Shown here: one piece after another, positions 1 to 58,333 of the stretch
Position numbering within the stretch: position 1 is the stretch's first letter
Layout of the letters: every line of letters begins with the position of its first letter
Assembly: GCA_017502165.1 (NCBI GenBank)
Contig: JAFVVO010000003.1
Span: forward strand, 1-58,333
Reading direction: 5' to 3'
Length of the DNA stretch: 58,333 nt
DNA from: Clostridia bacterium
GTDB lineage: Bacteria; Bacillota; Clostridia; Christensenellales; QALW01
The notes under the pieces: model-generated
Databases searched by the model: none
Told to the model about the DNA's origin: nothing
What the model saw: only the letters and a program-made list of their open reading frames with translations
Made by a program: the position numbers and the translations under genes

Positions 1-63
1 GCATTTCGCCCGAGCCAGCGACTCCATTCCTTCGATGATATAACCGTTGAAGTGTGGATTTAG
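1..63 (+). other. possible 3' tail of a truncated upstream gene
   Basis: The first bases stay open in frame 1 for 20 codons up to a TAG at 61-63. Frame 3 also gives a short tail (ISPEPATPFLR, stop at 36-38). A terminator follows at 83-118, so a plus-strand gene probably ends here. The product cannot be named, and which frame is used is uncertain. Confidence 0.3.
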
Positions 64-82
64 CTAGTAATATCAAGCATTT

Positions 83-118
83 AGCCCACTATCGAAGAAA
101 TTCGGTAGTGGGCTTTTT
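83..118 (+). terminator. intrinsic terminator
   Basis: Twelve-base arms at 83-94 and 103-114 pair with one G-U wobble around an 8-nt loop and run into TTTTT. It closes the plus-strand transcript that enters the window from the left. Confidence 0.85.
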
Positions 119-132
119 GTATGTTCGCACAT

Positions 133-161
133 TTGTTATGACTCAAATTTTCTACTAAAAT
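133..161 (+). promoter_or_regulatory. SigA-type promoter of the hipB-like gene
   Basis: TTGTTA at 133-138 and TAAAAT at 156-161 are separated by 17 nt, placing the transcription start near 168, upstream of the HTH gene. Confidence 0.6.
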
Positions 162-200
162 GCCCCCGTAATTCAATAAAGAAAGAGAGGTGCCAAAACA

Positions 201-257
201 GTACCAAATCGGGATAGCTTTGAGAGGTGTAATTGAAAAAGTGTACCCGATCGGGAC
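201..257 (+). promoter_or_regulatory. paired operator-like repeats before the HipB-like gene
   Basis: Two similar 15-bp boxes, GTACCAAATCGGGAT (201-215) and GTACCCGATCGGGAC (243-257), lie 42 bp apart, four turns of DNA. The second contains the perfect palindrome CCCGATCGGG (246-255). HipB-type antitoxins usually bind repeated operators at their own promoter. The region is also open in the gene's frame, so part of it may be coding. Confidence 0.45.
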
Positions 258-267
258 TGTTGAGATT

Positions 268-471
268 ATGAATAAAATAGCTGAATTCGTAAAAATGCAA
301 AGAAAAGCGGCTCATATGAGCCGAGAAAAGTTTGCCGAGCTGTCAGGACTTGGTGTACGTTTCATCAGAGAACTTGAAAGCGGCAAAGAAACACTCCGTA
401 TGGATAAAGTCAACCAAGCCCTTGCAATGTTCGGTATGGAAGCCGTAGCGGGACGAAAGTGGGATGATTAA
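268..471 (+). CDS. HipB/Y4mF-like XRE-family DNA-binding protein (orphan antitoxin-like)
   Basis: A 67-aa helix-turn-helix protein. The segment MSREKFAELSGLGVRFIREL followed by ESGKETLRMDKVNQAL matches the HipB pattern of 'SGVGxRFIRELExGKxTLRxDKVNxVL'. HipB proteins repress their operon and neutralise HipA kinases, but no hipA follows: the next genes are on the other strand. The start is uncertain. ATG 268 gives the family's usual N-terminus, while the frame is open to GTG 241 (GAGAGGTG at 222-229) and GTG 190, and the longer versions would make the repeat boxes coding. It probably acts as an autorepressor or a regulator of the element. Confidence 0.75.
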   Translation: MNKIAEFVKMQRKAAHMSREKFAELSGLGVRFIRELESGKETLRMDKVNQALAMFGMEAVAGRKWDD

Positions 472-475
472 AAAT

Positions 476-506
476 GATACCGAGAAGCAATTAACTTCTC
501 GGTATC
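476..506 (-). terminator. terminator shared by convergent transcripts
   Basis: A perfect 12-bp inverted repeat (476-487 and 495-506) with a 7-nt loop. On the minus strand it is followed by ATTTTTA, so it mainly ends the HNH/59-aa transcript. On the plus strand no T tract follows. Confidence 0.75.
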
Positions 507-520
507 ACCTTTACTGGGTT

Positions 521-700
521 TTAATCATCATCTTCATCATTGTCCCAAGATGAAACAAAATGAAGCTCACCTGAATCCATATCCATTGCCATATTGTCTG
601 ACATACGCATCATCATATTTCCATCGGAATCAATTGCCATATTATCGGATATGCTGTGCACATAATCGCCGTCATCATAATCAAAGAAATGTTTACTCAT
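521..700 (-). CDS. small acidic Met/Asp-rich conserved protein (59 aa)
   Basis: An open frame of 59 codons begins at ATG 700, 12 nt after AGGAG, and ends in a run of Asp codons. The protein has an internal near-repeat (SDNMAIDSDGN and SDNMAMDMDSG) and an acidic tail. Similar short proteins of unknown function occur on Clostridial mobile elements, from general recollection. It lies 13 nt downstream of the HNH gene and is probably co-transcribed with it. The acidity would suit a DNA mimic or nuclease inhibitor, but that is speculation. Confidence 0.6.
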   Translation of the reverse strand: MSKHFFDYDDGDYVHSISDNMAIDSDGNMMMRMSDNMAMDMDSGELHFVSSWDNDEDDD

Positions 701-713
701 AAATTTAATTCTC

Positions 714-1055
714 CTAATTCAGTTTTACAATTTGGTGTTCTCTTGTGCCATAAACCTTTTGCACTTGATAGAGGCAGTCGTCAATCCAATAAGTAATCTT
801 ATCTTCCGCCTCATCGTTTGTGTAAATGTTTGTGCAAACCAAGTTGTGCTTTTCATTCGTACCGCCACAAGAAAGCGGAAGTATGTGATGAATATTCCAT
901 CCGCAATAAATTATTTTGCCCCAATGATTCACACAAAAATTTTCGTTTCCATATCCGTCTCGGCACATAAGATTTCCGTGAAAGTCCTCGGCAAATTGAG
1001 AATTGCCAAAACATTCTTCCCACAAACGAAGTGCATTTGCTTTGCAAATTTTCAT
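714..1055 (-). CDS. HNH endonuclease-like protein (113 aa)
   Basis: The protein carries a ββα-metal HNH motif: NIHHILP at residues 54-60, GGTNEKHNLVCTN from 64, with H56/H57 and N71 as likely metal or catalytic residues. ATG 1055 follows GGAGGTGATACA, a near-perfect RBS, so the upstream in-frame ATG at 1094 is rejected. Small HNH proteins of this type are common on integrative elements as solitary nucleases. The gene lies directly after the terminator of a ~330-nt structured leader or RNA and precedes the 59-aa acidic gene. Its transcription therefore depends on read-through of that terminator unless another promoter exists. Target and role are unknown. Confidence 0.7.
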   Translation of the reverse strand: MKICKANALRLWEECFGNSQFAEDFHGNLMCRDGYGNENFCVNHWGKIIYCGWNIHHILPLSCGGTNEKHNLVCTNIYTNDEAEDKITYWIDDCLYQVQKVYGTREHQIVKLN

Positions 1056-1078
1056 TGTATCACCTCCAACTCGGATCA

Positions 1079-1411
1079 AAAATAAAAAGTCCATACACTG
1101 CTGCGTGTATAGACTTCAATGATCCGAATTGAACTTTACACGCATAGCAACAAAGACCATTGCATACAGCAATCGTCTAAGTAGTATGGTGTAAAGCCTT
1201 GATACAGCATCTGGGCCCACCTCAAAGGAAATAAAAATCTCCCGGAGCCAATCTTGTGGGTTCTCAACGACGTAACGAGAATTTTAATCGGCGTTGATAG
1301 TATCTCAGAGTTACATATTTTCAATATAGATAACAGTTTAAGCACCGTTGTTCTTTTCGGATTTTCTCGTCGCTCCGGCATCCAAGTTTGCTTAAAGTTA
1401 ACATTACCTAT
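1079..1411 (-). ncRNA. candidate structured ncRNA / long leader upstream of the HNH gene
   Basis: A consensus SigA promoter at 1418-1446 would start RNA near 1411, and an intrinsic terminator closes it at 1087-1116 followed by TTTTTATTTTT. Between them lie several nested helices (plus-strand coordinates). CTTTACAC/GTGTAAAG (1134-1141 with 1189-1196) encloses a hairpin AGAC-ATTGC/GCAAT-GTCT (1154-1178). CCCAC/GTGGG pairs 1216-1220 with 1256-1260. TTCTC/GAGAA (1261-1265 with 1277-1281) has a loop AACG that can pair with CGTT at 1292-1295, a pseudoknot. TTTAAGC/GCTTAAA (1337-1343 with 1390-1396) encloses GGAT/ATCC (1359-1383). No convincing protein reads through it. I cannot assign a known RNA family. 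Confidence 0.6.
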
Positions 1412-1417
1412 AGCTAT

Positions 1418-1446
1418 ATTATAATACAAGGTATGAGAAAAGTCAA
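1418..1446 (-). promoter_or_regulatory. strong SigA promoter of the structured RNA
   Basis: On the minus strand, TTGACT (1446-1441) and TATAAT (1423-1418) are separated by exactly 17 nt. Confidence 0.85.
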
Positions 1447-1467
1447 TGAGTTAACAAGAGCAGTCCC

Positions 1468-2282
1468 TTAATGATTGCTCTTGTTTTTTTCTTTTATAAT
1501 TTTATACAATGTATCTAGCGGCACTTCTAAAGTATTTAAACTATCTTTCCACTCCAACAACAAAGATTCTGTAAGTGGAGTCATATTCCTTAGATATTCA
1601 CTTACATCATATTGAATATTAAGCTGACTTCTTGCATCAAACGAGTACCCAGAACTGTGCTCCAAAATAACACTACGCCGTCTAGGTAGAGTTGTTCTTA
1701 TCATAGTAGACATAGATAACTCGTGGTAAATCCAAGGAGACAATGTGGCTTTTTTATCTTTTTTCTTTACGTTATCTAGTTCATCTTTTAAAACGATAGA
1801 ATTAGGTGTATCAAAAAGATAATGCATTCTGTGTTGTCAATCATTTGTGAAAGAGCAGAAGATAACATCATATGAACATGACTTGTAGTGTAATTTCTCA
1901 ACTGATAATTATAAGTATCACCGGATTTGTTCTTGCAATATTCGTCATCGATTTCTTTCAACAGATCATCACAATATCCCCAAGAACATGAATCTATAAA
2001 TGAAGTTAACCCGAATGTGTTATATAACCATCCTGCAAATGCTGCTACTTTTGTTATATCCTTATGGGAATGCGAAAGAAATACATCGGCTTTTTCTATC
2101 TTAAACCAATGTTCTTTTAATGCACTACCATCTATTTGTCCGTTTTGGTAGATGAAGTCTTTCAAGGATTTTCTCGCTTGGCTTTCAAAATGATTGTATA
2201 TTTCTTTTCCTTTTTCTAAATGCGGATTTAATTCCTTGTTATAAAAGTAATGGGTTGGTGTATATTTAAATTTAGAATACAT
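1468..2282 (-). pseudogene. TIR-domain protein gene with a frameshift
   Basis: Two overlapping frames encode one TIR-like protein. The upstream part starts at ATG 2282 and contains DVFLSHSHKD, a typical TIR βA, then TSFIDSCSWGYCDDLLKEID and NTECIIFL. It ends at 1788 with unrelated residues. The expected continuation, DTPNSIVLKDELDN and LSPWIYHELSMSTMI, is in the -1 frame down to 1468. The break falls in a T5 run at about 1815-1819; one extra T would restore about 271 aa. TIR domains of bacterial defence systems cleave NAD+ or make cyclic ADP-ribose signals. The gene sits 11 nt after a small membrane-protein gene in the same transcript. This may be a real inactivation, phase variation or a base-calling error. 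Confidence 0.75.
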
Positions 2283-2293
2283 TTACACCCTCC

Positions 2294-2716
2294 TCACACA
2301 AACTTATAAAACGCAAACAAACTGATAACAATTAGTCCATATAAAATTATTTCTGATGGTGAAAGCATTGCTTTAAAAATTGAGTACTTCCAACCTCTAT
2401 ACTTTTTCATCGGCATTTCATATTCTTTTAACGCTATATGTTTTTTATCTTCGGTAATGCCCGCAACATCATTATACATTCCTATAAACTTGTTTTCCTT
2501 CGACAGATAAAAGGAGTCAAGAAACCAAAAAATAATTGTAGGAATTATTGCTACGATTATAAATAGTTTATTACCGGGATTAGTGTCAGTAATAGTTGCA
2601 ACGTATGCAGCAATAAAGGCAGATACAATTGTTATTGCCCATCCCTTCATTTGAAAGGAGCATTGATTCATTCTAGTAATGTTGTTTTGCAAAAACTCAA
2701 GGTGCTTCTCGTTCAC
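2294..2716 (-). CDS. small membrane protein, partner of the TIR gene
   Basis: A 140-aa protein with a helical N-terminus (LQNNITRMNQCSFQMKGWAI) running into two adjacent membrane segments (about residues 25-65, ending IFWFLDSFYLSKENKF) and a third at the C-terminus (about 121-139). I recall similar small proteins with NSFxMKGWAVT and FWxLDSYxL beside TIR genes. The GTG start at 2716 follows GGAG, and a consensus promoter lies just upstream. It probably forms a two-gene unit with the TIR gene, as membrane anchor or pore-forming effector. That role is inference. Confidence 0.6.
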   Translation of the reverse strand: MNEKHLEFLQNNITRMNQCSFQMKGWAITIVSAFIAAYVATITDTNPGNKLFIIVAIIPTIIFWFLDSFYLSKENKFIGMYNDVAGITEDKKHIALKEYEMPMKKYRGWKYSIFKAMLSPSEIILYGLIVISLFAFYKFV

Positions 2717-2746
2717 TTTTATATTCTCCTATACACTTTTTTTATG

Positions 2747-2775
2747 ATTATAACATATTTCTTCTATAAACTCAA
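2747..2775 (-). promoter_or_regulatory. SigA promoter of the membrane protein-TIR unit
   Basis: TTGAGT (2775-2770), a 17-nt spacer and TATAAT (2752-2747) precede GTG 2716. Confidence 0.85.
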
Positions 2776-2867
2776 CTTAGACCGATTATAATGTGCGATT
2801 TTAAAATTCGTAGAGTCGCAGTTAGTTTCTCCTTTTGCTAAACTTTAGGCATAAGGAGGTACTGACT

Positions 2868-3167
2868 ATGGCACGGTTTATAGAAGAATTTTATTACGGA
2901 AATATCGATCCGCAGGCACGCAGTACGAAGCAAAATAAGACGGTGCAAAGGCAAATGGAAGTGCTGATGAAGACGGAAGATCTGCTTACGAACGCTCTGA
3001 CCGACGAGCCGAAGAAATGGTTTTTGGACTTCTCAAATGCGTGGAGCATTGTCAACGGCGAATCAAATCTTGACAGTTTTATTATGGGTTTTCGTCTCGG
3101 CGCCAACTTTGCATACGATGCTTTTGTCTCAATCGAATCGCCCTTCGAGGACTTATTAAAGGAATAA
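2868..3167 (+). CDS. DUF6809 family protein
   Basis: A 99-aa protein that starts ARFIEEFYYGNIDPQARS and contains DSFIMGFRLGANFAYDAF near its C-terminus, the two conserved blocks I associate with DUF6809 (a short helical family of unknown function on Firmicutes mobile elements). ATG 2868 follows AAGGAGGTACTGACT. The gene stands alone between a divergent TIR unit and a strong terminator. A TATAAT at 2786-2791 may be its -10, with no good -35. Confidence 0.7.
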   Translation: MARFIEEFYYGNIDPQARSTKQNKTVQRQMEVLMKTEDLLTNALTDEPKKWFLDFSNAWSIVNGESNLDSFIMGFRLGANFAYDAFVSIESPFEDLLKE

Positions 3168-3179
3168 AATCAATTACAA

Positions 3180-3226
3180 AAGCACAGCAGATAGAATAAA
3201 AACTCTGTCCGCTGTGCTTCTTTTTT
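3180..3226 (+). terminator. intrinsic terminator after the DUF6809 gene
   Basis: AAGCACAGC (3180-3188) pairs perfectly with GCTGTGCTT (3211-3219) and is followed by CTTTTTT. Confidence 0.85.
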
Positions 3227-3354
3227 ATTTGGCCGAAAATATCTGTATCATCTTAGCGAGCAGACTGTTTATACTCCAACTTTCGTAAAACAGTACTCGT
3301 TAGGGACACCCTAATACCCGTTTGCAATTTTCAAAATCGCACATTCGCAAAAAC

Positions 3355-3393
3355 AAACCTCCTTTGGTACAATCAAAGCATCAAAGGAGGTTT
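3355..3393 (+). promoter_or_regulatory. 12-bp hairpin sequestering the tnpV ribosome binding site
   Basis: AAACCTCCTTTG (3355-3366) is the exact complement of CAAAGGAGGTTT (3382-3393), which contains the Shine-Dalgarno of TnpV. The 15-nt loop is unpaired. In the folded RNA the RBS would be hidden. Confidence 0.75.
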
Positions 3394-3399
3394 TGCTAT

Positions 3400-3771
3400 A
3401 TGAAAACATTATTCGAACAACTCGGCGGCACATACACAATGCAGGGCGACTACCGCTTGCCGAATCTAACCGTAGAAGAAAATGACACTCGACCGATCGG
3501 CGTATGGGGACAACGCCGCTTACACTACCTAAAGCACCATCGCAAAGTTATGTACTATAACCTGCTCACTTCCGGCAAGCTCCACTCCCACCTCGCCAAC
3601 ATCGAAGAACAAGCCCAAGAATTATTCGCTCGCCTCATCACTGACCTCGCAAAAAAGGAAGGCATCACACAACAACTCAAGGCAACCAATCAAATGAAGT
3701 GGGTTCAAAAGATGAACAATATCCGTGAGCGTGTAATTGAAACGGTCTATTCCGACGTGGTGTTCGTCTGA
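3400..3771 (+). CDS. tnpV: TnpV family transposon-encoded protein
   Basis: The 123-aa protein matches TnpV along its length: MKTLFEQLGGTYTMQGDYRL, PIGVWGQRRLHYLKHHR, NLLTSGKLHSHLANIEEQA and QMKWVQKMNNIRERVIE. TnpV is a small accessory protein of Tn4451/ICE-type elements in Clostridia whose biochemical role is not settled. ATG 3400 follows AAAGGAGG, which lies in the right arm of a perfect 12-bp hairpin. The 5' region carries the AAAATCGCACATT motif (3333-3345) also seen elsewhere in this element. It supports a mobile-element origin for this part of the window. Confidence 0.88.
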   Translation: MKTLFEQLGGTYTMQGDYRLPNLTVEENDTRPIGVWGQRRLHYLKHHRKVMYYNLLTSGKLHSHLANIEEQAQELFARLITDLAKKEGITQQLKATNQMKWVQKMNNIRERVIETVYSDVVFV

Positions 3772-3825
3772 GAAAAAAGTTGTTTGTTTTTATAAAAATT
3801 ACGACAGGACAATCTGTTCGCCAAA

Positions 3826-3880
3826 AAAATCGGTGTTCATTTCCTCACCAAGGGAATTAATGAACACCGATTTTATTTTC
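3826..3880. terminator. bidirectional terminator
   Basis: A 15-bp perfect inverted repeat (3826-3840 with 3860-3874) is flanked by A7 on the left and TTTTATTTTC on the right. It serves TnpV from the left and the restriction operon from the right. Confidence 0.85.
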
Positions 3881-3908
3881 GTTTCAAGAGTAACTATATA
3901 ATAACCTG

Positions 3909-4445
3909 TTATTTTTTACTCCAAAAAGTTAAATACATTTGTGCAACCGATTCCAATAACACCAAAAAAATATGGACAATAAAGAAAATACATATTGCTA
4001 AAATATATTTGAGAATTTGAATCGGGAGGATAGTATATAAGAGTCCAACACCAATGAGCACTATTAGATAAGCTACTTCAACTATTGTGTTATATGCAAT
4101 ATTGGAAAGCAACACCTGAAATAATGTCAGTTGCTTATTGTTTATTGCTTTATAATCTTTATCATTCGCTGTTGTGCTTTTCAGATTATCAATGTTTTTG
4201 TTATCTGCGGACACTAAAATTGTAATTATGGCAACAGAAAACGATATCAATATTGCCACGATACTTATTTGTGTATCCACGAATCCATTAAATGTTTGTA
4301 GTATTTGAGCTGAATCCCCTATGTTAAAAAGAAGCGTTATCATTAGTGCTGCAAACGCAGTTATTAACGGAAGCAGAAATTTTCTATAGAGTTTTCTTCT
4401 CGAACCAAAATAATCTTTTATTGGGACAAAAATAATGGTCTTCAT
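3909..4445 (-). CDS. four-helix membrane protein at the end of the restriction operon
   Basis: A 178-aa protein with hydrophobic segments at about residues 25-42, 60-80, 118-138 and 142-168 and no recognised motif. Its ATG overlaps the stop codon of the preceding gene (4442-4445), so the two are translationally coupled. It is the last gene of the type III restriction-modification operon and ends at a bidirectional terminator. A membrane anchor or abortive-infection effector would be plausible; nothing in the sequence proves either. Confidence 0.55.
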   Translation of the reverse strand: MKTIIFVPIKDYFGSRRKLYRKFLLPLITAFAALMITLLFNIGDSAQILQTFNGFVDTQISIVAILISFSVAIITILVSADNKNIDNLKSTTANDKDYKAINNKQLTLFQVLLSNIAYNTIVEVAYLIVLIGVGLLYTILPIQILKYILAICIFFIVHIFLVLLESVAQMYLTFWSKK

Positions 4446-5368
4446 CTGTTTTTCCTCGTTTCGTTAATAAACTCTTGCGCTTTATCAAAGAAGTCCTCAC
4501 TTTCCACTTCGTTGGTAAGGGCAACTGCATTCACGGAAATGTAATGCTTCATTTTGATTAAGTCAGTATCCACATCCATAGGACCTCCGAGTTTATTTGT
4601 GCCCACAGCAATAATACGCTTAATTTTATTGTTGCTTTGCATATCATTATAATATGCATTGATCAGGTTTTCCAGCAATTTTTTAGAACCTTTTGGTCTC
4701 TTTATCACGATCTCAACTTCATCAGATATTTCATTTCTGTCAGCAAAATCCATAAAATCATTTGGGATATCTGTTTTACTAACAACCAACTTAAGAGAAC
4801 GAATAGTACGAGCTTTTTTGATGGTGTTAATAAAGTCATCTCCCGGCATTATTTCGTAGGAAATGCTATAATGGTACTTATCATCGGTATCTTCATTGTA
4901 AGCCTCAAACTGAGCGTTAAGATACTGGTTGATGCATCCGATGGAGATTCCGTAATGGTTGCTTTCATGAACAGCTAAGAATCTGTGCTGACCTTTGGCA
5001 AGACGAATACATAAGTGCGTTTTTTCTTCCTCTCCATCTTGTTGACGCTTGCGGGTACCCAGTTCCTGCATTGTTTCAGTATCAATCTCATTGCGTACGT
5101 GATTATATTTTGCGGACTTGAAAATTAGGTTGTAATTACCGTCTTTCATGTCCTCGTAGGAATCAAGCCATACGACCTTTTCTGCGTTGGAGAATTTTTT
5201 GCTCCTCGCAACAAGCTCCTTCTTTGTTATGTATGCTAGCAACTTTGAAAAAGATGAAACAATTTGTGCCATATCATACGAAGTTTGATCGTCACTACTT
5301 TTTTGCTTTGAAATTGATAAATAATAAAAATAAATAGGGACTGTCCGTTTATTCTCTGTATCGCTCAT
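4442..5368 (-). CDS. accessory protein of unknown function in the type III R-M operon
   Basis: A 308-aa soluble protein starting at ATG 5368 after AAGGAGGAAAAAG; a longer in-frame start at 5407 would overlap Res and lacks this RBS. It opens with PIYFYYLSISKQ, followed by a middle block GNYNLIFKSAKYNHVRNE and HYGISIGCINQYLNAQFEAY. The overall plan resembles defence-associated proteins with a β-rich N-terminus (DUF6731-like), but the match is weak. It lies 11 nt after res and overlaps the next gene, so it belongs to the operon. Function is unknown. Confidence 0.5.
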   Translation of the reverse strand: MSDTENKRTVPIYFYYLSISKQKSSDDQTSYDMAQIVSSFSKLLAYITKKELVARSKKFSNAEKVVWLDSYEDMKDGNYNLIFKSAKYNHVRNEIDTETMQELGTRKRQQDGEEEKTHLCIRLAKGQHRFLAVHESNHYGISIGCINQYLNAQFEAYNEDTDDKYHYSISYEIMPGDDFINTIKKARTIRSLKLVVSKTDIPNDFMDFADRNEISDEVEIVIKRPKGSKKLLENLINAYYNDMQSNNKIKRIIAVGTNKLGGPMDVDTDLIKMKHYISVNAVALTNEVESEDFFDKAQEFINETRKNR

Positions 5369-5379
5369 CTTTTTCCTCC

Positions 5380-7575
5380 TTATAGTATGTCTACAAGTAG
5401 TTTCCAACTGTCGCTACTAATGTCATCAGTGTAGTTTTCTATGCATATACAAAGTTCACTGCTATTTTTATCCTGTCGTACAATACCACCTTGTAAGTTG
5501 TATTTATCACAGTATCGTTTGAGCACATCAAACTTTTTGCCTGTAAACTTATCAATATCTTCGCTATCACCGGTTTTTGAGAAGCCGCCTTTTGTTTCAA
5601 CTATCCACACAGTTCCATCAGTGGTACCGACAATATAGTCCGGATAAAAAGATTTCTGTTTTCCAAAGTTATCTTCATACACAATTGAAAAGTATTCAGA
5701 ACCCTTATCCCCATTTTTGTAAAACCATGCTACATTGCTACTGGCTTGACAGTGTCTTTCAAACAATTTTTCCGGCATAGAACGTTTCTCGGCGGACGAC
5801 AAATAACCTTTATAAACATTCTTGGTCATTTCGGATTGAGACTTGGCAGATCCATCGTATGTGAACAACATTTCAAGCGGAAATGCTATCGGCTTTTCAG
5901 TAATCTGTTTTATCGGGAAATTTATTTGCGCATTCTCTGTTGCCATTGCATCACGAACATCTTCAATCAACTTTCGCTTGTTATTGATAACAAACGAATA
6001 CATATTGCGCACACCGATCGCCGTTAGTTTTCCTTCGCATTTTAAGCCTTCAAGAAAAAGTTTGCGAAGAATTGTATTGATGCTGTTATAATCAAGATTT
6101 ACTTTTAACCCAATTTCACCAATGCAGTGATGGTATTCTCTACCATGCTTAGTAGTGTTCAAAGCCTCGTGAATTGCAACATCATTTAATTCTGAAAAAT
6201 CCTCTTTCCCCAAAGTTACAACAGAACCAGATTTCGTATAATCAACAACATCCTGAGAGAAAGAAAATCCGTTTGCTTCAAGAAGGGCTTTATTTTTGAC
6301 CACATCATTGGTTGTGTGGTATTTATTAGCAAAATGTTTGCTAATAACTTTCAGAGCAAGCTTGGCATCTCTAGGGAATGGTACATCTGTTTTGTATTCG
6401 CTTATAATTGTAAACTCACGGTGTTCGGGCTTAAGGAAAATTTTGCATGCATCCAACGCATCTTTTCCCAAGCTCAGTTTTACACTCTCGGTAAATTTCT
6501 CATCTAGAGTGTACAAATAACAGCAGTCAAGCAAATCGCACTCATAATGCTTAGCTTCAGGCATGCGGCGAATTCTTCCGATTGTTTGGATTTCAAATGT
6601 TTCGCTCATATTATCACGGAGCTTAACAAGAATATGTGCCCTTGGGCAATCCCAACCCGTTGCTACAGCTTGCTTGATAATTACTGCGATAGGAGTTGCT
6701 GTCGGTTCGGATATATCTTCAAGGTTTTCTTTCTTATCCGCAAGCCATACTGCAAGTTGACCATTTTCATAAGTAATTCCCTTGGTTTCAAAATAGTCCT
6801 CAACTCGCTCTAACAAAGCATCATTTTTGTTCGGAAGCTGAACAATGATAAGTGGGTTCACTTCTGATTTCCTCTGCAAAAACGCAGCTTGTAGTTCACG
6901 CTGCTTCGCAATCGCCTTATCAATTAAGTATGTAATTTGATCGTCTACGCTAATATGCTGTTCAAAGTTCTCATTGATGACTAACAACTTTTTAATAAGT
7001 CCCTCTGCAATAACATCTGCCTCTGGGATCTCTATTAACAATGCGTTTTTATAATTGTTAGGAGTAGCAGAGCAACGAATTATTTTGTCAGAATGAAAAA
7101 GTTCGATAATATCATCGGCCTTGATCGTATTGTTCTGGTGAGACTCGTCTACAACGATTACAAACGTTAAACCGCTGTTGTGTGCATTTTGGATATGCTC
7201 TATAAAATTAGTGCGCTCGCTATCTTTAAGTGCATTATTGCCTTTTTTAGTTAGCTTTTCCCAGTTGATAAAGCAAGCGTCATTTTCTTCAAAACCAGAA
7301 GTCATAACATCGGAAAGAAGTTTGGTCTGACTGCCGTAAATATAGCGATCCATTTTCTCCTTACTTTGTACTTCAAGATCGCCTTTGCCGGGTGTAAGCC
7401 AAACAAAAACTGTATTTTTATTGCCCTTAGAAAACTCATCCATAAAATGAGTAAGGATGATGGTTTTTCCACTTCCGGTACAGCTCTTCAATATGATATC
7501 TCTGTTTGGTTTAGTCATTGCATCCATCAAGTCAGAGATGGCACGTATTTGAAAATTTGCAAGTGTGATATTCAT
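5380..7575 (-). CDS. type III restriction enzyme Res subunit (SF2 helicase-nuclease)
   Basis: A 731-aa protein with the superfamily 2 helicase motifs in order: Walker A TGSGKT (33-38), DESH box (143-146), SAT (169-171) and QTIGRIRRMP as motif VI (about 330). A PD-(D/E)xK nuclease site lies near the C-terminus (PDY at 645-647, ETK at 660-662). Res with Mod translocates along unmethylated DNA and cleaves it when two head-to-head complexes meet. It is shorter than the usual 850-1000 aa, but all key motifs are present. It starts one base after the mod stop codon. The helicase and nuclease residues look intact, so the system is probably active. Confidence 0.88.
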   Translation of the reverse strand: MNITLANFQIRAISDLMDAMTKPNRDIILKSCTGSGKTIILTHFMDEFSKGNKNTVFVWLTPGKGDLEVQSKEKMDRYIYGSQTKLLSDVMTSGFEENDACFINWEKLTKKGNNALKDSERTNFIEHIQNAHNSGLTFVIVVDESHQNNTIKADDIIELFHSDKIIRCSATPNNYKNALLIEIPEADVIAEGLIKKLLVINENFEQHISVDDQITYLIDKAIAKQRELQAAFLQRKSEVNPLIIVQLPNKNDALLERVEDYFETKGITYENGQLAVWLADKKENLEDISEPTATPIAVIIKQAVATGWDCPRAHILVKLRDNMSETFEIQTIGRIRRMPEAKHYECDLLDCCYLYTLDEKFTESVKLSLGKDALDACKIFLKPEHREFTIISEYKTDVPFPRDAKLALKVISKHFANKYHTTNDVVKNKALLEANGFSFSQDVVDYTKSGSVVTLGKEDFSELNDVAIHEALNTTKHGREYHHCIGEIGLKVNLDYNSINTILRKLFLEGLKCEGKLTAIGVRNMYSFVINNKRKLIEDVRDAMATENAQINFPIKQITEKPIAFPLEMLFTYDGSAKSQSEMTKNVYKGYLSSAEKRSMPEKLFERHCQASSNVAWFYKNGDKGSEYFSIVYEDNFGKQKSFYPDYIVGTTDGTVWIVETKGGFSKTGDSEDIDKFTGKKFDVLKRYCDKYNLQGGIVRQDKNSSELCICIENYTDDISSDSWKLLVDIL

Positions 7576-7576
7576 A

Positions 7577-9298
7577 TTACCCCTCCAATTCTTTATAGTA
7601 ATAGTCGGGTATGACGTTTATAGATACTTTGTTATCTTTAAGTTTCTGCGCTTGTCCAGCATCAAGAAGAATGTCGTGTCCAATATATAGTTTACGACAT
7701 TTTGTGAAGGCGTCGGTGTTTGCGATAAATTCGTCAAGTTCTTCTTCGGTCAGAACAATGCCGATTTCGGCGTTACCCGTAAAGTTTACACCGTTTTCAA
7801 GCTCAACGAGTTCACGGATATGGCAGAGCAGTTCATCTGCATATTCGTAATACATACGCTCGCTCACGGGAATATAATCTACCTTGTAATATTTCAAACT
7901 GCCGCTATTTTTTTGTAAAACATTTTTAATGCGGTTATATGTAATGTTCCGACAAATATCGCTTTCGTTATTTGTGCAAAGAATGAATTTGCGATTTCCA
8001 TCGTCAAGAGTATTGTGTTGCAACACGGCATGTCCCGTACTGCCTGAACCTGCGAAAAAGTCAAGAACCGTAATATCTTTCTCTGCAAAGTAATCAAGGT
8101 ACATATTTATCAGTTTAACAGGCTTTTTGCCGCTATTAAAAGGAACACCGCCCTCGTGTCGAATATTGCCAAAATCTCCTGCCATATCGTAAAAATTAGG
8201 AATAGGAGTTACCTTTGTCGCGCCCTCTGTCAATTTTTCGGAAGGAACACCTTGATAATACTTTCCTTTTGTTGCATTTGCTTTCTTAGGACCGGTGAAA
8301 TATCGGTAAGGGTATTGGTCATCGCCTATACCATAAACTTTATAAAGAATGCCTAATCCATCAACATCTTTTCTGCCGTCAAGATAATCACGGAAAAATC
8401 TACCCGATGAATTACCATTAAGAATAGTACCTGTTGCCCATATTTCTTTTAGACCGTCTTTGAAGCCTGTGTCGTGTTGTATGATTTCGTATTCGTCTTG
8501 TTCAAAGACAACCACCTTTTTTCCGCCCAATTCGATTTCTTTGCCTGTGGATAATTCATTGATAGAATATATAAATTTATCGTAATCATATTCTTGTGGC
8601 TTAAGATATGGTTTTGCCGCAAATGACTTTCGATACACTAAAACTTGCTCAATTTCTTTGTGGTAACGCATATCGGATTTCAATGTTTTATCAGGATAAC
8701 GCACTTGAATATAATCGGTTTTTTCGTAATTATCCTCACCAAAAATTTCATCGCAGAGAGCCTTTAAGTGCGGTGCTTCATTGTCATCAATGCTTATAAA
8801 AATAAAACCTCTTTCAGCTAATAATTTTCGGCAAAGCAGTAATCGTTTTTTCATAAATGATAACCATTTGCTGTGTCTATATAAATCATCCGCCGCAACA
8901 AAAGTATCATCGTACATAAAATCGGCGTTTTGTGTGTTATATGGCGGATCTATGTATATAAGATCGATTTTACCCTTGTGTGTTTTCTCGAGCAATTTGA
9001 GCGAAGCGAGGTTGTCACCCTCAATAAGAAAATTTATCTCTCCGCCGTTAGCGATAAAGAGGTCACCCTGCTCGGTCAGAACGGGTGTGTGAGTGGCAAG
9101 TATCTCGTCAATCTCCTCACGGTGTTCCTCAAACACAAGACCGTATTTTTTACCGTTAACATCCTTTTCGAGATCTGAGAGGTATGACAATAGATTACCA
9201 GTATTTTCATCCTGCGGTGCAGCAGAAATAAAGGTGCGTATTTCTTTTATTTTCGCAAGGAGATCCTCACGCTTTTGTTTTGAAATATTGGTACTCAT
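7577..9298 (-). CDS. type III restriction-modification DNA methyltransferase Mod
   Basis: A 573-aa β-class methyltransferase: catalytic DPPY motif (117-120, in [15 protein letters not shown]) comes before the AdoMet-binding FAGSGS motif (415-420). It would methylate one strand of an asymmetric site (usually N6-adenine) and provide specificity to Res through its central target-recognition region (about 190-380). Its ATG overlaps the DUF6680 stop (ATGA at 9295-9298) and its stop is 1 nt from res. I see no disrupting mutation and no long simple repeat that would suggest phase variation. Confidence 0.92.
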
Positions 9299-9795
9299 TT
9301 CTTCTCCTCCGGATTTTTGCTCTGCGGCATCATCTGTTGCATATTTAGCAACAGATTGTTATACGCTTGTTGAGATTGGTTTTGGGCTTCGATCTGTCGC
9401 AACATTCCTTTTGGGATATAGGGATTTTGAATAGTTTCCCACGTAACTTTATCCTTATATCCTAAAGAAACAGCCATCGTTTCTAATAATTTATACTGTG
9501 CAGTCTCGATTTTTTTAAGTTGCGATTCATCGGGATTTTGAACACAATACTTATCGTACAAGTCTTTCCACGCATTGCGTACTTTCTTATCATCTGCAAA
9601 CACTATGTCGATTATATTTAGGCAATATACACTTTCCTGTGTCCACCCATAAACTCGGGAAGTCATTAAAGTTTTAAATATGTGCATTTTGTCTTTTCGT
9701 TTTTCAGAGCAAGTTTGTAACCACTGCCCAATTAAAACGGCAATAATCGGAATGATAACAATTGCAATAAGATTCAATATTTCAGCTAATTTCAT
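9295..9795 (-). CDS. DUF6680 family protein, N-terminal membrane anchor
   Basis: A 166-aa protein with a membrane helix at residues 5-25 ([18 protein letters not shown]) followed by a cytosolic helical part. [17 protein letters not shown] and [20 protein letters not shown]-like blocks (here [20 protein letters not shown]) are diagnostic of DUF6680. ATG 9795 follows AAGGAGAAAAA; the in-frame upstream ATG at 9828 lacks an RBS. It is the first gene of the coupled operon with mod and res. The family is often found near defence genes, which suggests a membrane-linked accessory role; no activity is known to me. Confidence 0.72.
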
Positions 9796-9913
9796 TTTTT
9801 CTCCTTTTGTTATTGTTCCCTCAAGCATTTACAAATTTCGCACCAATGGCATCAATGAATGTGGGCTTGAGGAAAAGATATATGTGGGATAATAATTTGT
9901 TTATTCTTATATG

Positions 9914-10513
9914 TTAACTATGGAGCAGTATCTCCATAATGTCCATCACTTTATTGTAAACTCTCAGCTTCCTTGCGTAATCGGAAAGGGCGACGAGGTT
10001 TTTCTGTGTATCGTTTGCATAGGCATTTACAGCCTTACTGAACATTTCGTTATCAACCTTGCCACGATGCTTGAACATATCGCAGATGGTACGCTCACGG
10101 TCGTAAATGGCAAAGGTGACACCGTTTTCGGTGATCATAGTCTTGCCGAGCTCGTAAATATCGTCTTTAACGTAATAGACCTTTATCGGCACGGAGGTAT
10201 TAAGCCTGCGTGATGCACTTCTCGGCACGGTAACAGACCAAACTCTCGGCATAAAATCGCTGTAGCCATAACGGAACAAAGCCGACTCCATACTGATGAT
10301 CGCTTCGGGAATGGTAGAAGCGATTACCTGCTCATCGGAGAGGATAAGCTCATCTGCAAGCTGATAATAGCCTTGACGGACACGCTGAAGAAAGCCGTCA
10401 GAACACAGCTTATATATTTTCTCTTTTGGTACGCCGGCGGATGTGAGAGCAGACAGCTTCGCAATACCGCCGTTGGCACTAATTGTGTTTTTTATAATGT
10501 CTTTATATTCCAA
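9914..10513 (-). CDS. AbiEi-type antitoxin / transcriptional regulator without AbiEii
   Basis: A 199-aa protein with an N-terminal winged helix (DIIKNTISANGGIAKLSAL, GFLQRVRQGYYQLAD) and the AbiEi_4-like C-terminal domain (ERTICDMFKHRGKVDNEMFSKAVNAY). The start is TTG 10513 after GGAGGT; upstream codons lie in the promoter. AbiEi represses the abiE operon and neutralises the nucleotidyltransferase toxin AbiEii. No abiEii follows. Instead, the type III restriction operon begins 118 nt downstream on the same strand with no clear terminator between, so this protein may regulate that operon. A palindrome in its leader suggests autoregulation. Confidence 0.8.
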   Translation of the reverse strand: MEYKDIIKNTISANGGIAKLSALTSAGVPKEKIYKLCSDGFLQRVRQGYYQLADELILSDEQVIASTIPEAIISMESALFRYGYSDFMPRVWSVTVPRSASRRLNTSVPIKVYYVKDDIYELGKTMITENGVTFAIYDRERTICDMFKHRGKVDNEMFSKAVNAYANDTQKNLVALSDYARKLRVYNKVMDIMEILLHS

Positions 10514-10535
10514 TGTCCTACCTCCAATAAACGAT

Positions 10536-10548
10536 AACACATTGTGTT
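10536..10548. promoter_or_regulatory. operator-like palindrome in the abiEi leader
   Basis: AACACA-T-TGTGTT is a perfect 6-bp-arm palindrome between the -10 box and the RBS. A related half-site, AACACAAATG on the minus strand, occurs near 10620, upstream of the -35. AbiEi proteins are known to bind inverted repeats at their own promoter. Confidence 0.55.
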
Positions 10549-10564
10549 TAATGTTTTCTTTTGT

Positions 10565-10593
10565 ATTATACCACGACACTGCAAATAAAGCAA
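10565..10593 (-). promoter_or_regulatory. SigA promoter of abiEi (and possibly the R-M operon)
   Basis: TTGCTT (10593-10588), 17-nt spacer and TATAAT (10570-10565) on the minus strand. Confidence 0.8.
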
Positions 10594-10653
10594 TAAAAAG
10601 TCGAAACAAAAATTCATTTGTGTTATCATTTTTTGAAATTCAACAGTTCGTTT

Positions 10654-10683
10654 GACGCTTATCGAAAGATAGGCGTCTTTTTT
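10654..10683 (+). terminator. intrinsic terminator without an obvious upstream gene
   Basis: GACGCTTATC (10654-10663), GAAA tetraloop, GATAGGCGTC (10668-10677) and T6. It points rightward although no plus-strand gene ends here. It may insulate the repeat array from antisense transcription. Confidence 0.75.
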
Positions 10684-10730
10684 ATGCCTATTTTTCAAAA
10701 CAGGGTGAACGATCCGCATTTCTCTGTGCG

Positions 10731-11220
10731 AATTAGTGAGAGATAAATTTTTTTTGCTAAAGGGGTTGAATTTCAGCTATCCCCAGTGGGTACAAGTGAG
10801 GGAATAAAAATATCTTTTCAAAACACCCGATAATTTGCGGTTGCTCTGTGGGAACAAGTGAAAGGAAATTTTGCAAATAGACTTAAAAAACACCCTTTCC
10901 CATTGCAAATAAGTGAGGGGATTAAAAATTTTCTCTCAAAAAGGGTGTGCATTTGGACTTTCACAGTGGGAATTAGTAGAGGGGTAAATATTTTTTGACG
11001 ATTTGGGTGTCCAAAACGGCGTTCCCATTGCAAATAAGTGAAGGGCAAAAAATATTTTTCAGAAATTCCGACAAAAGGGTGTCCAAAACGGTACCCCTTG
11101 TCCAAATGAGTGAAGAGATAAAAATTTTCCTTCGAGTTGGGTGTGCAAAAGTGGTCTCTAAATTCCTAATTAGTGAGGGGGTGCAAATCAGGGGTGTAAT
11201 TCCAAATAAGTGAAAGGAGG
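10731..11220 (+). repeat. array of nine degenerate ~62-bp direct repeats
   Basis: A core like (C)AAATAAGTGAGGGG-TAAAAATTTT recurs with its AGTGA (or AGTAG) at 10735, 10795, 10857, 10912, 10975, 11037, 11109, 11172 and 11209. The spacings are 60, 62, 55, 63, 62, 72, 63 and 37. Between cores the motif AAGGGTGTCCAAAACGG returns in several units. No gene fits. The array precedes the YdbC-ParB-recombinase operon by about 100 bp, so binding by ParB, YdbC or the recombinase, or a replication or partition function, is possible. Confidence 0.75.
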
Positions 11221-11326
11221 TGGTTGTCAAAACCAAAAACGGTCGGAGGTCTTAAATATATAAATAAATATATAACTTACTCTCCGAAAAAGAATGAATT
11301 TTTAATCTATAGAAAGGAGTGAGCAA

Positions 11327-11629
11327 ATGGCAAAAAATAAGGTCTACAGCCGAGCAGAGATGCAAGAAGCAGGCATTGTAACTTGCGACTATGTTTTTAT
11401 GGACAAGCCCGGTGAATATATCGGAACGCTTGAAATGAAAGCAGAAGCAAGGGGCGGAATGCTTCGTCTTTTTCTTCGGTTGGTAGACGGAAAAAAGATC
11501 ATAACGCCGGTGTTCTGGTGGCAGGGGTATTTAGGCTTCTACGAAATTGACAACGGCACAAGGCTGAAGCTGATTTACGGACAAAGCAGCAAAGGCAGTA
11601 CCTATTTAAAACAAATCGAAAAACTTTAG
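11327..11629 (+). CDS. conserved hypothetical protein of the recombinase module (100 aa)
   Basis: Starts at ATG 11327 after AAAGGAGTGAGCAA. The 100-aa product is basic at the N-terminus and β-rich later (GTLEMKAEARGGMLRLFLRL, PVFWWQGYLGFYEI). No named domain is recognised. It is the first gene of a run of five plus-strand genes (100 aa, YdbC-like, ParB, 62 aa, recombinase) with spacings of at most 30 nt. It may be a single-strand or double-strand DNA-binding accessory of the element. The 97 nt upstream is A/T-rich with no clean promoter. Confidence 0.6.
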   Translation: MAKNKVYSRAEMQEAGIVTCDYVFMDKPGEYIGTLEMKAEARGGMLRLFLRLVDGKKIITPVFWWQGYLGFYEIDNGTRLKLIYGQSSKGSTYLKQIEKL

Positions 11630-11641
11630 GAGGAAACAAAA

Positions 11642-11857
11642 ATGTTTGAATATGAAATCATCAAGAAAATCGGAGTTGCAGGAGAAACCGGCAACGACAC
11701 AAAGGAAATCAATATCATCAAGTGGAGCGACAACGCACCGTGTATCGACGTGCGGCGTTGGAGAAACGGTAAGCCGCTAAAAGGCATCGCTTTTTATCCT
11801 GATGAGATTGATGAGCTAATCAAGCTACTCAAAAAAGCAAAAAAGGAGGTCATATAA
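11642..11857 (+). CDS. YdbC-like PC4-family DNA-binding protein
   Basis: A 71-aa protein whose pattern FEYEIIKKIGVAGETGNDTK, EINIIKWSDNAPCIDVRRW and KGIAFYPDEIDELIKLLKKA fits YdbC, the bacterial homologue of the PC4 transcription coactivator that binds single-stranded DNA as a dimer. ATG 11642 follows AGGAGGAAACAAAA. It abuts parB directly: the stop ends at 11857 and parB starts at 11858. In this operon it could assist recombination or transfer by protecting single strands; that is inference. Confidence 0.75.
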   Translation: MFEYEIIKKIGVAGETGNDTKEINIIKWSDNAPCIDVRRWRNGKPLKGIAFYPDEIDELIKLLKKAKKEVI

Positions 11858-12769
11858 ATGGCAAGAAAATCAGACTTTACTCTGCCGCCCATACCAATTG
11901 ATGCCATCTTTTCAACCCAGGCGGAAAGAGACGATGCACGCTTAGAGCGAGTACACAATATTCCCCTTGAGGAGCTACACCCCTTCAAGGATCATCCGTT
12001 TAAAATTCAATCGGGCGAGGAAATGGGCCGAATGGCTGAGAGCATTCGCAAGGTCGGGGCGATAACCCCCGCCCTTGCCCGACCGCTTGAGGATGGCGGA
12101 TTTGAGCTGATATCGGGACACCGCAGGCTTGCGGCGTGTCAGGTATTGGGACTTAAAACAATGCCCGTAATCGTTCGTGAAATGACAGATGATGAGGCGG
12201 TGATTGCAATGGTAGATGCAAATTTGCAAAGAGAAACCATTCTCCCCAGCGAAAAGGCATTTGCTTATCGGATGAAGCTTGAAGCAATAAAGCATCAAGG
12301 TAGGAGTACTTGTGGACAACTTGTCCACAAGTCGAGAGACGGTATATCCGAAGATGAAAGCGGAAGGCAAATTCAAAGATATATCCGCCTAACATACCTT
12401 ATCCCCGAACTGCTTGCCAAGGTAGACGAAGACAAAATTGCTTTCAGTCCGGCGGTGGAAATCTCATTCTTGACAGAGGATGAGCAAAGAATTCTGCTTG
12501 ATGCCATCGAACTAAACGACTGCACACCATCCCACGCACAGAGCATACGGCTCAAAAAGCTATCGCAGGACTGTATATTAACAAAAGACCAAATATACGA
12601 AATTATGGCGGAGGAAAAGCCGAACCAACAGGAGCATTTGCGGTTTCGCAGAGAGGATTTCAACGGATATTTCCCGAAGTCCTACACAGAACAACAGATC
12701 AAAAAGGATATCCTGAAAGGTTTAGAGCTTTTGCACCGCCACCGACAGCGAAACCGTGATGCGAGATAA
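11858..12769 (+). CDS. ParB/Spo0J-family partition protein of the element
   Basis: A 303-aa ParB-type protein: LEELHPFKDHPFKI, the CTPase-fold motifs ISGHRRLAACQVLG and DANLQRETILPSEKAFAYRM, then a helix-turn-helix DNA-binding region (SGRQIQRYIRLTYLIPELL). GHRR is the CTP-binding signature. No parA is adjacent. ParB homologues of integrative elements are thought to act in maintenance or gene regulation. The coding sequence contains an unusual 25-bp palindrome at 12308-12332. The start abuts the ydbC-like stop, with AAGGAGGTCATATAA as RBS. Confidence 0.88.
   Translation: MARKSDFTLPPIPIDAIFSTQAERDDARLERVHNIPLEELHPFKDHPFKIQSGEEMGRMAESIRKVGAITPALARPLEDGGFELISGHRRLAACQVLGLKTMPVIVREMTDDEAVIAMVDANLQRETILPSEKAFAYRMKLEAIKHQGRSTCGQLVHKSRDGISEDESGRQIQRYIRLTYLIPELLAKVDEDKIAFSPAVEISFLTEDEQRILLDAIELNDCTPSHAQSIRLKKLSQDCILTKDQIYEIMAEEKPNQQEHLRFRREDFNGYFPKSYTEQQIKKDILKGLELLHRHRQRNRDAR
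12308..12332. repeat. perfect 25-bp palindrome inside parB
   Basis: The arms ACTTGTGGACAA (12308-12319) and TTGTCCACAAGT (12321-12332) are exact reverse complements around a single C. The site encodes the linker residues STCGQLVHKS before the helix-turn-helix. It could be a protein-binding site or an RNA hairpin. Confidence 0.7.
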
Positions 12770-12798
12770 AAATCGCACATTTGTAAAGGAGGAGCACT

Positions 12799-12987
12799 AT
12801 GATTACAATTATAAAGGATAAAAATCCCAACCATATTTTCGCCGCCTTAAAGCTTTGCGAACAGCTTTATCACGACGGCAAAATTCCGTTATATATGTTT
12901 CGAAATATGGTAAATCAGCACGCTGACGTGGTGGATGCCTCGAAATTTAACTTCACCATTCAGCAGGAAGGAGAAAAAGCCGGATGA
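12799..12987 (+). CDS. small conserved protein before the serine recombinase (62 aa)
   Basis: ATG 12799 follows AAAGGAGGAGCACT. The short helical protein (NHIFAALKLCEQLYHDGKIP, YMFRNMVNQHADVVD) has no recognised domain. Its stop overlaps the recombinase start (ATGA at 12984-12987), so the two are coupled. It could be an accessory or directionality factor, by position only. The AAAAATCGCACATT motif lies just upstream (12768-12782). Confidence 0.65.
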   Translation: MITIIKDKNPNHIFAALKLCEQLYHDGKIPLYMFRNMVNQHADVVDASKFNFTIQQEGEKAG

Positions 12988-14735
12988 TGTATCGATACAA
13001 CGAATTTGACGAACGAAGGGTGGTGATTTATGCCCGTGTTTCTACCGAGCACGAAGCGCAGATATCTGCACTCAGCAATCAACTGGAATGGTATCAGCAA
13101 TATCTTGACCACCACCCCGAATGGAACCTGATTGATCGCTATATTGATGAGGGTATTACGGGAACCTCGGCGGAAAAGCGACCGGGCTTTACCCAGATGA
13201 TCGCCGATGCTAAGGCACACAAGTTTGACCTAATCATTACTCGTGAGGTATCCCGATTTGCACGTAACACAGAGGAAACCCTGCACTTTACAAAGATGCT
13301 TCGCCTCATCGGTGTTGAGGTGTTCTTTATCAATGATAATATCAAGACCTTTGACGGCGACGGAGAACTCAGACTGACCATTATGGCGAGCCTTGCACAG
13401 GATGAAAGCCGTAAGACCTCGATCCGAGTGAAAAGCGGTCAGCAGATCTCAATGGAAAAGGGTGTATTCTACGGCAACGGTAATATCCTCGGCTATGACC
13501 GAGTGGAGCGAATCGTGGAGGGCAACAAAAAGCAAGTGGATTTTAATATCAATCCTGTGCAAGCCGAAACGGTACGGAGAATCTTTGATATGTACCTTGA
13601 GGGACACGGACTGATGGCGATAAAAAATGAGATGGAGCGCACGGGACGCAGGACTGCTACGGGTCTACCGAATTGGCATTGCACGGGAATCTCCCAAACG
13701 CTTAAAAACTCATTTTACTGCGGCATCATTACCTACCACAAGGAATACACTCCCGACTTTTTGGTGCAGAAAAAGGTGAAAAACTACGGTGAAATGGCGC
13801 TAACACAAGTTCAAGGCAGACACGAGCCGATTATAACCGTTGAAGAATACGAAAGGGTGCAAAAAATTATGAAAAGCAAAACGGGAAAACTCAAAAATCC
13901 AACCACAGGCAGAAAGCTGACGGGCGTAACACCGCCAAAGACCGTATGGGGCAAACTGATGATCTGCTCCTGCGGCAGACGGTTTAACCGCCGCAAATGG
14001 AGAACCAATGCAAACGGCGAAAAGTTCTTCGGCTACCAATGCTACGGCACAACGCAGACTGGTACTATCAAAAGCCGCCTAAAACGTGGACTTCCCATTG
14101 ACGGCATTTGCCAGTCGCCGATGATTGCAGAGTGGAAGCTACAAATGATGGCAAACTATATCTTCCGTCATTTCCTTACCAACAAACAAAAAGTGTTGGA
14201 AATTGCGAACTCCTTGCTTGAGGAGCATATCAGCGATACCGAAGTTCAAGTGCAGGATAATTCAAAACTCATAGAGCAAAAGCAACGTGAGCTTGACAGA
14301 GCCAACACCAAGCGCAGAAATCTTGTGGATTTGCTCAGTAATTGTGATATCACCCATGAGGACTACCAAGAAGCACGTGCCGAGGTGGATAGGCAGATAG
14401 ATAAGCTCAAGGCGGAAATCGAAGAACTGACACCGGTAGTCGAGGAAACCGAGGAGGAAGAAATCGACTACGAAAGCAAGATCACCGTTCTCCGCTATGC
14501 TTTGGAGCAATACACAAATTTTGATAGCGACGGCGATATCCCCGAAAGCGTTATCGAAGCCTTTGTTGAAAAAATCGAGGTTTCAAAGGACTGCTTCAGG
14601 TGGCATCTTCGTGGAGACTTCGGCGGCGACGCTCCCATTCCTATGAATGTAGAGGGCAACCGCAAGAAAGGGGCGACAATTTCGCCCCAGTACATAATTC
14701 CCCCTGCAAACTTTGGCGACTCAGGCTGCGATTAA
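12984..14735 (+). CDS. large serine recombinase (site-specific integrase)
   Basis: A 583-aa large serine recombinase. The N-terminal resolvase domain has catalytic Ser20 in VVIYARVSTE and downstream EVSRFARNTEETL. The recombinase domain follows (GVFYGNGNILGYDR, INPVQAETVRRIFDMYLEG). A zinc β-ribbon is visible (MICSCGRRFNRRKWRTN with later CYG and ICQSP), then a coiled coil (about residues 425-500). Such enzymes integrate and excise mobile elements at att sites. As the last gene of the element it probably lies next to one attachment site. All catalytic motifs look intact. Confidence 0.92.
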   Translation: MMYRYNEFDERRVVIYARVSTEHEAQISALSNQLEWYQQYLDHHPEWNLIDRYIDEGITGTSAEKRPGFTQMIADAKAHKFDLIITREVSRFARNTEETLHFTKMLRLIGVEVFFINDNIKTFDGDGELRLTIMASLAQDESRKTSIRVKSGQQISMEKGVFYGNGNILGYDRVERIVEGNKKQVDFNINPVQAETVRRIFDMYLEGHGLMAIKNEMERTGRRTATGLPNWHCTGISQTLKNSFYCGIITYHKEYTPDFLVQKKVKNYGEMALTQVQGRHEPIITVEEYERVQKIMKSKTGKLKNPTTGRKLTGVTPPKTVWGKLMICSCGRRFNRRKWRTNANGEKFFGYQCYGTTQTGTIKSRLKRGLPIDGICQSPMIAEWKLQMMANYIFRHFLTNKQKVLEIANSLLEEHISDTEVQVQDNSKLIEQKQRELDRANTKRRNLVDLLSNCDITHEDYQEARAEVDRQIDKLKAEIEELTPVVEETEEEEIDYESKITVLRYALEQYTNFDSDGDIPESVIEAFVEKIEVSKDCFRWHLRGDFGGDAPIPMNVEGNRKKGATISPQYIIPPANFGDSGCD

Positions 14736-14768
14736 AGAATCTAAGTAATTAGTTTTATAAAGCAAAAT

Positions 14769-14799
14769 TATCCGTCCGAATTTCCTCGGGCGGATTTTT
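14769..14799 (+). terminator. terminator after the serine recombinase
   Basis: TCCGTCCGA (14771-14779) pairs with TCGGGCGGA (14786-14794) with one G-U and runs into TTTTT. It marks the end of the mobile module; the element's right junction probably lies in the 130 bp after the recombinase stop. Confidence 0.8.
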
Positions 14800-14806
14800 A
14801 TAGCTG

Positions 14807-14835
14807 TTGCAAATAAATTTTGGTGATGGTATAAT
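14807..14835 (+). promoter_or_regulatory. SigA promoter of the methyltransferase-like gene
   Basis: TTGCAA (14807-14812), 17-nt spacer, TATAAT (14830-14835). Confidence 0.8.
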
Positions 14836-14878
14836 ATATAAAAATGCGATAACAAATAAATTTTAACGGAGAAATACT

Positions 14879-15550
14879 ATGACGAAGAAATTATTTCTTG
14901 GGGCAATAACTAAATTTTTATTTGGTGTTGCTTTGGTAGGGTTATTGATTTTCTTACCTGCCGGTACTTTTTCTTACTTTAACGGTTGGTTATTGATGGG
15001 AATTTTGTTTGTGCCGATGTTCTTTGCAGGAATTGTAATGATGTTCAAAAATCCCGAATTATTAAGAAGTCGGCTTGATGCAAAAGAAAAGCAACGAGAA
15101 CAGACTGTTGTGGTGAAACTCAGCGGTCTTATGTTTTTTGTCGGATTTGTTCTTGCGGGGCTTGGTGTTCGTTTTAATTGGTATGTCTTGCCGAAAGGTG
15201 TTGTAATTGGCGCGGCGGTGGTATTTCTCGTTGCATATATTCTCTATGCAGAGGTGCTGAGAGAGAATACATATCTTAGCCGCACAATTGAGGTGCAAGA
15301 AAATCAAAAAGTAATTGATACGGGATTATATGGCATTGTCAGGCATCCGATGTATAGCGTGACGTTGCTTTTGTTTTTATCAATGCCGATTGTGTTAGGC
15401 TCGGTATATTCGTTTTTGATTTTTCTTGCGTATCCGTTTATCATAGTAAAACGAATTAAACACGAAGAAAAATTCCTTGAAGAAGAACTCGACGGTTATC
15501 GTGAGTATAAACAAAAGGTTAAATACCGCTTGATACCGTTTGTTTGGTAA
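14879..15550 (+). CDS. isoprenylcysteine carboxyl methyltransferase-like membrane protein
   Basis: A 223-aa membrane protein with about five hydrophobic segments. The C-terminal half has the ICMT/PEMT signature: LSRTIEVQENQKVIDTGLYG, IVRHPMYS and later HEEKFLEEELDGYREYKQKV, where RHPxY and the EExxL/YxxYxxxV blocks form the AdoMet-binding site. These enzymes methylate small or lipid substrates at the membrane. The bacterial substrate is not known, as prenylcysteine is absent from bacteria. ATG 14879 follows CGGAGAAATACT. It is a single-gene unit with its own promoter. Confidence 0.82.
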   Translation: MTKKLFLGAITKFLFGVALVGLLIFLPAGTFSYFNGWLLMGILFVPMFFAGIVMMFKNPELLRSRLDAKEKQREQTVVVKLSGLMFFVGFVLAGLGVRFNWYVLPKGVVIGAAVVFLVAYILYAEVLRENTYLSRTIEVQENQKVIDTGLYGIVRHPMYSVTLLLFLSMPIVLGSVYSFLIFLAYPFIIVKRIKHEEKFLEEELDGYREYKQKVKYRLIPFVW

Positions 15551-15683
15551 TATAATTGTTATCTTTTGTGTGTAGCGCGCGGCTAATGTTAGAAAAACGA
15601 AATAATTTATAATGATTGCTGTTTCGACTTTATTTAATCATTATAGTAGGGCAGTGACTTTGACTGTCTGCAACAGAGGTTTT

Positions 15684-15714
15684 ATCCCCACTGATTTTTC
15701 GGTGGGGATTTTTC
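15684..15714 (+). terminator. intrinsic terminator
   Basis: An 11-bp stem (15684-15694 with 15699-15709, one G-U) with a T4 loop and a TTTTTCTT tail. The 130 nt between the methyltransferase stop and this stem also holds an AT-rich inverted repeat (TATAATGATT and AATCATTATA) but no gene. Confidence 0.8.
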
Positions 15715-15743
15715 TTGCAGTTTTTTATGGAGAATGGTATAAT
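15715..15743 (+). promoter_or_regulatory. SigA promoter of the CPBP protease gene
   Basis: TTGCAG (15715-15720), 17 nt, TATAAT (15738-15743). Confidence 0.8.
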
Positions 15744-15776
15744 TTGATTGTAGATTAAGTTTGTGTGGTGAATTTT

Positions 15777-16472
15777 ATGCGTGAGTGGTTTGAAAAGCAC
15801 GAGACTGCCTGTTGTATTTTTCTTATTGTTGTGTACATTGCGGTTAATTCGGTGTGCGTTCAATTTTTTGGAGAGACGAGCTGGGTAGGGTTTGTTGCAA
15901 ACACAGTTTTATCGGCTTGCTTGGTGTCGATAATGCTTGCATTAAAAAGAACGGAGTATTACGGCTTAAAAAAGGTTGAAAACGCAAGAGAATATCTATA
16001 TTTTATTCCGCTTTTAATAATTGTGACGGTTAATTTGTGGAACGGTATAAATATTAACAATTCCAAGGGTGAGATAGTATTTCACATTTTAACGATGATA
16101 AATATCGGGTTTATTGAGGAAATTATTTTCCGAGGCTTTTTGTTCAAAATGATGGCCAAAAACAATGTTAAAAGTGCCATTTTGGTTAGTGCGGTTACCT
16201 TTGGTGCGGGGCACGTGATTAATCTGTTAAACGGTGCGGATCTGGTTCCGACCTTGTTTCAGATTTGTTATGCCACCTCCATTGGTTATCTGTTCGTTAT
16301 TCTGTTCAACAAAAGTAAGTCGCTTGTTCCGTGTATCGTAACGCATTCGTTAGTGAATTCGTTATCAATCTTTAACGTGGAAAACGCTATATCTTTATAC
16401 GTAGCACCCGTGTTTTTGACGGTTATTCCCCTTGCTTATGCGTTTTACATCAATAAAAGAATTAAAGAATAA
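15777..16472 (+). CDS. CPBP-family intramembrane glutamic protease
   Basis: A 231-aa, multi-helix membrane protein with the Abi/CAAX protease motifs: EEIIFRG (E114, E115, R119), FGAGH (H146) and a third conserved His in CIVTHSLVNS. In bacteria such proteins process membrane peptides, for example bacteriocin maturation or self-immunity; the target here is unknown. I chose ATG 15777, preceded by GTGGTG as a weak RBS; an in-frame GTG at 15765 is possible. The catalytic set is complete, so it is likely active. Confidence 0.85.
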   Translation: MREWFEKHETACCIFLIVVYIAVNSVCVQFFGETSWVGFVANTVLSACLVSIMLALKRTEYYGLKKVENAREYLYFIPLLIIVTVNLWNGININNSKGEIVFHILTMINIGFIEEIIFRGFLFKMMAKNNVKSAILVSAVTFGAGHVINLLNGADLVPTLFQICYATSIGYLFVILFNKSKSLVPCIVTHSLVNSLSIFNVENAISLYVAPVFLTVIPLAYAFYINKRIKE

Positions 16473-16481
16473 TTCTACAGG

Positions 16482-16493
16482 CGTTATATAACG
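16482..16493. promoter_or_regulatory. palindrome upstream of the nitroreductase
   Basis: CGTTATATAACG is a perfect 12-bp palindrome 76 bp before the nitroreductase start. It could be an operator; no cognate regulator is adjacent. Confidence 0.35.
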
Positions 16494-16568
16494 AGGAAAT
16501 TGCAAAGCATACGGTTGCGCAATGGGACGGAGCTTTCTATTGCAAGATAAAGATTTGGTGAGGTAAAA

Positions 16569-17297
16569 ATGAATAACGTAATTCAGCAATTAAAGGAAAG
16601 AAAATCTGTACGGGTGTTTACCGACAGAGCTATTACGCCGGAGGAAACGGAAGCAATTATTGAAGCGGCTACAAATGCTCCTACGGCGGGTAATCAGCAG
16701 CTTTACACAATTATCAAGGTTACTGATGCCGTGCTTAAGGAAAAACTGGCTGAAAGCTGTGATAATCAGCCTTTTATCGCCAAAGCACCGCTGGTGTTGG
16801 TGTTTTGCGCTGATTGCCGTAAGTGGTATAACGCTTTTAAGGAGTTTAAGTGCAATCCGAGAAAGCCGGGAGTGGGCGATTTAATGCTTGCGGTAAGTGA
16901 TGCTAATATTGCCGCTCAAAATGCGGTTGTGGCGGCACACAGCCTTGGAATAGGCTCCTGCTATATTGGTGATATTATGGAAAATGCCGAATTGCAAAGA
17001 GAGCTGCTTTCCTTGCCTGCTTACGTTTTTCCTGCCGCAATGCTTGTGTTTGGATATCCGACGGAGCAACAGAAGGAGCGCCAAAAGCCTCTTAGGTCGG
17101 ACGTTAAGTACATTGTTCACGAAAACGGATACAAGGATATGGATGCGGAAGAATTGAAGCAGATGCTTTTGGTCAAGGCGGGCATAAAAGACTTTGCTGA
17201 GTGGCTTCAAACGTTCTGCGACAGAAAATATAATTCGGATTTTTCAAGAGAAATGACGCGCTCCGTTAAGGTTTTTCTTGAGGACTTCGACAGTTGA
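16569..17297 (+). CDS. nitroreductase family protein
   Basis: A 242-aa FMN-dependent NADH/NADPH oxidoreductase of the NfsA/FRP-like group. The N-terminal RKSVRVFTDRAITPEE holds FMN-phosphate-binding Arg residues. NAPTAGNQQLY, the AAQNAVVAAHSLGIGSCYIG block and VFGYPTEQQ are the typical downstream motifs. Such enzymes reduce nitro compounds or quinones. A C-terminal helical extension (about 190-242) is longer than in minimal nitroreductases. The RBS GGTGAGGTAAAA precedes ATG 16569. It is followed by an independent promoter-leader for pnuC. Confidence 0.88.
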   Translation: MNNVIQQLKERKSVRVFTDRAITPEETEAIIEAATNAPTAGNQQLYTIIKVTDAVLKEKLAESCDNQPFIAKAPLVLVFCADCRKWYNAFKEFKCNPRKPGVGDLMLAVSDANIAAQNAVVAAHSLGIGSCYIGDIMENAELQRELLSLPAYVFPAAMLVFGYPTEQQKERQKPLRSDVKYIVHENGYKDMDAEELKQMLLVKAGIKDFAEWLQTFCDRKYNSDFSREMTRSVKVFLEDFDS

Positions 17298-17305
17298 TTT
17301 CTTTG

Positions 17306-17334
17306 TTGCGCGATTTACTGTTTTGTGATATGAT
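17306..17334 (+). promoter_or_regulatory. candidate promoter of the pnuC leader
   Basis: TTGCGC (17306-17311), 17-nt spacer, TATGAT (17329-17334), starting just after the nitroreductase stop. Confidence 0.55.
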
Positions 17335-17340
17335 TAAGCA

Positions 17341-17440
17341 AATTCAATATGTTAAAGCTGCTACCGAGTAGTAGAATGTTAAAGCATTCGTTTGCACATC
17401 GTTAGGTCTTAGAAGATGTGTATGCGGATGCTTATTTTTT
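17341..17440 (+). promoter_or_regulatory. pnuC leader with two hairpins and a terminator-like stem
   Basis: After the promoter at 17306-17334, the ~100-nt leader has a small hairpin CTGCTAC-CGA-GTAGTAG, then a long stem (17382-17400 with 17415-17433, 19 positions with a few G-U pairs and one mismatch) followed by ATTTTTT at 17434-17440. The pnuC RBS comes directly after. It could simply end the nitroreductase transcript, or form an attenuator sensing an NAD-related signal. It does not obviously match the NAD+-II consensus. Confidence 0.5.
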
Positions 17441-17452
17441 AGAGGTATTATT

Positions 17453-18133
17453 TTGAACAGGTATTTTTCAAGGACGGAAATCTTCTTGTGGGTTTCGTCC
17501 GTGGTGCTGATAGTGGGCGCTTTCTGCATTTTCGACAGAGAAAATTACATTACGCTGACTGCGTCGTTAATTGGGGTAACGTCGCTGATTTTCAACGCCA
17601 AGGGAAATCCCGTGGGTCAAGTTCTGATGGTTGTTTTCAGCTTGTTGTACGGAATTATATCATTTTCTTTTGCGTATTACGGGGAAATGATAACTTATCT
17701 CGGTATGACCTTGCCAATGGCGGTGGTTGCACTTGTTTCCTGGCTTAGAAATCCGTATAAAAATAATAGGGCAGAGGTTAAGGTTAATTCAATAAGCAGG
17801 GGTGAGACGGTTTTTATGTTAATTTGCGCTTCTGCAATTACGGTGCTGTTTTACTTTATTTTATCTTATTTTAATACGGCGAATATTATCCCAAGCACAA
17901 TTTCGGTTACCACCAGCTTTGTTGCGGTATATCTGACGTTCAGACGCAGTCCGTATTTTGCCTTAGCTTACGCTTCAAATGACGTGGTTTTGATTATTTT
18001 GTGGTCATTGGCAAGCAGACAGGAAATAAGCTATATTTCAGTTGTGGTGTGCTTTGTGGCGTTCCTGGTGAACGACATATACGGCTATATCAGCTGGGAA
18101 AAAATGAAAATAAGGCAAAGTAAAAACGAATAA
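17453..18133 (+). CDS. pnuC: PnuC family nicotinamide riboside/mononucleotide transporter
   Basis: A 226-aa membrane protein with about seven helices and PnuC motifs: LLYGIISFSFAYYGEMITYL (substrate-pocket region), MTLPMAVVALVSWLRNP and the C-terminal FLVNDIYGYISWEKM. PnuC proteins import nicotinamide riboside by facilitated diffusion for NAD synthesis. The start codon is TTG 17453, six nt after AGAGGT, with the preceding T-run belonging to a terminator-like stem. Transcription ends at 18138-18167. Confidence 0.88.
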   Translation: MNRYFSRTEIFLWVSSVVLIVGAFCIFDRENYITLTASLIGVTSLIFNAKGNPVGQVLMVVFSLLYGIISFSFAYYGEMITYLGMTLPMAVVALVSWLRNPYKNNRAEVKVNSISRGETVFMLICASAITVLFYFILSYFNTANIIPSTISVTTSFVAVYLTFRRSPYFALAYASNDVVLIILWSLASRQEISYISVVVCFVAFLVNDIYGYISWEKMKIRQSKNE

Positions 18134-18137
18134 AGAG

Positions 18138-18167
18138 TTCCCCGTTAATTTTGACGGGGAATTTTTA
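18138..18167 (+). terminator. terminator after pnuC
   Basis: TTCCCCGT (18138-18145) pairs with ACGGGGAA (18154-18161), followed by TTTTTATTG. Confidence 0.85.
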
Positions 18168-18173
18168 TTGCTA

Positions 18174-18202
18174 TTGCATTGTGAATATCTTTATGATATA
18201 AT
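18174..18202 (+). promoter_or_regulatory. SigA promoter
   Basis: TTGCAT (18174-18179), 17 nt, TATAAT (18197-18202), before the 285-aa anchored protein. Confidence 0.8.
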
Positions 18203-18219
18203 TGAATTGAGGTGATATT

Positions 18220-19077
18220 ATGAGGAAGATTATAAGAATACTGATAATTGCAGGCTCGTTAATTTTGATTTCTGCTGTTGTATTTTCACTAATGATCCTT
18301 AAGCCGTTTCAAGTGGATTATGGCGATAAAATTATTTCTATTCTGAATGAACAAAATGCGACACCTCCGACTGAGGATAATGAGACATTTCCAAACAACG
18401 AAAAAGAGGTAACGGTTAAAGACGTATTCTCTTTTGAATTCGACCGTGCTTATGTTTTTCATCAAGCAGATTGTTGCTTAAGCGGAGAAGATTTTGCCGA
18501 AAACTACAATTTAGATATTTCAATTAATCAGGTAGAAAACGGAGACGACGATTACCTTCAAAGAATTGTTTTTGTAGATGAAGCAGGTGAGTTCGTACAT
18601 TTATTCCAGTGCATTATAAATGAAATATACATACACAATAAAGGTGTAGTTATTTATCCGGATACAAAAATTACAAGAGTATCTGCGCAGGAAGATGATT
18701 TGGTAGAAATAAGATTTGAAAGCACAGAAGAGTATGTTCCTGCTTTAAGAGAACAAGACAAAAAGGTTTTTGATACTGAAAATGTTACTAAAATTACCTT
18801 TTATGCTTATTATGGAGCCGGTAAGGGAAGTGTAGTTCCGGATGAGAATATGGAAGAGATTAAAAACTGGCTGAATTCATTTACCGTTACAGAAAGGGCT
18901 CCTTATATAATTCCGCCGGGAACAAATACACATTGCGTCGAAATCGAATATGAAGACGGTAAAGTAATCGAAAGCGGTTTGGATACAGTAGATGTTAATA
19001 ATGTTTACTATTATATAGAAAGCGACGCCACTCTTGAGTGTTTTTATACCATTATATCAAAAACAAGCTTGAAGTAA
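18220..19077 (+). CDS. membrane-anchored extracellular protein of unknown function
   Basis: A 285-aa protein with an uncleaved-looking N-terminal membrane helix (residues 5-28) and an acidic extracellular part. It has a CC pair (ADCCLSG, about residues 91-97) and a C-terminal β-rich region (TNTHCVEIEYEDGKVIESGL, YYYIESDATLECFY). No known domain is recognised. It is a single-gene unit with its own promoter, a GAGGTGATATT RBS and a terminator at 19141-19178. Confidence 0.6.
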   Translation: MRKIIRILIIAGSLILISAVVFSLMILKPFQVDYGDKIISILNEQNATPPTEDNETFPNNEKEVTVKDVFSFEFDRAYVFHQADCCLSGEDFAENYNLDISINQVENGDDDYLQRIVFVDEAGEFVHLFQCIINEIYIHNKGVVIYPDTKITRVSAQEDDLVEIRFESTEEYVPALREQDKKVFDTENVTKITFYAYYGAGKGSVVPDENMEEIKNWLNSFTVTERAPYIIPPGTNTHCVEIEYEDGKVIESGLDTVDVNNVYYYIESDATLECFYTIISKTSLK

Positions 19078-19140
19078 TTGCTTTTTCAACTTCCGAAATT
19101 AACTTTTTTTAATTAATGCTATAAAAAAATTGTCTAAAAT

Positions 19141-19178
19141 AAGAATCCGTCTTTAATGTAGAAGATGGATTCTTTTCT
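19141..19178 (+). terminator. intrinsic terminator
   Basis: A 13-bp stem, 19141-19153 with 19162-19174, one G-U, and a short T tail. Confidence 0.75.
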
Positions 19179-19297
19179 AATTCTTAGACCTAATAATCGA
19201 CCGGAAATTTTTATTGAAATTTATAATAAAATATGATACGTCCTTACGGATTTAATAAATAAAATATTGAAGGTCTTTGACAATTTATGTTATAAAC

Positions 19298-19326
19298 TTG
19301 TGTTTTTTGAAGTTTTGTGCTATACT
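19298..19326 (+). promoter_or_regulatory. SigA-type promoter of the VTT-acyltransferase gene
   Basis: TTGTGT (19298-19303), 17 nt, TATACT (19321-19326). The region 19179-19297 holds no gene. Confidence 0.65.
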
Positions 19327-19354
19327 AATTGTAATTACGTTCAGAGGTGTAAAA

Positions 19355-21280
19355 ATGGCAATAAAAAAACAAACGCGTCGAAAAATTTTCATAGGCTTAG
19401 GGCTCATTGCTATTTTAGCACTTTTAGTGTTGATTTTCTTCTCGGGAGATAATTTAGAGCTTGCCAAAAGTCTTTTTGATGCGAATTTATCGCAGGATGC
19501 CTTAAAGGAAAAGCTGCGTGAGTTCGGTTGGCGCGGTTATATAACTATTTCGATACTTTCTATGCTGCAGGTGGTGTTTACCTTTCTGCCCAGCGAGCCT
19601 GCACAAGCATTAGGCGGCGCCGTTTTCGGCTTTGGCAGGGGATTTTTATGTTGCTTGGCAGGTGTAATTGCAGGAAACACTGCGATGTTTCTGCTTTACA
19701 AGAGCTTCGGCAACCGTTTAAGACAGTATTTTGTAAGCAGGCTTCACCTTGACTTTGATAAGATAGCAAAATCAAGTAAGTGGTTTATAATTATATTAAT
19801 TTTGTATTTTCTGCCCGCGCTTCCTTACGGAATGATTGCGTTTTTTGCCGCAAGCATAGGTCTTAAATATTGGCGGTTTATTCTTATAACTACCTTGGGT
19901 GTTATACCTTCGATTTGTATCGGCGTAGGCTTCGGCCACGTGGCGGTTTCATACAGTTGGATAGTTTCCGTTTGCGTTATTGCGGTGCTTGTGATTTTAC
20001 TTGCCGTTCCTATAATTAAGCGTGACGTTTTAATTGATAAAATCAATGCTTACGCAGATAAAAATAAGGGCGTTTCAAAAAATTCCGTGCAAAATGTAAA
20101 CGGCTTTGTTATGGGCGTGATTTACTATGCACTTAGAATTTATTATTTCCTTTGCGGTATTAAAATGAAAGCGGTTAACAAGGTGGGAAACATTGAAAAG
20201 CCTTCTATCGTACTTTGTAACCACGGCTCGTTTATCGATTTTATTTTTGCGGCAACGCTTCTTAGAAAATTTAAGCCTAATTTTATAATTGCCCGCTTAT
20301 ACTTTTATGACGACCGTTTGAGATGGCTGCTTAAAACTGTTGGGGGATTTCCCAAAAGCATGTTTGCCTTGGATGCGGAAAGCACTAAAAACTGTCTCAG
20401 AGTGCTGAGAAATCAGGGTGTTCTTGCAATGATGCCCGAGGCAAGACTTTCCACCACGGGAAGATTTGAGGATATTCAGGAAAGCACCTATGCGTTTATA
20501 AAGAAAACGGGCGTACCCGTTTATACGGTTAAATTCGGCGGTGATTATTTTGCCGATCCCAAGTGGGGAAAAGGCTTCAGACGTGGCTCCTTGGTTGAGG
20601 TTGAGCTTGATTCGCTTTTTACTGCGGAGCAATTAAAGACGCTTTCTGTTGACGAAATTAAGCAGGGCGTTGAGGCGCGGCTTGATTACAACGAATTTGA
20701 ATGGCTTAAAAAGCATCCTGAAATAAAATATTCTTCCTGCCGAATGGCTGAGGGACTTGAAAATATTTTAACGGTTTGCCCAATTTGTAAGCAAAAGCAC
20801 ACTATCACGACAAAAAAGCGCAAGGTATTTTGTGAAAAGTGCGGTTATTTGACGACACTTGATAACAGATATCAATTCCATAAGGATTTTGCGTTTGCCG
20901 ATTTAACCCAGTGGTACGATTGGCAGAAGTCACTGATAGAGACGGAAATTGCTCAAAATGAAGCCTTTGAAATGGTTTCAGAGGTGGAGTTACGCCTGCC
21001 CAGCTACGGCAAGGGCTTAACTCGATTTGGCGGTAATGGCGTTTGCAGACTTAATAGAGACGGTCTTTTATACCAGGGAACAAAGGATGGGGCGGAAGCA
21101 GAGCTTCATTTTACCTTTGACCAGGTTTACCGTTTGCTTTTCGGCGCAGGAGAAAACTTTGAGGTTTACGTGGGAACGGAAATATTTTATTTTGTTCCTA
21201 AGGAAAGACGTTCTGCGGTGGATTGGTATATTGCATCTGCGATTTTGCACGATAACTCAATAAAAAATAGGGAGGAATAA
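19355..21280 (+). CDS. fusion of a VTT/DedA-like membrane domain, PlsC-type acyltransferase and zinc ribbon
   Basis: A 641-aa fusion. Residues about 10-225 form a multi-helix VTT (SNARE-associated/TVP38) domain: FTFLPSEPAQALGGAVFGFG and LYFLPALPYGMIAFFAASIG. Residues about 255-450 are a PlsC acyltransferase: HX4D motif NHGSFID (H290, D295), PEARLSTTGR (361-370) and GVPVYTVKF. A C4 zinc ribbon follows (C475, C478, C493, C496) and then a β-rich tail with YWYIAS-like hydrophobic residues. VTT proteins are lipid scramblases and PlsC enzymes acylate lysophosphatidic acid, so the protein may couple phospholipid flipping to acylation. ATG 19355 has AGAGGTGTAAAA; the upstream ATG at 19277 overlaps the promoter. 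It is co-transcribed with the YfcC-like gene. Confidence 0.82.
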   Translation: MAIKKQTRRKIFIGLGLIAILALLVLIFFSGDNLELAKSLFDANLSQDALKEKLREFGWRGYITISILSMLQVVFTFLPSEPAQALGGAVFGFGRGFLCCLAGVIAGNTAMFLLYKSFGNRLRQYFVSRLHLDFDKIAKSSKWFIIILILYFLPALPYGMIAFFAASIGLKYWRFILITTLGVIPSICIGVGFGHVAVSYSWIVSVCVIAVLVILLAVPIIKRDVLIDKINAYADKNKGVSKNSVQNVNGFVMGVIYYALRIYYFLCGIKMKAVNKVGNIEKPSIVLCNHGSFIDFIFAATLLRKFKPNFIIARLYFYDDRLRWLLKTVGGFPKSMFALDAESTKNCLRVLRNQGVLAMMPEARLSTTGRFEDIQESTYAFIKKTGVPVYTVKFGGDYFADPKWGKGFRRGSLVEVELDSLFTAEQLKTLSVDEIKQGVEARLDYNEFEWLKKHPEIKYSSCRMAEGLENILTVCPICKQKHTITTKKRKVFCEKCGYLTTLDNRYQFHKDFAFADLTQWYDWQKSLIETEIAQNEAFEMVSEVELRLPSYGKGLTRFGGNGVCRLNRDGLLYQGTKDGAEAELHFTFDQVYRLLFGAGENFEVYVGTEIFYFVPKERRSAVDWYIASAILHDNSIKNREE

Positions 21281-21282
21281 CT

Positions 21283-22731
21283 ATTTTTACGAAAAAACAA
21301 ACGACAAAACAACAAGAAAAAGCCTGCACAAATATTAGTGTGCGCTCATTTTTACTGGTAGTTGCTATTCTTGTTGCAGTACTTACATTTTGCGGCGCGC
21401 TTTCGTATTTTATTCCCCAGGGCTCCTTTGAGCGTGATTTAAGCGGCAATATCGTGCCCGACACCTACGTGGCAGGGGAAATTGAGGGAATATCTGTTTG
21501 GCGCGTTATAACGGCTCCCGTGAGGGTATTTGCCTCGGAAGATGCCGTTTCGGTTATAATGATCAGTATATTTTTGCTGATTATGAGCGGTGTTTTTAAT
21601 ATTTTGGATAAAACGGGCGGTGTTCAGACGTTCATTGAGCAAATTATGAAGAAGCTTCGTGACAGAGGCGGTCCTGTAATTTGCGTTACCGTTTTGATTT
21701 TTATGCTTTTCGGCAGCTTGTTCGGTATGTTTGAGGAGCTGGTAACTCTTTTGCCGCTTATTATCGTATTTATGCTTTCAATGAAGTTCGATACGATGAT
21801 GGGCCTTGGCACCTGCTTGTTGGCGGCTTGCTTTGGATTTTCAACGGCTATTACGAATCCCTTTTCGGTCGGTACTGCCGCACAGATAGCAGGCATACAT
21901 ACTTCCTCGGGCGCTTGGCTCAGAGTGGTGTTTTTTGTAATCGTTTACGTTGTTCTGTGTGCGTTTTTGCTTACATATCTTAAAAAATTGCAGGCAAATC
22001 CGCAGGCTTCGCCTACCTTTGAAATCGACCAAGAAAAACGCAAAAATCTGGTGATTGATAGGGAAATTGACGAAAAAGAGCAACAACGTATTTTTAAGAT
22101 TTATGCAGGATTTTTCGCAATTCAGGGCGCGCTTTTAGTGGCTATTGCGTGTATTCGTGAAATTTCCGGTCTTGCAATTCCAATTTTAGCGGCAAGTTTC
22201 TTAATTTCGGGATTAATTGCAGGCAAGCTTGTTTGTAAGGATTTTAAGAAGGTTTTAGGATTCTTCTTTTCAGGCGCTGCATCTATGCTTCCTGCGGTCG
22301 TGATGATTGCTCTTGCTTCTTCCGTTAAGCTTGTTATGGTTGAAAGCAATATTATTGACACAGTAATGCATCTTGTTTTGCAGCTTTTAGTGGGCAAGGG
22401 TAAGTTCGTAACGATTCTTTTGATTTATTGCCTGATCTTGTTCCTGCAGTTGTTTATTGGCTCTGCTTCGGCAAAGATTTTCCTTGTTATGCCCATCGTT
22501 TTGCCGATAACGAACGCTCTTGGAATTTCTCCCACGCTGGTTATTTTAACCTATTGTATGGCAGACGGCTTTACCGACGTTATTTTGCCAACGAATCCCG
22601 TACTTTTAATCGGTCTTTCAATGGCAAACGTTTCTTACTTAAAGTGGTTGAAATGGACGTGGAAATTGCAAATAACGCTTTTGCTGATTTCGGTTTTAGT
22701 ACTGTTTTTCGGCGTTTTGATTGGATATTGA
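21283..22731 (+). CDS. YfcC/DcuC-family carboxylate or amino-acid carrier, probable AUU start
   Basis: A 12-helix-type carrier of 463-482 aa with the YfcC plan: N-terminal helix LLVVAILVAVLTFCGALSYF then IPQGSFERD. A conserved internal block is FMLFGSLFGMFEELVTLLPL and GFSTAITNPFSVGTAAQIAG; the C-terminal repeat is CMADGFTDVILPTNPVLLIG. The family transports short carboxylates or amino acids; the substrate is not predictable. No ATG fits. GTG 21340 has no RBS and removes the usual hydrophilic N-terminus. A GGGAGG at 21270-21275 sits 7 nt before ATT 21283, which gives IFTKKQTTKQQEKACTNIS ahead of the first helix, so AUU initiation is likely. Confidence 0.8.
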   Translation: MFTKKQTTKQQEKACTNISVRSFLLVVAILVAVLTFCGALSYFIPQGSFERDLSGNIVPDTYVAGEIEGISVWRVITAPVRVFASEDAVSVIMISIFLLIMSGVFNILDKTGGVQTFIEQIMKKLRDRGGPVICVTVLIFMLFGSLFGMFEELVTLLPLIIVFMLSMKFDTMMGLGTCLLAACFGFSTAITNPFSVGTAAQIAGIHTSSGAWLRVVFFVIVYVVLCAFLLTYLKKLQANPQASPTFEIDQEKRKNLVIDREIDEKEQQRIFKIYAGFFAIQGALLVAIACIREISGLAIPILAASFLISGLIAGKLVCKDFKKVLGFFFSGAASMLPAVVMIALASSVKLVMVESNIIDTVMHLVLQLLVGKGKFVTILLIYCLILFLQLFIGSASAKIFLVMPIVLPITNALGISPTLVILTYCMADGFTDVILPTNPVLLIGLSMANVSYLKWLKWTWKLQITLLLISVLVLFFGVLIGY

Positions 22732-22740
22732 GAAAAAATA

Positions 22741-22775
22741 AAACCTGGAGTTAATAATTACTCCAGGTTTTTATT
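22741..22775. terminator. bidirectional terminator between convergent genes
   Basis: An 11-bp perfect stem (22741-22751 with 22760-22770), with A-rich sequence to the left and TTATTG to the right. It serves the YfcC-like gene and the convergent cotH-like gene. Confidence 0.8.
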
Positions 22776-22824
22776 GTTTTTCATTTAAGCAAAGTTTTGA
22801 AGCTGATAGCAGGTGTTGCTTAAC

Positions 22825-24213
22825 TTAAGCCTTGAATTTATTATCAAGGCGGGGGAGAACGGTGTCGAGATAGCTTTTAATCTGTGAAATGGGATAGCCG
22901 GGAATTGTAGTTTTGTCGGTGTTCCATTTTGCAGTTTCACGTGCCAAAACCTCGTCGGGAATTAAGCTTTCGAATTTTTCAAATTCAGCCATAACGTGAT
23001 TCGGATCAAGAACAGATTTGCGTAATTCCATATAGCGATCGGCAAGTTCCTTTTTGAAAAGCTTTTCAAGGCGTTCCCACAACAAGCTGCCATTATTGGA
23101 TAACAACTGATTTTTATAGTTATATAAGCCGGTTCCTTTATAATTGGCGCCCCAGGAGGTGTCAAGGTCGTAAAGGCTGGGATACCACACGTTGCCGTCG
23201 TAGGTTACAAGAAGCATATTTTTGCCTGTGTTATCGATAAGCCAACAGTAATTCATCATAATGTAGTAATTTAACGTTGAATCTAAATTGAAATATTGGC
23301 TGAAGTTTGCCTTAAAATCCTCGTCACTGCTATCGCGGACAAAGGAAACGATACGCTGAATTTTACGCAGGGTTTCGTTATTTTCGGGGCCTACCTCTAC
23401 GGTCCAACTGCTTAAGTTTGTGGGCTTTTCCCTAAAAAGCACGGGGGCAGACCAGTCCTCACCGCAAAGCACTATGTGGTTGGGATTATCCTTATCCATA
23501 TTGAACATCCATTCGTCCTTTGGAATGTTCATGGTGTAAAGTCCGTGAAATTCGTTGTTAATGTAGATTTCAATGGGGAAGCCGTCAACGGCGCCGTTGT
23601 TGGGGGCAGTTTCAAGCAGACCGTATTTCTTTTGCATTTCGCCTGCAAGCTTTGCCGTTACAACGTTGCGTGAATGGGTTTTATCAATCCAGTTTGCTTT
23701 AAGACAATACTTACTTTGCTTGCCCCAACCAACGTCTATTTTAAGCTTTTCTGAGCATTCGGAATCTTTGAAAAAAGAAATGGTGTAATTTTTCTTCTCA
23801 TATTGAAGACTTGAGTTGCCTTGTAGTTTTATTTCGGCACTGCCTGTGTGAACTTGTTCTTTGCTCTTATATTCAAAAGTGATATTGCGTACATCTTTTT
23901 TACCGGTCATATTTTTCATATCACCCGTAAAATAAAGCTTGGGGCAATAGGAAGAATTATAGTCGGCGCATAAGGTGCATTCACCTGCAACGTAGTTATG
24001 AGCTATGGGCTCCCCTTGAGTTTCTCCGCATTCAGAGCAGGTTTCGGGGGCGGAACAGGTGGCGGAAGAGAAGGTGTGCACGTGGGGCGTTGGTGTTACA
24101 GTGGGCGCGGCAGTTGGTGTAGGCGTACTGCTTTCTGCTTCTGAAGCGTTCTGACACCCTGCAAAGCACATAAGCGTAATTATTGCAAGTAATAAAGACA
24201 AAAATCTTTTCAT
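22825..24213 (-). CDS. CotH-like kinase-family lipoprotein
   Basis: A 462-aa exported protein. The signal peptide ends in lipobox FAGC (C20), followed by a Ser/Thr/Pro linker and a short Cys-rich segment (CSAPETCSECGETQGEPIAH and CTLC). The CotH domain starts at about residue 90, with AEIKLQGNSSLQYEKKNYTI and later LYDLDTSWGANYKGTG. CotH proteins are atypical protein kinases that phosphorylate spore-coat proteins in Bacillus. In Clostridia, lipoprotein versions are common and of unknown substrate. ATG 24213 follows AGGAGAAAAGCA. It has its own promoter. Confidence 0.85.
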   Translation of the reverse strand: MKRFLSLLLAIITLMCFAGCQNASEAESSTPTPTAAPTVTPTPHVHTFSSATCSAPETCSECGETQGEPIAHNYVAGECTLCADYNSSYCPKLYFTGDMKNMTGKKDVRNITFEYKSKEQVHTGSAEIKLQGNSSLQYEKKNYTISFFKDSECSEKLKIDVGWGKQSKYCLKANWIDKTHSRNVVTAKLAGEMQKKYGLLETAPNNGAVDGFPIEIYINNEFHGLYTMNIPKDEWMFNMDKDNPNHIVLCGEDWSAPVLFREKPTNLSSWTVEVGPENNETLRKIQRIVSFVRDSSDEDFKANFSQYFNLDSTLNYYIMMNYCWLIDNTGKNMLLVTYDGNVWYPSLYDLDTSWGANYKGTGLYNYKNQLLSNNGSLLWERLEKLFKKELADRYMELRKSVLDPNHVMAEFEKFESLIPDEVLARETAKWNTDKTTIPGYPISQIKSYLDTVLPRLDNKFKA

Positions 24214-24247
24214 TGCTTTTCTCCTAAAAGTAATTAAATCTTCAACA

Positions 24248-24276
24248 AGTATATCACATAAATTGATTAAAGGCAA
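24248..24276 (-). promoter_or_regulatory. SigA promoter of the cotH-like gene
   Basis: TTGCCT (24276-24271), 17 nt, TATACT (24253-24248) on the minus strand, with extended TGTGA before the -10. Confidence 0.75.
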
Positions 24277-24313
24277 CCTATTGAAAAAATGTCTTTTTAT
24301 TTTAATAAGGATG

Positions 24314-24322
24314 TGATATACT
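24314..24322 (+). promoter_or_regulatory. extended -10 promoter of the HD hydrolase gene
   Basis: TGATATACT forms an extended -10 box; the -35 region is weak. A start near 24328 places translation at TTG 24343. Confidence 0.55.
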
Positions 24323-24342
24323 CTAAGGGCGAGGTGATTGTT

Positions 24343-24780
24343 TTGATTTATACCGAAAAAACCAAATTGGCTTTGAAAATATGCTTTGATGCACATAAGG
24401 AACAGGTGGATAAAAGCGGTGTTCCTTACGTTTTTCATCCGTTTCATTTGGCTGAACAGATGGAAACGGAGGAGACGGTTATCGTTGCGCTGCTTCACGA
24501 CGTGGTGGAGGATTGTGACGTAACGGTGGAGCAGTTGACGGCGTTAGGCTTTGATAAAACGGTTACTGATGCTATAAAATTGTTGACTCACGGCAGCGGT
24601 TTATCTGATGAGGAGTATCTGAGATACGTTAAAATCATAAAGGAAAACCCCGTTGCAAGAATGGTTAAGCTCGCAGATTTAAGGCATAATTCTGATATTA
24701 CGAGGCTTGACAAGGTTGACGAAAAGGCGCTTAAAAGAAGGAATAAATATCTTCAGGCAATAAGCATATTAGAAGAATAG
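24343..24780 (+). CDS. HD-domain hydrolase, Mesh1/SpoT-hydrolase-like
   Basis: A 145-aa protein of the small (p)ppGpp/nucleotide hydrolase type: ALKICFDAHKEQVDKSGVPY, HPFHLAEQM, VALLHDVVEDCDVTVEQL (HD plus ED metal site) and VKLADLRHNSD. The family cleaves the 3'-diphosphate of ppGpp or related NADPH-like substrates. TTG 24343 follows GAGGTGAT and lies downstream of the -10 box, so the in-frame ATG at 24289 cannot be in the transcript. It is a single-gene unit ending at 24816-24846. Confidence 0.82.
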   Translation: MIYTEKTKLALKICFDAHKEQVDKSGVPYVFHPFHLAEQMETEETVIVALLHDVVEDCDVTVEQLTALGFDKTVTDAIKLLTHGSGLSDEEYLRYVKIIKENPVARMVKLADLRHNSDITRLDKVDEKALKRRNKYLQAISILEE

Positions 24781-24815
24781 ATTGTTTTCTAATAACAAAA
24801 AAGTAATAATGCGGA

Positions 24816-24846
24816 CGCTCTATGAAATTTTCATAGAGTGTTTTTT
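24816..24846 (+). terminator. intrinsic terminator
   Basis: CGCTCTATGA (24816-24825) pairs with TCATAGAGTG (24831-24840), followed by T6. Confidence 0.85.
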
Positions 24847-24867
24847 GTTTCTGCAGTTAATCGGATA

Positions 24868-24896
24868 TTGACAACGGGCTGAATATAGTATAAAAT
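24868..24896 (+). promoter_or_regulatory. SigA promoter of the five-gene TIR/ParA/SpeD-like operon
   Basis: Perfect -35 TTGACA (24868-24873), 17-nt spacer, -10 TAAAAT (24891-24896). Confidence 0.85.
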
Positions 24897-24949
24897 AATA
24901 TATATTATATTAAAATGCCGAAATATTGCTAAAAGAAAGGAGGGCGCTT

Positions 24950-26107
24950 GTGAAAGGATACTATACCAAGGAAGAGGTTGTTCAGGAAGGCTTTTTGTTT
25001 ATCAGCTACAAGCACGAGGACAGCAGTGAAACGGTTTACGATACGCTTAACTATCTTTTTGAGCAGGGTGTCAGGTTTTGGTACGATGCTGATTTGGGCG
25101 TAGGAGAGAAGTGGACCGAAATTGCGGAAGGGCTTATTAAGCATCCTAACTGCCGAGGCGTTGTGTTTTTTAACAGTATACCGTCTTTTACAAGTGAGCC
25201 GGTTCACAAGGAGCGTGGCTTTACCCTTGAAAAACAGAAAAAATGCAGAGAAGAAAAAACTCCCTTTTGCATCTTTCCCGTAAACATTGGTCAGCCTTCC
25301 GTTCTTGAGCTAATTAAAGCCGTATTTTATGAAATTAACGATTTAACAAGGCTTAAGAGGGAGTTTCCCATCGAATATATTAAGAATATAACCACTCTGT
25401 TTGACAGCGAAATTATTTACTGTTATGCTGATCCGAATAATAAAGAGGGGTATCGGAGCGACCTTTGCAATATAATTGCCAAAAGTCTTCCTCAGGTTAT
25501 CAACAAAGACGTTGTAAGAATGAAAAAGTTTGAGGATTCGGGTATTCGGCAGGACGGCAAGCGTGCGTACTTCGGAAAATGTGCCGATAAGCAAACGGCG
25601 GACGTGCCTGCGTCACTTTTAAGTAAGGACGGAAGAATTTCCTTAAACGGCAACAATTACATTGTTCAAAACGGAAGCGCTTATACGATTAAGAAAATTC
25701 CGTGGCGTCTGCTTTACTGCAAGGACGATAAATGCGTGCTTATTTCCGAGGAACCCGTAGGCGTAAGAACGGGTGGCGCAGAGCTGAAGCAATGGTTGAC
25801 GGATTCCTTCTTCCCGTTAGCCTTTACCGAGGAGGAAAAGACTCAGGTAGAGGAAATAAGGCTGGCTACCTTGGAGGACGTACAGAAGGCTAAATCAGAG
25901 GAAAAGCTTGTGTTTTTACAATCGGAAATTAATCCCGATGGTCATTGGTGGATAGATTCTATGGCTCACGGGGCGCTTCAAAAGGTTGTAAAAAAGGACG
26001 GAAGGATTTTTGCCGCAGGATATAATATGCGGACGAAAAAATCCGGTGTCAGACCGATAATAGTGGTAAACAATTCGACATTAACGAAAATTATAGAAAA
26101 TTATTGA
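24950..26107 (+). CDS. TIR-DUF6273 fusion protein (gene 1 of the five-gene system)
   Basis: A 385-aa protein. Residues 14-130 are a TIR domain: FLFISYKHEDSSETVYDTLN, GVRFWYDADLGVGEKWTEIA and VVFFNSIPSF, with E88 (SEPVHKERGF) or E94 as candidate catalytic glutamate. The C-terminal third is DUF6273-like: IPWRLLYCKDDKCVLISEEP, LKQWLTDSFFPLAFTEEEK, HWWIDSMAHG and GVRPIIVV. TIR domains in bacterial defence often hydrolyse NAD+. DUF6273 resembles lectin-like or formylglycine-generating folds used for ligand sensing. GTG 24950 follows AAAGGAGGG; the open frame begins earlier at TTG 24926. It heads an operon of five genes. Confidence 0.82.
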   Translation: MKGYYTKEEVVQEGFLFISYKHEDSSETVYDTLNYLFEQGVRFWYDADLGVGEKWTEIAEGLIKHPNCRGVVFFNSIPSFTSEPVHKERGFTLEKQKKCREEKTPFCIFPVNIGQPSVLELIKAVFYEINDLTRLKREFPIEYIKNITTLFDSEIIYCYADPNNKEGYRSDLCNIIAKSLPQVINKDVVRMKKFEDSGIRQDGKRAYFGKCADKQTADVPASLLSKDGRISLNGNNYIVQNGSAYTIKKIPWRLLYCKDDKCVLISEEPVGVRTGGAELKQWLTDSFFPLAFTEEEKTQVEEIRLATLEDVQKAKSEEKLVFLQSEINPDGHWWIDSMAHGALQKVVKKDGRIFAAGYNMRTKKSGVRPIIVVNNSTLTKIIENY

Positions 26108-26128
26108 TTTTGAAACGGAGAAAACATT

Positions 26129-28306
26129 ATGGCAAACGCAAGATTAAAATACGGCGCACTTTATGATGTTATTGACAGCTCGGTAAGTGAGGAAAAGGAA
26201 TCTATTTTCCACACCTATATTGCAAAGGAAGATACGGGCAAACGAATTTTTAAGGAGCTTTATACGAGATTTCAGGCTGATTCCTCAAAGGGTCACGTGG
26301 GCTTCTATATGGACGACGGAAAGCAGATCGGTATTCTTTCACAATGTCAATCCATGCAGGCTCTTATGCTTTTAGCTTCTGAATTCGGCCTTGATTTCGA
26401 CGATGAGCACATTATTGATGCGGAAAAATCAAACCTTACCATTCGTCAGATTATGGATATGGTTATTGAGGATATTATCGAGAGAATTACCGAAGGAACT
26501 GAGGAAAATCAGTACCGTTTTGACGCTTCACCTTACGAAAAGAAGCTTTTTACCGTTCAGTATTCCAACGTTGACACCATTACCTGGGTTGTAACTTCAT
26601 TCCTGCTTGCGCTTAAGTATCACGCAACCATCGGTGAAACTTGTAAATGGGAAAAGCAGCTGGTTGACGTTATTTCTTACGGTCTTCGTTATTTTAACGA
26701 TTCTTTTATTGAAAGTGAGGCGGAGGGCACATCCAATTCACTTAATATCGGTTGGAACTTTACCAAGGACTGTCAGGAGCCTTCGCTTTACTATTCGTTT
26801 ACCGTTTGCGAATGCTTTGTTGACTTCTTTACCACCTTTGAAGAGTATTTATCGTATAAGGAGGCCGACAGAGATTTCAAAATGTACGGTCTTCCCGTTG
26901 ACAAGAACCTTGCCGCTAACTTTAAGAAGCATCAGCAGACCTTTGAAAAGCTGACCAAGGAGGGCGACCGCGGATACGACAAGAAGACCGGCAAGAAGCT
27001 TGCTCAGTATGATGAGTATAATGAGCTTAAAATGCGTTATTGTGAAATCAATAACGGTCTTGACAGCATTGAAAACACCTTCTACGGCGAGCTTGAAGCA
27101 AAATGTAAGCGCGTAGCAAAGGAAATCTGGAGACTTGCCAAGGGCGAGCTGGCAGATGCATTCTTCTATAACGACCTTCATACCACTATTTCTGAAGATG
27201 AAATCGGCATGGCAACCACCTCCGACGCATTGTTTAACACCGTTTATATTATCAATATTCTTCTTGACTCAGGTCTTGACGAGGATTTCAAAAAGGATAT
27301 TGAAATTGCAAGAAGCGCCGGCGACAACGAGGCGGCGGCAGATGCAGAGCGTGAATACAACAACTTGTTTGAATCCTGCCAGATGGCAGTTCAGAAGGCG
27401 TTCAGAACTTATGAAAAGCTTCAGAACAACGGAAAGGAATACATTGTTGACCAGTTCCTTGTAGGTTTCAACGAAAACTTTACTGTTCACAGAAATCTTA
27501 TTAAAGATCTGCGAAAGCGCCGTATGAGAGTTTTCTCCTTGATGCCTCTTCTGATTCATACAAACAACGTTATAAGTGAATATCTTATCCAGTATCCTCA
27601 GATCAATATGAGAAAATATCTTGGATATATTCTTGAAAACCGTTTTGAAGAAAATAACAAGAGTAAGTGGATTTGGGAAAAGGACGGCTATTTCAGTTGC
27701 AGTAACTACTACTATATTTCCGCTCTCGGTGAGTTCTACGCTTATTACGAAAAGTATGAAAGCAAGTTCATTGATAACTACGTTCGTAACGAAGAATACG
27801 AAGCAAAAATTATTAAGCAGACAGAAGAAATGCTTCTTTCTTCGTCAGGTAAATTAGGTGAGCTGGAGCGTGAAATTCAGCGTCGCGACCTGGAAATCAA
27901 GCATCTGAACGAATTGATTCAGAACGTTTCCAAGCCCATTGAGGACGCGGTTATTGAGGTAACCACCGAAAAAATTAAGCAGCTTTTCCCCGAAATGCTT
28001 TGCGATTTCCTTCGTAATGCGGCTTCTGGCCTGACGGTTTCTGCAATAGATAACACTGAGCTTCAGGATGAGCATACGGAATTTGCAGATGCTCTCGGAG
28101 ATTTGCTCGTGGCGGTTATCAGCAAGCAGATTTACGACGCTATCCGTCCTGCAACGCTTTCTAAGGACGAGCAGAACATTAAGTACCGTCAGCTTGAAAA
28201 GCATATCAGAGACGATTTCAGCGAGCTGTTGTTCAACTACGTATATGCAGTTAAGAACAGTCCCATTCACAGCAGTCAGCTTTTTGAATCAAACAAAGGA
28301 GAATAA
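26129..28306 (+). CDS. 725-aa helical protein, possible alpha/alpha-toroid with coiled coil (gene 2)
   Basis: No named family is recognised. The N-terminal ~300 residues have repeating helical hairpins (QSMQALMLLASEFGLDFDDE, NVDTITWVVTSFLLALKYH, LNIGWNFTKDCQEPSLYYSF) of the kind seen in alpha/alpha-toroids such as terpenoid-cyclase-like domains; this is a visual impression only. A coiled coil covers about residues 566-595 (GELEREIQRRDLEIKHLNEL). The C-terminus is helical and acidic. ATG 26129 has GGAG 8-9 nt upstream. It follows the TIR gene by 21 nt and precedes the ATPase by 6 nt, so co-expression is certain within the limits of sequence. Confidence 0.6.
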   Translation: MANARLKYGALYDVIDSSVSEEKESIFHTYIAKEDTGKRIFKELYTRFQADSSKGHVGFYMDDGKQIGILSQCQSMQALMLLASEFGLDFDDEHIIDAEKSNLTIRQIMDMVIEDIIERITEGTEENQYRFDASPYEKKLFTVQYSNVDTITWVVTSFLLALKYHATIGETCKWEKQLVDVISYGLRYFNDSFIESEAEGTSNSLNIGWNFTKDCQEPSLYYSFTVCECFVDFFTTFEEYLSYKEADRDFKMYGLPVDKNLAANFKKHQQTFEKLTKEGDRGYDKKTGKKLAQYDEYNELKMRYCEINNGLDSIENTFYGELEAKCKRVAKEIWRLAKGELADAFFYNDLHTTISEDEIGMATTSDALFNTVYIINILLDSGLDEDFKKDIEIARSAGDNEAAADAEREYNNLFESCQMAVQKAFRTYEKLQNNGKEYIVDQFLVGFNENFTVHRNLIKDLRKRRMRVFSLMPLLIHTNNVISEYLIQYPQINMRKYLGYILENRFEENNKSKWIWEKDGYFSCSNYYYISALGEFYAYYEKYESKFIDNYVRNEEYEAKIIKQTEEMLLSSSGKLGELEREIQRRDLEIKHLNELIQNVSKPIEDAVIEVTTEKIKQLFPEMLCDFLRNAASGLTVSAIDNTELQDEHTEFADALGDLLVAVISKQIYDAIRPATLSKDEQNIKYRQLEKHIRDDFSELLFNYVYAVKNSPIHSSQLFESNKGE

Positions 28307-28312
28307 GCTTAA

Positions 28313-29248
28313 ATGAAAACAATATCATTCTTTTCTTATAAGGGCGGCGCAGGAAGAAGCACCTTAGCTTATAACGTTATTCCGATTCTTGCAAAGGATT
28401 ATTTCCGTCCTACTGCAGAAAGTCCCATAATCGTGGTTGATACTGACGTTGATAGCTGCGGTATGTCATATTTGCTTGGCGCTGAGGAGCAGGTTACTGA
28501 TAATAACTGTATTCAGTATTTGCTAGGCAACCCCTTCAGCACAAGAAGATGCGACAGTATCAGCGAGCATCCCTTCCTTAAAAATCTGATTCCCGTGGGA
28601 AATGCTTACGGATACCCCGATAACGACGCCATTTTGCTTTTACCTGCAAAGGATAACAAAAATATCAGCAAGGACGGCAAAAATAACTATGCCGAAGCGG
28701 GCGGACTTTCCTTTATGGAATCAATGAAGGGCTTTTTAGACGTTTGCGACGAGTATTTTGACGTTCCTGCGGTTATATTCGACTCTTCCGTTGGTAATAC
28801 GGCTTTAGCAAACATTTCCAACGAAATGGCTAGCATTATCGTTTGCGTAATGCGTCCTACAATTCAGTTTGTAAACGGTACAAGACGTTACCTTGTTGAC
28901 TTTGAAGAGGGCGAAAAATTCAGTGGCGGCGGAAAGGAAATCGTTCTCGTTCCCAACGTTATTCCCGATAAGGAAATAACCATCGGCAACGCGGTTTATC
29001 CCGATGCGGCTATTGATAAAATTATCAATACCTTCGTTAACTCAAACGTTTTCAAAAACAGTCCCAATAACACGTACCATATGGATATGCTTGACCCGGA
29101 GGAGTTTGGTATTCCTATGGTTGACAGCTTTATGTACGTTGAGGGTCAATTACTTAACAAAAAGAATTATTACGGTAACGAGGAGTTAGTTCTCGGCAGA
29201 TACAGAAAGCTTGCCAGAATTATTAACGAAATAGATTCCGAATATTGA
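28313..29248 (+). CDS. ParA/MinD-like P-loop ATPase with KGGAGRST motif (gene 3)
   Basis: A 311-aa deviant-Walker ATPase. The P-loop is FFSYKGGAGRSTLAYNV: K10 is the signature lysine, but the canonical lysine before Ser/Thr is Arg15. Walker A' region VVDTDVDSCGMSYLLG (about 42-57), switch-type segment VIFDSSVGNTALANISNEMA and IVCVMRPTIQFVNGTRRYL follow the MinD/ParA order, and VLVPNVIPD ends the fold. Such ATPases position complexes or gate assembly on membranes or nucleoid. The RBS is AAAGGAG at the end of gene 2. No ParB-like partner is in this operon. Confidence 0.82.
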   Translation: MKTISFFSYKGGAGRSTLAYNVIPILAKDYFRPTAESPIIVVDTDVDSCGMSYLLGAEEQVTDNNCIQYLLGNPFSTRRCDSISEHPFLKNLIPVGNAYGYPDNDAILLLPAKDNKNISKDGKNNYAEAGGLSFMESMKGFLDVCDEYFDVPAVIFDSSVGNTALANISNEMASIIVCVMRPTIQFVNGTRRYLVDFEEGEKFSGGGKEIVLVPNVIPDKEITIGNAVYPDAAIDKIINTFVNSNVFKNSPNNTYHMDMLDPEEFGIPMVDSFMYVEGQLLNKKNYYGNEELVLGRYRKLARIINEIDSEY

Positions 29249-29263
29249 TGGAGGAAAGACGGT

Positions 29264-31555
29264 ATGTCTGAAAATAATTTCGGAGAAAAGCAACAGCTTA
29301 TAAGCAAAATTGAAAAGTTTTTCGACAGAAGCGTCAGCAAGAACGTTATGCGTTACGTTTTAGGCGGAACGAAGGTTTCCCGCTACGTAACCAGATTGCG
29401 CGATTATCCTGCGTACTTTAATAACGTTTTCTCTCTTGCGTTTATTTTTGCATACGGTTGCTTGCGATATGATAACGATAGCGACCGTCCTCAGAATTTA
29501 GAATTTACTAAGCAAAATTCACTCAGAATTGTTAACAGTCTGAAAAAAGCATATATTCAGTATCCCGTAAGCACGGAGCTGGTTCAGTTCGTTTTATCTG
29601 ATATTCAGTTTGAAATGCTTCAGGGCGGAGACGAGAAGATTTACGAGGTTTTCGGCAAAATATGTAATTTCAGAAGCCTTAAATATTCCATTTCAAAATA
29701 TTATAAGGTTATTTATGAATGGAGAGGCGCCCCTTCAAGATTCAAGATGAATGAGGAAGAAATCCTTGAGATGTTCTACAACTTGCTTAAGTGTATGACC
29801 TTCTTAAGAAATTACGATATTGTTCTTGAAGACGGTTTATGCTCCTTTGTAGATAAAGAAGCGGCGGAATTTGACGATTTTGATGCACCGTATTCCTTGA
29901 TTCCTGCGTATCACATTGTTCATTTCCCTGAAGAATATATGAACGTGTTTTCGCTTTATTCGGCAGAAATGCACGAGACAACAGAGGGAAAGTATCTTAA
30001 CCTTACATACGTTACCGGTGACGGCTTTAATTCGCTTCGTTATACGGTGGGTGAGAGCAAGCCTGATGACGTTGAGGAGGAAGCGTTTATCGAAGCTTCA
30101 GCAAACGATTACTATTACGAGATTTTTGGTGAGGATTGGGAATATACCACCGAGCAAAAGGCAAAAAAGAACAATAGCTTTATTGACCAGGTGCACACCA
30201 TCAATTATAAGTACATAAAAAACCTTGCTCTTGCAATTTCTGACGCCATAAGCATTAACCGCGGTACAAAGGGAGCTTTGTATTCACAGTTCCGCAAGCG
30301 GTATAAGGATATTTTTAGGGACGTTGAGGAGCGGCTTGAGGCTGAGGCGGATATTGAATGCATAAAGCTTGATTGGGATAGCATTATAGTTATGCTTTTG
30401 ATTGAATCAAGCCCCACAAGCGTTCTTGAAACCTTGTTTAAGGAAAACAGACAGACCTTTATTACCGTTGCGGAAAATCTTTGCAAGCGTATTGATAATC
30501 CCGATTTGCCCTTCTATTCAAAGAAGCCTGACGAGTTGGACACAATGGTTAATAATATTATTCAGACGAAGCTGGTTATGGGTGAGACCGGCGGTATAGG
30601 AATGATTTCCAAAAATCAGACCAGCCAACGCTTGCGTGCCCGCGCGGAAGCCTTGCTTATAGTTTCGTCGCTTTCGTTTATTCACGAGCAGAATATGGAG
30701 GAAAAGACCATCTGCGCCGGAAATATTTATGATAACATTTCCTTTCTGAATAAAATAGTAAGTGAATATTCTGCCGAGCAAAAAATTAAGTATACCGGTA
30801 CTATTTTAGGTGAAACCTTTCGACATTTAGTATGTTTCTACAAGGGCGTGCTTGCTTATGGTGAAAAGAAGGCTGAATACGATGCGGCATATTATAATAG
30901 CTTCTTTTCTGATGCGCAAATAGCTTCCGAACAGAAAAAAATGCAAAAGGATTTCTTTTCTGCCGCAAAGGCTGAGGCGGAATTCCTTAAGCAGTATAGC
31001 TCGGATGACCTTGATGGCATTAAGAATATGATTCAGCGGTTTATCGGCTTGTGCGAGGACTGCAGCTCATCAATTAACAATGCAGGGGCGTACAGTCATA
31101 AGATTTTTGCCGTTTTAGGTAAATACGATTTACTTAATTTATCCGAGTTCAGAAACTACGTTGAGCTGTTTTTGAATAAATATAACGAAATCAACGAGGA
31201 TAACGTTGATAAGTGGATTGCCTTTACCCTTGATACCTTAAAATATTTGCGAAACGGAAGCTTCAAAAACACTGAAGGCTCCTTCTTTAAGGCGGTTTAT
31301 CCCTTTGCGGCAACGTACAATAAGGGCAATGAAAACTATGACGGTCACCGCACGGTTACCTTCAAGCTTAATTTTGACGTTGACGGTGATGAGAAGGCGG
31401 ACGAGGCAGAATATATTAACGTTTTAACAGAGTTTTCATATAACACTACCAACGTTTTCTATTGCTTGCCAAACGTTCTTCGGGCTAACAAAAGATGGTG
31501 GATTGACCCTCTTTTAATAAGCTTTAAGGAATTTAATGATATTTTTGAGGAGTAA
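29264..31555 (+). CDS. 763-aa protein of unknown function (gene 4)
   Basis: A large, mostly helical protein without a recognised domain. Helical segments dominate, for example RIVNSLKKAYIQYPVSTELV and INYKYIKNLALAISDAISIN. The C-terminus has an acidic β-type segment with FDVDGDEKADEAEYI, which resembles a Ca-binding loop but may be coincidental, followed by NVFYCLPNVLRANKRWWIDP. No signal peptide or membrane helix is seen. ATG 29264 follows GGAGGAAAGACGGT, 15 nt after the ATPase stop. It is part of the same operon and could be the scaffold or sensor of the system; this is inference. Confidence 0.6.
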   Translation: MSENNFGEKQQLISKIEKFFDRSVSKNVMRYVLGGTKVSRYVTRLRDYPAYFNNVFSLAFIFAYGCLRYDNDSDRPQNLEFTKQNSLRIVNSLKKAYIQYPVSTELVQFVLSDIQFEMLQGGDEKIYEVFGKICNFRSLKYSISKYYKVIYEWRGAPSRFKMNEEEILEMFYNLLKCMTFLRNYDIVLEDGLCSFVDKEAAEFDDFDAPYSLIPAYHIVHFPEEYMNVFSLYSAEMHETTEGKYLNLTYVTGDGFNSLRYTVGESKPDDVEEEAFIEASANDYYYEIFGEDWEYTTEQKAKKNNSFIDQVHTINYKYIKNLALAISDAISINRGTKGALYSQFRKRYKDIFRDVEERLEAEADIECIKLDWDSIIVMLLIESSPTSVLETLFKENRQTFITVAENLCKRIDNPDLPFYSKKPDELDTMVNNIIQTKLVMGETGGIGMISKNQTSQRLRARAEALLIVSSLSFIHEQNMEEKTICAGNIYDNISFLNKIVSEYSAEQKIKYTGTILGETFRHLVCFYKGVLAYGEKKAEYDAAYYNSFFSDAQIASEQKKMQKDFFSAAKAEAEFLKQYSSDDLDGIKNMIQRFIGLCEDCSSSINNAGAYSHKIFAVLGKYDLLNLSEFRNYVELFLNKYNEINEDNVDKWIAFTLDTLKYLRNGSFKNTEGSFFKAVYPFAATYNKGNENYDGHRTVTFKLNFDVDGDEKADEAEYINVLTEFSYNTTNVFYCLPNVLRANKRWWIDPLLISFKEFNDIFEE

Positions 31556-31558
31556 TTA

Positions 31559-32362
31559 ATGATTGCTAACAGACATTATATGCTTGATGCATACGGTTGT
31601 GTTTTCGAGCAGGCAAACAGTATTTTAGGTGTTAACGATTTACTGGTGCAGATAACTAACGAATTGGATATGGAGCCGATTATGCCTCCGTTTTTGATTC
31701 CCTTTTATTACTGTAAGGACGCGGAAGACGTGGGTGTAAGCGCCTATTGTATATGCGCTAACGGTTCACACGTTACCATTCACACCTTTCCGTACCGTTC
31801 CTGCTATTTCGTAGATATTCTGACCGATAAATTCTTTACCGAGGCGGACGTTACAAATAAAATCTGCAACCAGATTTATGCATCATCCATAACCACCAAC
31901 GTGGTGGACCGTCGTGAGTTTGACGGATTTGACGGTCTTATTGACCAGGGTAATGACTTTGGACCTCACTATATGATTACCATTGAGGATATTGATATTA
32001 CCTTTGAGGATATGTTCTCCTGGCTTGACCAGATTGCGCCCAAAATTAATATGCAGGCTATTTCGAGACCTTACGTTATTTTCGATAAGGTAAATAATCC
32101 TTCGTATATTTCCGGCGTGCTGGTGGTGGCACAAAGCCATATAGCCTTTCACTATTCCATTGAGGAAAGAAAGGCTAACCTTGATATTTTCTCCTGCAGT
32201 TTCCTCGAAAACGGACTGGTAGAGGAAATTTTGCATCAGTCCTTTGGCGGAAAAGAGCGTATGAGCTTGTTCGCAAGGGGAAGTAAGCACCGTATCCAGT
32301 GCCAGAACAGGTCAAGGCAGTCCCGTATCGAAAAGGAAGAGGCCTGGAGAAGTAATATATAA
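31559..32362 (+). CDS. duplicated S-adenosylmethionine-decarboxylase-like protein (gene 5)
   Basis: A 267-aa protein with two half domains resembling SpeD. N-half: ANGSHVTIHTFPYRSCYFVD (67-86), aligning with the SpeD core SESHxTIHTWPE. Ser70 is at the pyruvoyl serine, but Gly replaces Glu before it and the catalytic Cys position is not Cys (ILTDK). C-half: VVAQSHIAFHYSIEERKANL and DIFSCSF (189-215), with Ser193, His198 and Cys213 in the right order. SpeD enzymes self-cleave before that Ser to form a pyruvoyl cofactor and decarboxylate AdoMet. Whether either half does so is unknown. The ATG lies 3 nt after the gene 4 stop. A basic tail (KHRIQCQNRSRQSR) ends the protein. Confidence 0.65.
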   Translation: MIANRHYMLDAYGCVFEQANSILGVNDLLVQITNELDMEPIMPPFLIPFYYCKDAEDVGVSAYCICANGSHVTIHTFPYRSCYFVDILTDKFFTEADVTNKICNQIYASSITTNVVDRREFDGFDGLIDQGNDFGPHYMITIEDIDITFEDMFSWLDQIAPKINMQAISRPYVIFDKVNNPSYISGVLVVAQSHIAFHYSIEERKANLDIFSCSFLENGLVEEILHQSFGGKERMSLFARGSKHRIQCQNRSRQSRIEKEEAWRSNI

Positions 32363-32378
32363 AAAATAAAAATTGTTC

Positions 32379-32417
32379 ATTTGGGCATCTTCGGTTTTGA
32401 AGATGCCCCAAATTATT
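32379..32417 (+). terminator. terminator of the five-gene operon
   Basis: ATTTGGGCATCTTC (32379-32392) pairs with GAAGATGCCCCAAAT (one bulged C), with a GGTTTT loop and a TATTTT tail. Confidence 0.85.
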
Positions 32418-32460
32418 TTGCGCGGCAGAAAGGTGCCCAAAAATGAAAAAACACCGATAT

Positions 32461-32589
32461 TTACACTCGTTCAGCTCTTGCGTCTGCCCTTGAAAGTGTG
32501 AGGCAGATTTCATTTGCAAGGTGAAGCTGAGAAATACCTTTTTCTTTACGCAAAAGTTTAATTGTACTACCCGTTACGTAACTATTCAT
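32461..32589 (-). pseudogene. truncated XRE-family regulator (42 aa remnant)
   Basis: From ATG 32589 the minus strand encodes MNSYVTGSTIKLLRKEKGIS and QLHLANEI, the start of a typical Clostridial XRE regulator (MnnYvtGxtIkxLRexkgxTQxxLAexl). It then degenerates (CLTLSRADARAERV) and stops at 32461 before the second helix of the HTH. It is a decayed gene, divergent from the YhcH-like stub. Confidence 0.6.
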
Positions 32590-32672
32590 TAAAATCTTCT
32601 ATTCTTTTATGAAGATAATATACCTTATGTAAGGCAAAATCAATCTACGATGCGTTGAATGATAAAATTTTA

Positions 32673-32701
32673 TTGTGTAGTAGGTATGCTTGTGATATAA
32701 T
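32673..32701 (+). promoter_or_regulatory. intact promoter in front of a gene stub
   Basis: TTGTGT (32673-32678), 17 nt, TATAAT (32696-32701), with an extended TGTGA. It drives only a 15-codon remnant. Confidence 0.7.
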
Positions 32702-32737
32702 AAATTAAACAATTCTACGCAAACAAGGAGATAAATT

Positions 32738-32785
32738 ATGATTGTTGACCACGTTCGCAACAGAGAAAAATATTATTTTTCTTGA
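32738..32785 (+). pseudogene. 15-codon remnant resembling the start of a YhcH/YjgK/YiaL gene
   Basis: ATG 32738 has a good RBS (AAGGAGATAAATT) and reads MIVDHVRNREKYYFS then TGA. The first residues fit the N-terminus of YhcH/YjgK/YiaL (MIxDxLxNxxKYF). The rest of the gene is missing. The stop overlaps the -35 of the next promoter. Fifteen residues are weak evidence for the family. Confidence 0.45.
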
Positions 32786-32810
32786 AGTAGAATAGAAATA
32801 ATGCTATAAT
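32782..32810 (+). promoter_or_regulatory. SigA promoter of the zinc-ribbon membrane protein gene
   Basis: TTGAAG (32782-32787), 17 nt, TATAAT (32805-32810). Confidence 0.8.
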
Positions 32811-32857
32811 AAAAGCAACAATATAGAAAGGAGAGCAGTAAAACTGCGAGCACAAAA

Positions 32858-34615
32858 ATGATTTGTAAATATTGTGGAAAAGAAATTGACGAAAATACAT
32901 TGGTTTGTCCTATCTGCGGTCAGTCTTTTGAAGACAAAACAGAAGATAAAGTACCCGAAACAGAACAAATAAATGTACAAGAGACGGAAAGCACATTCAC
33001 AGAAGAATCGACTACTGTAAACGAAACAGTTAAACCGGTTCCAACACCAAAGAAAAAGAAGAAACTTCTTCCGGCTTTGATTGCAATTGTTGCTGTTGTT
33101 GCGGCAGTGGCTGTTGCGGTTGTTGCTTGCTTTGGCTCTTTATCAGGTATCTTTATAAAAGCATTTGGAACACCTGAAGATTATTTTAAGTTTATTGAAA
33201 ACAGGGAAAGAACTCAAACAACACAAGCTATTTCGAGCGCTTACGGGGCTATTCTTGAAAAAAGTGACACTACAAGCTTGGCAACAAAAAACACTATCAA
33301 GATTAATGTAGGGGATACTATTGTTGATGCCATTGAAGATTCATTTGAAGATGCATCGGGAACTAAAATGGAATTTGATTGGCTTGCAAAGTTTTCAGTT
33401 GATTGCAATATGAGCGTTAAAGACGGCGTTCAAAAATCATTGGCAACAATTAAGCTTGACAATAAAAATATCGTTGATTTAGATCTTATTTTTGATTTTG
33501 TTAATAAAGAAGCATTTTTGGGAATACCTTCTTTAAGCGATAAATATGTTAAAACTGCACTTAACGGAATTGAAAATACTGAATTTGTTTTTGATGATGA
33601 ATTTAGAGAAATATTGCCCACAGAAGAAGAATTCAATGAGCTTCTTAATAAGTATTTTGCAATTTTAATTGATAATATCGATAAAGTAGAAAAGTCCACC
33701 GACAAGCTGACGGTAGGTGAAATTTTTGAGAAAAAGGTTACTGTTTTAGAAGCGGAAATTGATCTTGAAACAGCTCAGAATATTGCATTGGAAGTTCTTC
33801 AAACCTTAAAGGAAGACGAACAAATAGAAAAATATTTCAAAGATATTTTTGATTATCTTGTTGATAAGGATTTAATAGAAGAAGAGGGCAATACATATGA
33901 TGATTTCCTTGATTCAATAGATGATGCCATTGAATCGGTTGAAAATCCTGAGGAAACAGATGAAAATCAAAAAATTATTTGGACGAATTACGTTAATGCA
34001 AAGCATCAGGTTATCGGACGAAGAATAAAGATTTGTAACTCTGAAAATGATATTCAAGAAATCTATTACGCTTTCTTGAATAAGGGTAAAGACGTTGCCT
34101 TTGAGCTTGAAGCAGAAGATGTTGTTGTCTTTGGAAGCGGCAAGATTGAAAATGGTGTGTTTAGTGGTGAATTCTACACAGAGATTGACGGAGAAAAGAC
34201 TCTCGAAGGTACATTTGATGAAATTGCCACGAAGGATTCCGTAACAAGCGGAAGCATTACCGTTACGCTCCCGGATGAGATGCTTGAAAATGCCGGAATT
34301 GAGCCGGAAGAATCTCCTGTGCCTTTAACAAATCCCAAGTTGAAATTCAAATTTGAATTCTCAAAGAAGACTTCAAAATATGAGATTAATTTTTTGAATG
34401 AAAATGAGATTTATTTAGGTTACAGTGTTGCTTCAGAATTGGTTGAAGATGTAGAAATCAACAAGCCTGCTGACGGCAACGTTGTTGATGAAGAAAACAT
34501 ACAACAATGGGCTTCTGAATTGGATATTCAAAAGATATTTGATAATCTAAAAGCGGCGGGAGTTCCTTCTGAACTGATAGATGCGCTTATGGCTTCTATG
34601 ATGCCTACTGTATAA
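32858..34615 (+). CDS. zinc-ribbon, single-TM protein with a large extracellular domain
   Basis: A 585-aa protein. An N-terminal zinc ribbon (ICKYCGKEID, LVCPICGQSF; C3, C6, C20, C23) is cytosolic. An acidic/Thr linker, a Lys patch and one membrane helix follow (about residues 70-97, Val/Ala-rich). A ~480-aa extracellular part is acidic and lacks a recognised fold. This is a common Clostridial design for zinc-ribbon membrane proteins of unknown role. The RBS AAAGGAG (32826-32832) is 25 nt from the ATG, but a small hairpin GCAGT-AAA-ACTGC lies between and could bring them together. The protein's TM boundary and signal function are inferred. Confidence 0.65.
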   Translation: MICKYCGKEIDENTLVCPICGQSFEDKTEDKVPETEQINVQETESTFTEESTTVNETVKPVPTPKKKKKLLPALIAIVAVVAAVAVAVVACFGSLSGIFIKAFGTPEDYFKFIENRERTQTTQAISSAYGAILEKSDTTSLATKNTIKINVGDTIVDAIEDSFEDASGTKMEFDWLAKFSVDCNMSVKDGVQKSLATIKLDNKNIVDLDLIFDFVNKEAFLGIPSLSDKYVKTALNGIENTEFVFDDEFREILPTEEEFNELLNKYFAILIDNIDKVEKSTDKLTVGEIFEKKVTVLEAEIDLETAQNIALEVLQTLKEDEQIEKYFKDIFDYLVDKDLIEEEGNTYDDFLDSIDDAIESVENPEETDENQKIIWTNYVNAKHQVIGRRIKICNSENDIQEIYYAFLNKGKDVAFELEAEDVVVFGSGKIENGVFSGEFYTEIDGEKTLEGTFDEIATKDSVTSGSITVTLPDEMLENAGIEPEESPVPLTNPKLKFKFEFSKKTSKYEINFLNENEIYLGYSVASELVEDVEINKPADGNVVDEENIQQWASELDIQKIFDNLKAAGVPSELIDALMASMMPTV

Positions 34616-34733
34616 ACATATTAAAAAACAGCCGATTGGGATTTGTTAAAGATGAAATTTCGAGGCATTTTCCAGTGATAAGGGGAAATGTTATCATAAT
34701 AATTTTTAACGAAATTACTGATACGTATATATA

Positions 34734-34770
34734 AACAAGCGAGATAAATTTTATCTCGCTTGTTTTCGTT
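34734..34770 (+). terminator. intrinsic terminator
   Basis: AACAAGCGAGATAAA pairs with TTTATCTCGCTTGTT (34734-34748 with 34750-34764), followed by TTCGTT. Confidence 0.8.
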
Positions 34771-34776
34771 TACAAT

Positions 34777-34804
34777 AAAAGCGAGGTGGAAGCACCTCGC
34801 TTTT
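34777..34804 (-). terminator. terminator of the minus-strand pair
   Basis: GCGAGGTG (34781-34788) pairs with CACCTCGC (34793-34800). A4 on the left gives a short T tract on the minus strand. Confidence 0.7.
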
Positions 34805-34808
34805 GTGG

Positions 34809-35276
34809 TTATAAGTATTGCTTGAAGATTTCTTCTGTTTCAGGCAAATAAATAATTTTGAAAAGATACTTATTGTCTTTCCTGAATACAATGTATTGTA
34901 TTCCTGCGAAACTTAATCGATAGCCCTTGACTTTATGTGAATATCCAATACAAATTTCAGCCGACGTAATATCAAAAAAGGAAAAACACTGTTCCTTTTT
35001 TACGCCCCAATAATAATCCACAACATAAATTTTATTGTCTTTTATTTCAATATATGCCTTTTCAATGTCTTTTATATGAATTAGGATAATTGCAGTTAGC
35101 AAAACAGGTATCAGTATAATAGATATACCGCCTATAAAACTATGAGCATAATAAAAACAAGCAAAAGAAAGCAAACCGAAAATGCTATATATTAAAATTG
35201 CACATATTAAAAACAGTATTTGTATAAAGTGACTGTTTTTCGGGTTTGGAGTACGGGTGTGTGTATTTAATCTCAT
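34809..35276 (-). CDS. two-helix membrane protein with PH-like tail
   Basis: A 155-aa protein with two membrane helices (about residues 18-42 and 46-68) and a β-rich C-terminal part (AYIEIKDNKIYVVDYYWGVK, YRLSFAGIQYIVFRKDNKYL), which could be a bacterial PH-like domain. ATG 35276 follows GGCGGTGAAAAT; an in-frame ATG upstream (35330) overlaps the preceding gene without RBS. It lies 11 nt after the stop of the 127-aa gene and is probably in one operon with it. Function is unknown. Confidence 0.55.
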   Translation of the reverse strand: MRLNTHTRTPNPKNSHFIQILFLICAILIYSIFGLLSFACFYYAHSFIGGISIILIPVLLTAIILIHIKDIEKAYIEIKDNKIYVVDYYWGVKKEQCFSFFDITSAEICIGYSHKVKGYRLSFAGIQYIVFRKDNKYLFKIIYLPETEEIFKQYL

Positions 35277-35287
35277 ATTTTCACCGC

Positions 35288-35671
35288 CTAATTTTTCTGT
35301 TCTAAATATGTTAATTTGCCCCAACGCCATTTTTTGCTTTTATTGAATTGGTATGTATTGGGCTCACCAATATACAAGATACTTGTGCCCAACAAATGTT
35401 TCTTAATAATAAGAATATTTCCTTTTTTACCGAGCAAGTATAGTTCGTCAAGCATTTTATTTTCATCAGGATGCCAATGAGTCGATGGAGAAGTTACAGA
35501 TGTGCTGACAATTTCAATGCAAGTATCATAACTATCGCAATAAGCGCGCACAAAAGCATTTTTATATAACTTCCAAATTAGGATTTCACCATCTAATTCG
35601 GGTTTTGAATGCAAATCGGGCATTTGAATAAGTTTTTCGTACAATTCTTTAGTGGTTTTTGAAATTTTCAC
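35288..35671 (-). CDS. hypothetical soluble protein (127 aa)
   Basis: Begins at GTG 35671 after AGGCGGTGATTTT. The mixed α/β product (DGEILIWKLYKNAFVRAYCD, IEIVSTSVTSPSTHWHPDEN, LLGTSILYIGEPNTYQF) shows no known domain and no signal peptide. It precedes the two-helix membrane protein on the same strand and is divergent from spoVT. Confidence 0.5.
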   Translation of the reverse strand: MKISKTTKELYEKLIQMPDLHSKPELDGEILIWKLYKNAFVRAYCDSYDTCIEIVSTSVTSPSTHWHPDENKMLDELYLLGKKGNILIIKKHLLGTSILYIGEPNTYQFNKSKKWRWGKLTYLEQKN

Positions 35672-35792
35672 AAAATCACCGCCTTTAATTTATTATAGCA
35701 CATTTCTTTTCAAAAGTAAATTCTTGCAGTATAAATCACCTCAAATTACAGATAATAACAACACAATTTGCAATTTAAGGAGAAATGTATAT

Positions 35793-36335
35793 ATGAAAGC
35801 AACAGGGATTGTGAGAAGAATAGATGAACTTGGCAGGGTTGTGATTCCAAAGGAAATCAGACGCACTTTGCATTTTCGTGAGGGTGACCCCCTTGAAATT
35901 TTTACAGATAAAGACGGGGGAGTTGTGCTTAAAAAATATTCGCTTATGGGGGATATTGAGGAGCATGCAAGAGAATTTGCTGAGTCGATGCACAGAACCT
36001 TAGGACATACTACCATTATTACCGACAAGGACAGCGTTGTGGCGGCGTCAGGGCAGGGCAAGAAAGAGTTTATCGGTAAAAATATTTCAAAGGAAATGCA
36101 GAAGCGTATTGATTTACGGCGGGGTGTTTTGACGGATAAGCAGGGCAAGGAAAGTCCCATACCCATTACGGAGTACGATTCTAACCAGTATGCATCACAG
36201 TGTATTTTGCCTATTTTAGGCGGCGGCGACGTGCTTGGTGCGGTAGTTGTAGCTTCAAACGAGCAAAGCTTATCGGAAATAGCGTACAAAAACGCTGAAA
36301 CTGCGGCATACTTTTTAGGCAGTCAGTTAGAATAA
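35793..36335 (+). CDS. spoVT: stage V sporulation protein T
   Basis: A 180-aa regulator with an N-terminal AbrB/SpoVT swapped-hairpin DNA-binding domain (MKATGIVRRIDELGRVVIPK, EIRRTLHFREGDPLEIFTDK) and a C-terminal GAF-like domain (about residues 55-178). SpoVT modulates forespore σG-dependent genes in Bacillus. ATG 35793 follows AAGGAGAAATGTAT. Upstream in-frame codons to 35652 run through the divergent leader and are rejected. Its presence with CotH argues for a spore former. A terminator follows at 36390. Confidence 0.92.
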   Translation: MKATGIVRRIDELGRVVIPKEIRRTLHFREGDPLEIFTDKDGGVVLKKYSLMGDIEEHAREFAESMHRTLGHTTIITDKDSVVAASGQGKKEFIGKNISKEMQKRIDLRRGVLTDKQGKESPIPITEYDSNQYASQCILPILGGGDVLGAVVVASNEQSLSEIAYKNAETAAYFLGSQLE

Positions 36336-36389
36336 TGACCGGAGTAATTCCTTGATATTTGGCAATCATTATAATGATTATATAAAAAT

Positions 36390-36418
36390 AAGGCAGAAGA
36401 ATTAACTTCTGCCTTTGT
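36390..36418. terminator. terminator between convergent genes
   Basis: AAGGCAGAAG (36390-36399) pairs perfectly with CTTCTGCCTT (36406-36415). A 16-bp palindrome AATCATTATAATGATT lies just before it (36364-36379). Confidence 0.75.
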
Positions 36419-36432
36419 TATTTGTTTGTTTT

Positions 36433-38214
36433 TTATTTTGCGGTGTAAATATACCAGGCTCGGAAAACGGGCTTGCCATCCTTTAAGGTTCCGGTGCATT
36501 CGGCAAATATTTTGTATTTTGAATTAACCGAAATGGTTGTTGAGCTGAACTCGTTTTCGATTATTACGGGATAATCAATGCCGTTTAAGGATACCTTCGC
36601 TTCAAAGCTGTTGGCTGAAACGTTCTTAACTACCGTTGCGGAATTCAAAACAAAGTTTGAACCCTTATATTTTGAGGGGTTGGTGGCAACGGTTGAGGTG
36701 AATTTGCCTGAAGATTTCGTAATCTTCGTTTCATCGGGCCAATAAAGGAAAACGTGGGATTTGGATGAGAAGCCTTTTTCGCTTTCTGCAGTGATAATAA
36801 CTTCGATTTCACCGTATTTACAGCCGGACAAGTCAAGAACTGCGGTGAAGGTATTATAAAGCTCATTTTTCTCGATTTCGCCGATGGTTGGAAGATTTGC
36901 AGTTATTTTTGCGCCTTCCTCGGTTGAGCCTGAAATGGTAATCTTGTTGTCACTTATAACCGATGCGTTGCTGGTTGCGATTGTAAGGCTTACGGGAAGA
37001 GGATCACGGGTTAAAATAAATACTGCACTCTTGGGAGTGTGATAGGGCTGGGTTACCATAAGCTGATAGGTTGTTGAGCTGTTTTCCTCAACGGTAATAT
37101 CATAGGAAAGGTTGCCAAGACCGTTCAAGGCGCTTGAAATATTGTTGTTATTAAGATAAATTACGGAATCGGTTGCAGTCCAAAGCTTAAGTGTGAACTT
37201 GTCGCGATACGCCTTTACCGTTTGCTGAGTGGGGTTAAGAAGCTCAAGCTCGGCTTCGGGAACGCTCATAGTAAAGGACGATGCGGCATAAGAATATGAT
37301 TTATTGTCTCTGACGTAATAGGCGTTAAGGTTAGCGTTGACGGTGGATTCTCTGAATTCGTACTCAATATCGAACAAATCTTCAAGATATAAGTCGATTT
37401 CAAGAGTTTCGGAAATAAAGGTGTGATAGCTGTTGTTGCATTTTAAGTTAACTCTGTCACCAATCTGACCGGAGAAGGTAACGTGAACGTATTCAACGCC
37501 CTTTTCGTCGGTAAGCTTCTGTATGGTGGGCTGAGTGATGCCTAATGAAGCAACAGTATTGTCTACGGGGGGAATATACGTGGTGTCCTCGGGGTTAAGG
37601 TATGAATAAATAAAGGTGCCGACAAAAATTGCAACGATAATGAACACGAGACATAAAATCCAGATTGCTACCGTAAGACCTGAGGTCTTCTTTTTTTTGT
37701 AAACCTTAAAATGCTGCTCAACCTCGTCGTCAACGGAAAGCTCGGAAATGCTGCTATTTTCAAGAGCGTCTTCGGAGTCGTTATCTAATGCCAAGTCCTC
37801 GTCGTAATCCTCGTACTCACTGTCCTCAAGTGACTCGGAATTGTAGTTTTCGTCCTCATAGTCTTCGTCTTCGTATTCGTCAGCTTCGTCTTCGTAAGAG
37901 TCGTTTTCCTCGGGGTAGATTTCGTCCTCATATTCGTCATAGGCTTCGCCGTAAGCGTCATCTTGGTACATTTCGTCTGAGGAATCTTCGTTATTTAAGC
38001 TTTCAACGAAAAAGCCATCGCTTTCGGAATAGATGCTTTTATGCTCGTCCTCAGCATTGTAGCCGTTAAGCTCGGCGGAAATATCGTCGGGAAAATCCTT
38101 CAGAGAGCTGGAATCTTCATAAATATATGAGTCGTTGGTATTAAGCACGGAATTACAATGGAAGCATTTTAACCGTGAATCATTATTTTTAGCACCGCAA
38201 TTTTTACAAATCAT
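36433..38214 (-). CDS. zinc-ribbon, very acidic, single-TM protein with β-sandwich ectodomain
   Basis: A 593-aa protein: zinc ribbon (ICKNCGAKN, LKCFHCNS; C3, C6, C17, C20), then ~140 residues of Asp/Glu/Tyr-rich low complexity. A Lys patch and a membrane helix follow (about residues 178-206), then a long extracellular part of repeated β-sandwich-like units (Ser/Thr/Val rich, for example LTIATSNASVISDNKITISG). Such units resemble Ig-like or OB-type cell-wall modules. ATG 38214 follows AAGGTGACGTT. It mirrors the layout of the 585-aa protein at 32858-34615, suggesting a related family. Its role at the envelope is inferred. Confidence 0.65.
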   Translation of the reverse strand: MICKNCGAKNNDSRLKCFHCNSVLNTNDSYIYEDSSSLKDFPDDISAELNGYNAEDEHKSIYSESDGFFVESLNNEDSSDEMYQDDAYGEAYDEYEDEIYPEENDSYEDEADEYEDEDYEDENYNSESLEDSEYEDYDEDLALDNDSEDALENSSISELSVDDEVEQHFKVYKKKKTSGLTVAIWILCLVFIIVAIFVGTFIYSYLNPEDTTYIPPVDNTVASLGITQPTIQKLTDEKGVEYVHVTFSGQIGDRVNLKCNNSYHTFISETLEIDLYLEDLFDIEYEFRESTVNANLNAYYVRDNKSYSYAASSFTMSVPEAELELLNPTQQTVKAYRDKFTLKLWTATDSVIYLNNNNISSALNGLGNLSYDITVEENSSTTYQLMVTQPYHTPKSAVFILTRDPLPVSLTIATSNASVISDNKITISGSTEEGAKITANLPTIGEIEKNELYNTFTAVLDLSGCKYGEIEVIITAESEKGFSSKSHVFLYWPDETKITKSSGKFTSTVATNPSKYKGSNFVLNSATVVKNVSANSFEAKVSLNGIDYPVIIENEFSSTTISVNSKYKIFAECTGTLKDGKPVFRAWYIYTAK

Positions 38215-38244
38215 AACGTCACCTTAAAAAATTATTTCTGTAAT

Positions 38245-38273
38245 AGTATATCATAGCTTTTTATTCTTGGCAA
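38245..38273 (-). promoter_or_regulatory. SigA promoter, minus strand
   Basis: TTGCCA (38273-38268), 17 nt, TATACT (38250-38245), upstream of the acidic zinc-ribbon gene. Confidence 0.75.
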
Positions 38274-38290
38274 TAATTTGAATATTTTTT

Positions 38291-38319
38291 TTGCAAATAG
38301 ACCAAAATATTACTAAAAT
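38291..38319 (+). promoter_or_regulatory. SigA promoter of the PBP gene
   Basis: TTGCAA (38291-38296), 17 nt, TAAAAT (38314-38319). Confidence 0.7.
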
Positions 38320-38337
38320 TATTTAAGTAGGTTTGAA

Positions 38338-40581
38338 ATGAAAAAGTCGTTTTTATTTATTTTTATTTCACTGTTGACGTGCGCTTGTGTTATTTTCCTT
38401 TCAACACCCGATCTATCTGTGGAGAAAATTACCGACATAAGCCAGACGTTGACTGTTTTTGACAAGGATAATCAGGTGTCTGCGGTATTTAACAGCGGGC
38501 AAAACAGAGAAAAGGTCAAGCTTGAGGATGTTCCGCAATCGGTGCTTGACGCGTTGCTTGCCACAGAGGATATAAGATTTTATCAGCATAACGGTATTGA
38601 CGTTAAAAGAATTTTCGGCGCGATGGTTGCGGATATTAAGTCGGGCACGCTGAAAGAAGGGGCAAGCACGATTACTCAGCAGTTAATAAAAAACTCGCAT
38701 CTGACAAACGAAAAGACCTTTATGCGTAAAATTAACGAGGCAATTTTAGCACTTCAGCTTGAGCGGCAGTACGAGAAAGACGAAATTTTAGAAATGTATC
38801 TTAATTTTGTGTATTTCGGCAGAGGCGCATACGGCATTTTAACGGCTTCTAAGGCGTATTTCGGTAAAACCCTTAACGAGCTTACTGTATCAGAGGGGGC
38901 GATGCTTATCGGGCTTCTGAAGGCTCCTAATAAGTATGCTCCGCATATTAATATGGAAAATGCTATTAAAAGAAGAAATACCGTACTGAGTCAGATGGCA
39001 AAATACGGATTCATTACGGAAAAGGAGGCTCAGGAATATTCTGCCCAGGAGATTAAAATTATTGAAAAAGAAGAGAGGGCAGATTTTGGATATTTTACCG
39101 ATTACGTGCTTGAGCAGGGGGCGGATATTTTAGGCGTCAGCGTTTCCGACTTAATGGGAAGCGGATACAAAATTTATACAACGCTCGATTCCGATTTACA
39201 GGCTTCGGTGCAGAAAATTTATGAAGACGACGAGAATTTTCCCAAAACAAGCGAAGGGATTGTGCAGTCTGCTTCGGTTGTAATTGATAACGAAACGGGA
39301 GCAATAAGCGCCTTAATAGGCGGAAGAGAGCATACGGGAATGAGGGTTTTTAACAGAGCAACCGCAAAGCGTCAGCCGGGCTCCTGCATTAAGCCTATTT
39401 TAGTGTATGCCCCTGCATTTGAAAGGGATGCAATAACCTGCGCGACGGTTTTAGACGATTTCAGAAAGGATTTTGACGGATATTCGCCCACGAACTTTAA
39501 GGAGGTGTATTACGGCAAAACTACGGTGAGAAAGGCGCTTTCGCTTTCTCTTAACGTTCCTGCGGTTGACTTGCTGAATAAAAACGGTATTGAATATTCT
39601 AAATCCGTTGCCCAAAAGCTGGGAATTACCTTTGATGAAAGCGATAAATATCTCGCTCTTGCGTTAGGAGGAATGAAATACGGTGTATCAGCAGTAGACC
39701 TTGCAGGCGCCTACAGAACCTTTGCAACGGGCGGAAAATACGTAGACAGCTGGTGTATCAGAGAAATCCGTGACGAAGAAAACAACGTTATTTATAAGCA
39801 TCAAGCGGTAGAAGAGCAAGCAATAAGGGAAACTACGGCGTTTTTGCTTACGGATATTCTGTGTGACGTTTCCAAGCAAAAAAGCAATGCCTTAAGCAAG
39901 TTTAAGCAAGAAATTGCCTGCAAAACGGGTACAGTGGGGTATTGCGACGTGGGATACAGTGACGCCTGGTCAACGGCCTACGTTAAAAGCCATACGCTTT
40001 GTGTTTGGATGGGGTTTGACGGAACTGAGAGGGAGCAGTATCTTGATGAAGCAATAACGGGCAGCTCGTATCCTTCTTTAATCGCTTCAAAAATTTTTGA
40101 GAAGATTTTTTCTGTGTACGGCTATGAAGAATTTTCTGTGCCCGAAAACATTGTAAAAAAAGAAATAGATTCTTTTTCCCTAAAAAAGTCCTCGGAGATT
40201 TTCCTTGCAGGCAAATATACGGGAAAAAACAATATTATTTCAGAATATTTCACCAAGGAAACGGCGCCCAAGGCTTCGAGCGAATATTGGGATAGGCCTT
40301 TTGCACCAAGTGAGGTTGCAGTTCAGCTTAATGAGCTTCGGCAATGCGAAATTTCCTTTACTGCTTTGCAGGAGCACGTTAATTACCGAGTGTATAGGGT
40401 TAGAGGGGAAGAAACAACGCACGTTGCAACGCTTTCGGGCAAAAAGGGAGAGAATCTGTTTTTGACGGATAAAGGTTATACTTTCGGTGACGGATACTAT
40501 ATTTTACCCGTTCATAAGCTGATTTTCGATAACGGAAGTCTTTTAGAGGGCGAAAAAACGGATATTTATTATCTTTCGTAA
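38338..40581 (+). CDS. class A penicillin-binding protein (PBP1A type)
   Basis: A 747-aa bifunctional PBP. After an N-terminal membrane anchor (5-22) comes the GT51 glycosyltransferase domain: ATEDIRFYQHNGID (75-88, catalytic E77), GASTITQQLIKN and LNFVYFGRGAYG. The transpeptidase domain has SCIK (349-352, nucleophile S349), SLN (404-406) and KTG (529-531). It polymerises lipid II and cross-links peptidoglycan. The C-terminal ~120 residues form a β-rich tail (SFTALQEHVNYRVYRVRGEE), likely a fibronectin-like extension. ATG 38338 has a weak TAGG RBS. A PucR-type regulator follows in its own unit. Confidence 0.93.
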   Translation: MKKSFLFIFISLLTCACVIFLSTPDLSVEKITDISQTLTVFDKDNQVSAVFNSGQNREKVKLEDVPQSVLDALLATEDIRFYQHNGIDVKRIFGAMVADIKSGTLKEGASTITQQLIKNSHLTNEKTFMRKINEAILALQLERQYEKDEILEMYLNFVYFGRGAYGILTASKAYFGKTLNELTVSEGAMLIGLLKAPNKYAPHINMENAIKRRNTVLSQMAKYGFITEKEAQEYSAQEIKIIEKEERADFGYFTDYVLEQGADILGVSVSDLMGSGYKIYTTLDSDLQASVQKIYEDDENFPKTSEGIVQSASVVIDNETGAISALIGGREHTGMRVFNRATAKRQPGSCIKPILVYAPAFERDAITCATVLDDFRKDFDGYSPTNFKEVYYGKTTVRKALSLSLNVPAVDLLNKNGIEYSKSVAQKLGITFDESDKYLALALGGMKYGVSAVDLAGAYRTFATGGKYVDSWCIREIRDEENNVIYKHQAVEEQAIRETTAFLLTDILCDVSKQKSNALSKFKQEIACKTGTVGYCDVGYSDAWSTAYVKSHTLCVWMGFDGTEREQYLDEAITGSSYPSLIASKIFEKIFSVYGYEEFSVPENIVKKEIDSFSLKKSSEIFLAGKYTGKNNIISEYFTKETAPKASSEYWDRPFAPSEVAVQLNELRQCEISFTALQEHVNYRVYRVRGEETTHVATLSGKKGENLFLTDKGYTFGDGYYILPVHKLIFDNGSLLEGEKTDIYYLS

Positions 40582-40634
40582 TATTTTCACTTTCAAAAAT
40601 CAACAAGATGTGGTAAAATAATATCGGTGATGAT

Positions 40635-41564
40635 ATGAAAACTGCAATTTACGGTTCATCGGGAATAAAAATAGCCGGTGACGAATCCTTATCCGAAAAG
40701 CTTCCTGCACATATTTTGTTGTCTGAATTGCCCATAATGGAAAACGGCTGCTTATATTCCAAGCTTACCGACGGCAATATTTCGCTTATTTGTGCCGACG
40801 AAAAGGCTCTGGAAGGCTTTTTGGAGAAAAAAGAGCAAAGCAAACGAATTACGAAAAATGAATTTGTTAAGAATCTTCTTTTCGGTACCGTTGGTACGGA
40901 CGTTAAAAGCTTGTGCGGTAAGTACGGCTTTCTTTTTGATGAGGTACGCCGTGTTTTTGTTGCCGAGCTCAATGAGGATATTTCTTCCTACGTTTCCGTT
41001 CTGGAAGAGGTGCTGGCAGAAAATAATATTACCGTTGTTGCTCTTGATTCCTTCAGAATTGCAGTTATTTGCCTTGAATGTGAATGTGAGCCCGAGGAAA
41101 TGGCAAATGCCATCAGCGCTACCTTTGCAGAGCTTAATATCGATTACAATATGGGCGTAAGCTGTATTTGCGATAATGCTTCTCAGCTTTCGGAAGCCTT
41201 TGAGCAGGCGCTTTCAGCAATCAGAGTCGGTAAAAAACTTTCTTATAGCGGCGGAGTTTGGTTTTTCTCAAATATTTTGCCCGAGCTTATTATTTCCTCA
41301 CTTCCTCAGGACGCAGTTGCTTGCCTTAAGGAAAAGGCTGAACAGGTTAGAAGAAGCTTGGATGCAGAAACTATTGAGCTTGCAGAGGAATTTTTCAAGC
41401 ATAATCTGAATATAAGTGAAACTGCAAGGTACAGTTATCTGCACCGCAATACTCTTATTTACAGACTTGACCGTATTCAGAAGGAAACGGGCTTTAACCT
41501 TCGTAATTTTGACGAGGCGGTAGCCCTTAGAATTTATATTGCGGCCAACAAGGTTTTCAGGTGA
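40635..41564 (+). CDS. PucR/CdaR-type transcriptional regulator
   Basis: A 309-aa protein whose C-terminus carries the PucR helix-turn-helix (LNISETARYSYLHRNTLIYR and LDRIQKETGFNLRNF, about residues 258-300). The N-terminal two thirds include a GGDEF-like/PucR linker region of the CdaR type without catalytic motifs. Such regulators respond to metabolites, for example purines or sugar acids; the effector is unknown. ATG 40635 has GGTGAT upstream. A TGGTAAAAT extended -10 at about 40611-40619 is the probable promoter. The S41 protease follows after 4 nt, suggesting co-transcription. Confidence 0.8.
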   Translation: MKTAIYGSSGIKIAGDESLSEKLPAHILLSELPIMENGCLYSKLTDGNISLICADEKALEGFLEKKEQSKRITKNEFVKNLLFGTVGTDVKSLCGKYGFLFDEVRRVFVAELNEDISSYVSVLEEVLAENNITVVALDSFRIAVICLECECEPEEMANAISATFAELNIDYNMGVSCICDNASQLSEAFEQALSAIRVGKKLSYSGGVWFFSNILPELIISSLPQDAVACLKEKAEQVRRSLDAETIELAEEFFKHNLNISETARYSYLHRNTLIYRLDRIQKETGFNLRNFDEAVALRIYIAANKVFR

Positions 41565-41568
41565 TTTA

Positions 41569-42744
41569 ATGAGCAAAAAGAAAATTTCGGTTTTTACCGT
41601 AGTGTTAACAGCATTAATCAGCTTTACCTGCGGTTTTTTAGTAAATAGCTATGCGGGCCTGGGCGTTGTGGGAGGAGTGTTTAACCTAAAGCAGTTAAGT
41701 ATTCTCACAACTGTAGGAAAGATAGTGTCTTCTTATTCCATTGACGAACAAAACGGGGATACGGTTCTTGATTATGCCCTTAAGGGCGTTGCCGCAAGCC
41801 TTAACGATCCCTATGCCGCGTATTTGACGGCTGAAGAGGTGGAAGAATTTAACCGCTCTACTCAGGGAATCGTTCAGGGAGGAATTGGTTGCACGCTGTT
41901 TCAGTATGACGGTAAAAATTATATTTCCCAGGTGTATAAAAATTTCGGCGCTGAAAAGGCGGGAATTAAAGCGGGAGATATTATTATTGCGGCAGACGGC
42001 CAAAACGTTGAAAATAAAAGCGTAAGTGAAATTTCCGAGCTTATTCTGGGTGAACCCGAAACTACGGTTAAGATTGACGTTCTGCGCGGGGATAAAAAGC
42101 TTTCCTTCGTTGTTGAAAGAAGTGACGGACAAAGGCAAATGACTGAGTATCAGCTTCTTGAAGGCAACCTGCTTTATGTTAAAATTCACGCGTTTCGAGG
42201 AAATGCCGCGGAATATTTTGAAGAGGCAATAAATTTTGCAAAGGAAAAGTCGGTTAAAGGACTGATAATTGATTTGCGCGATAATCCCGGAGGCGAGGTT
42301 AATTGCTTTGCTCAAATGGCAGATATTCTTTTGCCTGAGGGCGAATTCTTCTACGGGTTGACCAGAAACGGTGAAAAGGTTAATCCCTGCACGTCTGATG
42401 CGGAATTTTTTGACGTTGACGTAAGCGTAATTGTTAACGGCAACAGCGCAAGCGCCTCAGAGGCTATGGCAGGGGCACTCCGTGACATGATAGATGCCGA
42501 GATAGTAGGCACGAAAACTTACGGCAAGGGCGTTATGCAACGTTCCTACAGCTTAACCAACGGCGGAATGTTTAGGCTGACGGTGGCAAAATATTATCTG
42601 CCGAGCGGTGAATGCATTGAGGGTGCAGGTATTGAGCCTGAGCATAAGGTAGAGCTTCAGGATAATCTTGAAATAGAAACCTGGCGGCTTAATTCGGAAA
42701 ATGACCTGCAGTTGAAAAAAGCTATAGAGGTATTGACAAAATAG
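41569..42744 (+). CDS. S41-family C-terminal processing protease (CtpA/B-like)
   Basis: A 391-aa membrane-anchored protease: N-terminal helix (5-28), PDZ domain (about 100-185, GIGCTLFQYDGKNYIS and AGIKAGDIIIAADGQ) and an S41 catalytic core with VNGNSASASEAMAGAL (289-304; Ser295 the likely nucleophile) and TYGKGVMQ (Lys320). These enzymes trim proteins outside the membrane; Bacillus CtpB works in sporulation signalling. ATG 41569 follows AGGTGATTTA. The gene follows the PucR-type gene by 4 nt. Its end overlaps the promoter of the riboswitch-like leader. Confidence 0.9.
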   Translation: MSKKKISVFTVVLTALISFTCGFLVNSYAGLGVVGGVFNLKQLSILTTVGKIVSSYSIDEQNGDTVLDYALKGVAASLNDPYAAYLTAEEVEEFNRSTQGIVQGGIGCTLFQYDGKNYISQVYKNFGAEKAGIKAGDIIIAADGQNVENKSVSEISELILGEPETTVKIDVLRGDKKLSFVVERSDGQRQMTEYQLLEGNLLYVKIHAFRGNAAEYFEEAINFAKEKSVKGLIIDLRDNPGGEVNCFAQMADILLPEGEFFYGLTRNGEKVNPCTSDAEFFDVDVSVIVNGNSASASEAMAGALRDMIDAEIVGTKTYGKGVMQRSYSLTNGGMFRLTVAKYYLPSGECIEGAGIEPEHKVELQDNLEIETWRLNSENDLQLKKAIEVLTK

Positions 42745-42761
42745 AAAAAATCTTTTATTAT
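42733..42761 (+). promoter_or_regulatory. SigA promoter of the TM1266-ABC leader
   Basis: TTGACA (42733-42738), 17 nt, TATTAT (42756-42761), overlapping the S41 stop codon. Confidence 0.85.
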
Positions 42762-42767
42762 ATAGGT

Positions 42768-42906
42768 AATCAAAGTGAAGGACGCGTTCTGACACGGAGA
42801 GAAAATTAACCGCATCTGAAAACGAGGTTTCGTACTGAGTTTAAGTAAATGGAAATAAAAGTGTTTTTAATTCTCTTTACTGCTTTTGCGGTGAAGAGAA
42901 TTTTTT
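42768..42906 (+). promoter_or_regulatory. riboswitch-like leader with terminator before the TM1266-ABC operon
   Basis: A consensus promoter is followed by ~100 nt of leader and then a 15-bp terminator (42869-42883 with 42888-42902, TTTT loop, T6 at 42901-42906), then the RBS GGAGG of the first gene. The upper part contains candidate stems, among them TTCT/AGAA around GACACGGAG and AAAC-GAG-GTTT at about 42830. AGTAAA (42845-42850) can pair with TTTACT of the terminator's left arm, a possible anti-terminator contact. This layout is typical of ligand-controlled attenuation. I cannot match it to TPP, FMN, purine, ykkC, SAM or other classes. Confidence 0.65.
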
Positions 42907-42919
42907 ATTTGGAGGTACA

Positions 42920-43183
42920 ATGGAAAACAGAATCGGTGTTATCGGGATTGTGGTTGAAGATCCCAAAAAATCGGCTGATACGGTTAACGAGCTTTTAAGC
43001 GAATTTTCCGATATTATTATCGGAAGAATGGGTATACCGTATCAAAAGCGTTCAGTTTGCATTATTTCGGTTACCGTTGACGGCACAAATGAGAGAATCG
43101 GCGCCCTTTGCGGTAAGCTTGGCAGATTGGACGGCGTAAACGCTAAAAGCGTTCTTTCATCAAAAATATATAAAGGAGAATAA
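42920..43183 (+). CDS. TM1266-family ACT-like regulator (NikR C-terminal-like)
   Basis: An 87-aa protein: NRIGVIGIVVEDPKKSADTV, NELLSEFSDIIIGRMGIPYQ and GALCGKLGRLDGVNAKSVLS are typical of TM1266, an ACT/NikR-C fold annotated as the putative regulator of the iron-only hydrogenase system. No hydrogenase gene is nearby; it heads an ABC operon instead. ATG 42920 follows GGAGGTACA. Its role in this operon could be ligand sensing or regulation of the transporter. Confidence 0.82.
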   Translation: MENRIGVIGIVVEDPKKSADTVNELLSEFSDIIIGRMGIPYQKRSVCIISVTVDGTNERIGALCGKLGRLDGVNAKSVLSSKIYKGE

Positions 43184-43185
43184 AA

Positions 43186-44190
43186 ATGAAAAAACTTGTA
43201 GCTATCTTTTTAACCTTATTACTTTTTGTATTTGCAGGCTGCTCTCAGTCTCCTGCTGACGTTACGCCTACGCCTGACGCGCCCCAAAACACACCCACGG
43301 CAGAGGCGTACGTTGGAATCGATATAAATATCGGTGCGTTAAAGGGCCCCACAGGAATGGGCTTTTCAAAGCTTATGACTGATGCTCAAAATAATAAAAC
43401 CGCTAATAATTACGACATTGAGCTTTTTGCCAATCCCACGGATATTCCTGCACTTTTGAAAAAGGGCGAGCTTGATATTGCGGCAATTCCTACGAACCTT
43501 GCGGCTAACCTTTATAATAAAAATAACGGAAACGTTCAGCTTCTTGCTCTTAATACTCTGGGTGTTCTGTACGTTCTTGAAAACGGAAATACCGTTAACT
43601 CTATTAAGGACCTTGAGGGCAAGACGGTTTATGCCTTCGGTAAGTCGGCAACTCCCGAATATGCTCTTAAATACGTGCTTAAGCAGGAAAACGTTAACTG
43701 TGAGCTTGAATTCTTTGATGCTGAAACACTTAACACCATGGCCATGAAGGAAGAGGCGGATATTATGCTTGTGCCCGAGCCTCAGGTTTCAATTATTACT
43801 ACGCAGAATCCTAAATACAGAGTTGCTCTTGATTTTAACAAGGTTTGGAACGAGGCTTGCGATAATTCCGCACTTTTATCAATGGGTTGTCTTGCAATAA
43901 GAAAGGATTTTGCTCAAGAAAATCCTAAGGCAGTTGAAAAGTTCCTTGAGGAGTATTCCGCATCCGTTGCATTCGTTATTTCTAACGTTTCGGAAGCCGC
44001 TTCAATGATCGAGAGTCTTGGAATAGTTCCCAAGGCGGCTATTGCTAAGAAGGCAATTCCCAACTGCAATATCGTTGCGATTTACGGTGATGATATGAAG
44101 GAAAAAACTAAGGCATTTTTACAAATTTTATTTGAAAGTGAGCCTGCATCAATAGGTAATGCAGTGCCCGGTGAGGATTTCTATTATTAA
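43186..44190 (+). CDS. ABC transporter substrate-binding lipoprotein
   Basis: A 334-aa lipoprotein: signal peptide with lipobox FAGC (C19) and a type 2 periplasmic-binding fold (IGALKGPTGMGFSKLMTDAQ, KKGELDIAAIPTNLAANLY, LNTLGVLYVLENGN, GKSATPEYALKYVLKQ). The GALKGPTGMG pattern belongs to the NMT1/THI5-like/sulfonate-type group of importers; precise substrate unknown. The RBS AAAGGAGAA lies at the end of the TM1266 gene. With the permease and ATPase it makes a complete importer under the upstream leader. Confidence 0.85.
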   Translation: MKKLVAIFLTLLLFVFAGCSQSPADVTPTPDAPQNTPTAEAYVGIDINIGALKGPTGMGFSKLMTDAQNNKTANNYDIELFANPTDIPALLKKGELDIAAIPTNLAANLYNKNNGNVQLLALNTLGVLYVLENGNTVNSIKDLEGKTVYAFGKSATPEYALKYVLKQENVNCELEFFDAETLNTMAMKEEADIMLVPEPQVSIITTQNPKYRVALDFNKVWNEACDNSALLSMGCLAIRKDFAQENPKAVEKFLEEYSASVAFVISNVSEAASMIESLGIVPKAAIAKKAIPNCNIVAIYGDDMKEKTKAFLQILFESEPASIGNAVPGEDFYY

Positions 44191-44953
44191 AAACGAAGGA
44201 TTAAAAAAGACTTTAATTACTGTTTTGGTGGCAATATTCTGGATTGCAGTGTGGCAGGGAATTTACTTACTTGTTTCTGACGACCTGATTATTGCTTCAC
44301 CGATGGCAGTGCTTAACAGAATATTTGTTTTAGGCGCAACGAAAGATTTTTGGTTGGCGGTGCTTTACAGCGTTTTAAGAATACTTTTAGGCTTTATTTC
44401 GGGCGTTGTGTTTGGCGTTTTAATGGCGTCACTTTGCGCTTCAAGACTGCTTAATCAGCTGTTTGCACCCATTATTCTGCTTATTCGCGCTACGCCCGTG
44501 GCTTCCTTTATTATGCTTACGTGGCTTTGGCTTAAGCGTGATTCCATACCCGTTTTTGTGTCGTTTTTGATGGTTGTGCCAATAGTTTGGGGCAACGTGG
44601 CGACGGGAATTAAAGGCGTGGGCAAGGAATATAAGGATTTTGCCAAAATGTACAAAATAACGGGAATGAAGAAAATAAAATATTTATTTATTCCCAGCGT
44701 TTTGCCGCACTTTGCGTCCGCGGTGTTTACAAGCGCAGGCCTGGTGTGGAAGGCGGGGGTTGCGGCAGAGGTTCTCTGTCAGCCAAAGATTTCTATCGGC
44801 TCAAATCTGTTTGATGCCAGAAGCTTTCTTGATACCCTTGACGTTTTTGTGTGGACGGCAGTAATTATTATCATAAGTCTTATTTTAGAAAAAATAATAA
44901 AAACTCTATTAAAGCAAATTGAAAAGAAATTTGCTATAGCAGGTTTAACATGA
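44159..44953 (+). CDS. ABC transporter permease
   Basis: A 264-aa membrane protein with six hydrophobic segments and the EAA-type cytoplasmic loop (GIKGVGKEYKDFAKMYKITG), typical of BPD_transp_1 permeases of the nitrate/sulfonate/taurine (TauC/SsuC) family. It overlaps the end of the binding-protein gene by 32 nt if ATG 44159 is used. GTG 44171 is an alternative and no good RBS distinguishes them. Its stop overlaps the ATPase start (ATGA at 44950-44953). Confidence 0.88.
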   Translation: MQCPVRISIIKNEGLKKTLITVLVAIFWIAVWQGIYLLVSDDLIIASPMAVLNRIFVLGATKDFWLAVLYSVLRILLGFISGVVFGVLMASLCASRLLNQLFAPIILLIRATPVASFIMLTWLWLKRDSIPVFVSFLMVVPIVWGNVATGIKGVGKEYKDFAKMYKITGMKKIKYLFIPSVLPHFASAVFTSAGLVWKAGVAAEVLCQPKISIGSNLFDARSFLDTLDVFVWTAVIIIISLILEKIIKTLLKQIEKKFAIAGLT

Positions 44954-45501
44954 TAAGTATTAAAAATTTACGGGTAAAATTCAAGGATACCGTTATTGAG
45001 AATTTTAACCTTGAAATAGAGAAAAACGGCATTTATTGCTTGTTTGCGCCCTCGGGGGCAGGCAAAACAACCTTGTTAAATGCCGTAAGTAAGCTTATAA
45101 AATTTGAGGGTGAAATTAAGATTGACGGAGAGATCAGCTATCTGTTCCAGGAGGACAGGCTTCTTAATTGGTTTTCTGCAAGAGAAAACATAATGCTGGT
45201 TGAGCCCGACGAAGAAAAGGCTGAATATTATATGACTGTGTTCGGTGTAGACGAGTTCGCGGATAAGAAGCCTCAAGAGCTTTCCGGCGGAATGAAGCGC
45301 AGGTGCGCCCTTGTCCGCGCCCTTGCCTTTAAGGCGGATGTTTATCTTTTAGATGAGCCCTTCAGAGGACTTGATGAGCAGAATGCAGACCTGGTGCGCA
45401 AAGAAATAATTGAGCTTGGTAAAGAAAAAATCGTTATTGTGGTAACTCACGACGAGCTTGATTTAGAGAAGCTTAACGCACAGAGAATTACCTTGAATTG
45501 A
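44950..45501 (+). CDS. ABC transporter ATP-binding protein
   Basis: A short (183 aa) ABC ATPase with Walker A APSGAGKT (33-40), Q-loop FQEDRLLNW, signature LSGGM (111-115), Walker B VYLLDEPF (131-138) and switch His in VTHDE. It energises the adjacent permease, as in TauB/SsuB-type importers, but lacks their C-terminal extension. It starts inside the permease stop codon. Its 3' end overlaps the convergent gene at 45488 by 14 nt, and no terminator follows in between. Confidence 0.9.
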   Translation: MISIKNLRVKFKDTVIENFNLEIEKNGIYCLFAPSGAGKTTLLNAVSKLIKFEGEIKIDGEISYLFQEDRLLNWFSARENIMLVEPDEEKAEYYMTVFGVDEFADKKPQELSGGMKRRCALVRALAFKADVYLLDEPFRGLDEQNADLVRKEIIELGKEKIVIVVTHDELDLEKLNAQRITLN

Positions 45502-45871
45502 TTTTAGAAAGCTTTTCTTCGATAGTGTCAACGTACGGATGCTTTTCGAAGGCATTTGCTTGGTGATTATGGGCAGAGGCAGAATCGTTCTGATTTTCGG
45601 CTTTGCTTGCAAAATCTTCTTTCTTGGCAAAAGCAGGGGAAAAGTTATTTTGGCCGCTTGAACCCATAAAACCGCTTAATAAGCTCGAAAGCGCGTTACC
45701 GTTATCAGAGCTGAAAAGTGAGGAAAGGCTTGGCAAAACGTTCATAATACTACTTATTGATTGAATTCTGTTAGAAAAATTATCGGCGGCTTCAATGGCG
45801 TGTTTTATGCTGTTGAAGCCGTTTTTGTTTGTTAAAGTAAGTAAAATAAGTAACGTTGAAATATCAGGCAT
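45488..45871 (-). CDS. hypothetical protein, Ser/Asn/Ala-rich (127 aa)
   Basis: Starts at ATG 45871 after GAGGTGAGCCT. An N-terminal hydrophobic stretch (ISTLLILLTLTN) is followed by helical segments and a low-complexity tail rich in Asn, Ser and Ala. No domain is recognised. Such small proteins in spore formers often have sporulation-linked expression, but no evidence for that is in the sequence. It is convergent with the ABC ATPase gene (14-nt overlap) and divergent from the 93-aa gene at 46003. Confidence 0.5.
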   Translation of the reverse strand: MPDISTLLILLTLTNKNGFNSIKHAIEAADNFSNRIQSISSIMNVLPSLSSLFSSDNGNALSSLLSGFMGSSGQNNFSPAFAKKEDFASKAENQNDSASAHNHQANAFEKHPYVDTIEEKLSKINSR

Positions 45872-46002
45872 AGGCTCACCTCGAAATTAAATGGCTACGA
45901 AAAGTTAAACAGACTTTTGTGTGTTGCTTCGATTTCTTTGACTATTATAAAATATGCACTATTTTACGCAAACGTGCATAAATTTAATTGAGGTGATTTT
46001 TG

Positions 46003-46284
46003 TTGAAAAGAACTTTAAGGCAAAGTCAAAACGTAAGTGAAAAGGATTTGAATACCGAGCAAAAAAACCAACTTTATAAGCTTAAAAATATGGCAAAGCA
46101 GTATGAAGGTAAAAGTGAAAACGAAATCTTTAACGATTTATCCTCAGCAATTAAAAGAGGAAAGGCGGACGGCAGCCTGACGGATGAAAAAATTAACAAT
46201 CTTGCTTCTACAATTTCGCCGATGCTGAATCCTCAGCAGAAAAATAAGCTTTCTCAGCTTATGAAGATGATAAAAAATCAATAA
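46003..46284 (+). CDS. hypothetical helical protein (93 aa)
   Basis: A TTG start at 46003, 6 nt after AGGTGA, is preferred over the adjacent in-frame TTG at 46000. The product is charged and helical (SEKDLNTEQKNQLYKLKNMA, ISPMLNPQQKNKLSQLMKMI) with no named domain. The two segments look alike (LNTEQKNQLYKLKNM and LNPQQKNKLSQLMKM), suggesting an internal duplication. A bidirectional terminator follows. It is divergent from the 127-aa Ser/Asn-rich gene, and the pair may share regulation. Confidence 0.55.
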   Translation: MKRTLRQSQNVSEKDLNTEQKNQLYKLKNMAKQYEGKSENEIFNDLSSAIKRGKADGSLTDEKINNLASTISPMLNPQQKNKLSQLMKMIKNQ

Positions 46285-46293
46285 TGCAAATGA

Positions 46294-46338
46294 AAAGCTC
46301 TATTGACAGAAAAACTGTAATAGAGCTTTACTTTTTGT
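46294..46338. terminator. bidirectional terminator
   Basis: AAAGCTCTATT (46294-46304) pairs perfectly with AATAGAGCTTT (46319-46329) and encloses a small ACAG/CTGT stem. Confidence 0.8.
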
Positions 46339-47468
46339 TAAAGACTTTTTGCTATTTTTTCTATTGCGTTTAAGGTGGTGAAGATTTCTTTTTCTGTGTT
46401 AAAGATGCCTATGCTGAGCCTGACGGCACCTTGAGCTTGGGTGTTGAGAAATTTATGAACCAGCGGCGCGCAGTGAAAGCCGCCTCGGGAGGAAATACAA
46501 AACTGCTTATCGAGCACCTGAGAAATAACGTTAGAGTCGATATCGCGAACGTTAAAGGCAACGACACCGCTTTTTGCCTGCGAAGGAGAATAAACGGTAA
46601 CGCCCTTAATTGAGTGCAAGCCATTTATCAGCAGGTTGGCAAGCCTCGTTTCGTGAGCGTAAATTTTCTCTCTGTTTGCCTGCACAAAGCGGATTCCCGC
46701 TTCTACAGAGGCAATGTTTTGAACAGACATAGTGCCGCTTTCGAGATATTCAGGCATATCCTTCGGCTGAACCAAATCAAAGGATTTGCTTCCCGTTCCG
46801 CCAAATCGCAAGGGAGTTGGAAGCGGGGCGGAGGGGGAAATTGCCAAAATGCCGATTCCTTGGGGTCCGTAGAGACCTTTGTGGCATGCGCAACACAGAT
46901 AGTCAACGTGACAGTCGATTTTCTGAACGCCCGCACCCTGAGCACAGTCGGCTATCAAAAGCAAATTTCTTTTTGCACAAAGCTCGCTTATTTCCTTTAG
47001 GTTTTGAACAAAGCCCGTTACGTTGGAAACGAAATTTACGATAATTGCTTTCGTGTTCTTTTGAATTGCATTCTCAAAGCTTTCAATTCTTATTTTTCCG
47101 TCATCTTCGGGAAAAAGCACCGTATAATCGAGCCCGGAATTTGTTTTCATATATTCTAAAGGCCGAAGTACAGAGTTATGCTCGTATGCGGTGGTTATTA
47201 CGTGGTCATTTTCTGAAAAAAGTCCTTTTATAACTAAGTTTAACGAATCTGTACAACCAAACGTGAAAATTACGTTTTCTGTCTTTTCTATATTTAAGAA
47301 TTCAGCGGCGGCGCAGCGGGCAGAATATATGATTTCCGCCGCTTCTACCGCAGGTTTGTGTCCGCTTCTGCCTGCATTGGCAGAATAATATCTAAAAACC
47401 TCGTTGCTGCGCAGATACACTTCAGCCGGCTTTCTCAGTGTAGTGGCAGCATTGTCAAGATAAATCAT
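46338..47468 (-). CDS. EF2568-type aminotransferase class V (cysteine desulfurase-like)
   Basis: A 376-aa PLP enzyme: MIYLDNAATTLRKP, NAGRSGHKPA, the PLP lysine K197 in CCACHKGLYGPQGIG and the C-terminal GGFHCAPLVHKFLNT with the sulfur-accepting Cys. The 'HCAPLxH' block separates this EF2568-like subfamily from housekeeping IscS. The subfamily is linked to selenium or labile-sulfur traits. ATG 47468 follows GGAGCTATTT; an upstream ATG at 47501 lacks one. It is divergent from the DUF3343 gene, its usual partner. Confidence 0.85.
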   Translation of the reverse strand: MIYLDNAATTLRKPAEVYLRSNEVFRYYSANAGRSGHKPAVEAAEIIYSARCAAAEFLNIEKTENVIFTFGCTDSLNLVIKGLFSENDHVITTAYEHNSVLRPLEYMKTNSGLDYTVLFPEDDGKIRIESFENAIQKNTKAIIVNFVSNVTGFVQNLKEISELCAKRNLLLIADCAQGAGVQKIDCHVDYLCCACHKGLYGPQGIGILAISPSAPLPTPLRFGGTGSKSFDLVQPKDMPEYLESGTMSVQNIASVEAGIRFVQANREKIYAHETRLANLLINGLHSIKGVTVYSPSQAKSGVVAFNVRDIDSNVISQVLDKQFCISSRGGFHCAPLVHKFLNTQAQGAVRLSIGIFNTEKEIFTTLNAIEKIAKSL

Positions 47469-47537
47469 AAATAGCTCCATCTGCTTAAATTTGCTGCACA
47501 TAATATTATATTAAAATTTTTATTCGGAGGTTACATT

Positions 47538-47807
47538 ATGGAGGAGTTTATTATAGCAGTTTTTTCTTCAAGAACTCAGGTTACGTATTTTAATAAGGTA
47601 CTTACTACCGCAGGAATAAAAAGCGAAATTATTTCAACGCCGCGGGAAATTTTGATTGGATGCGGTCTATCGGTTAAATTTCCAAAGCAAAATATGGAAG
47701 CGGTCGGTCAAATTTACAACGATTTAATGCCTTCAAGCTTCGTGGGCTTTTACTTTGTTGAGTACAATAATTTCAGATATAGGGTTATAAGCAAAATAGG
47801 GAATTGA
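47538..47807 (+). CDS. DUF3343 protein (putative Se/S carrier)
   Basis: An 89-aa protein with the family core IIAVFSSRTQVTYFNKVLTT, REILIGCGLSVKFPKQ; Cys in GCGLS is the proposed thiol or selenium carrier residue. DUF3343 proteins often occur with EF2568-type desulfurases and selenium-dependent molybdenum hydroxylase genes. Here only the desulfurases are adjacent. ATG 47538 follows CGGAGGTTACATT. A promoter for the next gene overlaps its stop. Confidence 0.82.
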   Translation: MEEFIIAVFSSRTQVTYFNKVLTTAGIKSEIISTPREILIGCGLSVKFPKQNMEAVGQIYNDLMPSSFVGFYFVEYNNFRYRVISKIGN

Positions 47808-47832
47808 CAATTAAAAAATATTGTGTTAGCAT
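47804..47832 (+). promoter_or_regulatory. SigA-type promoter of the cysteine desulfurase gene
   Basis: TTGACA (47804-47809), 17 nt, TAGCAT (47827-47832), overlapping the end of the DUF3343 gene. Confidence 0.65.
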
Positions 47833-47862
47833 AAGCGAAAGAAAAATTGTTGGAGAATAATT

Positions 47863-48984
47863 ATGATTTATGCCGATTATGCGGCAACCACACCGCTTGA
47901 TAAAAGAGTTTTAGATAAAATGATGCCGTATTTTTCCGCAGAATTCGGTAATGCTTCAAGCTTGCACGAGGCAGGCAGAAAATGCGCCAATGCGGTGGAA
48001 AATGCAAGGCAGGAAATTGCAAGCATTATAAATGCCGATAAAAATGAGATTTATTTTACCTCCGGCGGAACGGAAAGCAATAACTGGGCGTTATTCGGCG
48101 TAGTGACGAAAGAAAAAAATCATATTATTACTTCAAGCATTGAGCATCATTCCGTCCTTAATGCCTGCAAGGAGCTTGAAAAAAGAGGCTGCACGGTTAC
48201 ATACGTTTCTGCAAATGAATCGGGAATAATTGATGCAGATGAAATTTTGAAGGCGATAACGCCGCAGACGGCGGTTATTTCCGTTATGGCGGCTAATAAT
48301 GAAATAGGAACTGTTCAGCAAATTAAAGAAATCGGCGCTATTGCAAAGAAAAACGGAACTTATTTTTTCACCGATGCAGTTCAGGCTATGGGCAAAATGC
48401 CCATTGACGTTAAAGAAATGAACGTTGACCTTTTAAGCGCTTCGGCACATAAGTTTTTCGGCCCCAAGGGCGTAGGTTTTTTGTATGCTCGCAAGGGAAT
48501 TAACCTTAATAACGTGTTTTACGGCGGTTCTCAGGAACGCGACAGACGTCCCGGCACACTTAATGTTCCCGGTATTATTGGAATGGCAGAGGCCCTTAAA
48601 ATTCAGATAAAAGAGCAAAAAGAGAGAGAAGAAATAGAAAAACGGCTTACAAAAATCATTAAAGACATCGTTTTTGAAAAGCTTTCGGGTGTTATTCTTA
48701 ACGGAGATGAAAACAAGCGTTTAAGCGGAAATCTTAATTTCAGCTTTGACGGAATTTCTGTTGTGGGTCTGACGATGCTTCTTGATTTAAGCGGTATTTA
48801 CTGCTCTGCAGGCGCCGCCTGCTCTTCGGGAAGCGTAACCTCATCGCATGTGCTTGAAAGCATAAGTAACGGCAAAGTCAAAGAAGGCTTAAGAGTTTCG
48901 GTAAGCTACCAAACTACTGAAGAAGAAGCAAAAATTATTGGCAATTCAATAGTTGAAAACGTAAATAAAATGAGAAATAAATAA
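47863..48984 (+). CDS. cysteine desulfurase NifS/IscS family
   Basis: A 373-aa PLP enzyme: YADYAATTPLDKRVL, EIYFTSGGTESNNWALFG, the PLP lysine K197 (SASAHKFFGPKG) and persulfide Cys C320 in CSAGAACSSGSVTSSHVL. It takes sulfur from cysteine for Fe-S clusters or thio-modified tRNA. In many Clostridia nifS is followed by a U-type scaffold or thiI/mnmA; none is seen here, as a terminator closes the transcript at 48987. ATG 47863 is preceded by GGAGAATAATT. Confidence 0.92.
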   Translation: MIYADYAATTPLDKRVLDKMMPYFSAEFGNASSLHEAGRKCANAVENARQEIASIINADKNEIYFTSGGTESNNWALFGVVTKEKNHIITSSIEHHSVLNACKELEKRGCTVTYVSANESGIIDADEILKAITPQTAVISVMAANNEIGTVQQIKEIGAIAKKNGTYFFTDAVQAMGKMPIDVKEMNVDLLSASAHKFFGPKGVGFLYARKGINLNNVFYGGSQERDRRPGTLNVPGIIGMAEALKIQIKEQKEREEIEKRLTKIIKDIVFEKLSGVILNGDENKRLSGNLNFSFDGISVVGLTMLLDLSGIYCSAGAACSSGSVTSSHVLESISNGKVKEGLRVSVSYQTTEEEAKIIGNSIVENVNKMRNK

Positions 48985-48986
48985 TT

Positions 48987-49027
48987 AAAATTGCTGTTGG
49001 AAATTACCAACGGCAATTTTTGTTTTT
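48987..49027 (+). terminator. terminator after the cysteine desulfurase gene
   Basis: AAAATTGCTGTTGG (48987-49000) pairs with CCAACGGCAATTTT (49007-49020), one G-U, then TGTTTTTT. Confidence 0.9.
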
Positions 49028-49109
49028 TGGAGTAAATAAATTTCATCAGGCAATAATAACTGTTGAATTAAAAGACAGAATGAATTGCAAAAACGAAAAG
49101 GTGATTTTT

Positions 49110-49565
49110 ATGGAATCAATACGCAGCTTTATTGGTACCGAGGTGTACTGTGAGGGTAAAATTATAGGAAGAATAACAGATTTTTTGATAAAAATTTCAT
49201 CTAAAGAGATTTCGGGACTAACCTGCATCTCTAACAGAGGAATAATCCGCGGAAAGTTTTTCGTTAATAAAGACGGTATTTTGCATCTGGATAAAAACGG
49301 TGCGGTGGTGGACAAGAAAAGCGTTAAATACAAAAAGAGCTTTAATGAGGAATATGCCGGCAGCGGTTTCGGAGTTCAAAAAGATAATGATTTTTTCTCC
49401 GGTAGCGTAGGGGACATTTATTTTAATCCCGTAACTCTCGAAATTTTAAGCGTAAGCGTTAAAAAAGGGTTTGTAGACGATTTACTGTTCGGCAGAGATA
49501 TAGTAAGTGTACAAGATATATCCATGACCGAAAAAGGTCTTATTATAGCTAAAAATGGGTATTAA
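49110..49565 (+). CDS. PRC-barrel domain protein
   Basis: A 151-aa protein with two PRC-barrel-like segments: RSFIGTEVYCEGKIIGRITD (about 4-50) and SVGDIYFNPVTLEILSVSVK with VDDLLFGRDIVSVQD (about 98-135). PRC-barrels occur in RNA- or photosynthesis-associated and sporulation proteins (YlmC/YmxH-like). ATG 49110 follows AAAGGTGATTTTT; upstream in-frame codons lack an RBS. A 48-aa membrane peptide gene follows 12 nt downstream. Confidence 0.72.
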   Translation: MESIRSFIGTEVYCEGKIIGRITDFLIKISSKEISGLTCISNRGIIRGKFFVNKDGILHLDKNGAVVDKKSVKYKKSFNEEYAGSGFGVQKDNDFFSGSVGDIYFNPVTLEILSVSVKKGFVDDLLFGRDIVSVQDISMTEKGLIIAKNGY

Positions 49566-49577
49566 GGAGGTGTTAAA

Positions 49578-49724
49578 ATGAAGGTAGTAGGAACGTCAAT
49601 GATGGTGATCAGCGGTGTAGCGCTCGGTATGGCGGCAGGAGCATATCTTGCAATGAGCAAGCCATGCGTGAGAAAAATTTACCGTTACGGAAAACGCGCG
49701 GCAAAGCAGATGCTTAATATGTAA
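49578..49724 (+). CDS. 48-aa single-helix membrane protein
   Basis: ATG 49578 is preceded by AAGGAGGTGTTAAA, one of the best RBSs in the window. The frame runs 48 codons: a hydrophobic, Gly/Ala-rich helix (SMMVISGVALGMAAGAYLAM) then a basic tail (KIYRYGKRAAKQML). This resembles short YtxH-like or sporulation membrane proteins. It is co-transcribed with the PRC-barrel gene. Confidence 0.7.
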   Translation: MKVVGTSMMVISGVALGMAAGAYLAMSKPCVRKIYRYGKRAAKQMLNM

Positions 49725-49728
49725 GAAA

Positions 49729-49751
49729 AAGTGCCGATTTTTTCGGCACTT
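49729..49751 (+). terminator. hairpin after the 48-aa gene
   Basis: AAGTGCCGA (49729-49737) and TCGGCACTT (49743-49751) form a 9-bp stem with a T-rich loop. There is no downstream T tract, so termination may be partial. Confidence 0.5.
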
Positions 49752-49827
49752 ACATAAACAGCGGTTAATTTATTAAAACTTTTCGATAAAGCGTTGGTTT
49801 GTTTTCAAAACGAAAAAGGAGGAAATT

Positions 49828-50868
49828 ATGAGCAAAAAAAGATTTGCGTTTATAGGCATTTTTATTTTGTCAATAGTGTTGCTTGCATTTTTACTGCGCG
49901 GCGCTTTAATGGAAATTATTTCGCTTTTGCTTATTTCGGCGGTGCAGGCGTATCTTTTTTTGCCTATGGTAAAAGCCCTTGAAAAGCGCGTTAATACTAC
50001 CGTTGCAATTTTATTAAGCTTTGCTTTAACTTTGGTAATAAACGTGGCGGTGATTATGCTTTTGCTTCCGATTTTTATTGATCAGATAAAGAATTTTTCT
50101 CAAAGTGTACCCGGATTTATTGCTTACGTTACGGATTTAGCGGCGGTTTACGCAAAAAAAGTTCCTTTCTTAACTGAGTTAATAGGAAAAATAGACGTTA
50201 AGAATACAGCACTTAACGGTATAAGCAGTTTTTTAACGGGATTTTCACCTGCTAAAATCTTCTCCTTCGTTTCGACCTCTTTATTGATACCGGTTGTAAT
50301 GTTCTATTTACTGCGTGACAGAGAGCAAATTAAAAAGCTGACGCTGTTTTTAATGCCCCAAAAAATCAGAATCCCCGTTTTATACGCGTTTCGCGATATT
50401 AACCGACAGATGCGAGATTACGTGTTCGGTGAGTTTGTTGTAATTCTTACGGTAAGTGCCTTGATGGGCGCTGCCCTTGGGGTGTGCGGCTTTGATTATT
50501 GGCTGATTCTCGGACTTTTTATGGGAATTTTTAATATTATTCCGTATATTGGACCCGTTTTAGGCAGTATTCCGATTTTGCTCGTTGCCTTGGGGCAGGG
50601 GTGGAATAAGATAATTTTAGGGCTCGTGCTTATTTTAGTTGTTCAGCAAATAGACAATCTTATTATCCAACCACGTATTATTTCTACCAGCGTTCGTATT
50701 CATCCGATTATCGTTCTGCTTTGCGTTGTTGCGGGAAGTTCGGTGGGAAATTTGATCGGCATGGTGCTTGCAATACCCGTTTATATTATTTTAAGGATAC
50801 TTTTTAGGGAAATTTATAGATATTTCACGGAAAGAAAACGTAATTTTCCCGAAATTGCCAAAATATAG
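49828..50868 (+). CDS. AI-2E family transporter (PerM/YtvI-like)
   Basis: A 346-aa membrane protein with about eight helices and the family core: IPVVMFYLLRDREQIKKL, GVCGFDYWLILGLFMGIFNI and IPYIGPVLGSIP, followed by IDNLIIQPRIIS. The family includes sporulation YtvI and other putative transporters of unknown substrate. In Firmicutes it often stands before alaS-ireB-ruvX. ATG 49828 follows AAGGAGGAAATT. Here the next gene is ireB, with its own promoter. Confidence 0.85.
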   Translation: MSKKRFAFIGIFILSIVLLAFLLRGALMEIISLLLISAVQAYLFLPMVKALEKRVNTTVAILLSFALTLVINVAVIMLLLPIFIDQIKNFSQSVPGFIAYVTDLAAVYAKKVPFLTELIGKIDVKNTALNGISSFLTGFSPAKIFSFVSTSLLIPVVMFYLLRDREQIKKLTLFLMPQKIRIPVLYAFRDINRQMRDYVFGEFVVILTVSALMGAALGVCGFDYWLILGLFMGIFNIIPYIGPVLGSIPILLVALGQGWNKIILGLVLILVVQQIDNLIIQPRIISTSVRIHPIIVLLCVVAGSSVGNLIGMVLAIPVYIILRILFREIYRYFTERKRNFPEIAKI

Positions 50869-50870
50869 TA

Positions 50871-50899
50871 TTGTAAAATTTTTAAATTTATTATATAAT
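50871..50899 (+). promoter_or_regulatory. SigA promoter of ireB-ruvX-DUF1292
   Basis: TTGTAA (50871-50876), 17 nt, TATAAT (50894-50899). Confidence 0.8.
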
Positions 50900-50930
50900 A
50901 CTTCCAAGAAATGTTTTTTGGAGGCCTATT

Positions 50931-51185
50931 ATGCAAAACATTAACGATACTATGAAATATTCCCGTAGAGAAGAAAATACTGAAATTAAGGATATTCTTA
51001 TTCAGGTTTTCAACGCATTGCAGGAAAAAGGATACGACCCCGTAAATCAGATTGTAGGATATATTCTTTCCGGTGATCCTACGTATATTACGGGATACAA
51101 CAATGCCCGTAATCTGATTCGCCGTGTTGACAGAGACGAGCTCTTAGAAGAGCTTGTAAAAAGCTACATTGCTAACTGCGAATGA
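50931..51185 (+). CDS. ireB: IreB-family regulatory phosphoprotein (DUF965)
   Basis: An 84-aa protein identical in plan to IreB/Yrz[61 protein letters not shown]. In Enterococcus IreB is phosphorylated on Thr near the N-terminus by the Ser/Thr kinase IreK and affects cephalosporin resistance. ATG 50931 follows GGAGGCCTATT. It overlaps ruvX by an ATGA. The conserved neighbour alaS is missing upstream. Confidence 0.93.
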
Positions 51186-51598
51186 ATTATTTAGGACTTG
51201 ATATAGGTAATAAACGCATTGGAATTTCAATAAGCTATAGCGGTATTATGGCTAACGGCCTGGAAACACACGTGCGTTCAACCTTAAATAACGACTGCAA
51301 TTATATCGTTGAGCTTGCCCAAAAAAACAAGATTGACGTTATTGTTGCAGGTCTTCCGAAGCACCTGAACGGCGATGCTCATCAGCAGGCTGAGCAAAAC
51401 GAGGTGCTTTGCGAAGCATTGCGTCAAAGAGGCCTTAAAATCGAATATATTGACGAGCGCTTGACCTCTGCGGCGGCGGAAAAGGCTATGCTTGAAGCAG
51501 ATTTATCGAGAAAAAAACGGAAAGAAAATATTGATAAATTGGCTGCGGTTATTATTCTGCAGGATTATTTGGACAGAAAAAACGGAGGAATATTCTAA
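51182..51598 (+). CDS. ruvX: Holliday junction resolvase RuvX / YqgF
   Basis: A 138-aa RNase H-fold protein: [16 protein letters not shown] with catalytic Asp7, [13 protein letters not shown] and [16 protein letters not shown]. YqgF has been linked to Holliday-junction resolution and to pre-16S rRNA 5' processing. The start codon overlaps the ireB stop (51182-51185), and the DUF1292 gene overlaps its end. Confidence 0.92.
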
Positions 51599-51873
51599 TG
51601 AGCGAAAATAATGAAAATCTTATTGTTACTCTTGTTGACGAGGAGGACGTTAGCTTTGATGCTGAGCTTATTGACAGCATAATGTATGATAACCACATCT
51701 ACAATTTCTTTGTTCCCGTTGAGGAAATTGACAACGAGGAGCCTCAGGTAATTATCCTTGAATATAAGGAGGAGGGAGAAGATATCGTGCTTCTTCCCGT
51801 TGAAAACGAAGTGCTTCTTGATGAAATCTGGCAGGCTTATATGGACGAGCTTGACGGTGAAGATGAAGATTAA
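51598..51873 (+). CDS. DUF1292 protein (YrzB-like)
   Basis: A 91-aa acidic protein: ENLIVTLVDEEDVSFDAEL, YNFFVPVEEIDNEEPQVIIL, then a glutamate/aspartate-rich tail (DELDGEDED). DUF1292 lies next to ruvX and ireB in most Firmicutes. No biochemical role is known. It starts in the ruvX stop (TAATG). A strong terminator closes the transcript at 51926-51967. Confidence 0.9.
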   Translation: MSENNENLIVTLVDEEDVSFDAELIDSIMYDNHIYNFFVPVEEIDNEEPQVIILEYKEEGEDIVLLPVENEVLLDEIWQAYMDELDGEDED

Positions 51874-51925
51874 ACATAAAAATTGTAGAATTTGAAAAAA
51901 TTTTAATAAAAATAAAGGTTTTTTT

Positions 51926-51967
51926 AGTCTTTTGCAGAATATATAAGTATGCAAAAGACTTTTTTTA
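51926..51967 (+). terminator. terminator after DUF1292
   Basis: AGTCTTTTGCA (51926-51936) pairs perfectly with TGCAAAAGACT (51950-51960), followed by T7. Confidence 0.9.
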
Positions 51968-51983
51968 TTGAAAGGTGCTATTT

Positions 51984-52982
51984 ATGAGAGAAAATACTGA
52001 AAGATTTGAAAGAGAATTTTTATTTCCCTGGGCGGCAAAGTCTTACGAAAGTAAAGGTCGCGAAAAGGAGGAAGAGGATTGCGAGCTTCGTACTTCCTTC
52101 CAAAGAGACAGAGACAGAATTATTTACTGTAAATCCTTCCGCCGTCTTAAGCATAAAACTCAGGTGTTCTTAGCACCTTCGGGTGACCATTACAGAACGC
52201 GCTTAACTCACACCCTTGAGGTTAGCCAGATTGCCCGCACCATTGCGCGCAGCTTGCGTCTTAACGAAGATTTAACCGAAGCAATAGCAATGGGACACGA
52301 TTTGGGACATACGCCCTTCGGACATGCAGGCGAAAGAGTGCTTGACGAAATTTGCTCCTGCGGCTTTAAGCATAACGAGCAGAGCAGACGCGTTGTTGAA
52401 CTGCTTGAGGAGGACAAGGGTCTTAATTTGACCTGGGAGGTGCGTGACGGTATTGAAAATCACACCAGCCGTTCTAAGCCCGCAACCTTGGAGGGTATGA
52501 TAGTTTCCTACGCCGACAGAATTGCTTACATAAACCACGATATTGACGATGCTTGCAGGGCGGGTATTATAACCGATGCGGATCTTCCCTTACGCGCAAA
52601 TATGATTTTAGGCACAAAAAACTCTCAAAGAATAGATACTTTAGTTAAGGATATTATTAAAAACAGCTTCGGCAAGCCGGAGGTTAAAATGTCGGACGAA
52701 ATTTATGAGGTTATGAACGAGCTTCGCGATTTTATGTTTGCTTACGTTTATTCCTCCGACAGCAGCGCAAAGGCAGAGGAGTTAAAGGCGGAAAACGTTG
52801 TAAGAAACTTGTTTAACGCTTATATGAACGACGATTCTCTGTTGGCGCCCAGTGTTAAGGCTGATATTAAGAAATACGGAAGAGAAAAAGCAGTTTGCGA
52901 TTATATTGCAGGTATGAGTGACGGATATGCACTTAACGAATATTCCAGAATTTTCGTTCCTCGTTCCTGGGATAAGGAATAG
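51984..52982 (+). CDS. dgt: dGTP triphosphohydrolase
   Basis: A 332-aa HD enzyme: RTSFQRDRDRIIYCKSFRRL, KTQVFLAPSGDHYRTRLTHT (H of the HD pocket), GHDLGHTPFGHAGERVLDE and YADRIAYINHDIDDA. It hydrolyses dNTPs (dGTP in E. coli) to nucleoside and triphosphate. ATG 51984 follows AAAGGTGCTATTT; an ATG at 51975 would lie too near. It starts a macromolecular-synthesis-type operon with dnaG and rpoD. Confidence 0.92.
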   Translation: MRENTERFEREFLFPWAAKSYESKGREKEEEDCELRTSFQRDRDRIIYCKSFRRLKHKTQVFLAPSGDHYRTRLTHTLEVSQIARTIARSLRLNEDLTEAIAMGHDLGHTPFGHAGERVLDEICSCGFKHNEQSRRVVELLEEDKGLNLTWEVRDGIENHTSRSKPATLEGMIVSYADRIAYINHDIDDACRAGIITDADLPLRANMILGTKNSQRIDTLVKDIIKNSFGKPEVKMSDEIYEVMNELRDFMFAYVYSSDSSAKAEELKAENVVRNLFNAYMNDDSLLAPSVKADIKKYGREKAVCDYIAGMSDGYALNEYSRIFVPRSWDKE

Positions 52983-52991
52983 GAGAAATTT

Positions 52992-54746
52992 ATGCCTCGA
53001 ATACCGGAACAATTTATTGATGCGGTTCTTGATAAGGTTGATATTGTTGACGTAATTTCCGAATACGTTTCACTTCAGAAGCGCGGAAATAAGTATTTGG
53101 GACTTTGTCCGTTTCACAATGAGAAAACGGCGTCCTTTACCGTTGACGGAGACAAGCAGTTATTTTATTGCTTTGGCTGTCACGTGGGCGGTAACGTGGT
53201 AGGATTTTTGGAGAAAAAAGAAAATCTTACTTATATTGAGACTATTGAAGAGCTTGCAAAACGGGCTAATATGCCTATGCCTGCCCTTGAAAGCGGAGGG
53301 AAGCCGATGCTGGACAAGGACACTAAAAATAAGATTTTAGAAGCTAACAGAGCCGCGGCGAGATTTTATTTCAACACTTTGTTTGAGCCTGAGGGCGTTG
53401 AAGGTCTGGAATATTTTACTCAGCGCGGACTGACGGAAAATATTATTAAACGCTTTGGGCTTGGATATGCTCCCGACCAAAGAGATGCACTTGTTAAGCA
53501 TCTGAAAGAAAAAGGGTTTGATGAGGATATAATCGTTTTAGCCGGTCTTGCACAACGGAATGATTACGGCGTGCGAGATAATTTCCGCACGAGAGTTATG
53601 TTTCCTATTATTTCACCAAGCGGTGACGTTTTGGGCTTTGGCGGAAGAGTTTTAGATAAATCCCTGCCCAAATATCTTAACACCGGTGATACTCCGGTAT
53701 TTAACAAACGTAAAAATCTGTACGCACTTAATATTCTTAAGAAAAACAACAAGGGCAGAGCCATTATCGGTGAAGGCTATATGGATGTAATTGCGCTTAA
53801 TATGGCAGGCTTTGATTACGGAGTTGCTTCTTTAGGTACTGCCGTTACGCCCGAGCAGGTTCGTCTGCTTAAGCGGTATGCCCAGGAAATTTATATTTGC
53901 TACGACGGTGATAAGGCAGGCATAAGCGCTACGCATAAGGTAATTGACCTGATGCGCGAAGCGGAGCTTAAGCCCAAAATCATTGCTCTTGAGCTTGGGG
54001 TAGATCCTGACGAATTTATTAAAGCCAACGGCGCCGAAGCGTTTAAGGAAAAAATGAAAACGGCCCGTACAAGCATTGAATATTTAATGGATGAAATTAA
54101 AGAGCAGTGCGATATGAACACCGAGGAGGGCAGAGCGTCTTTTGCGGAAAAAGCAACGGCTATTGTTGAAAAATACGCCTTTAACAGCATTGAAATGGAA
54201 ATGTATATTAAGCGTATAAATCAGTTAAGCGGCTTCTCTGTTGATGCTCTTTACGATAATATAGGCACGAAAGCCAAAACCGAGCAAAAAGAGGACAAAA
54301 TTGCCTCAGGAATTTTGAATAAGTTTGAATCAGTAACCGAGCGTGCGCTTATTGCGGTACTTATTGAAAATCAGCATTTAATAGGCAAGGCTAAGGAGAG
54401 GCTTAAGGATGAGTACTTTGAAAGCTCGGCTTACTTAAGGATTTTCAAGTATCTGTGCGAATTAAACGAAAAAACAAGTCTTTCGCTCTTGATACGCGCC
54501 TTTGAAGGTGACGAGCAATGCTCTGCGGCGCTTTCTTCAGTTGGCATTGAAAACAACGTGTTTGGCGATGCGGAAGCGTTTTTATCCGATTGCTGTCTTA
54601 AGATGACAATGGAGTTCTTGAATAAAAAACGTATTGAGCTTACTGCTAAAATGAATCAGGAAGCAAGGCTTGAAGAAAAAATCGCTCTTGCGGGCGAAAT
54701 AGCACAAATTGACAAAGAAATTAAAAAAATACGAAGCGAATTTTAG
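52992..54746 (+). CDS. dnaG: DNA primase
   Basis: A 584-aa primase: CHC2 zinc finger (C39, H42, C60, C63), the primase core, TOPRIM motifs IIGEGYMDVIALNMAG and ICYDGDKAG, and a helical C-terminal helicase-interaction domain (about 440-580). It makes RNA primers at the replication fork. ATG 52992 follows AGGAGAAATTT, 9 nt after the dgt stop. rpoD follows after 12 nt. Confidence 0.96.
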   Translation: MPRIPEQFIDAVLDKVDIVDVISEYVSLQKRGNKYLGLCPFHNEKTASFTVDGDKQLFYCFGCHVGGNVVGFLEKKENLTYIETIEELAKRANMPMPALESGGKPMLDKDTKNKILEANRAAARFYFNTLFEPEGVEGLEYFTQRGLTENIIKRFGLGYAPDQRDALVKHLKEKGFDEDIIVLAGLAQRNDYGVRDNFRTRVMFPIISPSGDVLGFGGRVLDKSLPKYLNTGDTPVFNKRKNLYALNILKKNNKGRAIIGEGYMDVIALNMAGFDYGVASLGTAVTPEQVRLLKRYAQEIYICYDGDKAGISATHKVIDLMREAELKPKIIALELGVDPDEFIKANGAEAFKEKMKTARTSIEYLMDEIKEQCDMNTEEGRASFAEKATAIVEKYAFNSIEMEMYIKRINQLSGFSVDALYDNIGTKAKTEQKEDKIASGILNKFESVTERALIAVLIENQHLIGKAKERLKDEYFESSAYLRIFKYLCELNEKTSLSLLIRAFEGDEQCSAALSSVGIENNVFGDAEAFLSDCCLKMTMEFLNKKRIELTAKMNQEARLEEKIALAGEIAQIDKEIKKIRSEF

Positions 54747-54758
54747 GAGGACGGTAAA

Positions 54759-55868
54759 ATGAGTGAGAATTTTGTAGAATTCAGCGATCAGCTCATTGAT
54801 AAAATGAGTGAAATTAAAAAGAAAATTAAAGATGGTGCAATCAAGAAACAGCTTACCTATACCGAAGTTATCGATATGCTTGACGGAATAGAGTATGACG
54901 TTGACCAGATTGAGAAAATCTTCGATATGTTTGAGGGTATGGGCGTAAAAATCCAGAGCGATGTTGACCCTAATATTGAAGATATTATGGAAAGTATTCC
55001 ACAAAGCGAATCTCATATGATCGTTCTCAACGACAGTATCAGCGTGGATGATCCCGTAAGAATGTACCTTAAGGAAATGGGCAAGGTTCCGCTGCTTTCG
55101 GCAGATGAGGAAATCGAAATTGCTAAGCGCGTTGAAAACGGTGACGAAAAGGCAAGAGAAAAGCTTGCGGAAGCAAACCTCAGATTAGTTGTAAGCATTG
55201 CCAAAAGATACGTTGGCCGCGGTATGCTTTTCCTTGATTTGATTCAGGAGGGCAACCTGGGCTTAATTAAGGCGGTTGAAAAGTTCGACTACACAAAGGG
55301 TTATAAGTTTTCTACCTACGCTACTTGGTGGATTCGTCAGGCTATTACCCGCGCTATTGCCGACCAGGCAAGAACTATCCGTATTCCCGTACATATGGTT
55401 GAAACTATCCATAAGCTTTCAAGAGTAAAGCGTCAGCTTGTACAGACTCTCGGCAGGGATCCTCAGGTTGAGGAAATTGCCGAAGCTATGGAGGTTTCTG
55501 TTGACAGAGTTCGCGAAATCATTAAGATTGCTCAGGATCCGGTTTCTCTTGAAACACCTATAGGTGAAGAGGAGGACAGCCATTTAGGTGACTTTATTCC
55601 CGATGACGATATTCCTCTGCCCTCAGATGCGGCGGCGGCAACCTTATTAAAGGAACAGCTTATGCAGGTTTTAAGCACTCTTACTCCCAGAGAAGAAAAG
55701 GTGCTTCGTCTTCGTTTCGGTATTGACGACGGAAGACAACGTACATTGGAAGAGGTTGGCAGAGAGTTTAACGTAACGAGAGAAAGAATCCGTCAGATTG
55801 AAGCAAAGGCACTCAGAAAGCTTCGTCATCCCAGCAGAAGACGTAAATTAGAGGATTATCTTGAATAA
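54759..55868 (+). CDS. rpoD: RNA polymerase primary sigma factor SigA
   Basis: A 369-aa σ70: region 1.2 [20 protein letters not shown], region 2 [18 protein letters not shown] and [20 protein letters not shown], region 3 [16 protein letters not shown], region 4.2 [20 protein letters not shown]. Short N-terminus without the large E. coli-type insert, as in Firmicutes. It starts 12 nt after dnaG with AGGAGGACGGTAAA. The trmK start overlaps its 3' end by 8 nt. Confidence 0.97.
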
Positions 55869-56541
55869 TTTTTCACTTTCACCCAGAATGAAATGGGTTG
55901 CCGATTTGCTCGGTAAAAACGATACCGTTGCCGATATTGGTTGCGACCACGGAAAGCTAAGTGTTTATCTATTGCAAAACAACCTTGCAAAAAGTGTTAT
56001 TGCAACGGATATTTCCGCCGAGTCCTTGGAAAAAGCAAAAAAGCTTGCCGAAAAAGAGGGGATAGAGGGTATTTCGTTTTTTGTAGGGGACGGCTTTGAT
56101 GCGGTAAATAAAACTCCCGATGCGGCGGTTATTTGCGGTATGGGCGGTGACGTAATTGCCAAAATTATTGCTCATCCCAGGGCGCAAACGAGATTAGTGC
56201 TTCAGCCGATGAAGGATTCGGATATTCTGTTTCAGGCGCTTTTCGATTACGGCTTTTCGATTGAAAAGGAAAAAATAGTGCGTGAAGATAACAGGTTTTA
56301 TGAAATTATTTTAGCCGTGCCGGGAAAAATGGAAAAATTCGATTTTTCTCTTGCGCCGCTTGATAAAATGATTTGCGATTGTGACGCCGTTGCCTTCTTC
56401 AAGCATAAAAAATCCGTTTTACAAAAGGCGTTCAGTAGCGCGCAAAACACGAAATCGGACAGAGGAAACGCTCGGGCAAAGGAATTAAAGGAAAGAATTT
56501 CAGTTCTTGAAAGGGTAATTACTGATGTTGAAGGTAAATGA
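55861..56541 (+). CDS. trmK: tRNA (adenine22-N1)-methyltransferase TrmK
   Basis: A 226-aa Rossmann methyltransferase: [11 protein letters not shown], AdoMet motif [47 protein letters not shown] and a C-terminal helical domain. TrmK makes m1A22 in tRNA of Gram-positive bacteria. The start is TTG 55861, 6 nt after GAGGA inside rpoD. The next gene overlaps by 17 nt. trmK-nif3 after rpoD is the standard Firmicutes order. Confidence 0.93.
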
Positions 56542-57316
56542 TGTTGTTAAGTTGATTGAAGAAGCTGTAAAGCCTGATTATGCGTATGATTGGGATAATT
56601 GCGGTCTTTTAGTTGGTGACGGTGAGGCAAGTGTAAGCAAGATTTTGATAACGCTTGATATGACCAAAGAGGTTTTAGAAGAGGCAATAGATAAAAAATG
56701 CCAAATGATAATTTCCCATCATCCCTTGATTTTTAAGGCGGTTAAAAGCGTTACAGCAGATTCATACGTTGGTGAAATTGTGTCGCTTTTATATAAAAAC
56801 GATATTTCTCTTTATTGCACTCATACGCCTATGGACATTTGCGTTGGCGGTGTAAACGACGCTCTTTGTGAGGTGCTCGAGATTAAAAACACGTCCCTTT
56901 TAGCTCCCTTTGAGGCGGGCGGTGAGCTTGTTGCTTGCGGAAGAAAGGGCGAATTTTCAAAAGAAATGACGAAGGATGAGCTGATTGCCTTCGTTAAAGA
57001 GAAAACAAACGCTAAATGTGTGCGCGGTCACTTGGAAAATAAGACCTTTAGGACAGTTTCTCTTACCGGAGGCGCAGGCGAAGAATTTGCTTTTGATGCC
57101 CTTGAAACTGACGTTTTTATTACCGGTGAAATTAAGCATCACACTGCGCTGGAATTAAAACGCAGAAAAATGTCGTTTTTAGCAATAGGGCATTATGAAA
57201 GCGAGGTCCATTTTGCCGATAAATTTGCTTGCAGTTTACAAAACAGAATAAATATGTTACAATTAGACGCACAAGTTTGCGTTTCAGAAATAAATACCAA
57301 TCCTTTTGATTGTTAG
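56525..57316 (+). CDS. Nif3-like dinuclear metal-binding protein (YqfO family)
   Basis: A 263-aa protein with the NIF3 metal ligands: DNCGLLVGDG, IISHHPLIFKAVKS (HH), YCTHTPMDICVGGVNDAL and, at the C-terminus, TGEIKHHTALE and GHYESE. It lacks the ~100-aa PII-like insert of B. subtilis YqfO. Proposed as GTP cyclohydrolase 1-like or metal-dependent hydrolase; function is unproven. It is part of the rpoD operon. Confidence 0.9.
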   Translation: MLKVNDVVKLIEEAVKPDYAYDWDNCGLLVGDGEASVSKILITLDMTKEVLEEAIDKKCQMIISHHPLIFKAVKSVTADSYVGEIVSLLYKNDISLYCTHTPMDICVGGVNDALCEVLEIKNTSLLAPFEAGGELVACGRKGEFSKEMTKDELIAFVKEKTNAKCVRGHLENKTFRTVSLTGGAGEEFAFDALETDVFITGEIKHHTALELKRRKMSFLAIGHYESEVHFADKFACSLQNRINMLQLDAQVCVSEINTNPFDC

Positions 57317-57327
57317 GAGGAAATATT

Positions 57328-58026
57328 ATGACAGATCAAATTAAAAAGCTTCTTGCTTATCAAGCGGCAGATGCTGCCGTTGATGAGGCGGAAAAGAAGG
57401 TAAAAACAAGCAAGGCGCGTAAAACCGCTAACCTGATGAAGCAGAGATACGAACTTGCGGTTGAAGAACGCAAAAAGCTTATTGCTTCCCGTGATGAAGC
57501 AGAGACCTTGGTTGCTTCCATGGCTGCTGAAATCGATAAGCTTGCTTCCCTTGCAGACGTTGATAGAGCTAAGGATGCTCCCGAGGATGTTGATGCATTA
57601 AAGAAGCTTCTTGCTGAAATTGATAAGATTTCACAGAATCTTAAAAAGGCAGAGGATAAGCTTAATCAAATCAATTCACTTGTTGCGGCAAACGAAAAGA
57701 AGATTAACGAGTACGCTGCGGTAGCAAATAAGGCAAAGGAAGAGTTTAATGCTAATAAGGCTGAGTATGAAGAGATTTATGCTCAGGCAAAGCCCGAAAT
57801 TGATGCTCTTGCGGCTGAAAGAGAAAAGGTTAAGGCTGACGTTGATAAAACTCTGCTTGCGAAATATCTTTCGCTTAAGAAGAATAAGATTACTCCTACT
57901 GCGCCGCTTACAAACAGCAGATGCGGTGGGTGTCATATGGAAATGCCTGCCTTTGCGGTTTCAAACGCCACCAAAAACGGCTATTGCGAATGTGAAAACT
58001 GCGGAAGAATTATTTACGTTGAATAA
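57328..58026 (+). CDS. coiled-coil zinc-ribbon protein (COG1579/CdsZ-like)
   Basis: A 232-aa protein with a long coiled coil (about residues 5-175, Ala/Lys/Glu-rich) and a C-terminal zinc ribbon SRCGGCHMEMPAFAVS then CECENCGRIIYVE. This is the CT398/CdsZ-type architecture; such proteins are proposed to act as chaperones or RNA-metabolism factors. ATG 57328 follows AGGAGGAAATATT; the in-frame ATG at 57310 overlaps nif3. It closes the operon before rnpB. Confidence 0.85.
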   Translation: MTDQIKKLLAYQAADAAVDEAEKKVKTSKARKTANLMKQRYELAVEERKKLIASRDEAETLVASMAAEIDKLASLADVDRAKDAPEDVDALKKLLAEIDKISQNLKKAEDKLNQINSLVAANEKKINEYAAVANKAKEEFNANKAEYEEIYAQAKPEIDALAAEREKVKADVDKTLLAKYLSLKKNKITPTAPLTNSRCGGCHMEMPAFAVSNATKNGYCECENCGRIIYVE

Positions 58027-58104
58027 GCTTTTCCGTTTCGCATATTAAGTTGTTGTGTGAATAAAATTTTCTTATTTACACAAAATAAAGCTTATACTAA
58101 ATTT

Positions 58105-58333
58105 TTGAGTAGGTTGGATGACTGCGGTGAAAATACGAGGAAAGTCCGAGCTTCACAGAGCAGGATGCCGGATAACGTCCGGTGGAGGCGACTCTAAGGA
58201 AAGTGCAACAGAGATATACCGCCGCATTGCTTTACTTTTGTATTGAAGCGCTTTGCGCTGCCTATGCGGTAAGGGTGGAAAGGCGAGGTAAGAGCTCACC
58301 GACCGTTATGGCGACTTAACGGTCCTGTAAACC
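58105..58333 (+). ncRNA. rnpB: RNase P RNA, 5' part (cut by the window end)
   Basis: The conserved type A features are present: GAGGAAAGTCCGAGCTTCAC (CR-I/P4 5' strand), ACAGAGCAGGATGCCGG, GGAAAGTGCAACAGAGATAT and ACCGCCG, and later GTAAGGGTGGAAAGGCGAGG with TAAGAGCTCACCG. RNase P RNA cleaves tRNA 5' leaders. A TATACT -10 lies at 58093-58098 with a poor -35, giving a start near 58105. The 3' P4 strand and terminator lie beyond the window. Confidence 0.95.

Follow-up and report, generated by a model that had tools for sequence, protein, structure and literature searches.

A recurrent five-gene operon of gut Clostridia that may join interchangeable TIR and CorA-like effectors to arginine-to-agmatine chemistry

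What do a TIR protein, a ParA/MinD-like ATPase, a tandem SpeD protein and two orphan proteins do together in one operon? This question is raised by positions 24868-32417 of a 58,333-nt stretch of DNA from Clostridia bacterium (GCA_017502165.1, JAFVVO010000003.1), hereafter called the window. The five genes, g1 to g5, all stand on one strand and are separated by gaps of 21, 6, 15 and 3 nt (Table 1). The hairpin behind them is of a type whose frequency here is not above that in shuffled sequence. An earlier note on this DNA had described one promoter, five same-strand genes with these gaps and one terminator, and the positions and spacing agree with our re-reading. For g1, a TTG at 24926 is also open and would give a protein of 393 aa. 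Just two of the five proteins have domains over the curated Pfam cut-offs: g1, with its TIR domain, and g5, with two SpeD domains.

Table 1 Positions of the operon genes, their predicted functional sites and other features of the window.
Feature	Position	Strand	Remarks
TIR-type domain, short open frame	1788-2282	-	left window edge
Res of type III restriction-modification-like pair	5380-7575		reading of translation
Mod of type III restriction-modification-like pair	7577-9298		reading of translation
AbiEi-like gene	9914-10609		reading of translation
ParB-like gene	11858-12769		reading of translation
Large serine recombinase	12984-14735		reading of translation
Sigma-70-like promoter	24868..24896	+	TTGACA-17-TAAAAT; 11/12 matches; top site of the region
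g1	24950..26107	+	385 aa; GTG start, AAGGAGG before it
Predicted catalytic Glu codon of g1 TIR domain	25211..25213	+	residue 88, GTG form
g2	26129..28306	+	725 aa
g3	28313..29248	+	311 aa
Deviant Walker A of g3	28340..28360	+	KGGAGRS; Arg at the position of the P-loop Lys, signature Lys present
g4	29264..31555	+	763 aa
g5	31559..32362	+	267 aa
Predicted autocleavage/pyruvoyl Ser193 codon of g5	32135..32137	+	corresponds to T. maritima Ser63
Intrinsic-terminator-like hairpin	32383..32408	+	11-bp stem, then T-rich tail
Remnant of XRE-type helix-turn-helix gene	32461-32589	-	42 codons

We investigated how widely the unit recurs. Among 297 genomes of the window's order, a search with g4 found 14 genomes of 9 genera with other operon genes beside g4; when 396 genomes of the order were searched with a g2 profile, 24 of them, in 15 genera, gave a match. 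The g5 profile, run on one genome per GTDB species, returned 77 loci. In all, 59 non-redundant loci carry g2 and g3, and most of them also carry g5. The five-gene order is conserved between divergent loci (~22-50% identity) in unrelated genomes of many genera. Gut metagenomes of roe deer and sheep supplied the closest relatives of the window, which are 71% identical to it in g3 and 71-77% in g5. A class sample (391 genomes, g4 profile) and a phylum sample (398 genomes, g2 profile) each yielded the window's own genome only, and lone loci were seen in bins named Bacilli, Erysipelotrichaceae and Cloacimonadota, for which bin contamination is possible. Viral contigs showed no relative of g3 or g5, and plasmids none of g3. 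The system mainly belongs to one order and is patchy within it. The earlier note had held that the unit would be no conserved system if homologues of genes 2, 4 and 5 never co-occurred with the ATPase and TIR gene, or if the order were confined to one species; they do co-occur, and the same five-gene order is found again in unrelated genomes. We are close to certain that this is a real conserved multi-gene system.

The g1 protein matched the Pfam family TIR_2 with an E of 1e-7 and 32.9 bits, above the curated cut-off of 28. The residue aligned to the TIR catalytic glutamate is Glu in 40/40 operon TIR proteins, and a g1 homologue stands 5' of g2 in most relatives. The label TIR-DUF6273 first given to g1 held for the TIR part; for DUF6273 (PF19789), the C-terminal part gave no Pfam match up to E=1, and a genome search with this family gave no match for g1, the control genomes being equally silent. 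We regard g1 as a candidate effector, probably a NAD-destroying TIR protein. A short open frame at the window's left edge also reads like a TIR-type domain.

The next gene, g2, had been called a helical protein, a description which stood and which the predicted structure makes more specific. Its AlphaFold2 model (pLDDT 87.8) presents an alpha/alpha toroid over approximately residues 25-545, followed by a long C-terminal coiled coil. The toroid aligned with GH76 at a VIA Z of 20.9 and an rmsd of 3.8 over 309 residues, with similar VIA values (Z ~21) for cellobiose 2-epimerase and squalene-hopene cyclase; such likeness to enzymes, found in a predicted fold, shows no function. With no Pfam family above cut-off, g2 is an orphan family. 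The same is the case for g4, which matched no Pfam family and whose AlphaFold2 model (pLDDT 83) is mixed helical and beta. The best fold relative of g4 had a VIA Z of 5.2 and no Foldseek match reached E<=0.001, which does not make the fold new. Sequence profile searches of the PDB with g2, g3 and g4 gave nothing usable.

Between these two, g3 is a SIMIBI (ParA/MinD-like) ATPase of the KGGxGR type. Against the NCBIfam model AAA_KGGVGR (NF047398) it scored 54.6 bits with an E of 1.7e-14, which marks it as related and under the curated 90-bit cut-off. In an alignment of 13 sequences, K10, G11, G12 and R15 are invariant; where ParA/MinD proteins are defined by both lysines, g3 has the signature Lys and an invariant Arg in the place of the P-loop Lys. 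The ATPase had been put forward as the switch, and g3 was found to be an invariant core gene of the related loci.

The last protein, g5, is a tandem of two AdoMet_dc (SpeD) domains, matched by Pfam AdoMet_dc in two stretches with an E of 1.1e-21 and 77.6 bits against a cut-off of 25. In the C-terminal half, Ser193 is conserved in 82/82 sequences, His198 in 81/82 and Cys213 in 82/82, and the +5/+20 spacing is that of Ser63-His68-Cys83 in T. maritima SpeD. The N-terminal half has Gly at the serine position in 70/82 sequences, and system members mostly have Asp for the cysteine; the g5 of the window has Ser at the serine position there, but without the preceding Glu. Judged by these residues, the N-terminal half is a dead domain and the C-terminal half holds the sole predicted intact active site. 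The earlier description of g5 as a double SpeD-like protein therefore stands for its two domains, with the addition that a single active site is intact.

Considering the neighbours of g5 relatives, the substrate can be addressed. In Bacilli, an agmatinase gene lies directly 5' of a g5 homologue in 23 loci from which g2-g4 are absent; the agmatinase model was the best or near best match of these ureohydrolases and was over its cut-off in 2/3 tested. These two-gene operons of agmatinase and tandem SpeD (L066, L068, L070, L078, L101 and 18 more) form a probable putrescine route, with a fused SpeD in which the C-terminal half alone has an intact active site. Within the system, 17 loci carry an agmatine enzyme, a deiminase in 15 and an agmatinase in 2. 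The deiminase partner matched PAD_porph at 3e-89, and agmatine_aguA was the best NCBIfam model in 2/3 proteins, under that model's cut-off. SpeD homologues with arginine decarboxylase activity are established, and SpeB or AguA neighbours are a clue to them (PMC10407285). Because the relatives of g5 are linked to agmatinase or agmatine deiminase in the same way as these known SpeD-derived enzymes (PMC10407285), we infer that its substrate is arginine. With fairly good confidence, we presume g5 to be a SpeD-fold arginine decarboxylase, probably pyruvoyl-dependent.

A true AdoMet decarboxylase feeding spermidine was also considered for g5 and is disfavoured, both by the agmatine-enzyme linkage and by scores under the equivalog cut-off (57.6 bits against the Bacillus-type AdoMet decarboxylase model TIGR03330, cut-off 75.65). 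Ornithine or AdoMet may be alternative substrates. As to ornithine, a Gln often precedes the pyruvoyl Ser in the g5 family, and one of the four diagnostic residues of SpeDC is a Gln, though the two positions may differ. The window's genome presented no agmatinase, no agmatine deiminase and no SpeD other than g5, together with one PLP-type Orn/Lys/Arg decarboxylase elsewhere. Since both agmatine enzymes are absent there, agmatine made by g5 would have no obvious outlet in this genome. Phage records gave only partial, mostly weak SpeD-like matches to g5. With the g5 profile, 8znj_B (SiAgo-associated protein 1 of the Sulfolobus Argonaute system) appeared at E 0.25, which is not significant.

We then took a census of locus types over the 59 loci with g2 and g3, naming the partner enzymes by Pfam and NCBIfam. 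The constant core is g2, g3 and usually g4. Type A, that of the window, reads TIR-g2-g3-g4-g5 and comprises 23 loci; L047 is a further case, truncated by the end of its contig. In type B (10 loci) the TIR protein has LRR_5 repeats and g5 is followed by genes for a radical SAM and a PPDK-like enzyme, whereas type C (9 loci) has agmatine deiminase between TIR and g2-g3, then a short or absent g4, and g5. Type D (8 loci) joins agmatine deiminase or agmatinase to g2-g3-g4-g5, with a CorA-like protein in place of TIR. Three types are small: TIR-g2-g3-g4-GNAT (type E, 3 loci), radical SAM-g2-g3-g4-TIR, the radical SAM being of the SPASM type (type F, 3 loci), and g2-g3-g4 with a TIR domain inserted into g4 (type G, the 2 loci L155 and L156). 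At L153, of type F, the place of g4 is held by a diverged 793-aa frame. The GNAT, SPASM-radical-SAM and inserted-TIR types make up the 8 loci that lack g5, and decarboxylation is therefore not strictly required.

The TIR and CorA-like genes exclude each other, the 8 CorA loci having no operon TIR gene and the TIR loci no CorA gene. At L077, of type D, a long LRR protein does match the TIR profile, but on inspection it has a hydrophobic signal-like start and shares the LRR repeats only. In the g3 tree the accessory types fall into few groups, and the distribution of TIR and CorA needs 4 changes, at least 2 of them forced by well-supported branches. Two PADLOC CorA models detect 6/8 and 4/8 proteins of the CorA-like family (L055:10774-12360, L056, L061, L062, L063, L077, L082 and L096), the best at 7e-12; by hydropathy, seven of the eight have two hydrophobic helices near the C-terminus and the one from L061 has one. 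CorA proteins are the membrane effectors of SAM-AMP type III CRISPR systems (PMC10600005, PMC12255297). These loci suggest that CorA-type effectors are also used outside type III CRISPR, no cas genes having been recognised beside them in a non-systematic look.

The best case for an effector system is this exchange, around an unchanging core, of a soluble, NADase-type protein for a predicted membrane protein. The TIR protein had been proposed as the effector module, which gains support from the invariant catalytic Glu, from its exchange for a CorA-like protein and from its fusion into g4. The insertion into g4 also suggests that g4 and TIR touch. That the TIR and CorA-like proteins are toxic effectors is, on these sequence grounds, a well-favoured reading. 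The composition of the operon had been read as that of a conflict or sensing system with a TIR effector; a conserved system with an effector-like TIR was found, and amine metabolism as a major part of it had not been foreseen. We count it as a major part because g5 is a probable arginine decarboxylase and relatives add deiminase, agmatinase, GNAT, radical SAM or PPDK-like enzymes.

Two further enzyme associations were observed. Directly 3' of g5, an MSMEG_0568-like radical SAM gene is paired with a PPDK/PEP-synthase-like gene in ten loci (L057, L058, L059, L069, L071-L073, L079, L090 and L106), and this pair may tailor an arginine-derived product. In addition, both loci with TIR inserted into g4, which have no g5, are followed 3' by a gene for a PLP-type Orn/Lys/Arg decarboxylase (L155:2651-4150, L156:709-1770), which may be either a replacement of g5 or an ordinary housekeeping neighbour.

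The genomic setting bears on the trigger. Upstream of the operon lie a CotH-like gene and an HD-domain gene, named from reading translations and syntenic in a genome of the same genus. That genome lacks the operon, and its HD gene is followed after ~25 nt by the start of another gene. In the relatives compared, a clean empty site was not demonstrable, the downstream flank being non-syntenic. The earlier note had seen decayed genes beyond the terminator as fitting an insertion; just past the terminator there is one remnant of an XRE-type helix-turn-helix gene, so that the claim of decayed genes is partly right. It had also proposed to look for defence genes nearby, and here the result was negative, since in a coarse comparison the PADLOC families in the flanks were not commoner than in control stretches of system-carrying genomes.

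Approximately 10 kb upstream of the operon, the window holds what reads, from translations only, as the end of a mobile element (5380-14735; Table 1). Elsewhere, membrane proteins of ~735 aa, often paired and some with a RyR domain, occur near 13/59 system loci and in 0/16 control stretches (L084:10810-15227; near L024, L025, L039, L054, L057, L058, L072, L073, L074, L090, L102 and L156). In phages, proteins with RyR domains act on ADP-ribose signals made by TIR proteins, either cleaving or binding them (PMC13232231). The membrane proteins are thus a suggestive neighbour of the system, outside the window.

Taken together, we propose an unreported modular TIR/CorA effector system of gut Clostridia that is coupled to arginine-to-agmatine chemistry, a reading to which we give an even chance. 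In this proposal g2, g3 and g4 would form a sensing and switching complex, in which g4 would dock the TIR effector, as the insertion of TIR into g4 of two relatives suggests; a sensor or scaffold role for g2 and g4, which the earlier note had suggested, stays conjectural. Once activated, TIR would consume NAD+ and stop the cell, and the CorA-like versions would disrupt the membrane. The g5 protein would cleave itself at Ser193 and form agmatine by decarboxylation of L-arginine. This agmatine, or something derived from it, would most likely be the small molecule by which the switch is set or its state reported, or else a guard or a substrate. Phage would be the most likely trigger, with the balance lying near the middle. 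Because the flanks show no PADLOC enrichment, phage defence is a presumption. That an arginine-derived amine, either agmatine or the product of a partner enzyme, is the signal or guard which controls the interchangeable TIR and CorA effectors through the three-protein switch is put forward tentatively.

The same genes could be those of a biosynthetic or metabolic cluster, in which g5 and partner enzymes make an arginine-derived amine, the TIR protein is biosynthetic or regulatory and g2-g3-g4 is a tailoring or export complex. As many as three metabolic enzymes per locus, a g2 toroid fold that is frequent among enzymes and the lack of nearby enrichment of defence families would suit this explanation. 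However, the enzymes vary between clades, while g2, g3 and the TIR/CorA gene are constant; the mutual replacement of TIR and CorA-like proteins suits effectors better than pathway steps; and in two loci the g2-g3-TIR unit has no decarboxylase. We consider such a cluster unlikely.

A stress- or envelope-sensing growth arrest, set off not by phage but by nutrient state or by an imbalance of polyamines or arginine, has to explain a patchy spread (24/396 genomes of the order), the absence from the same-genus genome, the effector swapping and the apparent transfer to Cloacimonadota, Bacilli and Erysipelotrichaceae bins, all of which are typical traits of conflict systems. It would account for the frequent partnership with arginine decarboxylase and agmatine enzymes, for the BspA-type LRR_5 repeats on some TIR proteins and for a position outside classical defence islands. 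We judge it to be rather improbable.

The decarboxylase could itself be the effector, draining arginine together with agmatine deiminase or agmatinase while TIR drains NAD+. Agmatine-consuming enzymes in 17 loci could pull the reaction forward, but SpeD-type decarboxylases are slow, with for example a kcat of 0.008-0.5 per s for ornithine (PMC10407285), and the g5 homologues of Bacilli are found in simple agmatinase operons resembling putrescine synthesis, which makes this very doubtful. Finally, that five unrelated genes are adjacent by chance is refuted by an order kept across loci of ~22-50% identity with gaps of 3-21 nt, and can be set aside.

TIR and CorA-like effectors are familiar from nucleotide-signal immunity. 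Here they alternate on core families of undescribed function, beside arginine and agmatine enzymes. If the proposed effector system is immune, it would extend the TIR repertoire by a new switch and raise the question of polyamine-type metabolites as immune signals or guards; if the amine-signal reading is true, it would be a counterpart of nucleotide second-messenger immunity that is built on an amino-acid decarboxylase. For the SpeD family, g5 is a fused protein with a polarity opposite to known fusions, the predicted active half being C-terminal, and the agmatinase-SpeD operons of Bacilli offer a directly testable setting for the g5 family.

How does this operon stand against known systems? 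The gene set matched no described system in PADLOC or Pfam, and the open-access papers searched hold no description of a TIR system with arginine decarboxylase, ParA-like, KGGVGR or DUF6273 components, so that the earlier statement that no described system has this gene set holds for the libraries and literature covered. With Thoeris ThsB and the TIR effectors of CBASS it shares a TIR domain with conserved catalytic Glu, likely NAD+-consuming or signal-making. In contrast to these systems, it has no ThsA-, SAVED- or CD-NTase-like gene, and its switch consists of a KGGxGR ATPase, two orphans and a decarboxylase; by Pfam and PADLOC, neither a ThsA-type SIR2/SLOG nor another known partner effector is present in g2-g5, and no CD-NTase is among the five proteins.

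The likeness to type III-B CRISPR CorA (PMC10600005) lies in the relatives, where the CorA-like protein that replaces TIR matches the PADLOC CorA models, whereas the window has TIR instead; the SAM-AMP papers (PMC10600005, PMC12255297) leave a decarboxylase unmentioned. SpeDA and the SpeD-SpeD fusions (PMC10407285) have in common with g5 the SpeD fold, the Ser/His/Cys set, the linkage to agmatine enzymes and the tandem fusion. In g5, however, the N-terminal half is dead and the C-terminal half intact, whereas the V. vadensis fusion and eukaryotic AdoMetDC have the opposite arrangement; no SpeE partner was seen, and g5 lies mostly inside a TIR/CorA operon.

The FxSxx / VMAP systems (PMC7159879) and AAA_KGGVGR proteins resemble the operon in TIR, in a MinD/ParA-like ATPase and, in some loci, in radical SAM. 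They differ in that the operon is without vWA, MoxR, AP-ATPase and metallopeptidase, with no vWA or MoxR Pfam match in g1-g5, that g3 is under the AAA_KGGVGR cut-off, and that no counterpart of g2, g4 or g5 is described for FxSxx / VMAP systems (PMC7159879). By analogy, the operon may work like TIR- or CorA-effector immunity, from a position outside the membership of Thoeris, CBASS and VMAP.

Follow-up and report, generated by a model that had tools for sequence, protein, structure and literature searches.

What does a SpeD-like protein with two halves do at the end of an operon that opens with a TIR gene? The question arises in the window, the whole stretch of DNA analysed here, which is a contig of 58,333 bases from a 1.8 Mb genome of 96% completeness; in a scan of GTDB contigs, its nearest relatives were gut Clostridia assemblies. 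The first-pass annotation had placed a tandem SpeD within a TIR/ParA operon, and this arrangement was confirmed. Five genes on the plus strand encode a TIR protein, protein B, a ParA-like ATPase, protein D and, in last position, the tandem SpeD (tSpeD). They are separated by intergenic gaps of 21, 6, 15 and 3 nt, the last of which places the tSpeD start codon 3 nt past the end of the protein D gene, and two terminator-like hairpins bracket the operon (Table 1).

Table 1. Positions of the operon genes, flanking signals and tSpeD residues in the window
Feature	Position	Strand	Basis or remark
Terminator-like hairpin, closes the gene upstream of TIR	24813..24843	+	Consensus match only
Promoter-like TTGACA-17-TAAAAT, ahead of the TIR gene	24868..24896	+	Consensus match only
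TIR protein, TIR_2 domain and C-terminal extension	24926..26107	+	Pfam, E = 1e-7
Protein B, 725 aa, alpha/alpha-toroid and C-terminal coiled coil, cassette core	26129..28306	+	AlphaFold, VIA
ParA/MinD-like ATPase, Walker A YKGGAGRS (KGGVGR-variant type)	28313..29248	+	NCBIfam NF047398 below cut-off; motif
Protein D, 763 aa, cassette part	29264..31555	+	No Pfam or NCBIfam family matched; position in cassettes
tSpeD, 267 aa; pyruvoyl-dependent decarboxylase predicted to have one active site, substrate probably L-arginine	31559..32362	+	ATG at 31559, stop at 32362; Pfam, AlphaFold, fold matches, 79-row alignment
N-terminal SpeD-like half, about aa 5-120; predicted to give Ser61 and His75 to the active site, without a cofactor Cys of its own (Asp90)	31571..31918	+	Alignment, profile-profile match, VIA
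Ser61 codon, equivalent of T. maritima Ser55	31739..31741	+	Invariant, 79/79
Ser70 codon, cofactor-serine position of the N half	31766..31768	+	Gly in 72/79 homologues
His75 codon, equivalent of T. maritima His68	31781..31783	+	Invariant, 79/79
C-terminal SpeD-like half, about aa 133-245; bears the predicted pyruvoyl cofactor	31955..32293	+	Pfam, alignment, AlphaFold, profile-profile match
Ser193 codon, predicted self-cleavage site and pyruvoyl precursor	32135..32137	+	Invariant, 79/79
Cys213 codon, predicted proton donor	32195..32197	+	Invariant, 79/79
Terminator-like hairpin, operon end	32383..32408	+	21 nt past the tSpeD stop; consensus match only

The TIR_2 match of the first protein exceeded the Pfam cut-off, and its catalytic glutamate (Glu96, numbered from 24926) is invariant in 38 TIR proteins from this and related operons, hereafter termed cassettes. 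The true start of the TIR gene is likely the GTG at 24950, which is preceded by the ribosome-binding-like AAGGAGGG. By eye, the C-terminal part of the protein resembles DUF6273-type domains, and two cassette TIR proteins match DUF6273 weakly. Protein B generated no hit in Pfam. Its AlphaFold model (pLDDT 86.5) contains a toroid at about aa 30-543 that gave VIA Z scores of about 18-20 against toroid folds and is akin to terpenoid cyclases, GH76 and complement TED domains; as this fold is common to many enzymes and complement domains, no function was read from it. The ATPase aligned with most of the domain of NCBIfam NF047398 (KGGVGR-motif variant AAA ATPase) at 54.6 bits, below the cut-off of 90 (E = 1.7e-14), and is assigned on this match as a divergent relative of that family; the KGG[AS][GC]R motif is retained in cassette ATPases. 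Protein D generated no match in Pfam or NCBIfam.

Pfam detected AdoMet_dc in two stretches of tSpeD (77.6 bits against a cut-off of 25, E = 1.1e-21), both halves again exceeded the cut-off in a separate search with the AdoMet_dc profile, and the profiles of the N and C halves matched each other in hhalign with a probability of 97.5% (E = 6e-12). The AlphaFold model built from the 79-row alignment (pLDDT 88, pTM 0.87) is a class-2-like pseudo-dimer, predicted with confidence, and has the SpeD fold in both halves. In comparisons with Foldseek and VIA-align, T. maritima SpeD was superposed on a tSpeD half (the N half) with a Z score of 15.6 and an rmsd of 2.6 over 113 residues, and human AdoMetDC S68A matched model residues 1-239 nearly end to end (Z 14.6, rmsd 3.2, 200 aligned residues), while unrelated structures stayed below a Z score of 8. 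The double Pfam match and the match between the two half profiles argue that the duplication is not accidental, and with the fold results they rule out chance likeness of the halves. By fold and by profile, tSpeD belongs to the AdoMet decarboxylase/SpeD superfamily, and the description of two SpeD-like halves, one degenerate, stands.

In T. maritima and human AdoMet decarboxylases, the active site combines the cofactor Ser and the Cys of one half with a Ser and a His of its partner. As read from an alignment of 79 homologues, from which all conservation counts were taken, tSpeD repeats this arrangement inside a single chain. The motifs SHVTIHTFP from Ser70 and SHIAFHY from Ser193, together with Cys213, lie where the first-pass annotation had located them, and the first half does lack the catalytic Cys, as it had stated: Cys213 is matched in the N half by Asp90 in the window and by a non-Cys residue in most other homologues. 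The symmetry of the two SH motifs, on which the annotation had drawn, is real in the window but not typical of the family. Ser at position 70 is restricted to the window and six close relatives, so that the paired motifs are mostly a trait of one lineage. The N half is degenerate, with its own cofactor site lost, whereas the C half keeps its Ser-His and Cys residues across homologues. With Ser61, His75, Ser193 and Cys213 conserved and no intact site left in the N half, the protein is predicted not to be dead but to work through one composite pyruvoyl site. We consider tSpeD very probably an active single-site pyruvoyl enzyme, and the suggestion of a cryptic decarboxylase gives way here, as conservation of the composite site points to a working one.

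The genes around tSpeD in its relatives bear on what such an enzyme would act on. A scan of GTDB contigs yielded 141 encoding contigs, and gene partners were analysed in the best 80 of the 141. At 49 of these 80, and in the window, tSpeD lies behind a core of protein B and the KGGxGR ATPase, nearly always with protein D, which stands between the ATPase and tSpeD in 47 of 50 cassettes and has a short form in some. In the window clade, which comprises 19 loci with the window counted, every contig that extends far enough shows a TIR gene in front. A second clade of 11 loci also has TIR in front and carries a radical SAM protein behind, plus a PEP-synthase-like protein in most loci; across this whole clade, the gene directly behind tSpeD is of the MSMEG_0568-like radical SAM type, usually accompanied by the PEP-synthase-like gene (for example, L053:10774-13985).

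Elsewhere among the best 80 of 141 relatives, the first cassette gene encodes agmatine deiminase at 16 loci, ten of which have a TIR gene, usually with LRR repeats, further in front and six of which have none. Agmatinase takes the first position at three loci and a TIR protein in most of the remaining cassettes. Another 23 relatives, mostly from Bacilli and Mycoplasmatota, lie outside cassettes, directly behind an agmatinase gene. These agmatinase-tSpeD pairs (L063-L108, for example L064:9101-10804) resemble a two-gene pathway from arginine to putrescine with a fused, half-dead SpeD. The partners matched PAD_porph (E = 6e-91) and the Arginase family (E = 7e-71); their best NCBIfam names were agmatine deiminase and agmatinase, the latter exceeding its cut-off in L064, and both retain their catalytic motifs. 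Two loci depart from these patterns: at L034:9947-10786, a tSpeD of the window clade has no cassette around it and follows a TIR gene with LRR-like repeats and a gene for a CitMHS-type transporter; at L105:8258-10801, a tSpeD-like region forms part of an open frame of 848 aa in a deltaproteobacterium, which may be a fusion.

Pairwise distances between tSpeDs track those of protein B (r 0.86) and of the ParA-like ATPase (r 0.80), with correlations as high in 0 of 2000 permutations; tSpeD is therefore not a passenger of the cassette. The end of the cassette is exchangeable. A search with protein B found further matches without tSpeD, among them three loci (L193:4339-4971, L194:3871-4500 and L197:12439-13044) where a GNAT acetyltransferase occupies the tSpeD slot after TIR, B, ATPase and D. 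At three others (L195:7450-8547, L196:6236-7336 and L198:9882-10982), the order is radical SAM, B, ATPase, large protein and TIR; the radical SAM protein of L195 is of the PapB-like SPASM type, and that of L198 was assigned by position only. At two B-containing loci without tSpeD, TIR is fused to a large protein. In a tree of the ATPases, cassettes of the GNAT and radical SAM types cluster with the window clade at a support of 92, which is below the trusted level. A single origin of all cassette tSpeDs was not rejected by the AU test (p 0.26), and repeated recruitment of tSpeD is thus not claimed; nor is a dN/dS value, as the window and its nearest relatives have diverged to saturation in dS.

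Residue conservation among the relatives bears on whether tSpeD catalyses at all. It could instead be a pseudoenzyme, a sensor of a small ligand that regulates the TIR/ATPase complex without catalysis, a role that the degenerate half and an operon of signalling-like proteins would suit and for which the trypanosome prozyme, a regulatory dead AdoMetDC, is a precedent. However, none of the four composite-site residues varies among the 79 proteins, the agmatinase-linked ones included, and the window clade has lost almost none of the positions kept by the enzymes presumed active; this reading is unlikely. Among 45 positions conserved to at least 95% in the agmatine-linked proteins, the window clade differs only at Leu66, Ile190, Gly70, Gly69 and Ile195, with changes at Gly70 in 6 of 19, at Gly69 in two rows and at Ile195 in one. 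As nearly every conserved position is kept, the window clade probably carries out the same reaction as the agmatine-linked proteins, and the conserved composite site favours a working arginine decarboxylase over a cryptic enzyme or a ligand sensor.

Relatives of tSpeD are paired with agmatine deiminase in 16 cases and with agmatinase in 26; the window's genome has no such pairing. Where cassette genomes encode agmatine deiminase or agmatinase, the cassette copy is the only one, and in 16 cassette genomes tSpeD is the sole SpeD-family protein. Because two unrelated agmatine-using enzymes share one slot, an arginine decarboxylase is the simplest partner that fits both, and from this gene context the substrate is probably arginine and the product agmatine, with ornithine as a much less likely alternative. 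SpeD homologues that decarboxylate arginine or ornithine exist, the arginine ones having been traced by the same reasoning from gene partners, and SpeD fusions with a dead half are also known (PMC10407285). In the window's lineage the substrate could have shifted, since this TIR-only lineage has no agmatine gene.

Could tSpeD be an ordinary AdoMet decarboxylase, or a protein that binds AdoMet, in an odd place, supplying decarboxylated AdoMet for aminopropyl transfer? Its best NCBIfam name is adenosylmethionine decarboxylase (TIGR03330), at 57.6 bits against an equivalog cut-off of 75.65, and the fused SpeDs with one dead half described in the literature are AdoMet decarboxylases (PMC10407285). 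Against this, spermidine synthase (PF01564) was absent from 15 of the 16 cassette genomes, and neither it nor agmatinase or agmatine deiminase was found in the 96% complete genome that hosts the window. In addition, the Glu that binds ribose in T. maritima SpeD is matched by Glu in just 4 of the 79 homologues, and the gene partners of the relatives are agmatine enzymes. These observations also count against the annotation's proposal of AdoMet as ligand or substrate; the missing spermidine synthase and the gene partners disfavour an AdoMetDC for spermidine synthesis, and we consider an AdoMet-related role quite improbable.

Ornithine was weighed on similar grounds. SpeD-family fusions with ODC activity have been documented (PMC10407285, where Gln, Thr, Phe and Tyr serve as the four residues diagnostic of SpeDC) and the arginase family spans arginases and agmatinases, so tSpeD might be an ornithine decarboxylase of the SpeDC type whose arginase-family partner produces ornithine. 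In L064, however, the partner scored 180.3 bits with the agmatinase model (cut-off 174.3) and 128.2 with the arginase model (cut-off 227.6), and the alternative occupant of the same slot, agmatine deiminase, does not use ornithine. We therefore give ornithine only a small chance and retain arginine as the probable substrate.

Whether the TIR-B-ParA-D-tSpeD cassette serves defence is, in our assessment, about an even question. A conflict-system role is favoured by the patchy distribution (tSpeD occurs in 16 of 396 genomes of the order and is absent from four sampled members of the genus and family), by TIR chemistry and by module swapping. PADLOC gave only weak matches of the operon, to TIR and ParA domains of other systems, with none for tSpeD, B or D; no PADLOC model fits the operon, and identity with a known anti-phage system was rejected. 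The location lends this role no support, because a PADLOC scan of flanks (104 cassette-flanking proteins against 104 from agmatinase-linked loci) found known defence genes to be no more abundant at cassettes, no member of the tSpeD family was found in plasmid records, and matches in viral sequences were distant. A first viral scan for tSpeD found nothing, and a further search returned two phage records and IMG/VR contigs with distant SpeD matches only, mostly at 25-40% identity.

A less probable alternative, also compatible with an arginine decarboxylase, is that the cassette is a polyamine-homeostasis or stress operon in which TIR regulates NAD or signals the polyamine state. Agmatine enzymes do recur in the cassette, and the flanks show no defence-gene excess, as this reading would have it. 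It sits less well with the patchy occurrence of the cassette, with an end gene that can be exchanged for an acetyltransferase and other versions that carry a radical SAM enzyme, and with the presence of TIR proteins retaining the catalytic Glu in 38 cassettes.

Among known enzymes, the pyruvoyl-dependent L-arginine decarboxylases that arose from AdoMetDC (SpeDA; Li et al. 2023, PMC10407285) share with tSpeD the SpeD fold, the retained Ser, His and Cys, an adjacent agmatinase or agmatine deiminase gene (for tSpeD, in relatives) and a genome without spermidine synthase. The SpeDA proteins of that study are single-domain enzymes of class 1b, whereas in tSpeD two halves are fused, the N half being dead, and the gene lies in a TIR/ATPase cassette. 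The SpeD-SpeDC fusion of Victivallis vadensis and the eukaryotic class 2 AdoMetDCs resemble tSpeD in having two halves per chain, one of which self-cleaves (as predicted for tSpeD). Their cofactor is in the N half and the C half is degraded (PMC10407285); in tSpeD the order is reversed, with the cofactor Ser and the Cys in the C half. Thus tSpeD shows the fused halves of class 2 AdoMetDCs and not their N-half cofactor. These enzymes also differ from what is predicted for tSpeD in using AdoMet as substrate and in their link to spermidine synthesis.

The cassette shares with Thoeris and other TIR NADase systems a TIR_2 domain with an invariant catalytic Glu, but it has protein B, the KGGxGR ATPase, protein D and tSpeD in place of ThsA, CBASS or another known partner. 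It resembles the MinD/ParA-like conflict systems of Kaur et al. (2020, PMC7159879) in its MinD/ParA-like ATPase, modular operon, variable enzymes and TIR domains. Those systems are centred on vWA-MoxR or on GTPases and their MinD/ParA domains are predicted to be inactive (PMC7159879), whereas the window cassette keeps the KGGxGR Walker A and no vWA or MoxR was recognised in it. A CesT/Tir operon with an AdoMet decarboxylase (PMC11237479) was set aside, as it concerns a different Tir and a different operon.

Taken together, the explanation that we favour, though with reserve, is that tSpeD is an intramolecular SpeD dimer with one site, most likely converting L-arginine to agmatine, and is integral to a modular TIR cassette that is probably a conflict system. 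The fused pair would fold as an intramolecular dimer with a single working active site; the chain would cleave itself before Ser193, which would become the pyruvoyl cofactor, and Cys213 would act as the proton donor. The degenerate N half would supply Ser61 and His75, an arrangement known from eukaryotic AdoMetDC, where the two halves play the opposite parts. The enzyme would most likely decarboxylate L-arginine to agmatine. Other cassette versions add agmatine deiminase or agmatinase, or have a GNAT acetyltransferase instead of tSpeD. As the genome has no known agmatine consumer, we infer that the TIR system makes use of agmatine or of the depletion of arginine; this system is probably a conflict system resembling phage defence, with the TIR protein as its presumed NAD-consuming effector.

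A more specific and considerably more speculative version, to which we assign a low probability, is that the cassette is a TIR immune system equipped with an arginine decarboxylase of its own and uses agmatine as a built-in ligand or co-substrate. For example, TIR might join ADP-ribose from NAD to agmatine as a signal, or B, the ATPase and D might sense agmatine to release the TIR effector, with the agmatine deiminase or agmatinase of sister systems tuning the signal or switching it off.

In the literature on SpeD or agmatine with TIR or anti-phage systems, no description of such a cassette was found. The tSpeD protein is the mirror image of the fused SpeD with one dead half from which the eukaryotic enzyme has been proposed to descend, and its single composite site converting arginine to agmatine is a concrete prediction. 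A pyruvoyl decarboxylase in a TIR/ATPase cassette, with slots held by agmatine deiminase, agmatinase, an acetyltransferase or a radical SAM protein, suggests small-amine chemistry in a bacterial TIR system, and an arginine-decarboxylating tSpeD, if this is true, would link polyamine chemistry to that system.

Follow-up and report, generated by a model that had tools for sequence, protein, structure and literature searches.

The leader of the TM1266-ABC transporter operon described here is best read as a member of an undescribed cis-regulatory RNA family that controls supply of the [FeFe]-hydrogenase H-cluster. We give this whole explanation, a cis-acting RNA switch outside Rfam tied to the H-cluster, a probability of about 0.6. 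The operon lies in the window, by which we mean the entire 58,333-nt stretch that was analysed (Clostridia bacterium; Christensenellales; QALW01; GCA_017502165.1, JAFVVO010000003.1, positions 1-58,333, forward strand). The reading draws on computed conservation, covariation, antiterminator complementarity and gene contexts, and on the absence of maturases at family cut-offs. Control of H-cluster supply would probably act on synthesis in some lineages and on import here. To our knowledge, little is known about the regulation of [FeFe]-hydrogenase maturation, and the family, if correctly interpreted, would be dedicated to it.

A sequence scan and profile matches confirm the arrangement given in the first-pass annotation: a promoter, a leader of ~100 nt, a 15-bp terminator with T6, a ribosome-binding site and the TM1266 gene (Table 1). 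The promoter (TTGACA-17-TATTAT, 42733-42761) agrees with the consensus at 11 of 12 positions, and transcription is expected to start at ~42767-42769. The TM1266 gene begins with ATG at 42920; its product scores 110 bits against TIGR03959 (cut-off 60.8) and 108 bits against PF21699, and is a relative of the solved structure 2nzc. The 900 bases scanned hold three terminator-like sites where 0.8 would be expected; a terminator pattern by itself is therefore little proof. The segment 42764-42865 is not unusually stable relative to shuffled sequences (z about +2; -1.9 with the terminator). Minimum-energy folding of the leader alone (~42767-42868) is uninformative, being no better than for shuffled sequence, and the predicted helices vary among relatives. 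The leader cannot thus be judged from a single sequence, and the case must rest on comparison.

Table 1 Leader elements and genes of the TM1266-ABC operon in the window.
Feature	Position	Strand	Details
-35 box TTGACA	42733-42738	+	Inside the 3' end of the upstream S41 peptidase gene, overlapping its final codons; also present in L002 and L003
-10 box TATTAT	42756-42761	+	Promoter scan
Hairpin module 1 (partial), GUG-AAGGACGCGUUCUGA-CAC	42775-42795	+	Flanked by CAAA (42771-42774) and GGAG (42796-42799)
Hairpin module 2 (full consensus), CUGA-AAAC-GAGG-UUUCGU-ACUGA-GUU-UAAG	42816-42845	+	Strict pattern, R1 and R2; P2 pairs 42821-42823 with 42839-42841
Antiterminator 5' strand AGUAAA	42844-42849	+	Overlaps the closing UAAG of module 2
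Antiterminator 3' strand UUUACU	42876-42881	+	Within the terminator 5' arm
Intrinsic terminator	42869-42906	+	Stem 42869-42902, 15 pairs, 4-nt loop, -20.2 kcal/mol; T6 at 42901-42906
Ribosome-binding site GGAGG	42911-42915	+	Sequence
TM1266-family protein, 87 aa, putative [FeFe]-hydrogenase system regulator	42920-43183	+	TIGR03959, PF21699
ABC transporter substrate-binding lipoprotein, NMT1/MqnA-like	43186-44190	+	Profile matches; weak relative of 3hn0
ABC transporter permease	44159-44953	+	PF00528; start codon uncertain, listed start overlaps the preceding gene
ABC transporter ATPase	44950-45501	+	PF00005

The whole layout, from the -35 box through TM1266, is conserved in two genomes of the same genus, L002 and L003. 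The P2 stem of module 1 reads GUG/CAC in the window, GUG/CAU in L002 and AUG/CGU in L003. That of module 2 is AAC/GUU in the window versus AGC/GCU in L003, with one mismatch in L002, a comparison of three sequences only. The terminators of both relatives differ from that of the window, yet in each the segment behind the second hairpin complements its own terminator 5' arm. The resulting pairings are AGUAAA/UUUACU in the window, CAGGUAAAG/CUUUACUUG in L002 and UUAAGGG/CCCUUAA in L003; such two-sided changes that preserve pairing are what an antiterminator would predict. When the window RNA is folded only to position 42884, where the first arm of the terminator has just been made, the minimum-energy structure includes the AGUAAA/UUUACU pairing. 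Hairpin and antiterminator overlap little in the window, by about 2-4 bases (42844-42845). Beyond the genus, a DNA similarity search matches the genes and leaves the leader unmatched.

Comparison of ~146 TM1266 leaders yielded a covarying hairpin module, CUGA-[P2]-AAAGG-loop-CUGA-[P2']-AAAGG. The commonest form in the order, group A (22 leaders), has the consensus AACCUGAAUCGAUGA-loop-UCGGAGAGUAAG and a covariation score of.281 versus.129 after shuffling (0/500 shuffles as high), and its pairs also outperform slid controls. For a hydEFG-type set of 29 members, from which the window was excluded, the score is.598 versus.192 (again 0/500), and as many as four Watson-Crick types occur at P2 positions; in both sets the leaders are related to one another and several of the genomes are metagenome bins. 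The strict pattern, CUGA-P2-RAGG-loop-CUGA-P2'-NAAG with paired P2, occurs in 32 of 144 TM1266 leaders, the window among them (42816-42845), as against about 0.2 per shuffled set. At least two P2-RAGG-loop-CUGA-P2' units are present in 9 of 146 leaders versus 0.2 in shuffled ones, including the window (42775-42795 and 42821-42841); both patterns were written after the leaders had been inspected. First units analogous to module 1 are seen in L258 (CAG/CUG) and L203 (CGG/CCG). The strict pattern fails in L002 and L003 although their layout is kept, and a two-domain alignment of the family f4 leaders was too poor to model.

The shared hairpins also bear on attenuation by a translated leader peptide, MKDAF (GTG-AAG-GAC-GCG-TTC-TGA, 42775-42792), which we regard as very improbable. 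A possible mini-ORF, GTGAAGGACGCGTTCTGA, does occupy 42775-42792, and L002 retains its codons apart from a synonymous GAC-to-GAT change. It contains no run of regulatory codons and lacks a good ribosome-binding site, in L003 the frame runs on without an early stop, and what the other family leaders have in common is hairpins, not a peptide.

Two covariance models were built without the window, R1 from group A and R2 from the 29-member hydEFG-type set; their E-values are rough. R1 matches the window at 42805-42859 with a modest 20.1 bits (E.035 in 167 kb). R2 gives its best score within the leader at the second hairpin (9.5 bits, E.011 in 186 nt) and has no significant match in a scan of the 58-kb window. 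The second hairpins of L002 and L003 go undetected by R1, and with R2 only that of L002 scores (11.5 bits, E 4.1). Across the order, R1 matches 42 of 297 genomes, at one site each; 30 of these loci were fetched, and TM1266 followed by the binding protein lies downstream in 28, the other two being cut by contig ends. No R1 match was found in 291 genomes of the wider class outside the order. R2 matched only twice in 199 genomes of the phylum and is thus specific but insensitive: one match precedes hydE-hydG (L268), and the other lies in a coding frame and was judged false. We place the window in the TM1266/hyd leader family with good but not complete confidence because pattern, synteny and mechanism agree, though the model scores are weak.

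In the 34 leaders in which a terminator could be recognised, we scored how well the hairpin's 3' end can pair with the terminator arm of its own leader. The scores sum to 546 units; swapping terminators among leaders gave 427 +/- 17 and never reached that value (0/5000), a contrast that relatedness among the leaders inflates somewhat. In this set the terminator of the window ranks second of 34 for complementarity to its hairpin 3' strand. This complementarity indicates a switch that would act on transcription termination. Were the region instead a chance hairpin-rich spacer, with a terminator that serves only against background transcription, its aptamer part might be expected to fold no better than shuffled sequence, as it does; covariation, compensated antiterminators and the motif counts make such a lack of regulation very improbable. 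Homologous operons thus do conserve leader structure, as layout in L002 and L003 and as covariation in two leader sets, where its lack would have spoken against the earlier description of a riboswitch-like leader of unknown class. That description is supported by the covarying hairpins, the common antiterminator/terminator logic and the absence of an Rfam match. A small-molecule effector, which the term riboswitch implies, is a candidate alongside a protein such as TM1266.

In the proposed mechanism, the two tandem hairpins of the common module would form the sensing part, a role that we infer for them. With no signal, AGUAAA would pair with the terminator 5' arm and block the terminator, so that TM1266 and the transporter genes are transcribed. 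With the signal present, the hairpin would be stabilised and its closing UAAG held, the terminator would form, and transcription would end near 42906. The switch is thus probably OFF when the hairpin is stabilised, a direction deduced from the pairing scheme. The same RNA family would control TM1266-hydE/G/F operons in other Firmicutes and an ABC importer here.

The gene contexts link the family to TM1266 and the maturase genes. The window leader directly precedes TM1266. In other Firmicutes TM1266 heads operons with hydE, hydG, hydF or aspartase (aspA), whose leaders carry the module and a terminator; all four genes are connected with H-cluster assembly (for aspA, PMC11736057). The RNA and terminator of L268 stand directly before hydE-hydG with no TM1266 between, and L193 has one copy before TM1266 and a second before hydG, so that the RNA appears to track H-cluster maturation and not the transporter. 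Most of the 396 genomes sampled from the order encode an orthologue of the binding protein. A strong motif marks the leaders of operons that begin with TM1266, and it is absent from transporter leaders with a Crp/Fnr-like regulator or another gene upstream instead. A Crp/Fnr-type regulator often replaces TM1266 before the transporter (L018, L033, L040 and others), and these leaders are motif-free. We initially supposed that a riboswitch accompanies the transporter, and gave this up on account of these leaderless orthologues. By gene context, the family follows TM1266 and the hydEFG genes, not the transporter. The earlier suggestion that the RNA ligand may equal the transporter substrate is still possible but is not implied, because the leader is missing from TM1266-less transporters and present at hydEFG operons without a transporter.

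The genome of the window encodes a complete group A6 [FeFe] hydrogenase (L293:7358-9115, G000 contig 12; NF040763, 906 bits) with the motifs TSCSPGW, MPCTAKK and EIMCCPGGC..GGGQP. HydA was found in all 18 genomes compared (that of the window and 17 others of the order), and HydE, HydF and HydG each exceeded their family cut-offs in none of them; in HydG-positive genomes of the same order HydE scores >250 bits. HydG is missing from 157 of the 189 hydrogenase-bearing genomes of the order in this sample, absence being judged on genomes that are 70-99% complete. The binding protein is present in 118 of these 157 versus 10 of the 32 HydG-positive hydrogenase genomes (Fisher p 4e-6, not corrected for descent). 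In four genomes (L080, L081, L085 and L087) the gene for the orthologous binding protein immediately follows a group A6 hydrogenase gene, without TM1266. In Lachnotalea glycerini (L220:600-5933) the orthologous ABC transporter directly precedes TM1266-hydE-hydG-hydF. These findings are consistent with import of a substance that the H-cluster requires, and the place of the RNA family before the maturase genes elsewhere suggests that the transporter helps bacteria lacking HydEFG to obtain the metal centre. Of 56 binding proteins compared, 91% share cysteine C294 with the one encoded in the window. Near the operon, genes that resemble class V aminotransferases (cysteine desulfurase-like) lie at 46338-47501 (-) and, putatively, at 47863-48984 (+).

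The leader might instead be a plain transporter riboswitch for an ordinary nutrient (a thiamine precursor, a sulfonate or a nucleobase) with no link to the hydrogenase, as the NMT1/MqnA/SsuA-like binding protein could suggest. This is improbable, since the module also precedes hydE/F/G operons that lack any transporter, and the transporter orthologues adjoin HydA or TM1266-hydEGF. For the H-cluster-linked switch, the signal would most likely be a compound or state tied to an H-cluster precursor made elsewhere by HydEFG, because the family heads hydE/G/F operons in other lineages and an importer here, in a HydEFG-less genome. A more specific form of the proposal is doubtful: the RNA would sense the HydEFG product itself (the iron-carbonyl-cyanide H-cluster precursor), the transporter would import the precursor or part of it from neighbouring microbes, and HydEFG-less gut bacteria would mature their [FeFe] hydrogenase by salvage. 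If the broader proposal is right, sharing of one RNA by hydEFG operons and an importer hints at how many hydrogenase-bearing gut bacteria without known maturases may get their H-cluster.

It is also conceivable, if rather unlikely, that the effector is a protein. TM1266, which is small, ACT/NikR-C-like and encoded by the first gene, would then bind the hairpins and autoregulate termination. Ribosomal proteins and PyrR autoregulate through leader binding. TM1266 adjoins the RNA in all 28 complete R1 loci, the TM1266-less transporter orthologues have no leader, and R1 matches are limited to one site per genome. The protein has no known RNA-binding domain, and TM1266 does not adjoin the RNA before hydE-hydG in L268 or the second copy before hydG in L193. 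Both of these genomes still encode TM1266, which leaves room for a protein effector.

The window leader has no match at the Rfam 15 gathering scores and none that convinces at E up to 10; no family fits the leaders of 50-odd related loci at gathering or loose thresholds. In the part of the literature covered, no paper dealt with TM1266 regulation or with a hydE/hydG leader RNA. In its working the leader resembles a terminator-type riboswitch or a protein-bound leader. The TPP riboswitch (RF00059) likewise is a single RNA family that precedes biosynthesis or transporter operons depending on lineage, often acting through a terminator, and the leader fragment CC-UGA..GGG recalls the TPP pyrophosphate arm, which we take as a lead only. 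The leader, however, has no TPP match and lacks the two-arm TPP junction; in L179 and L241 the TPP matches belong to distinct elements on the opposite strand. Guanidine-II (mini-ykkC) RNAs likewise consist of two small hairpins of similar form, set in tandem upstream of the expression platform, but their conserved letters and loops differ, and the leader is without an Rfam match. The PyrR site (RF00515) and the L10 leader (RF00557) share the autoregulatory arrangement in which the first gene of the operon may be the effector. Both match the window weakly and with poor inner alignment (22.4 bits against a gathering score of 54, and 22 against 44), and RF00515 was rejected as the identity of the leader on its score.

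TwoAYGGAY RNA (RF01731) is another clostridial structured RNA, and its copy in L185 sits behind a leader with CCUGA-type units. It is nevertheless a different element in a different place, with no match in the window or the other leaders. The L185 copy (1841-1906, 46 bits) lies between TM1266 and an aspartase gene, a possible link of an orphan RNA to hydrogenase maturation. At the far end of the window a bacterial class A RNase P RNA begins at 58106 and runs off the edge at 58333.
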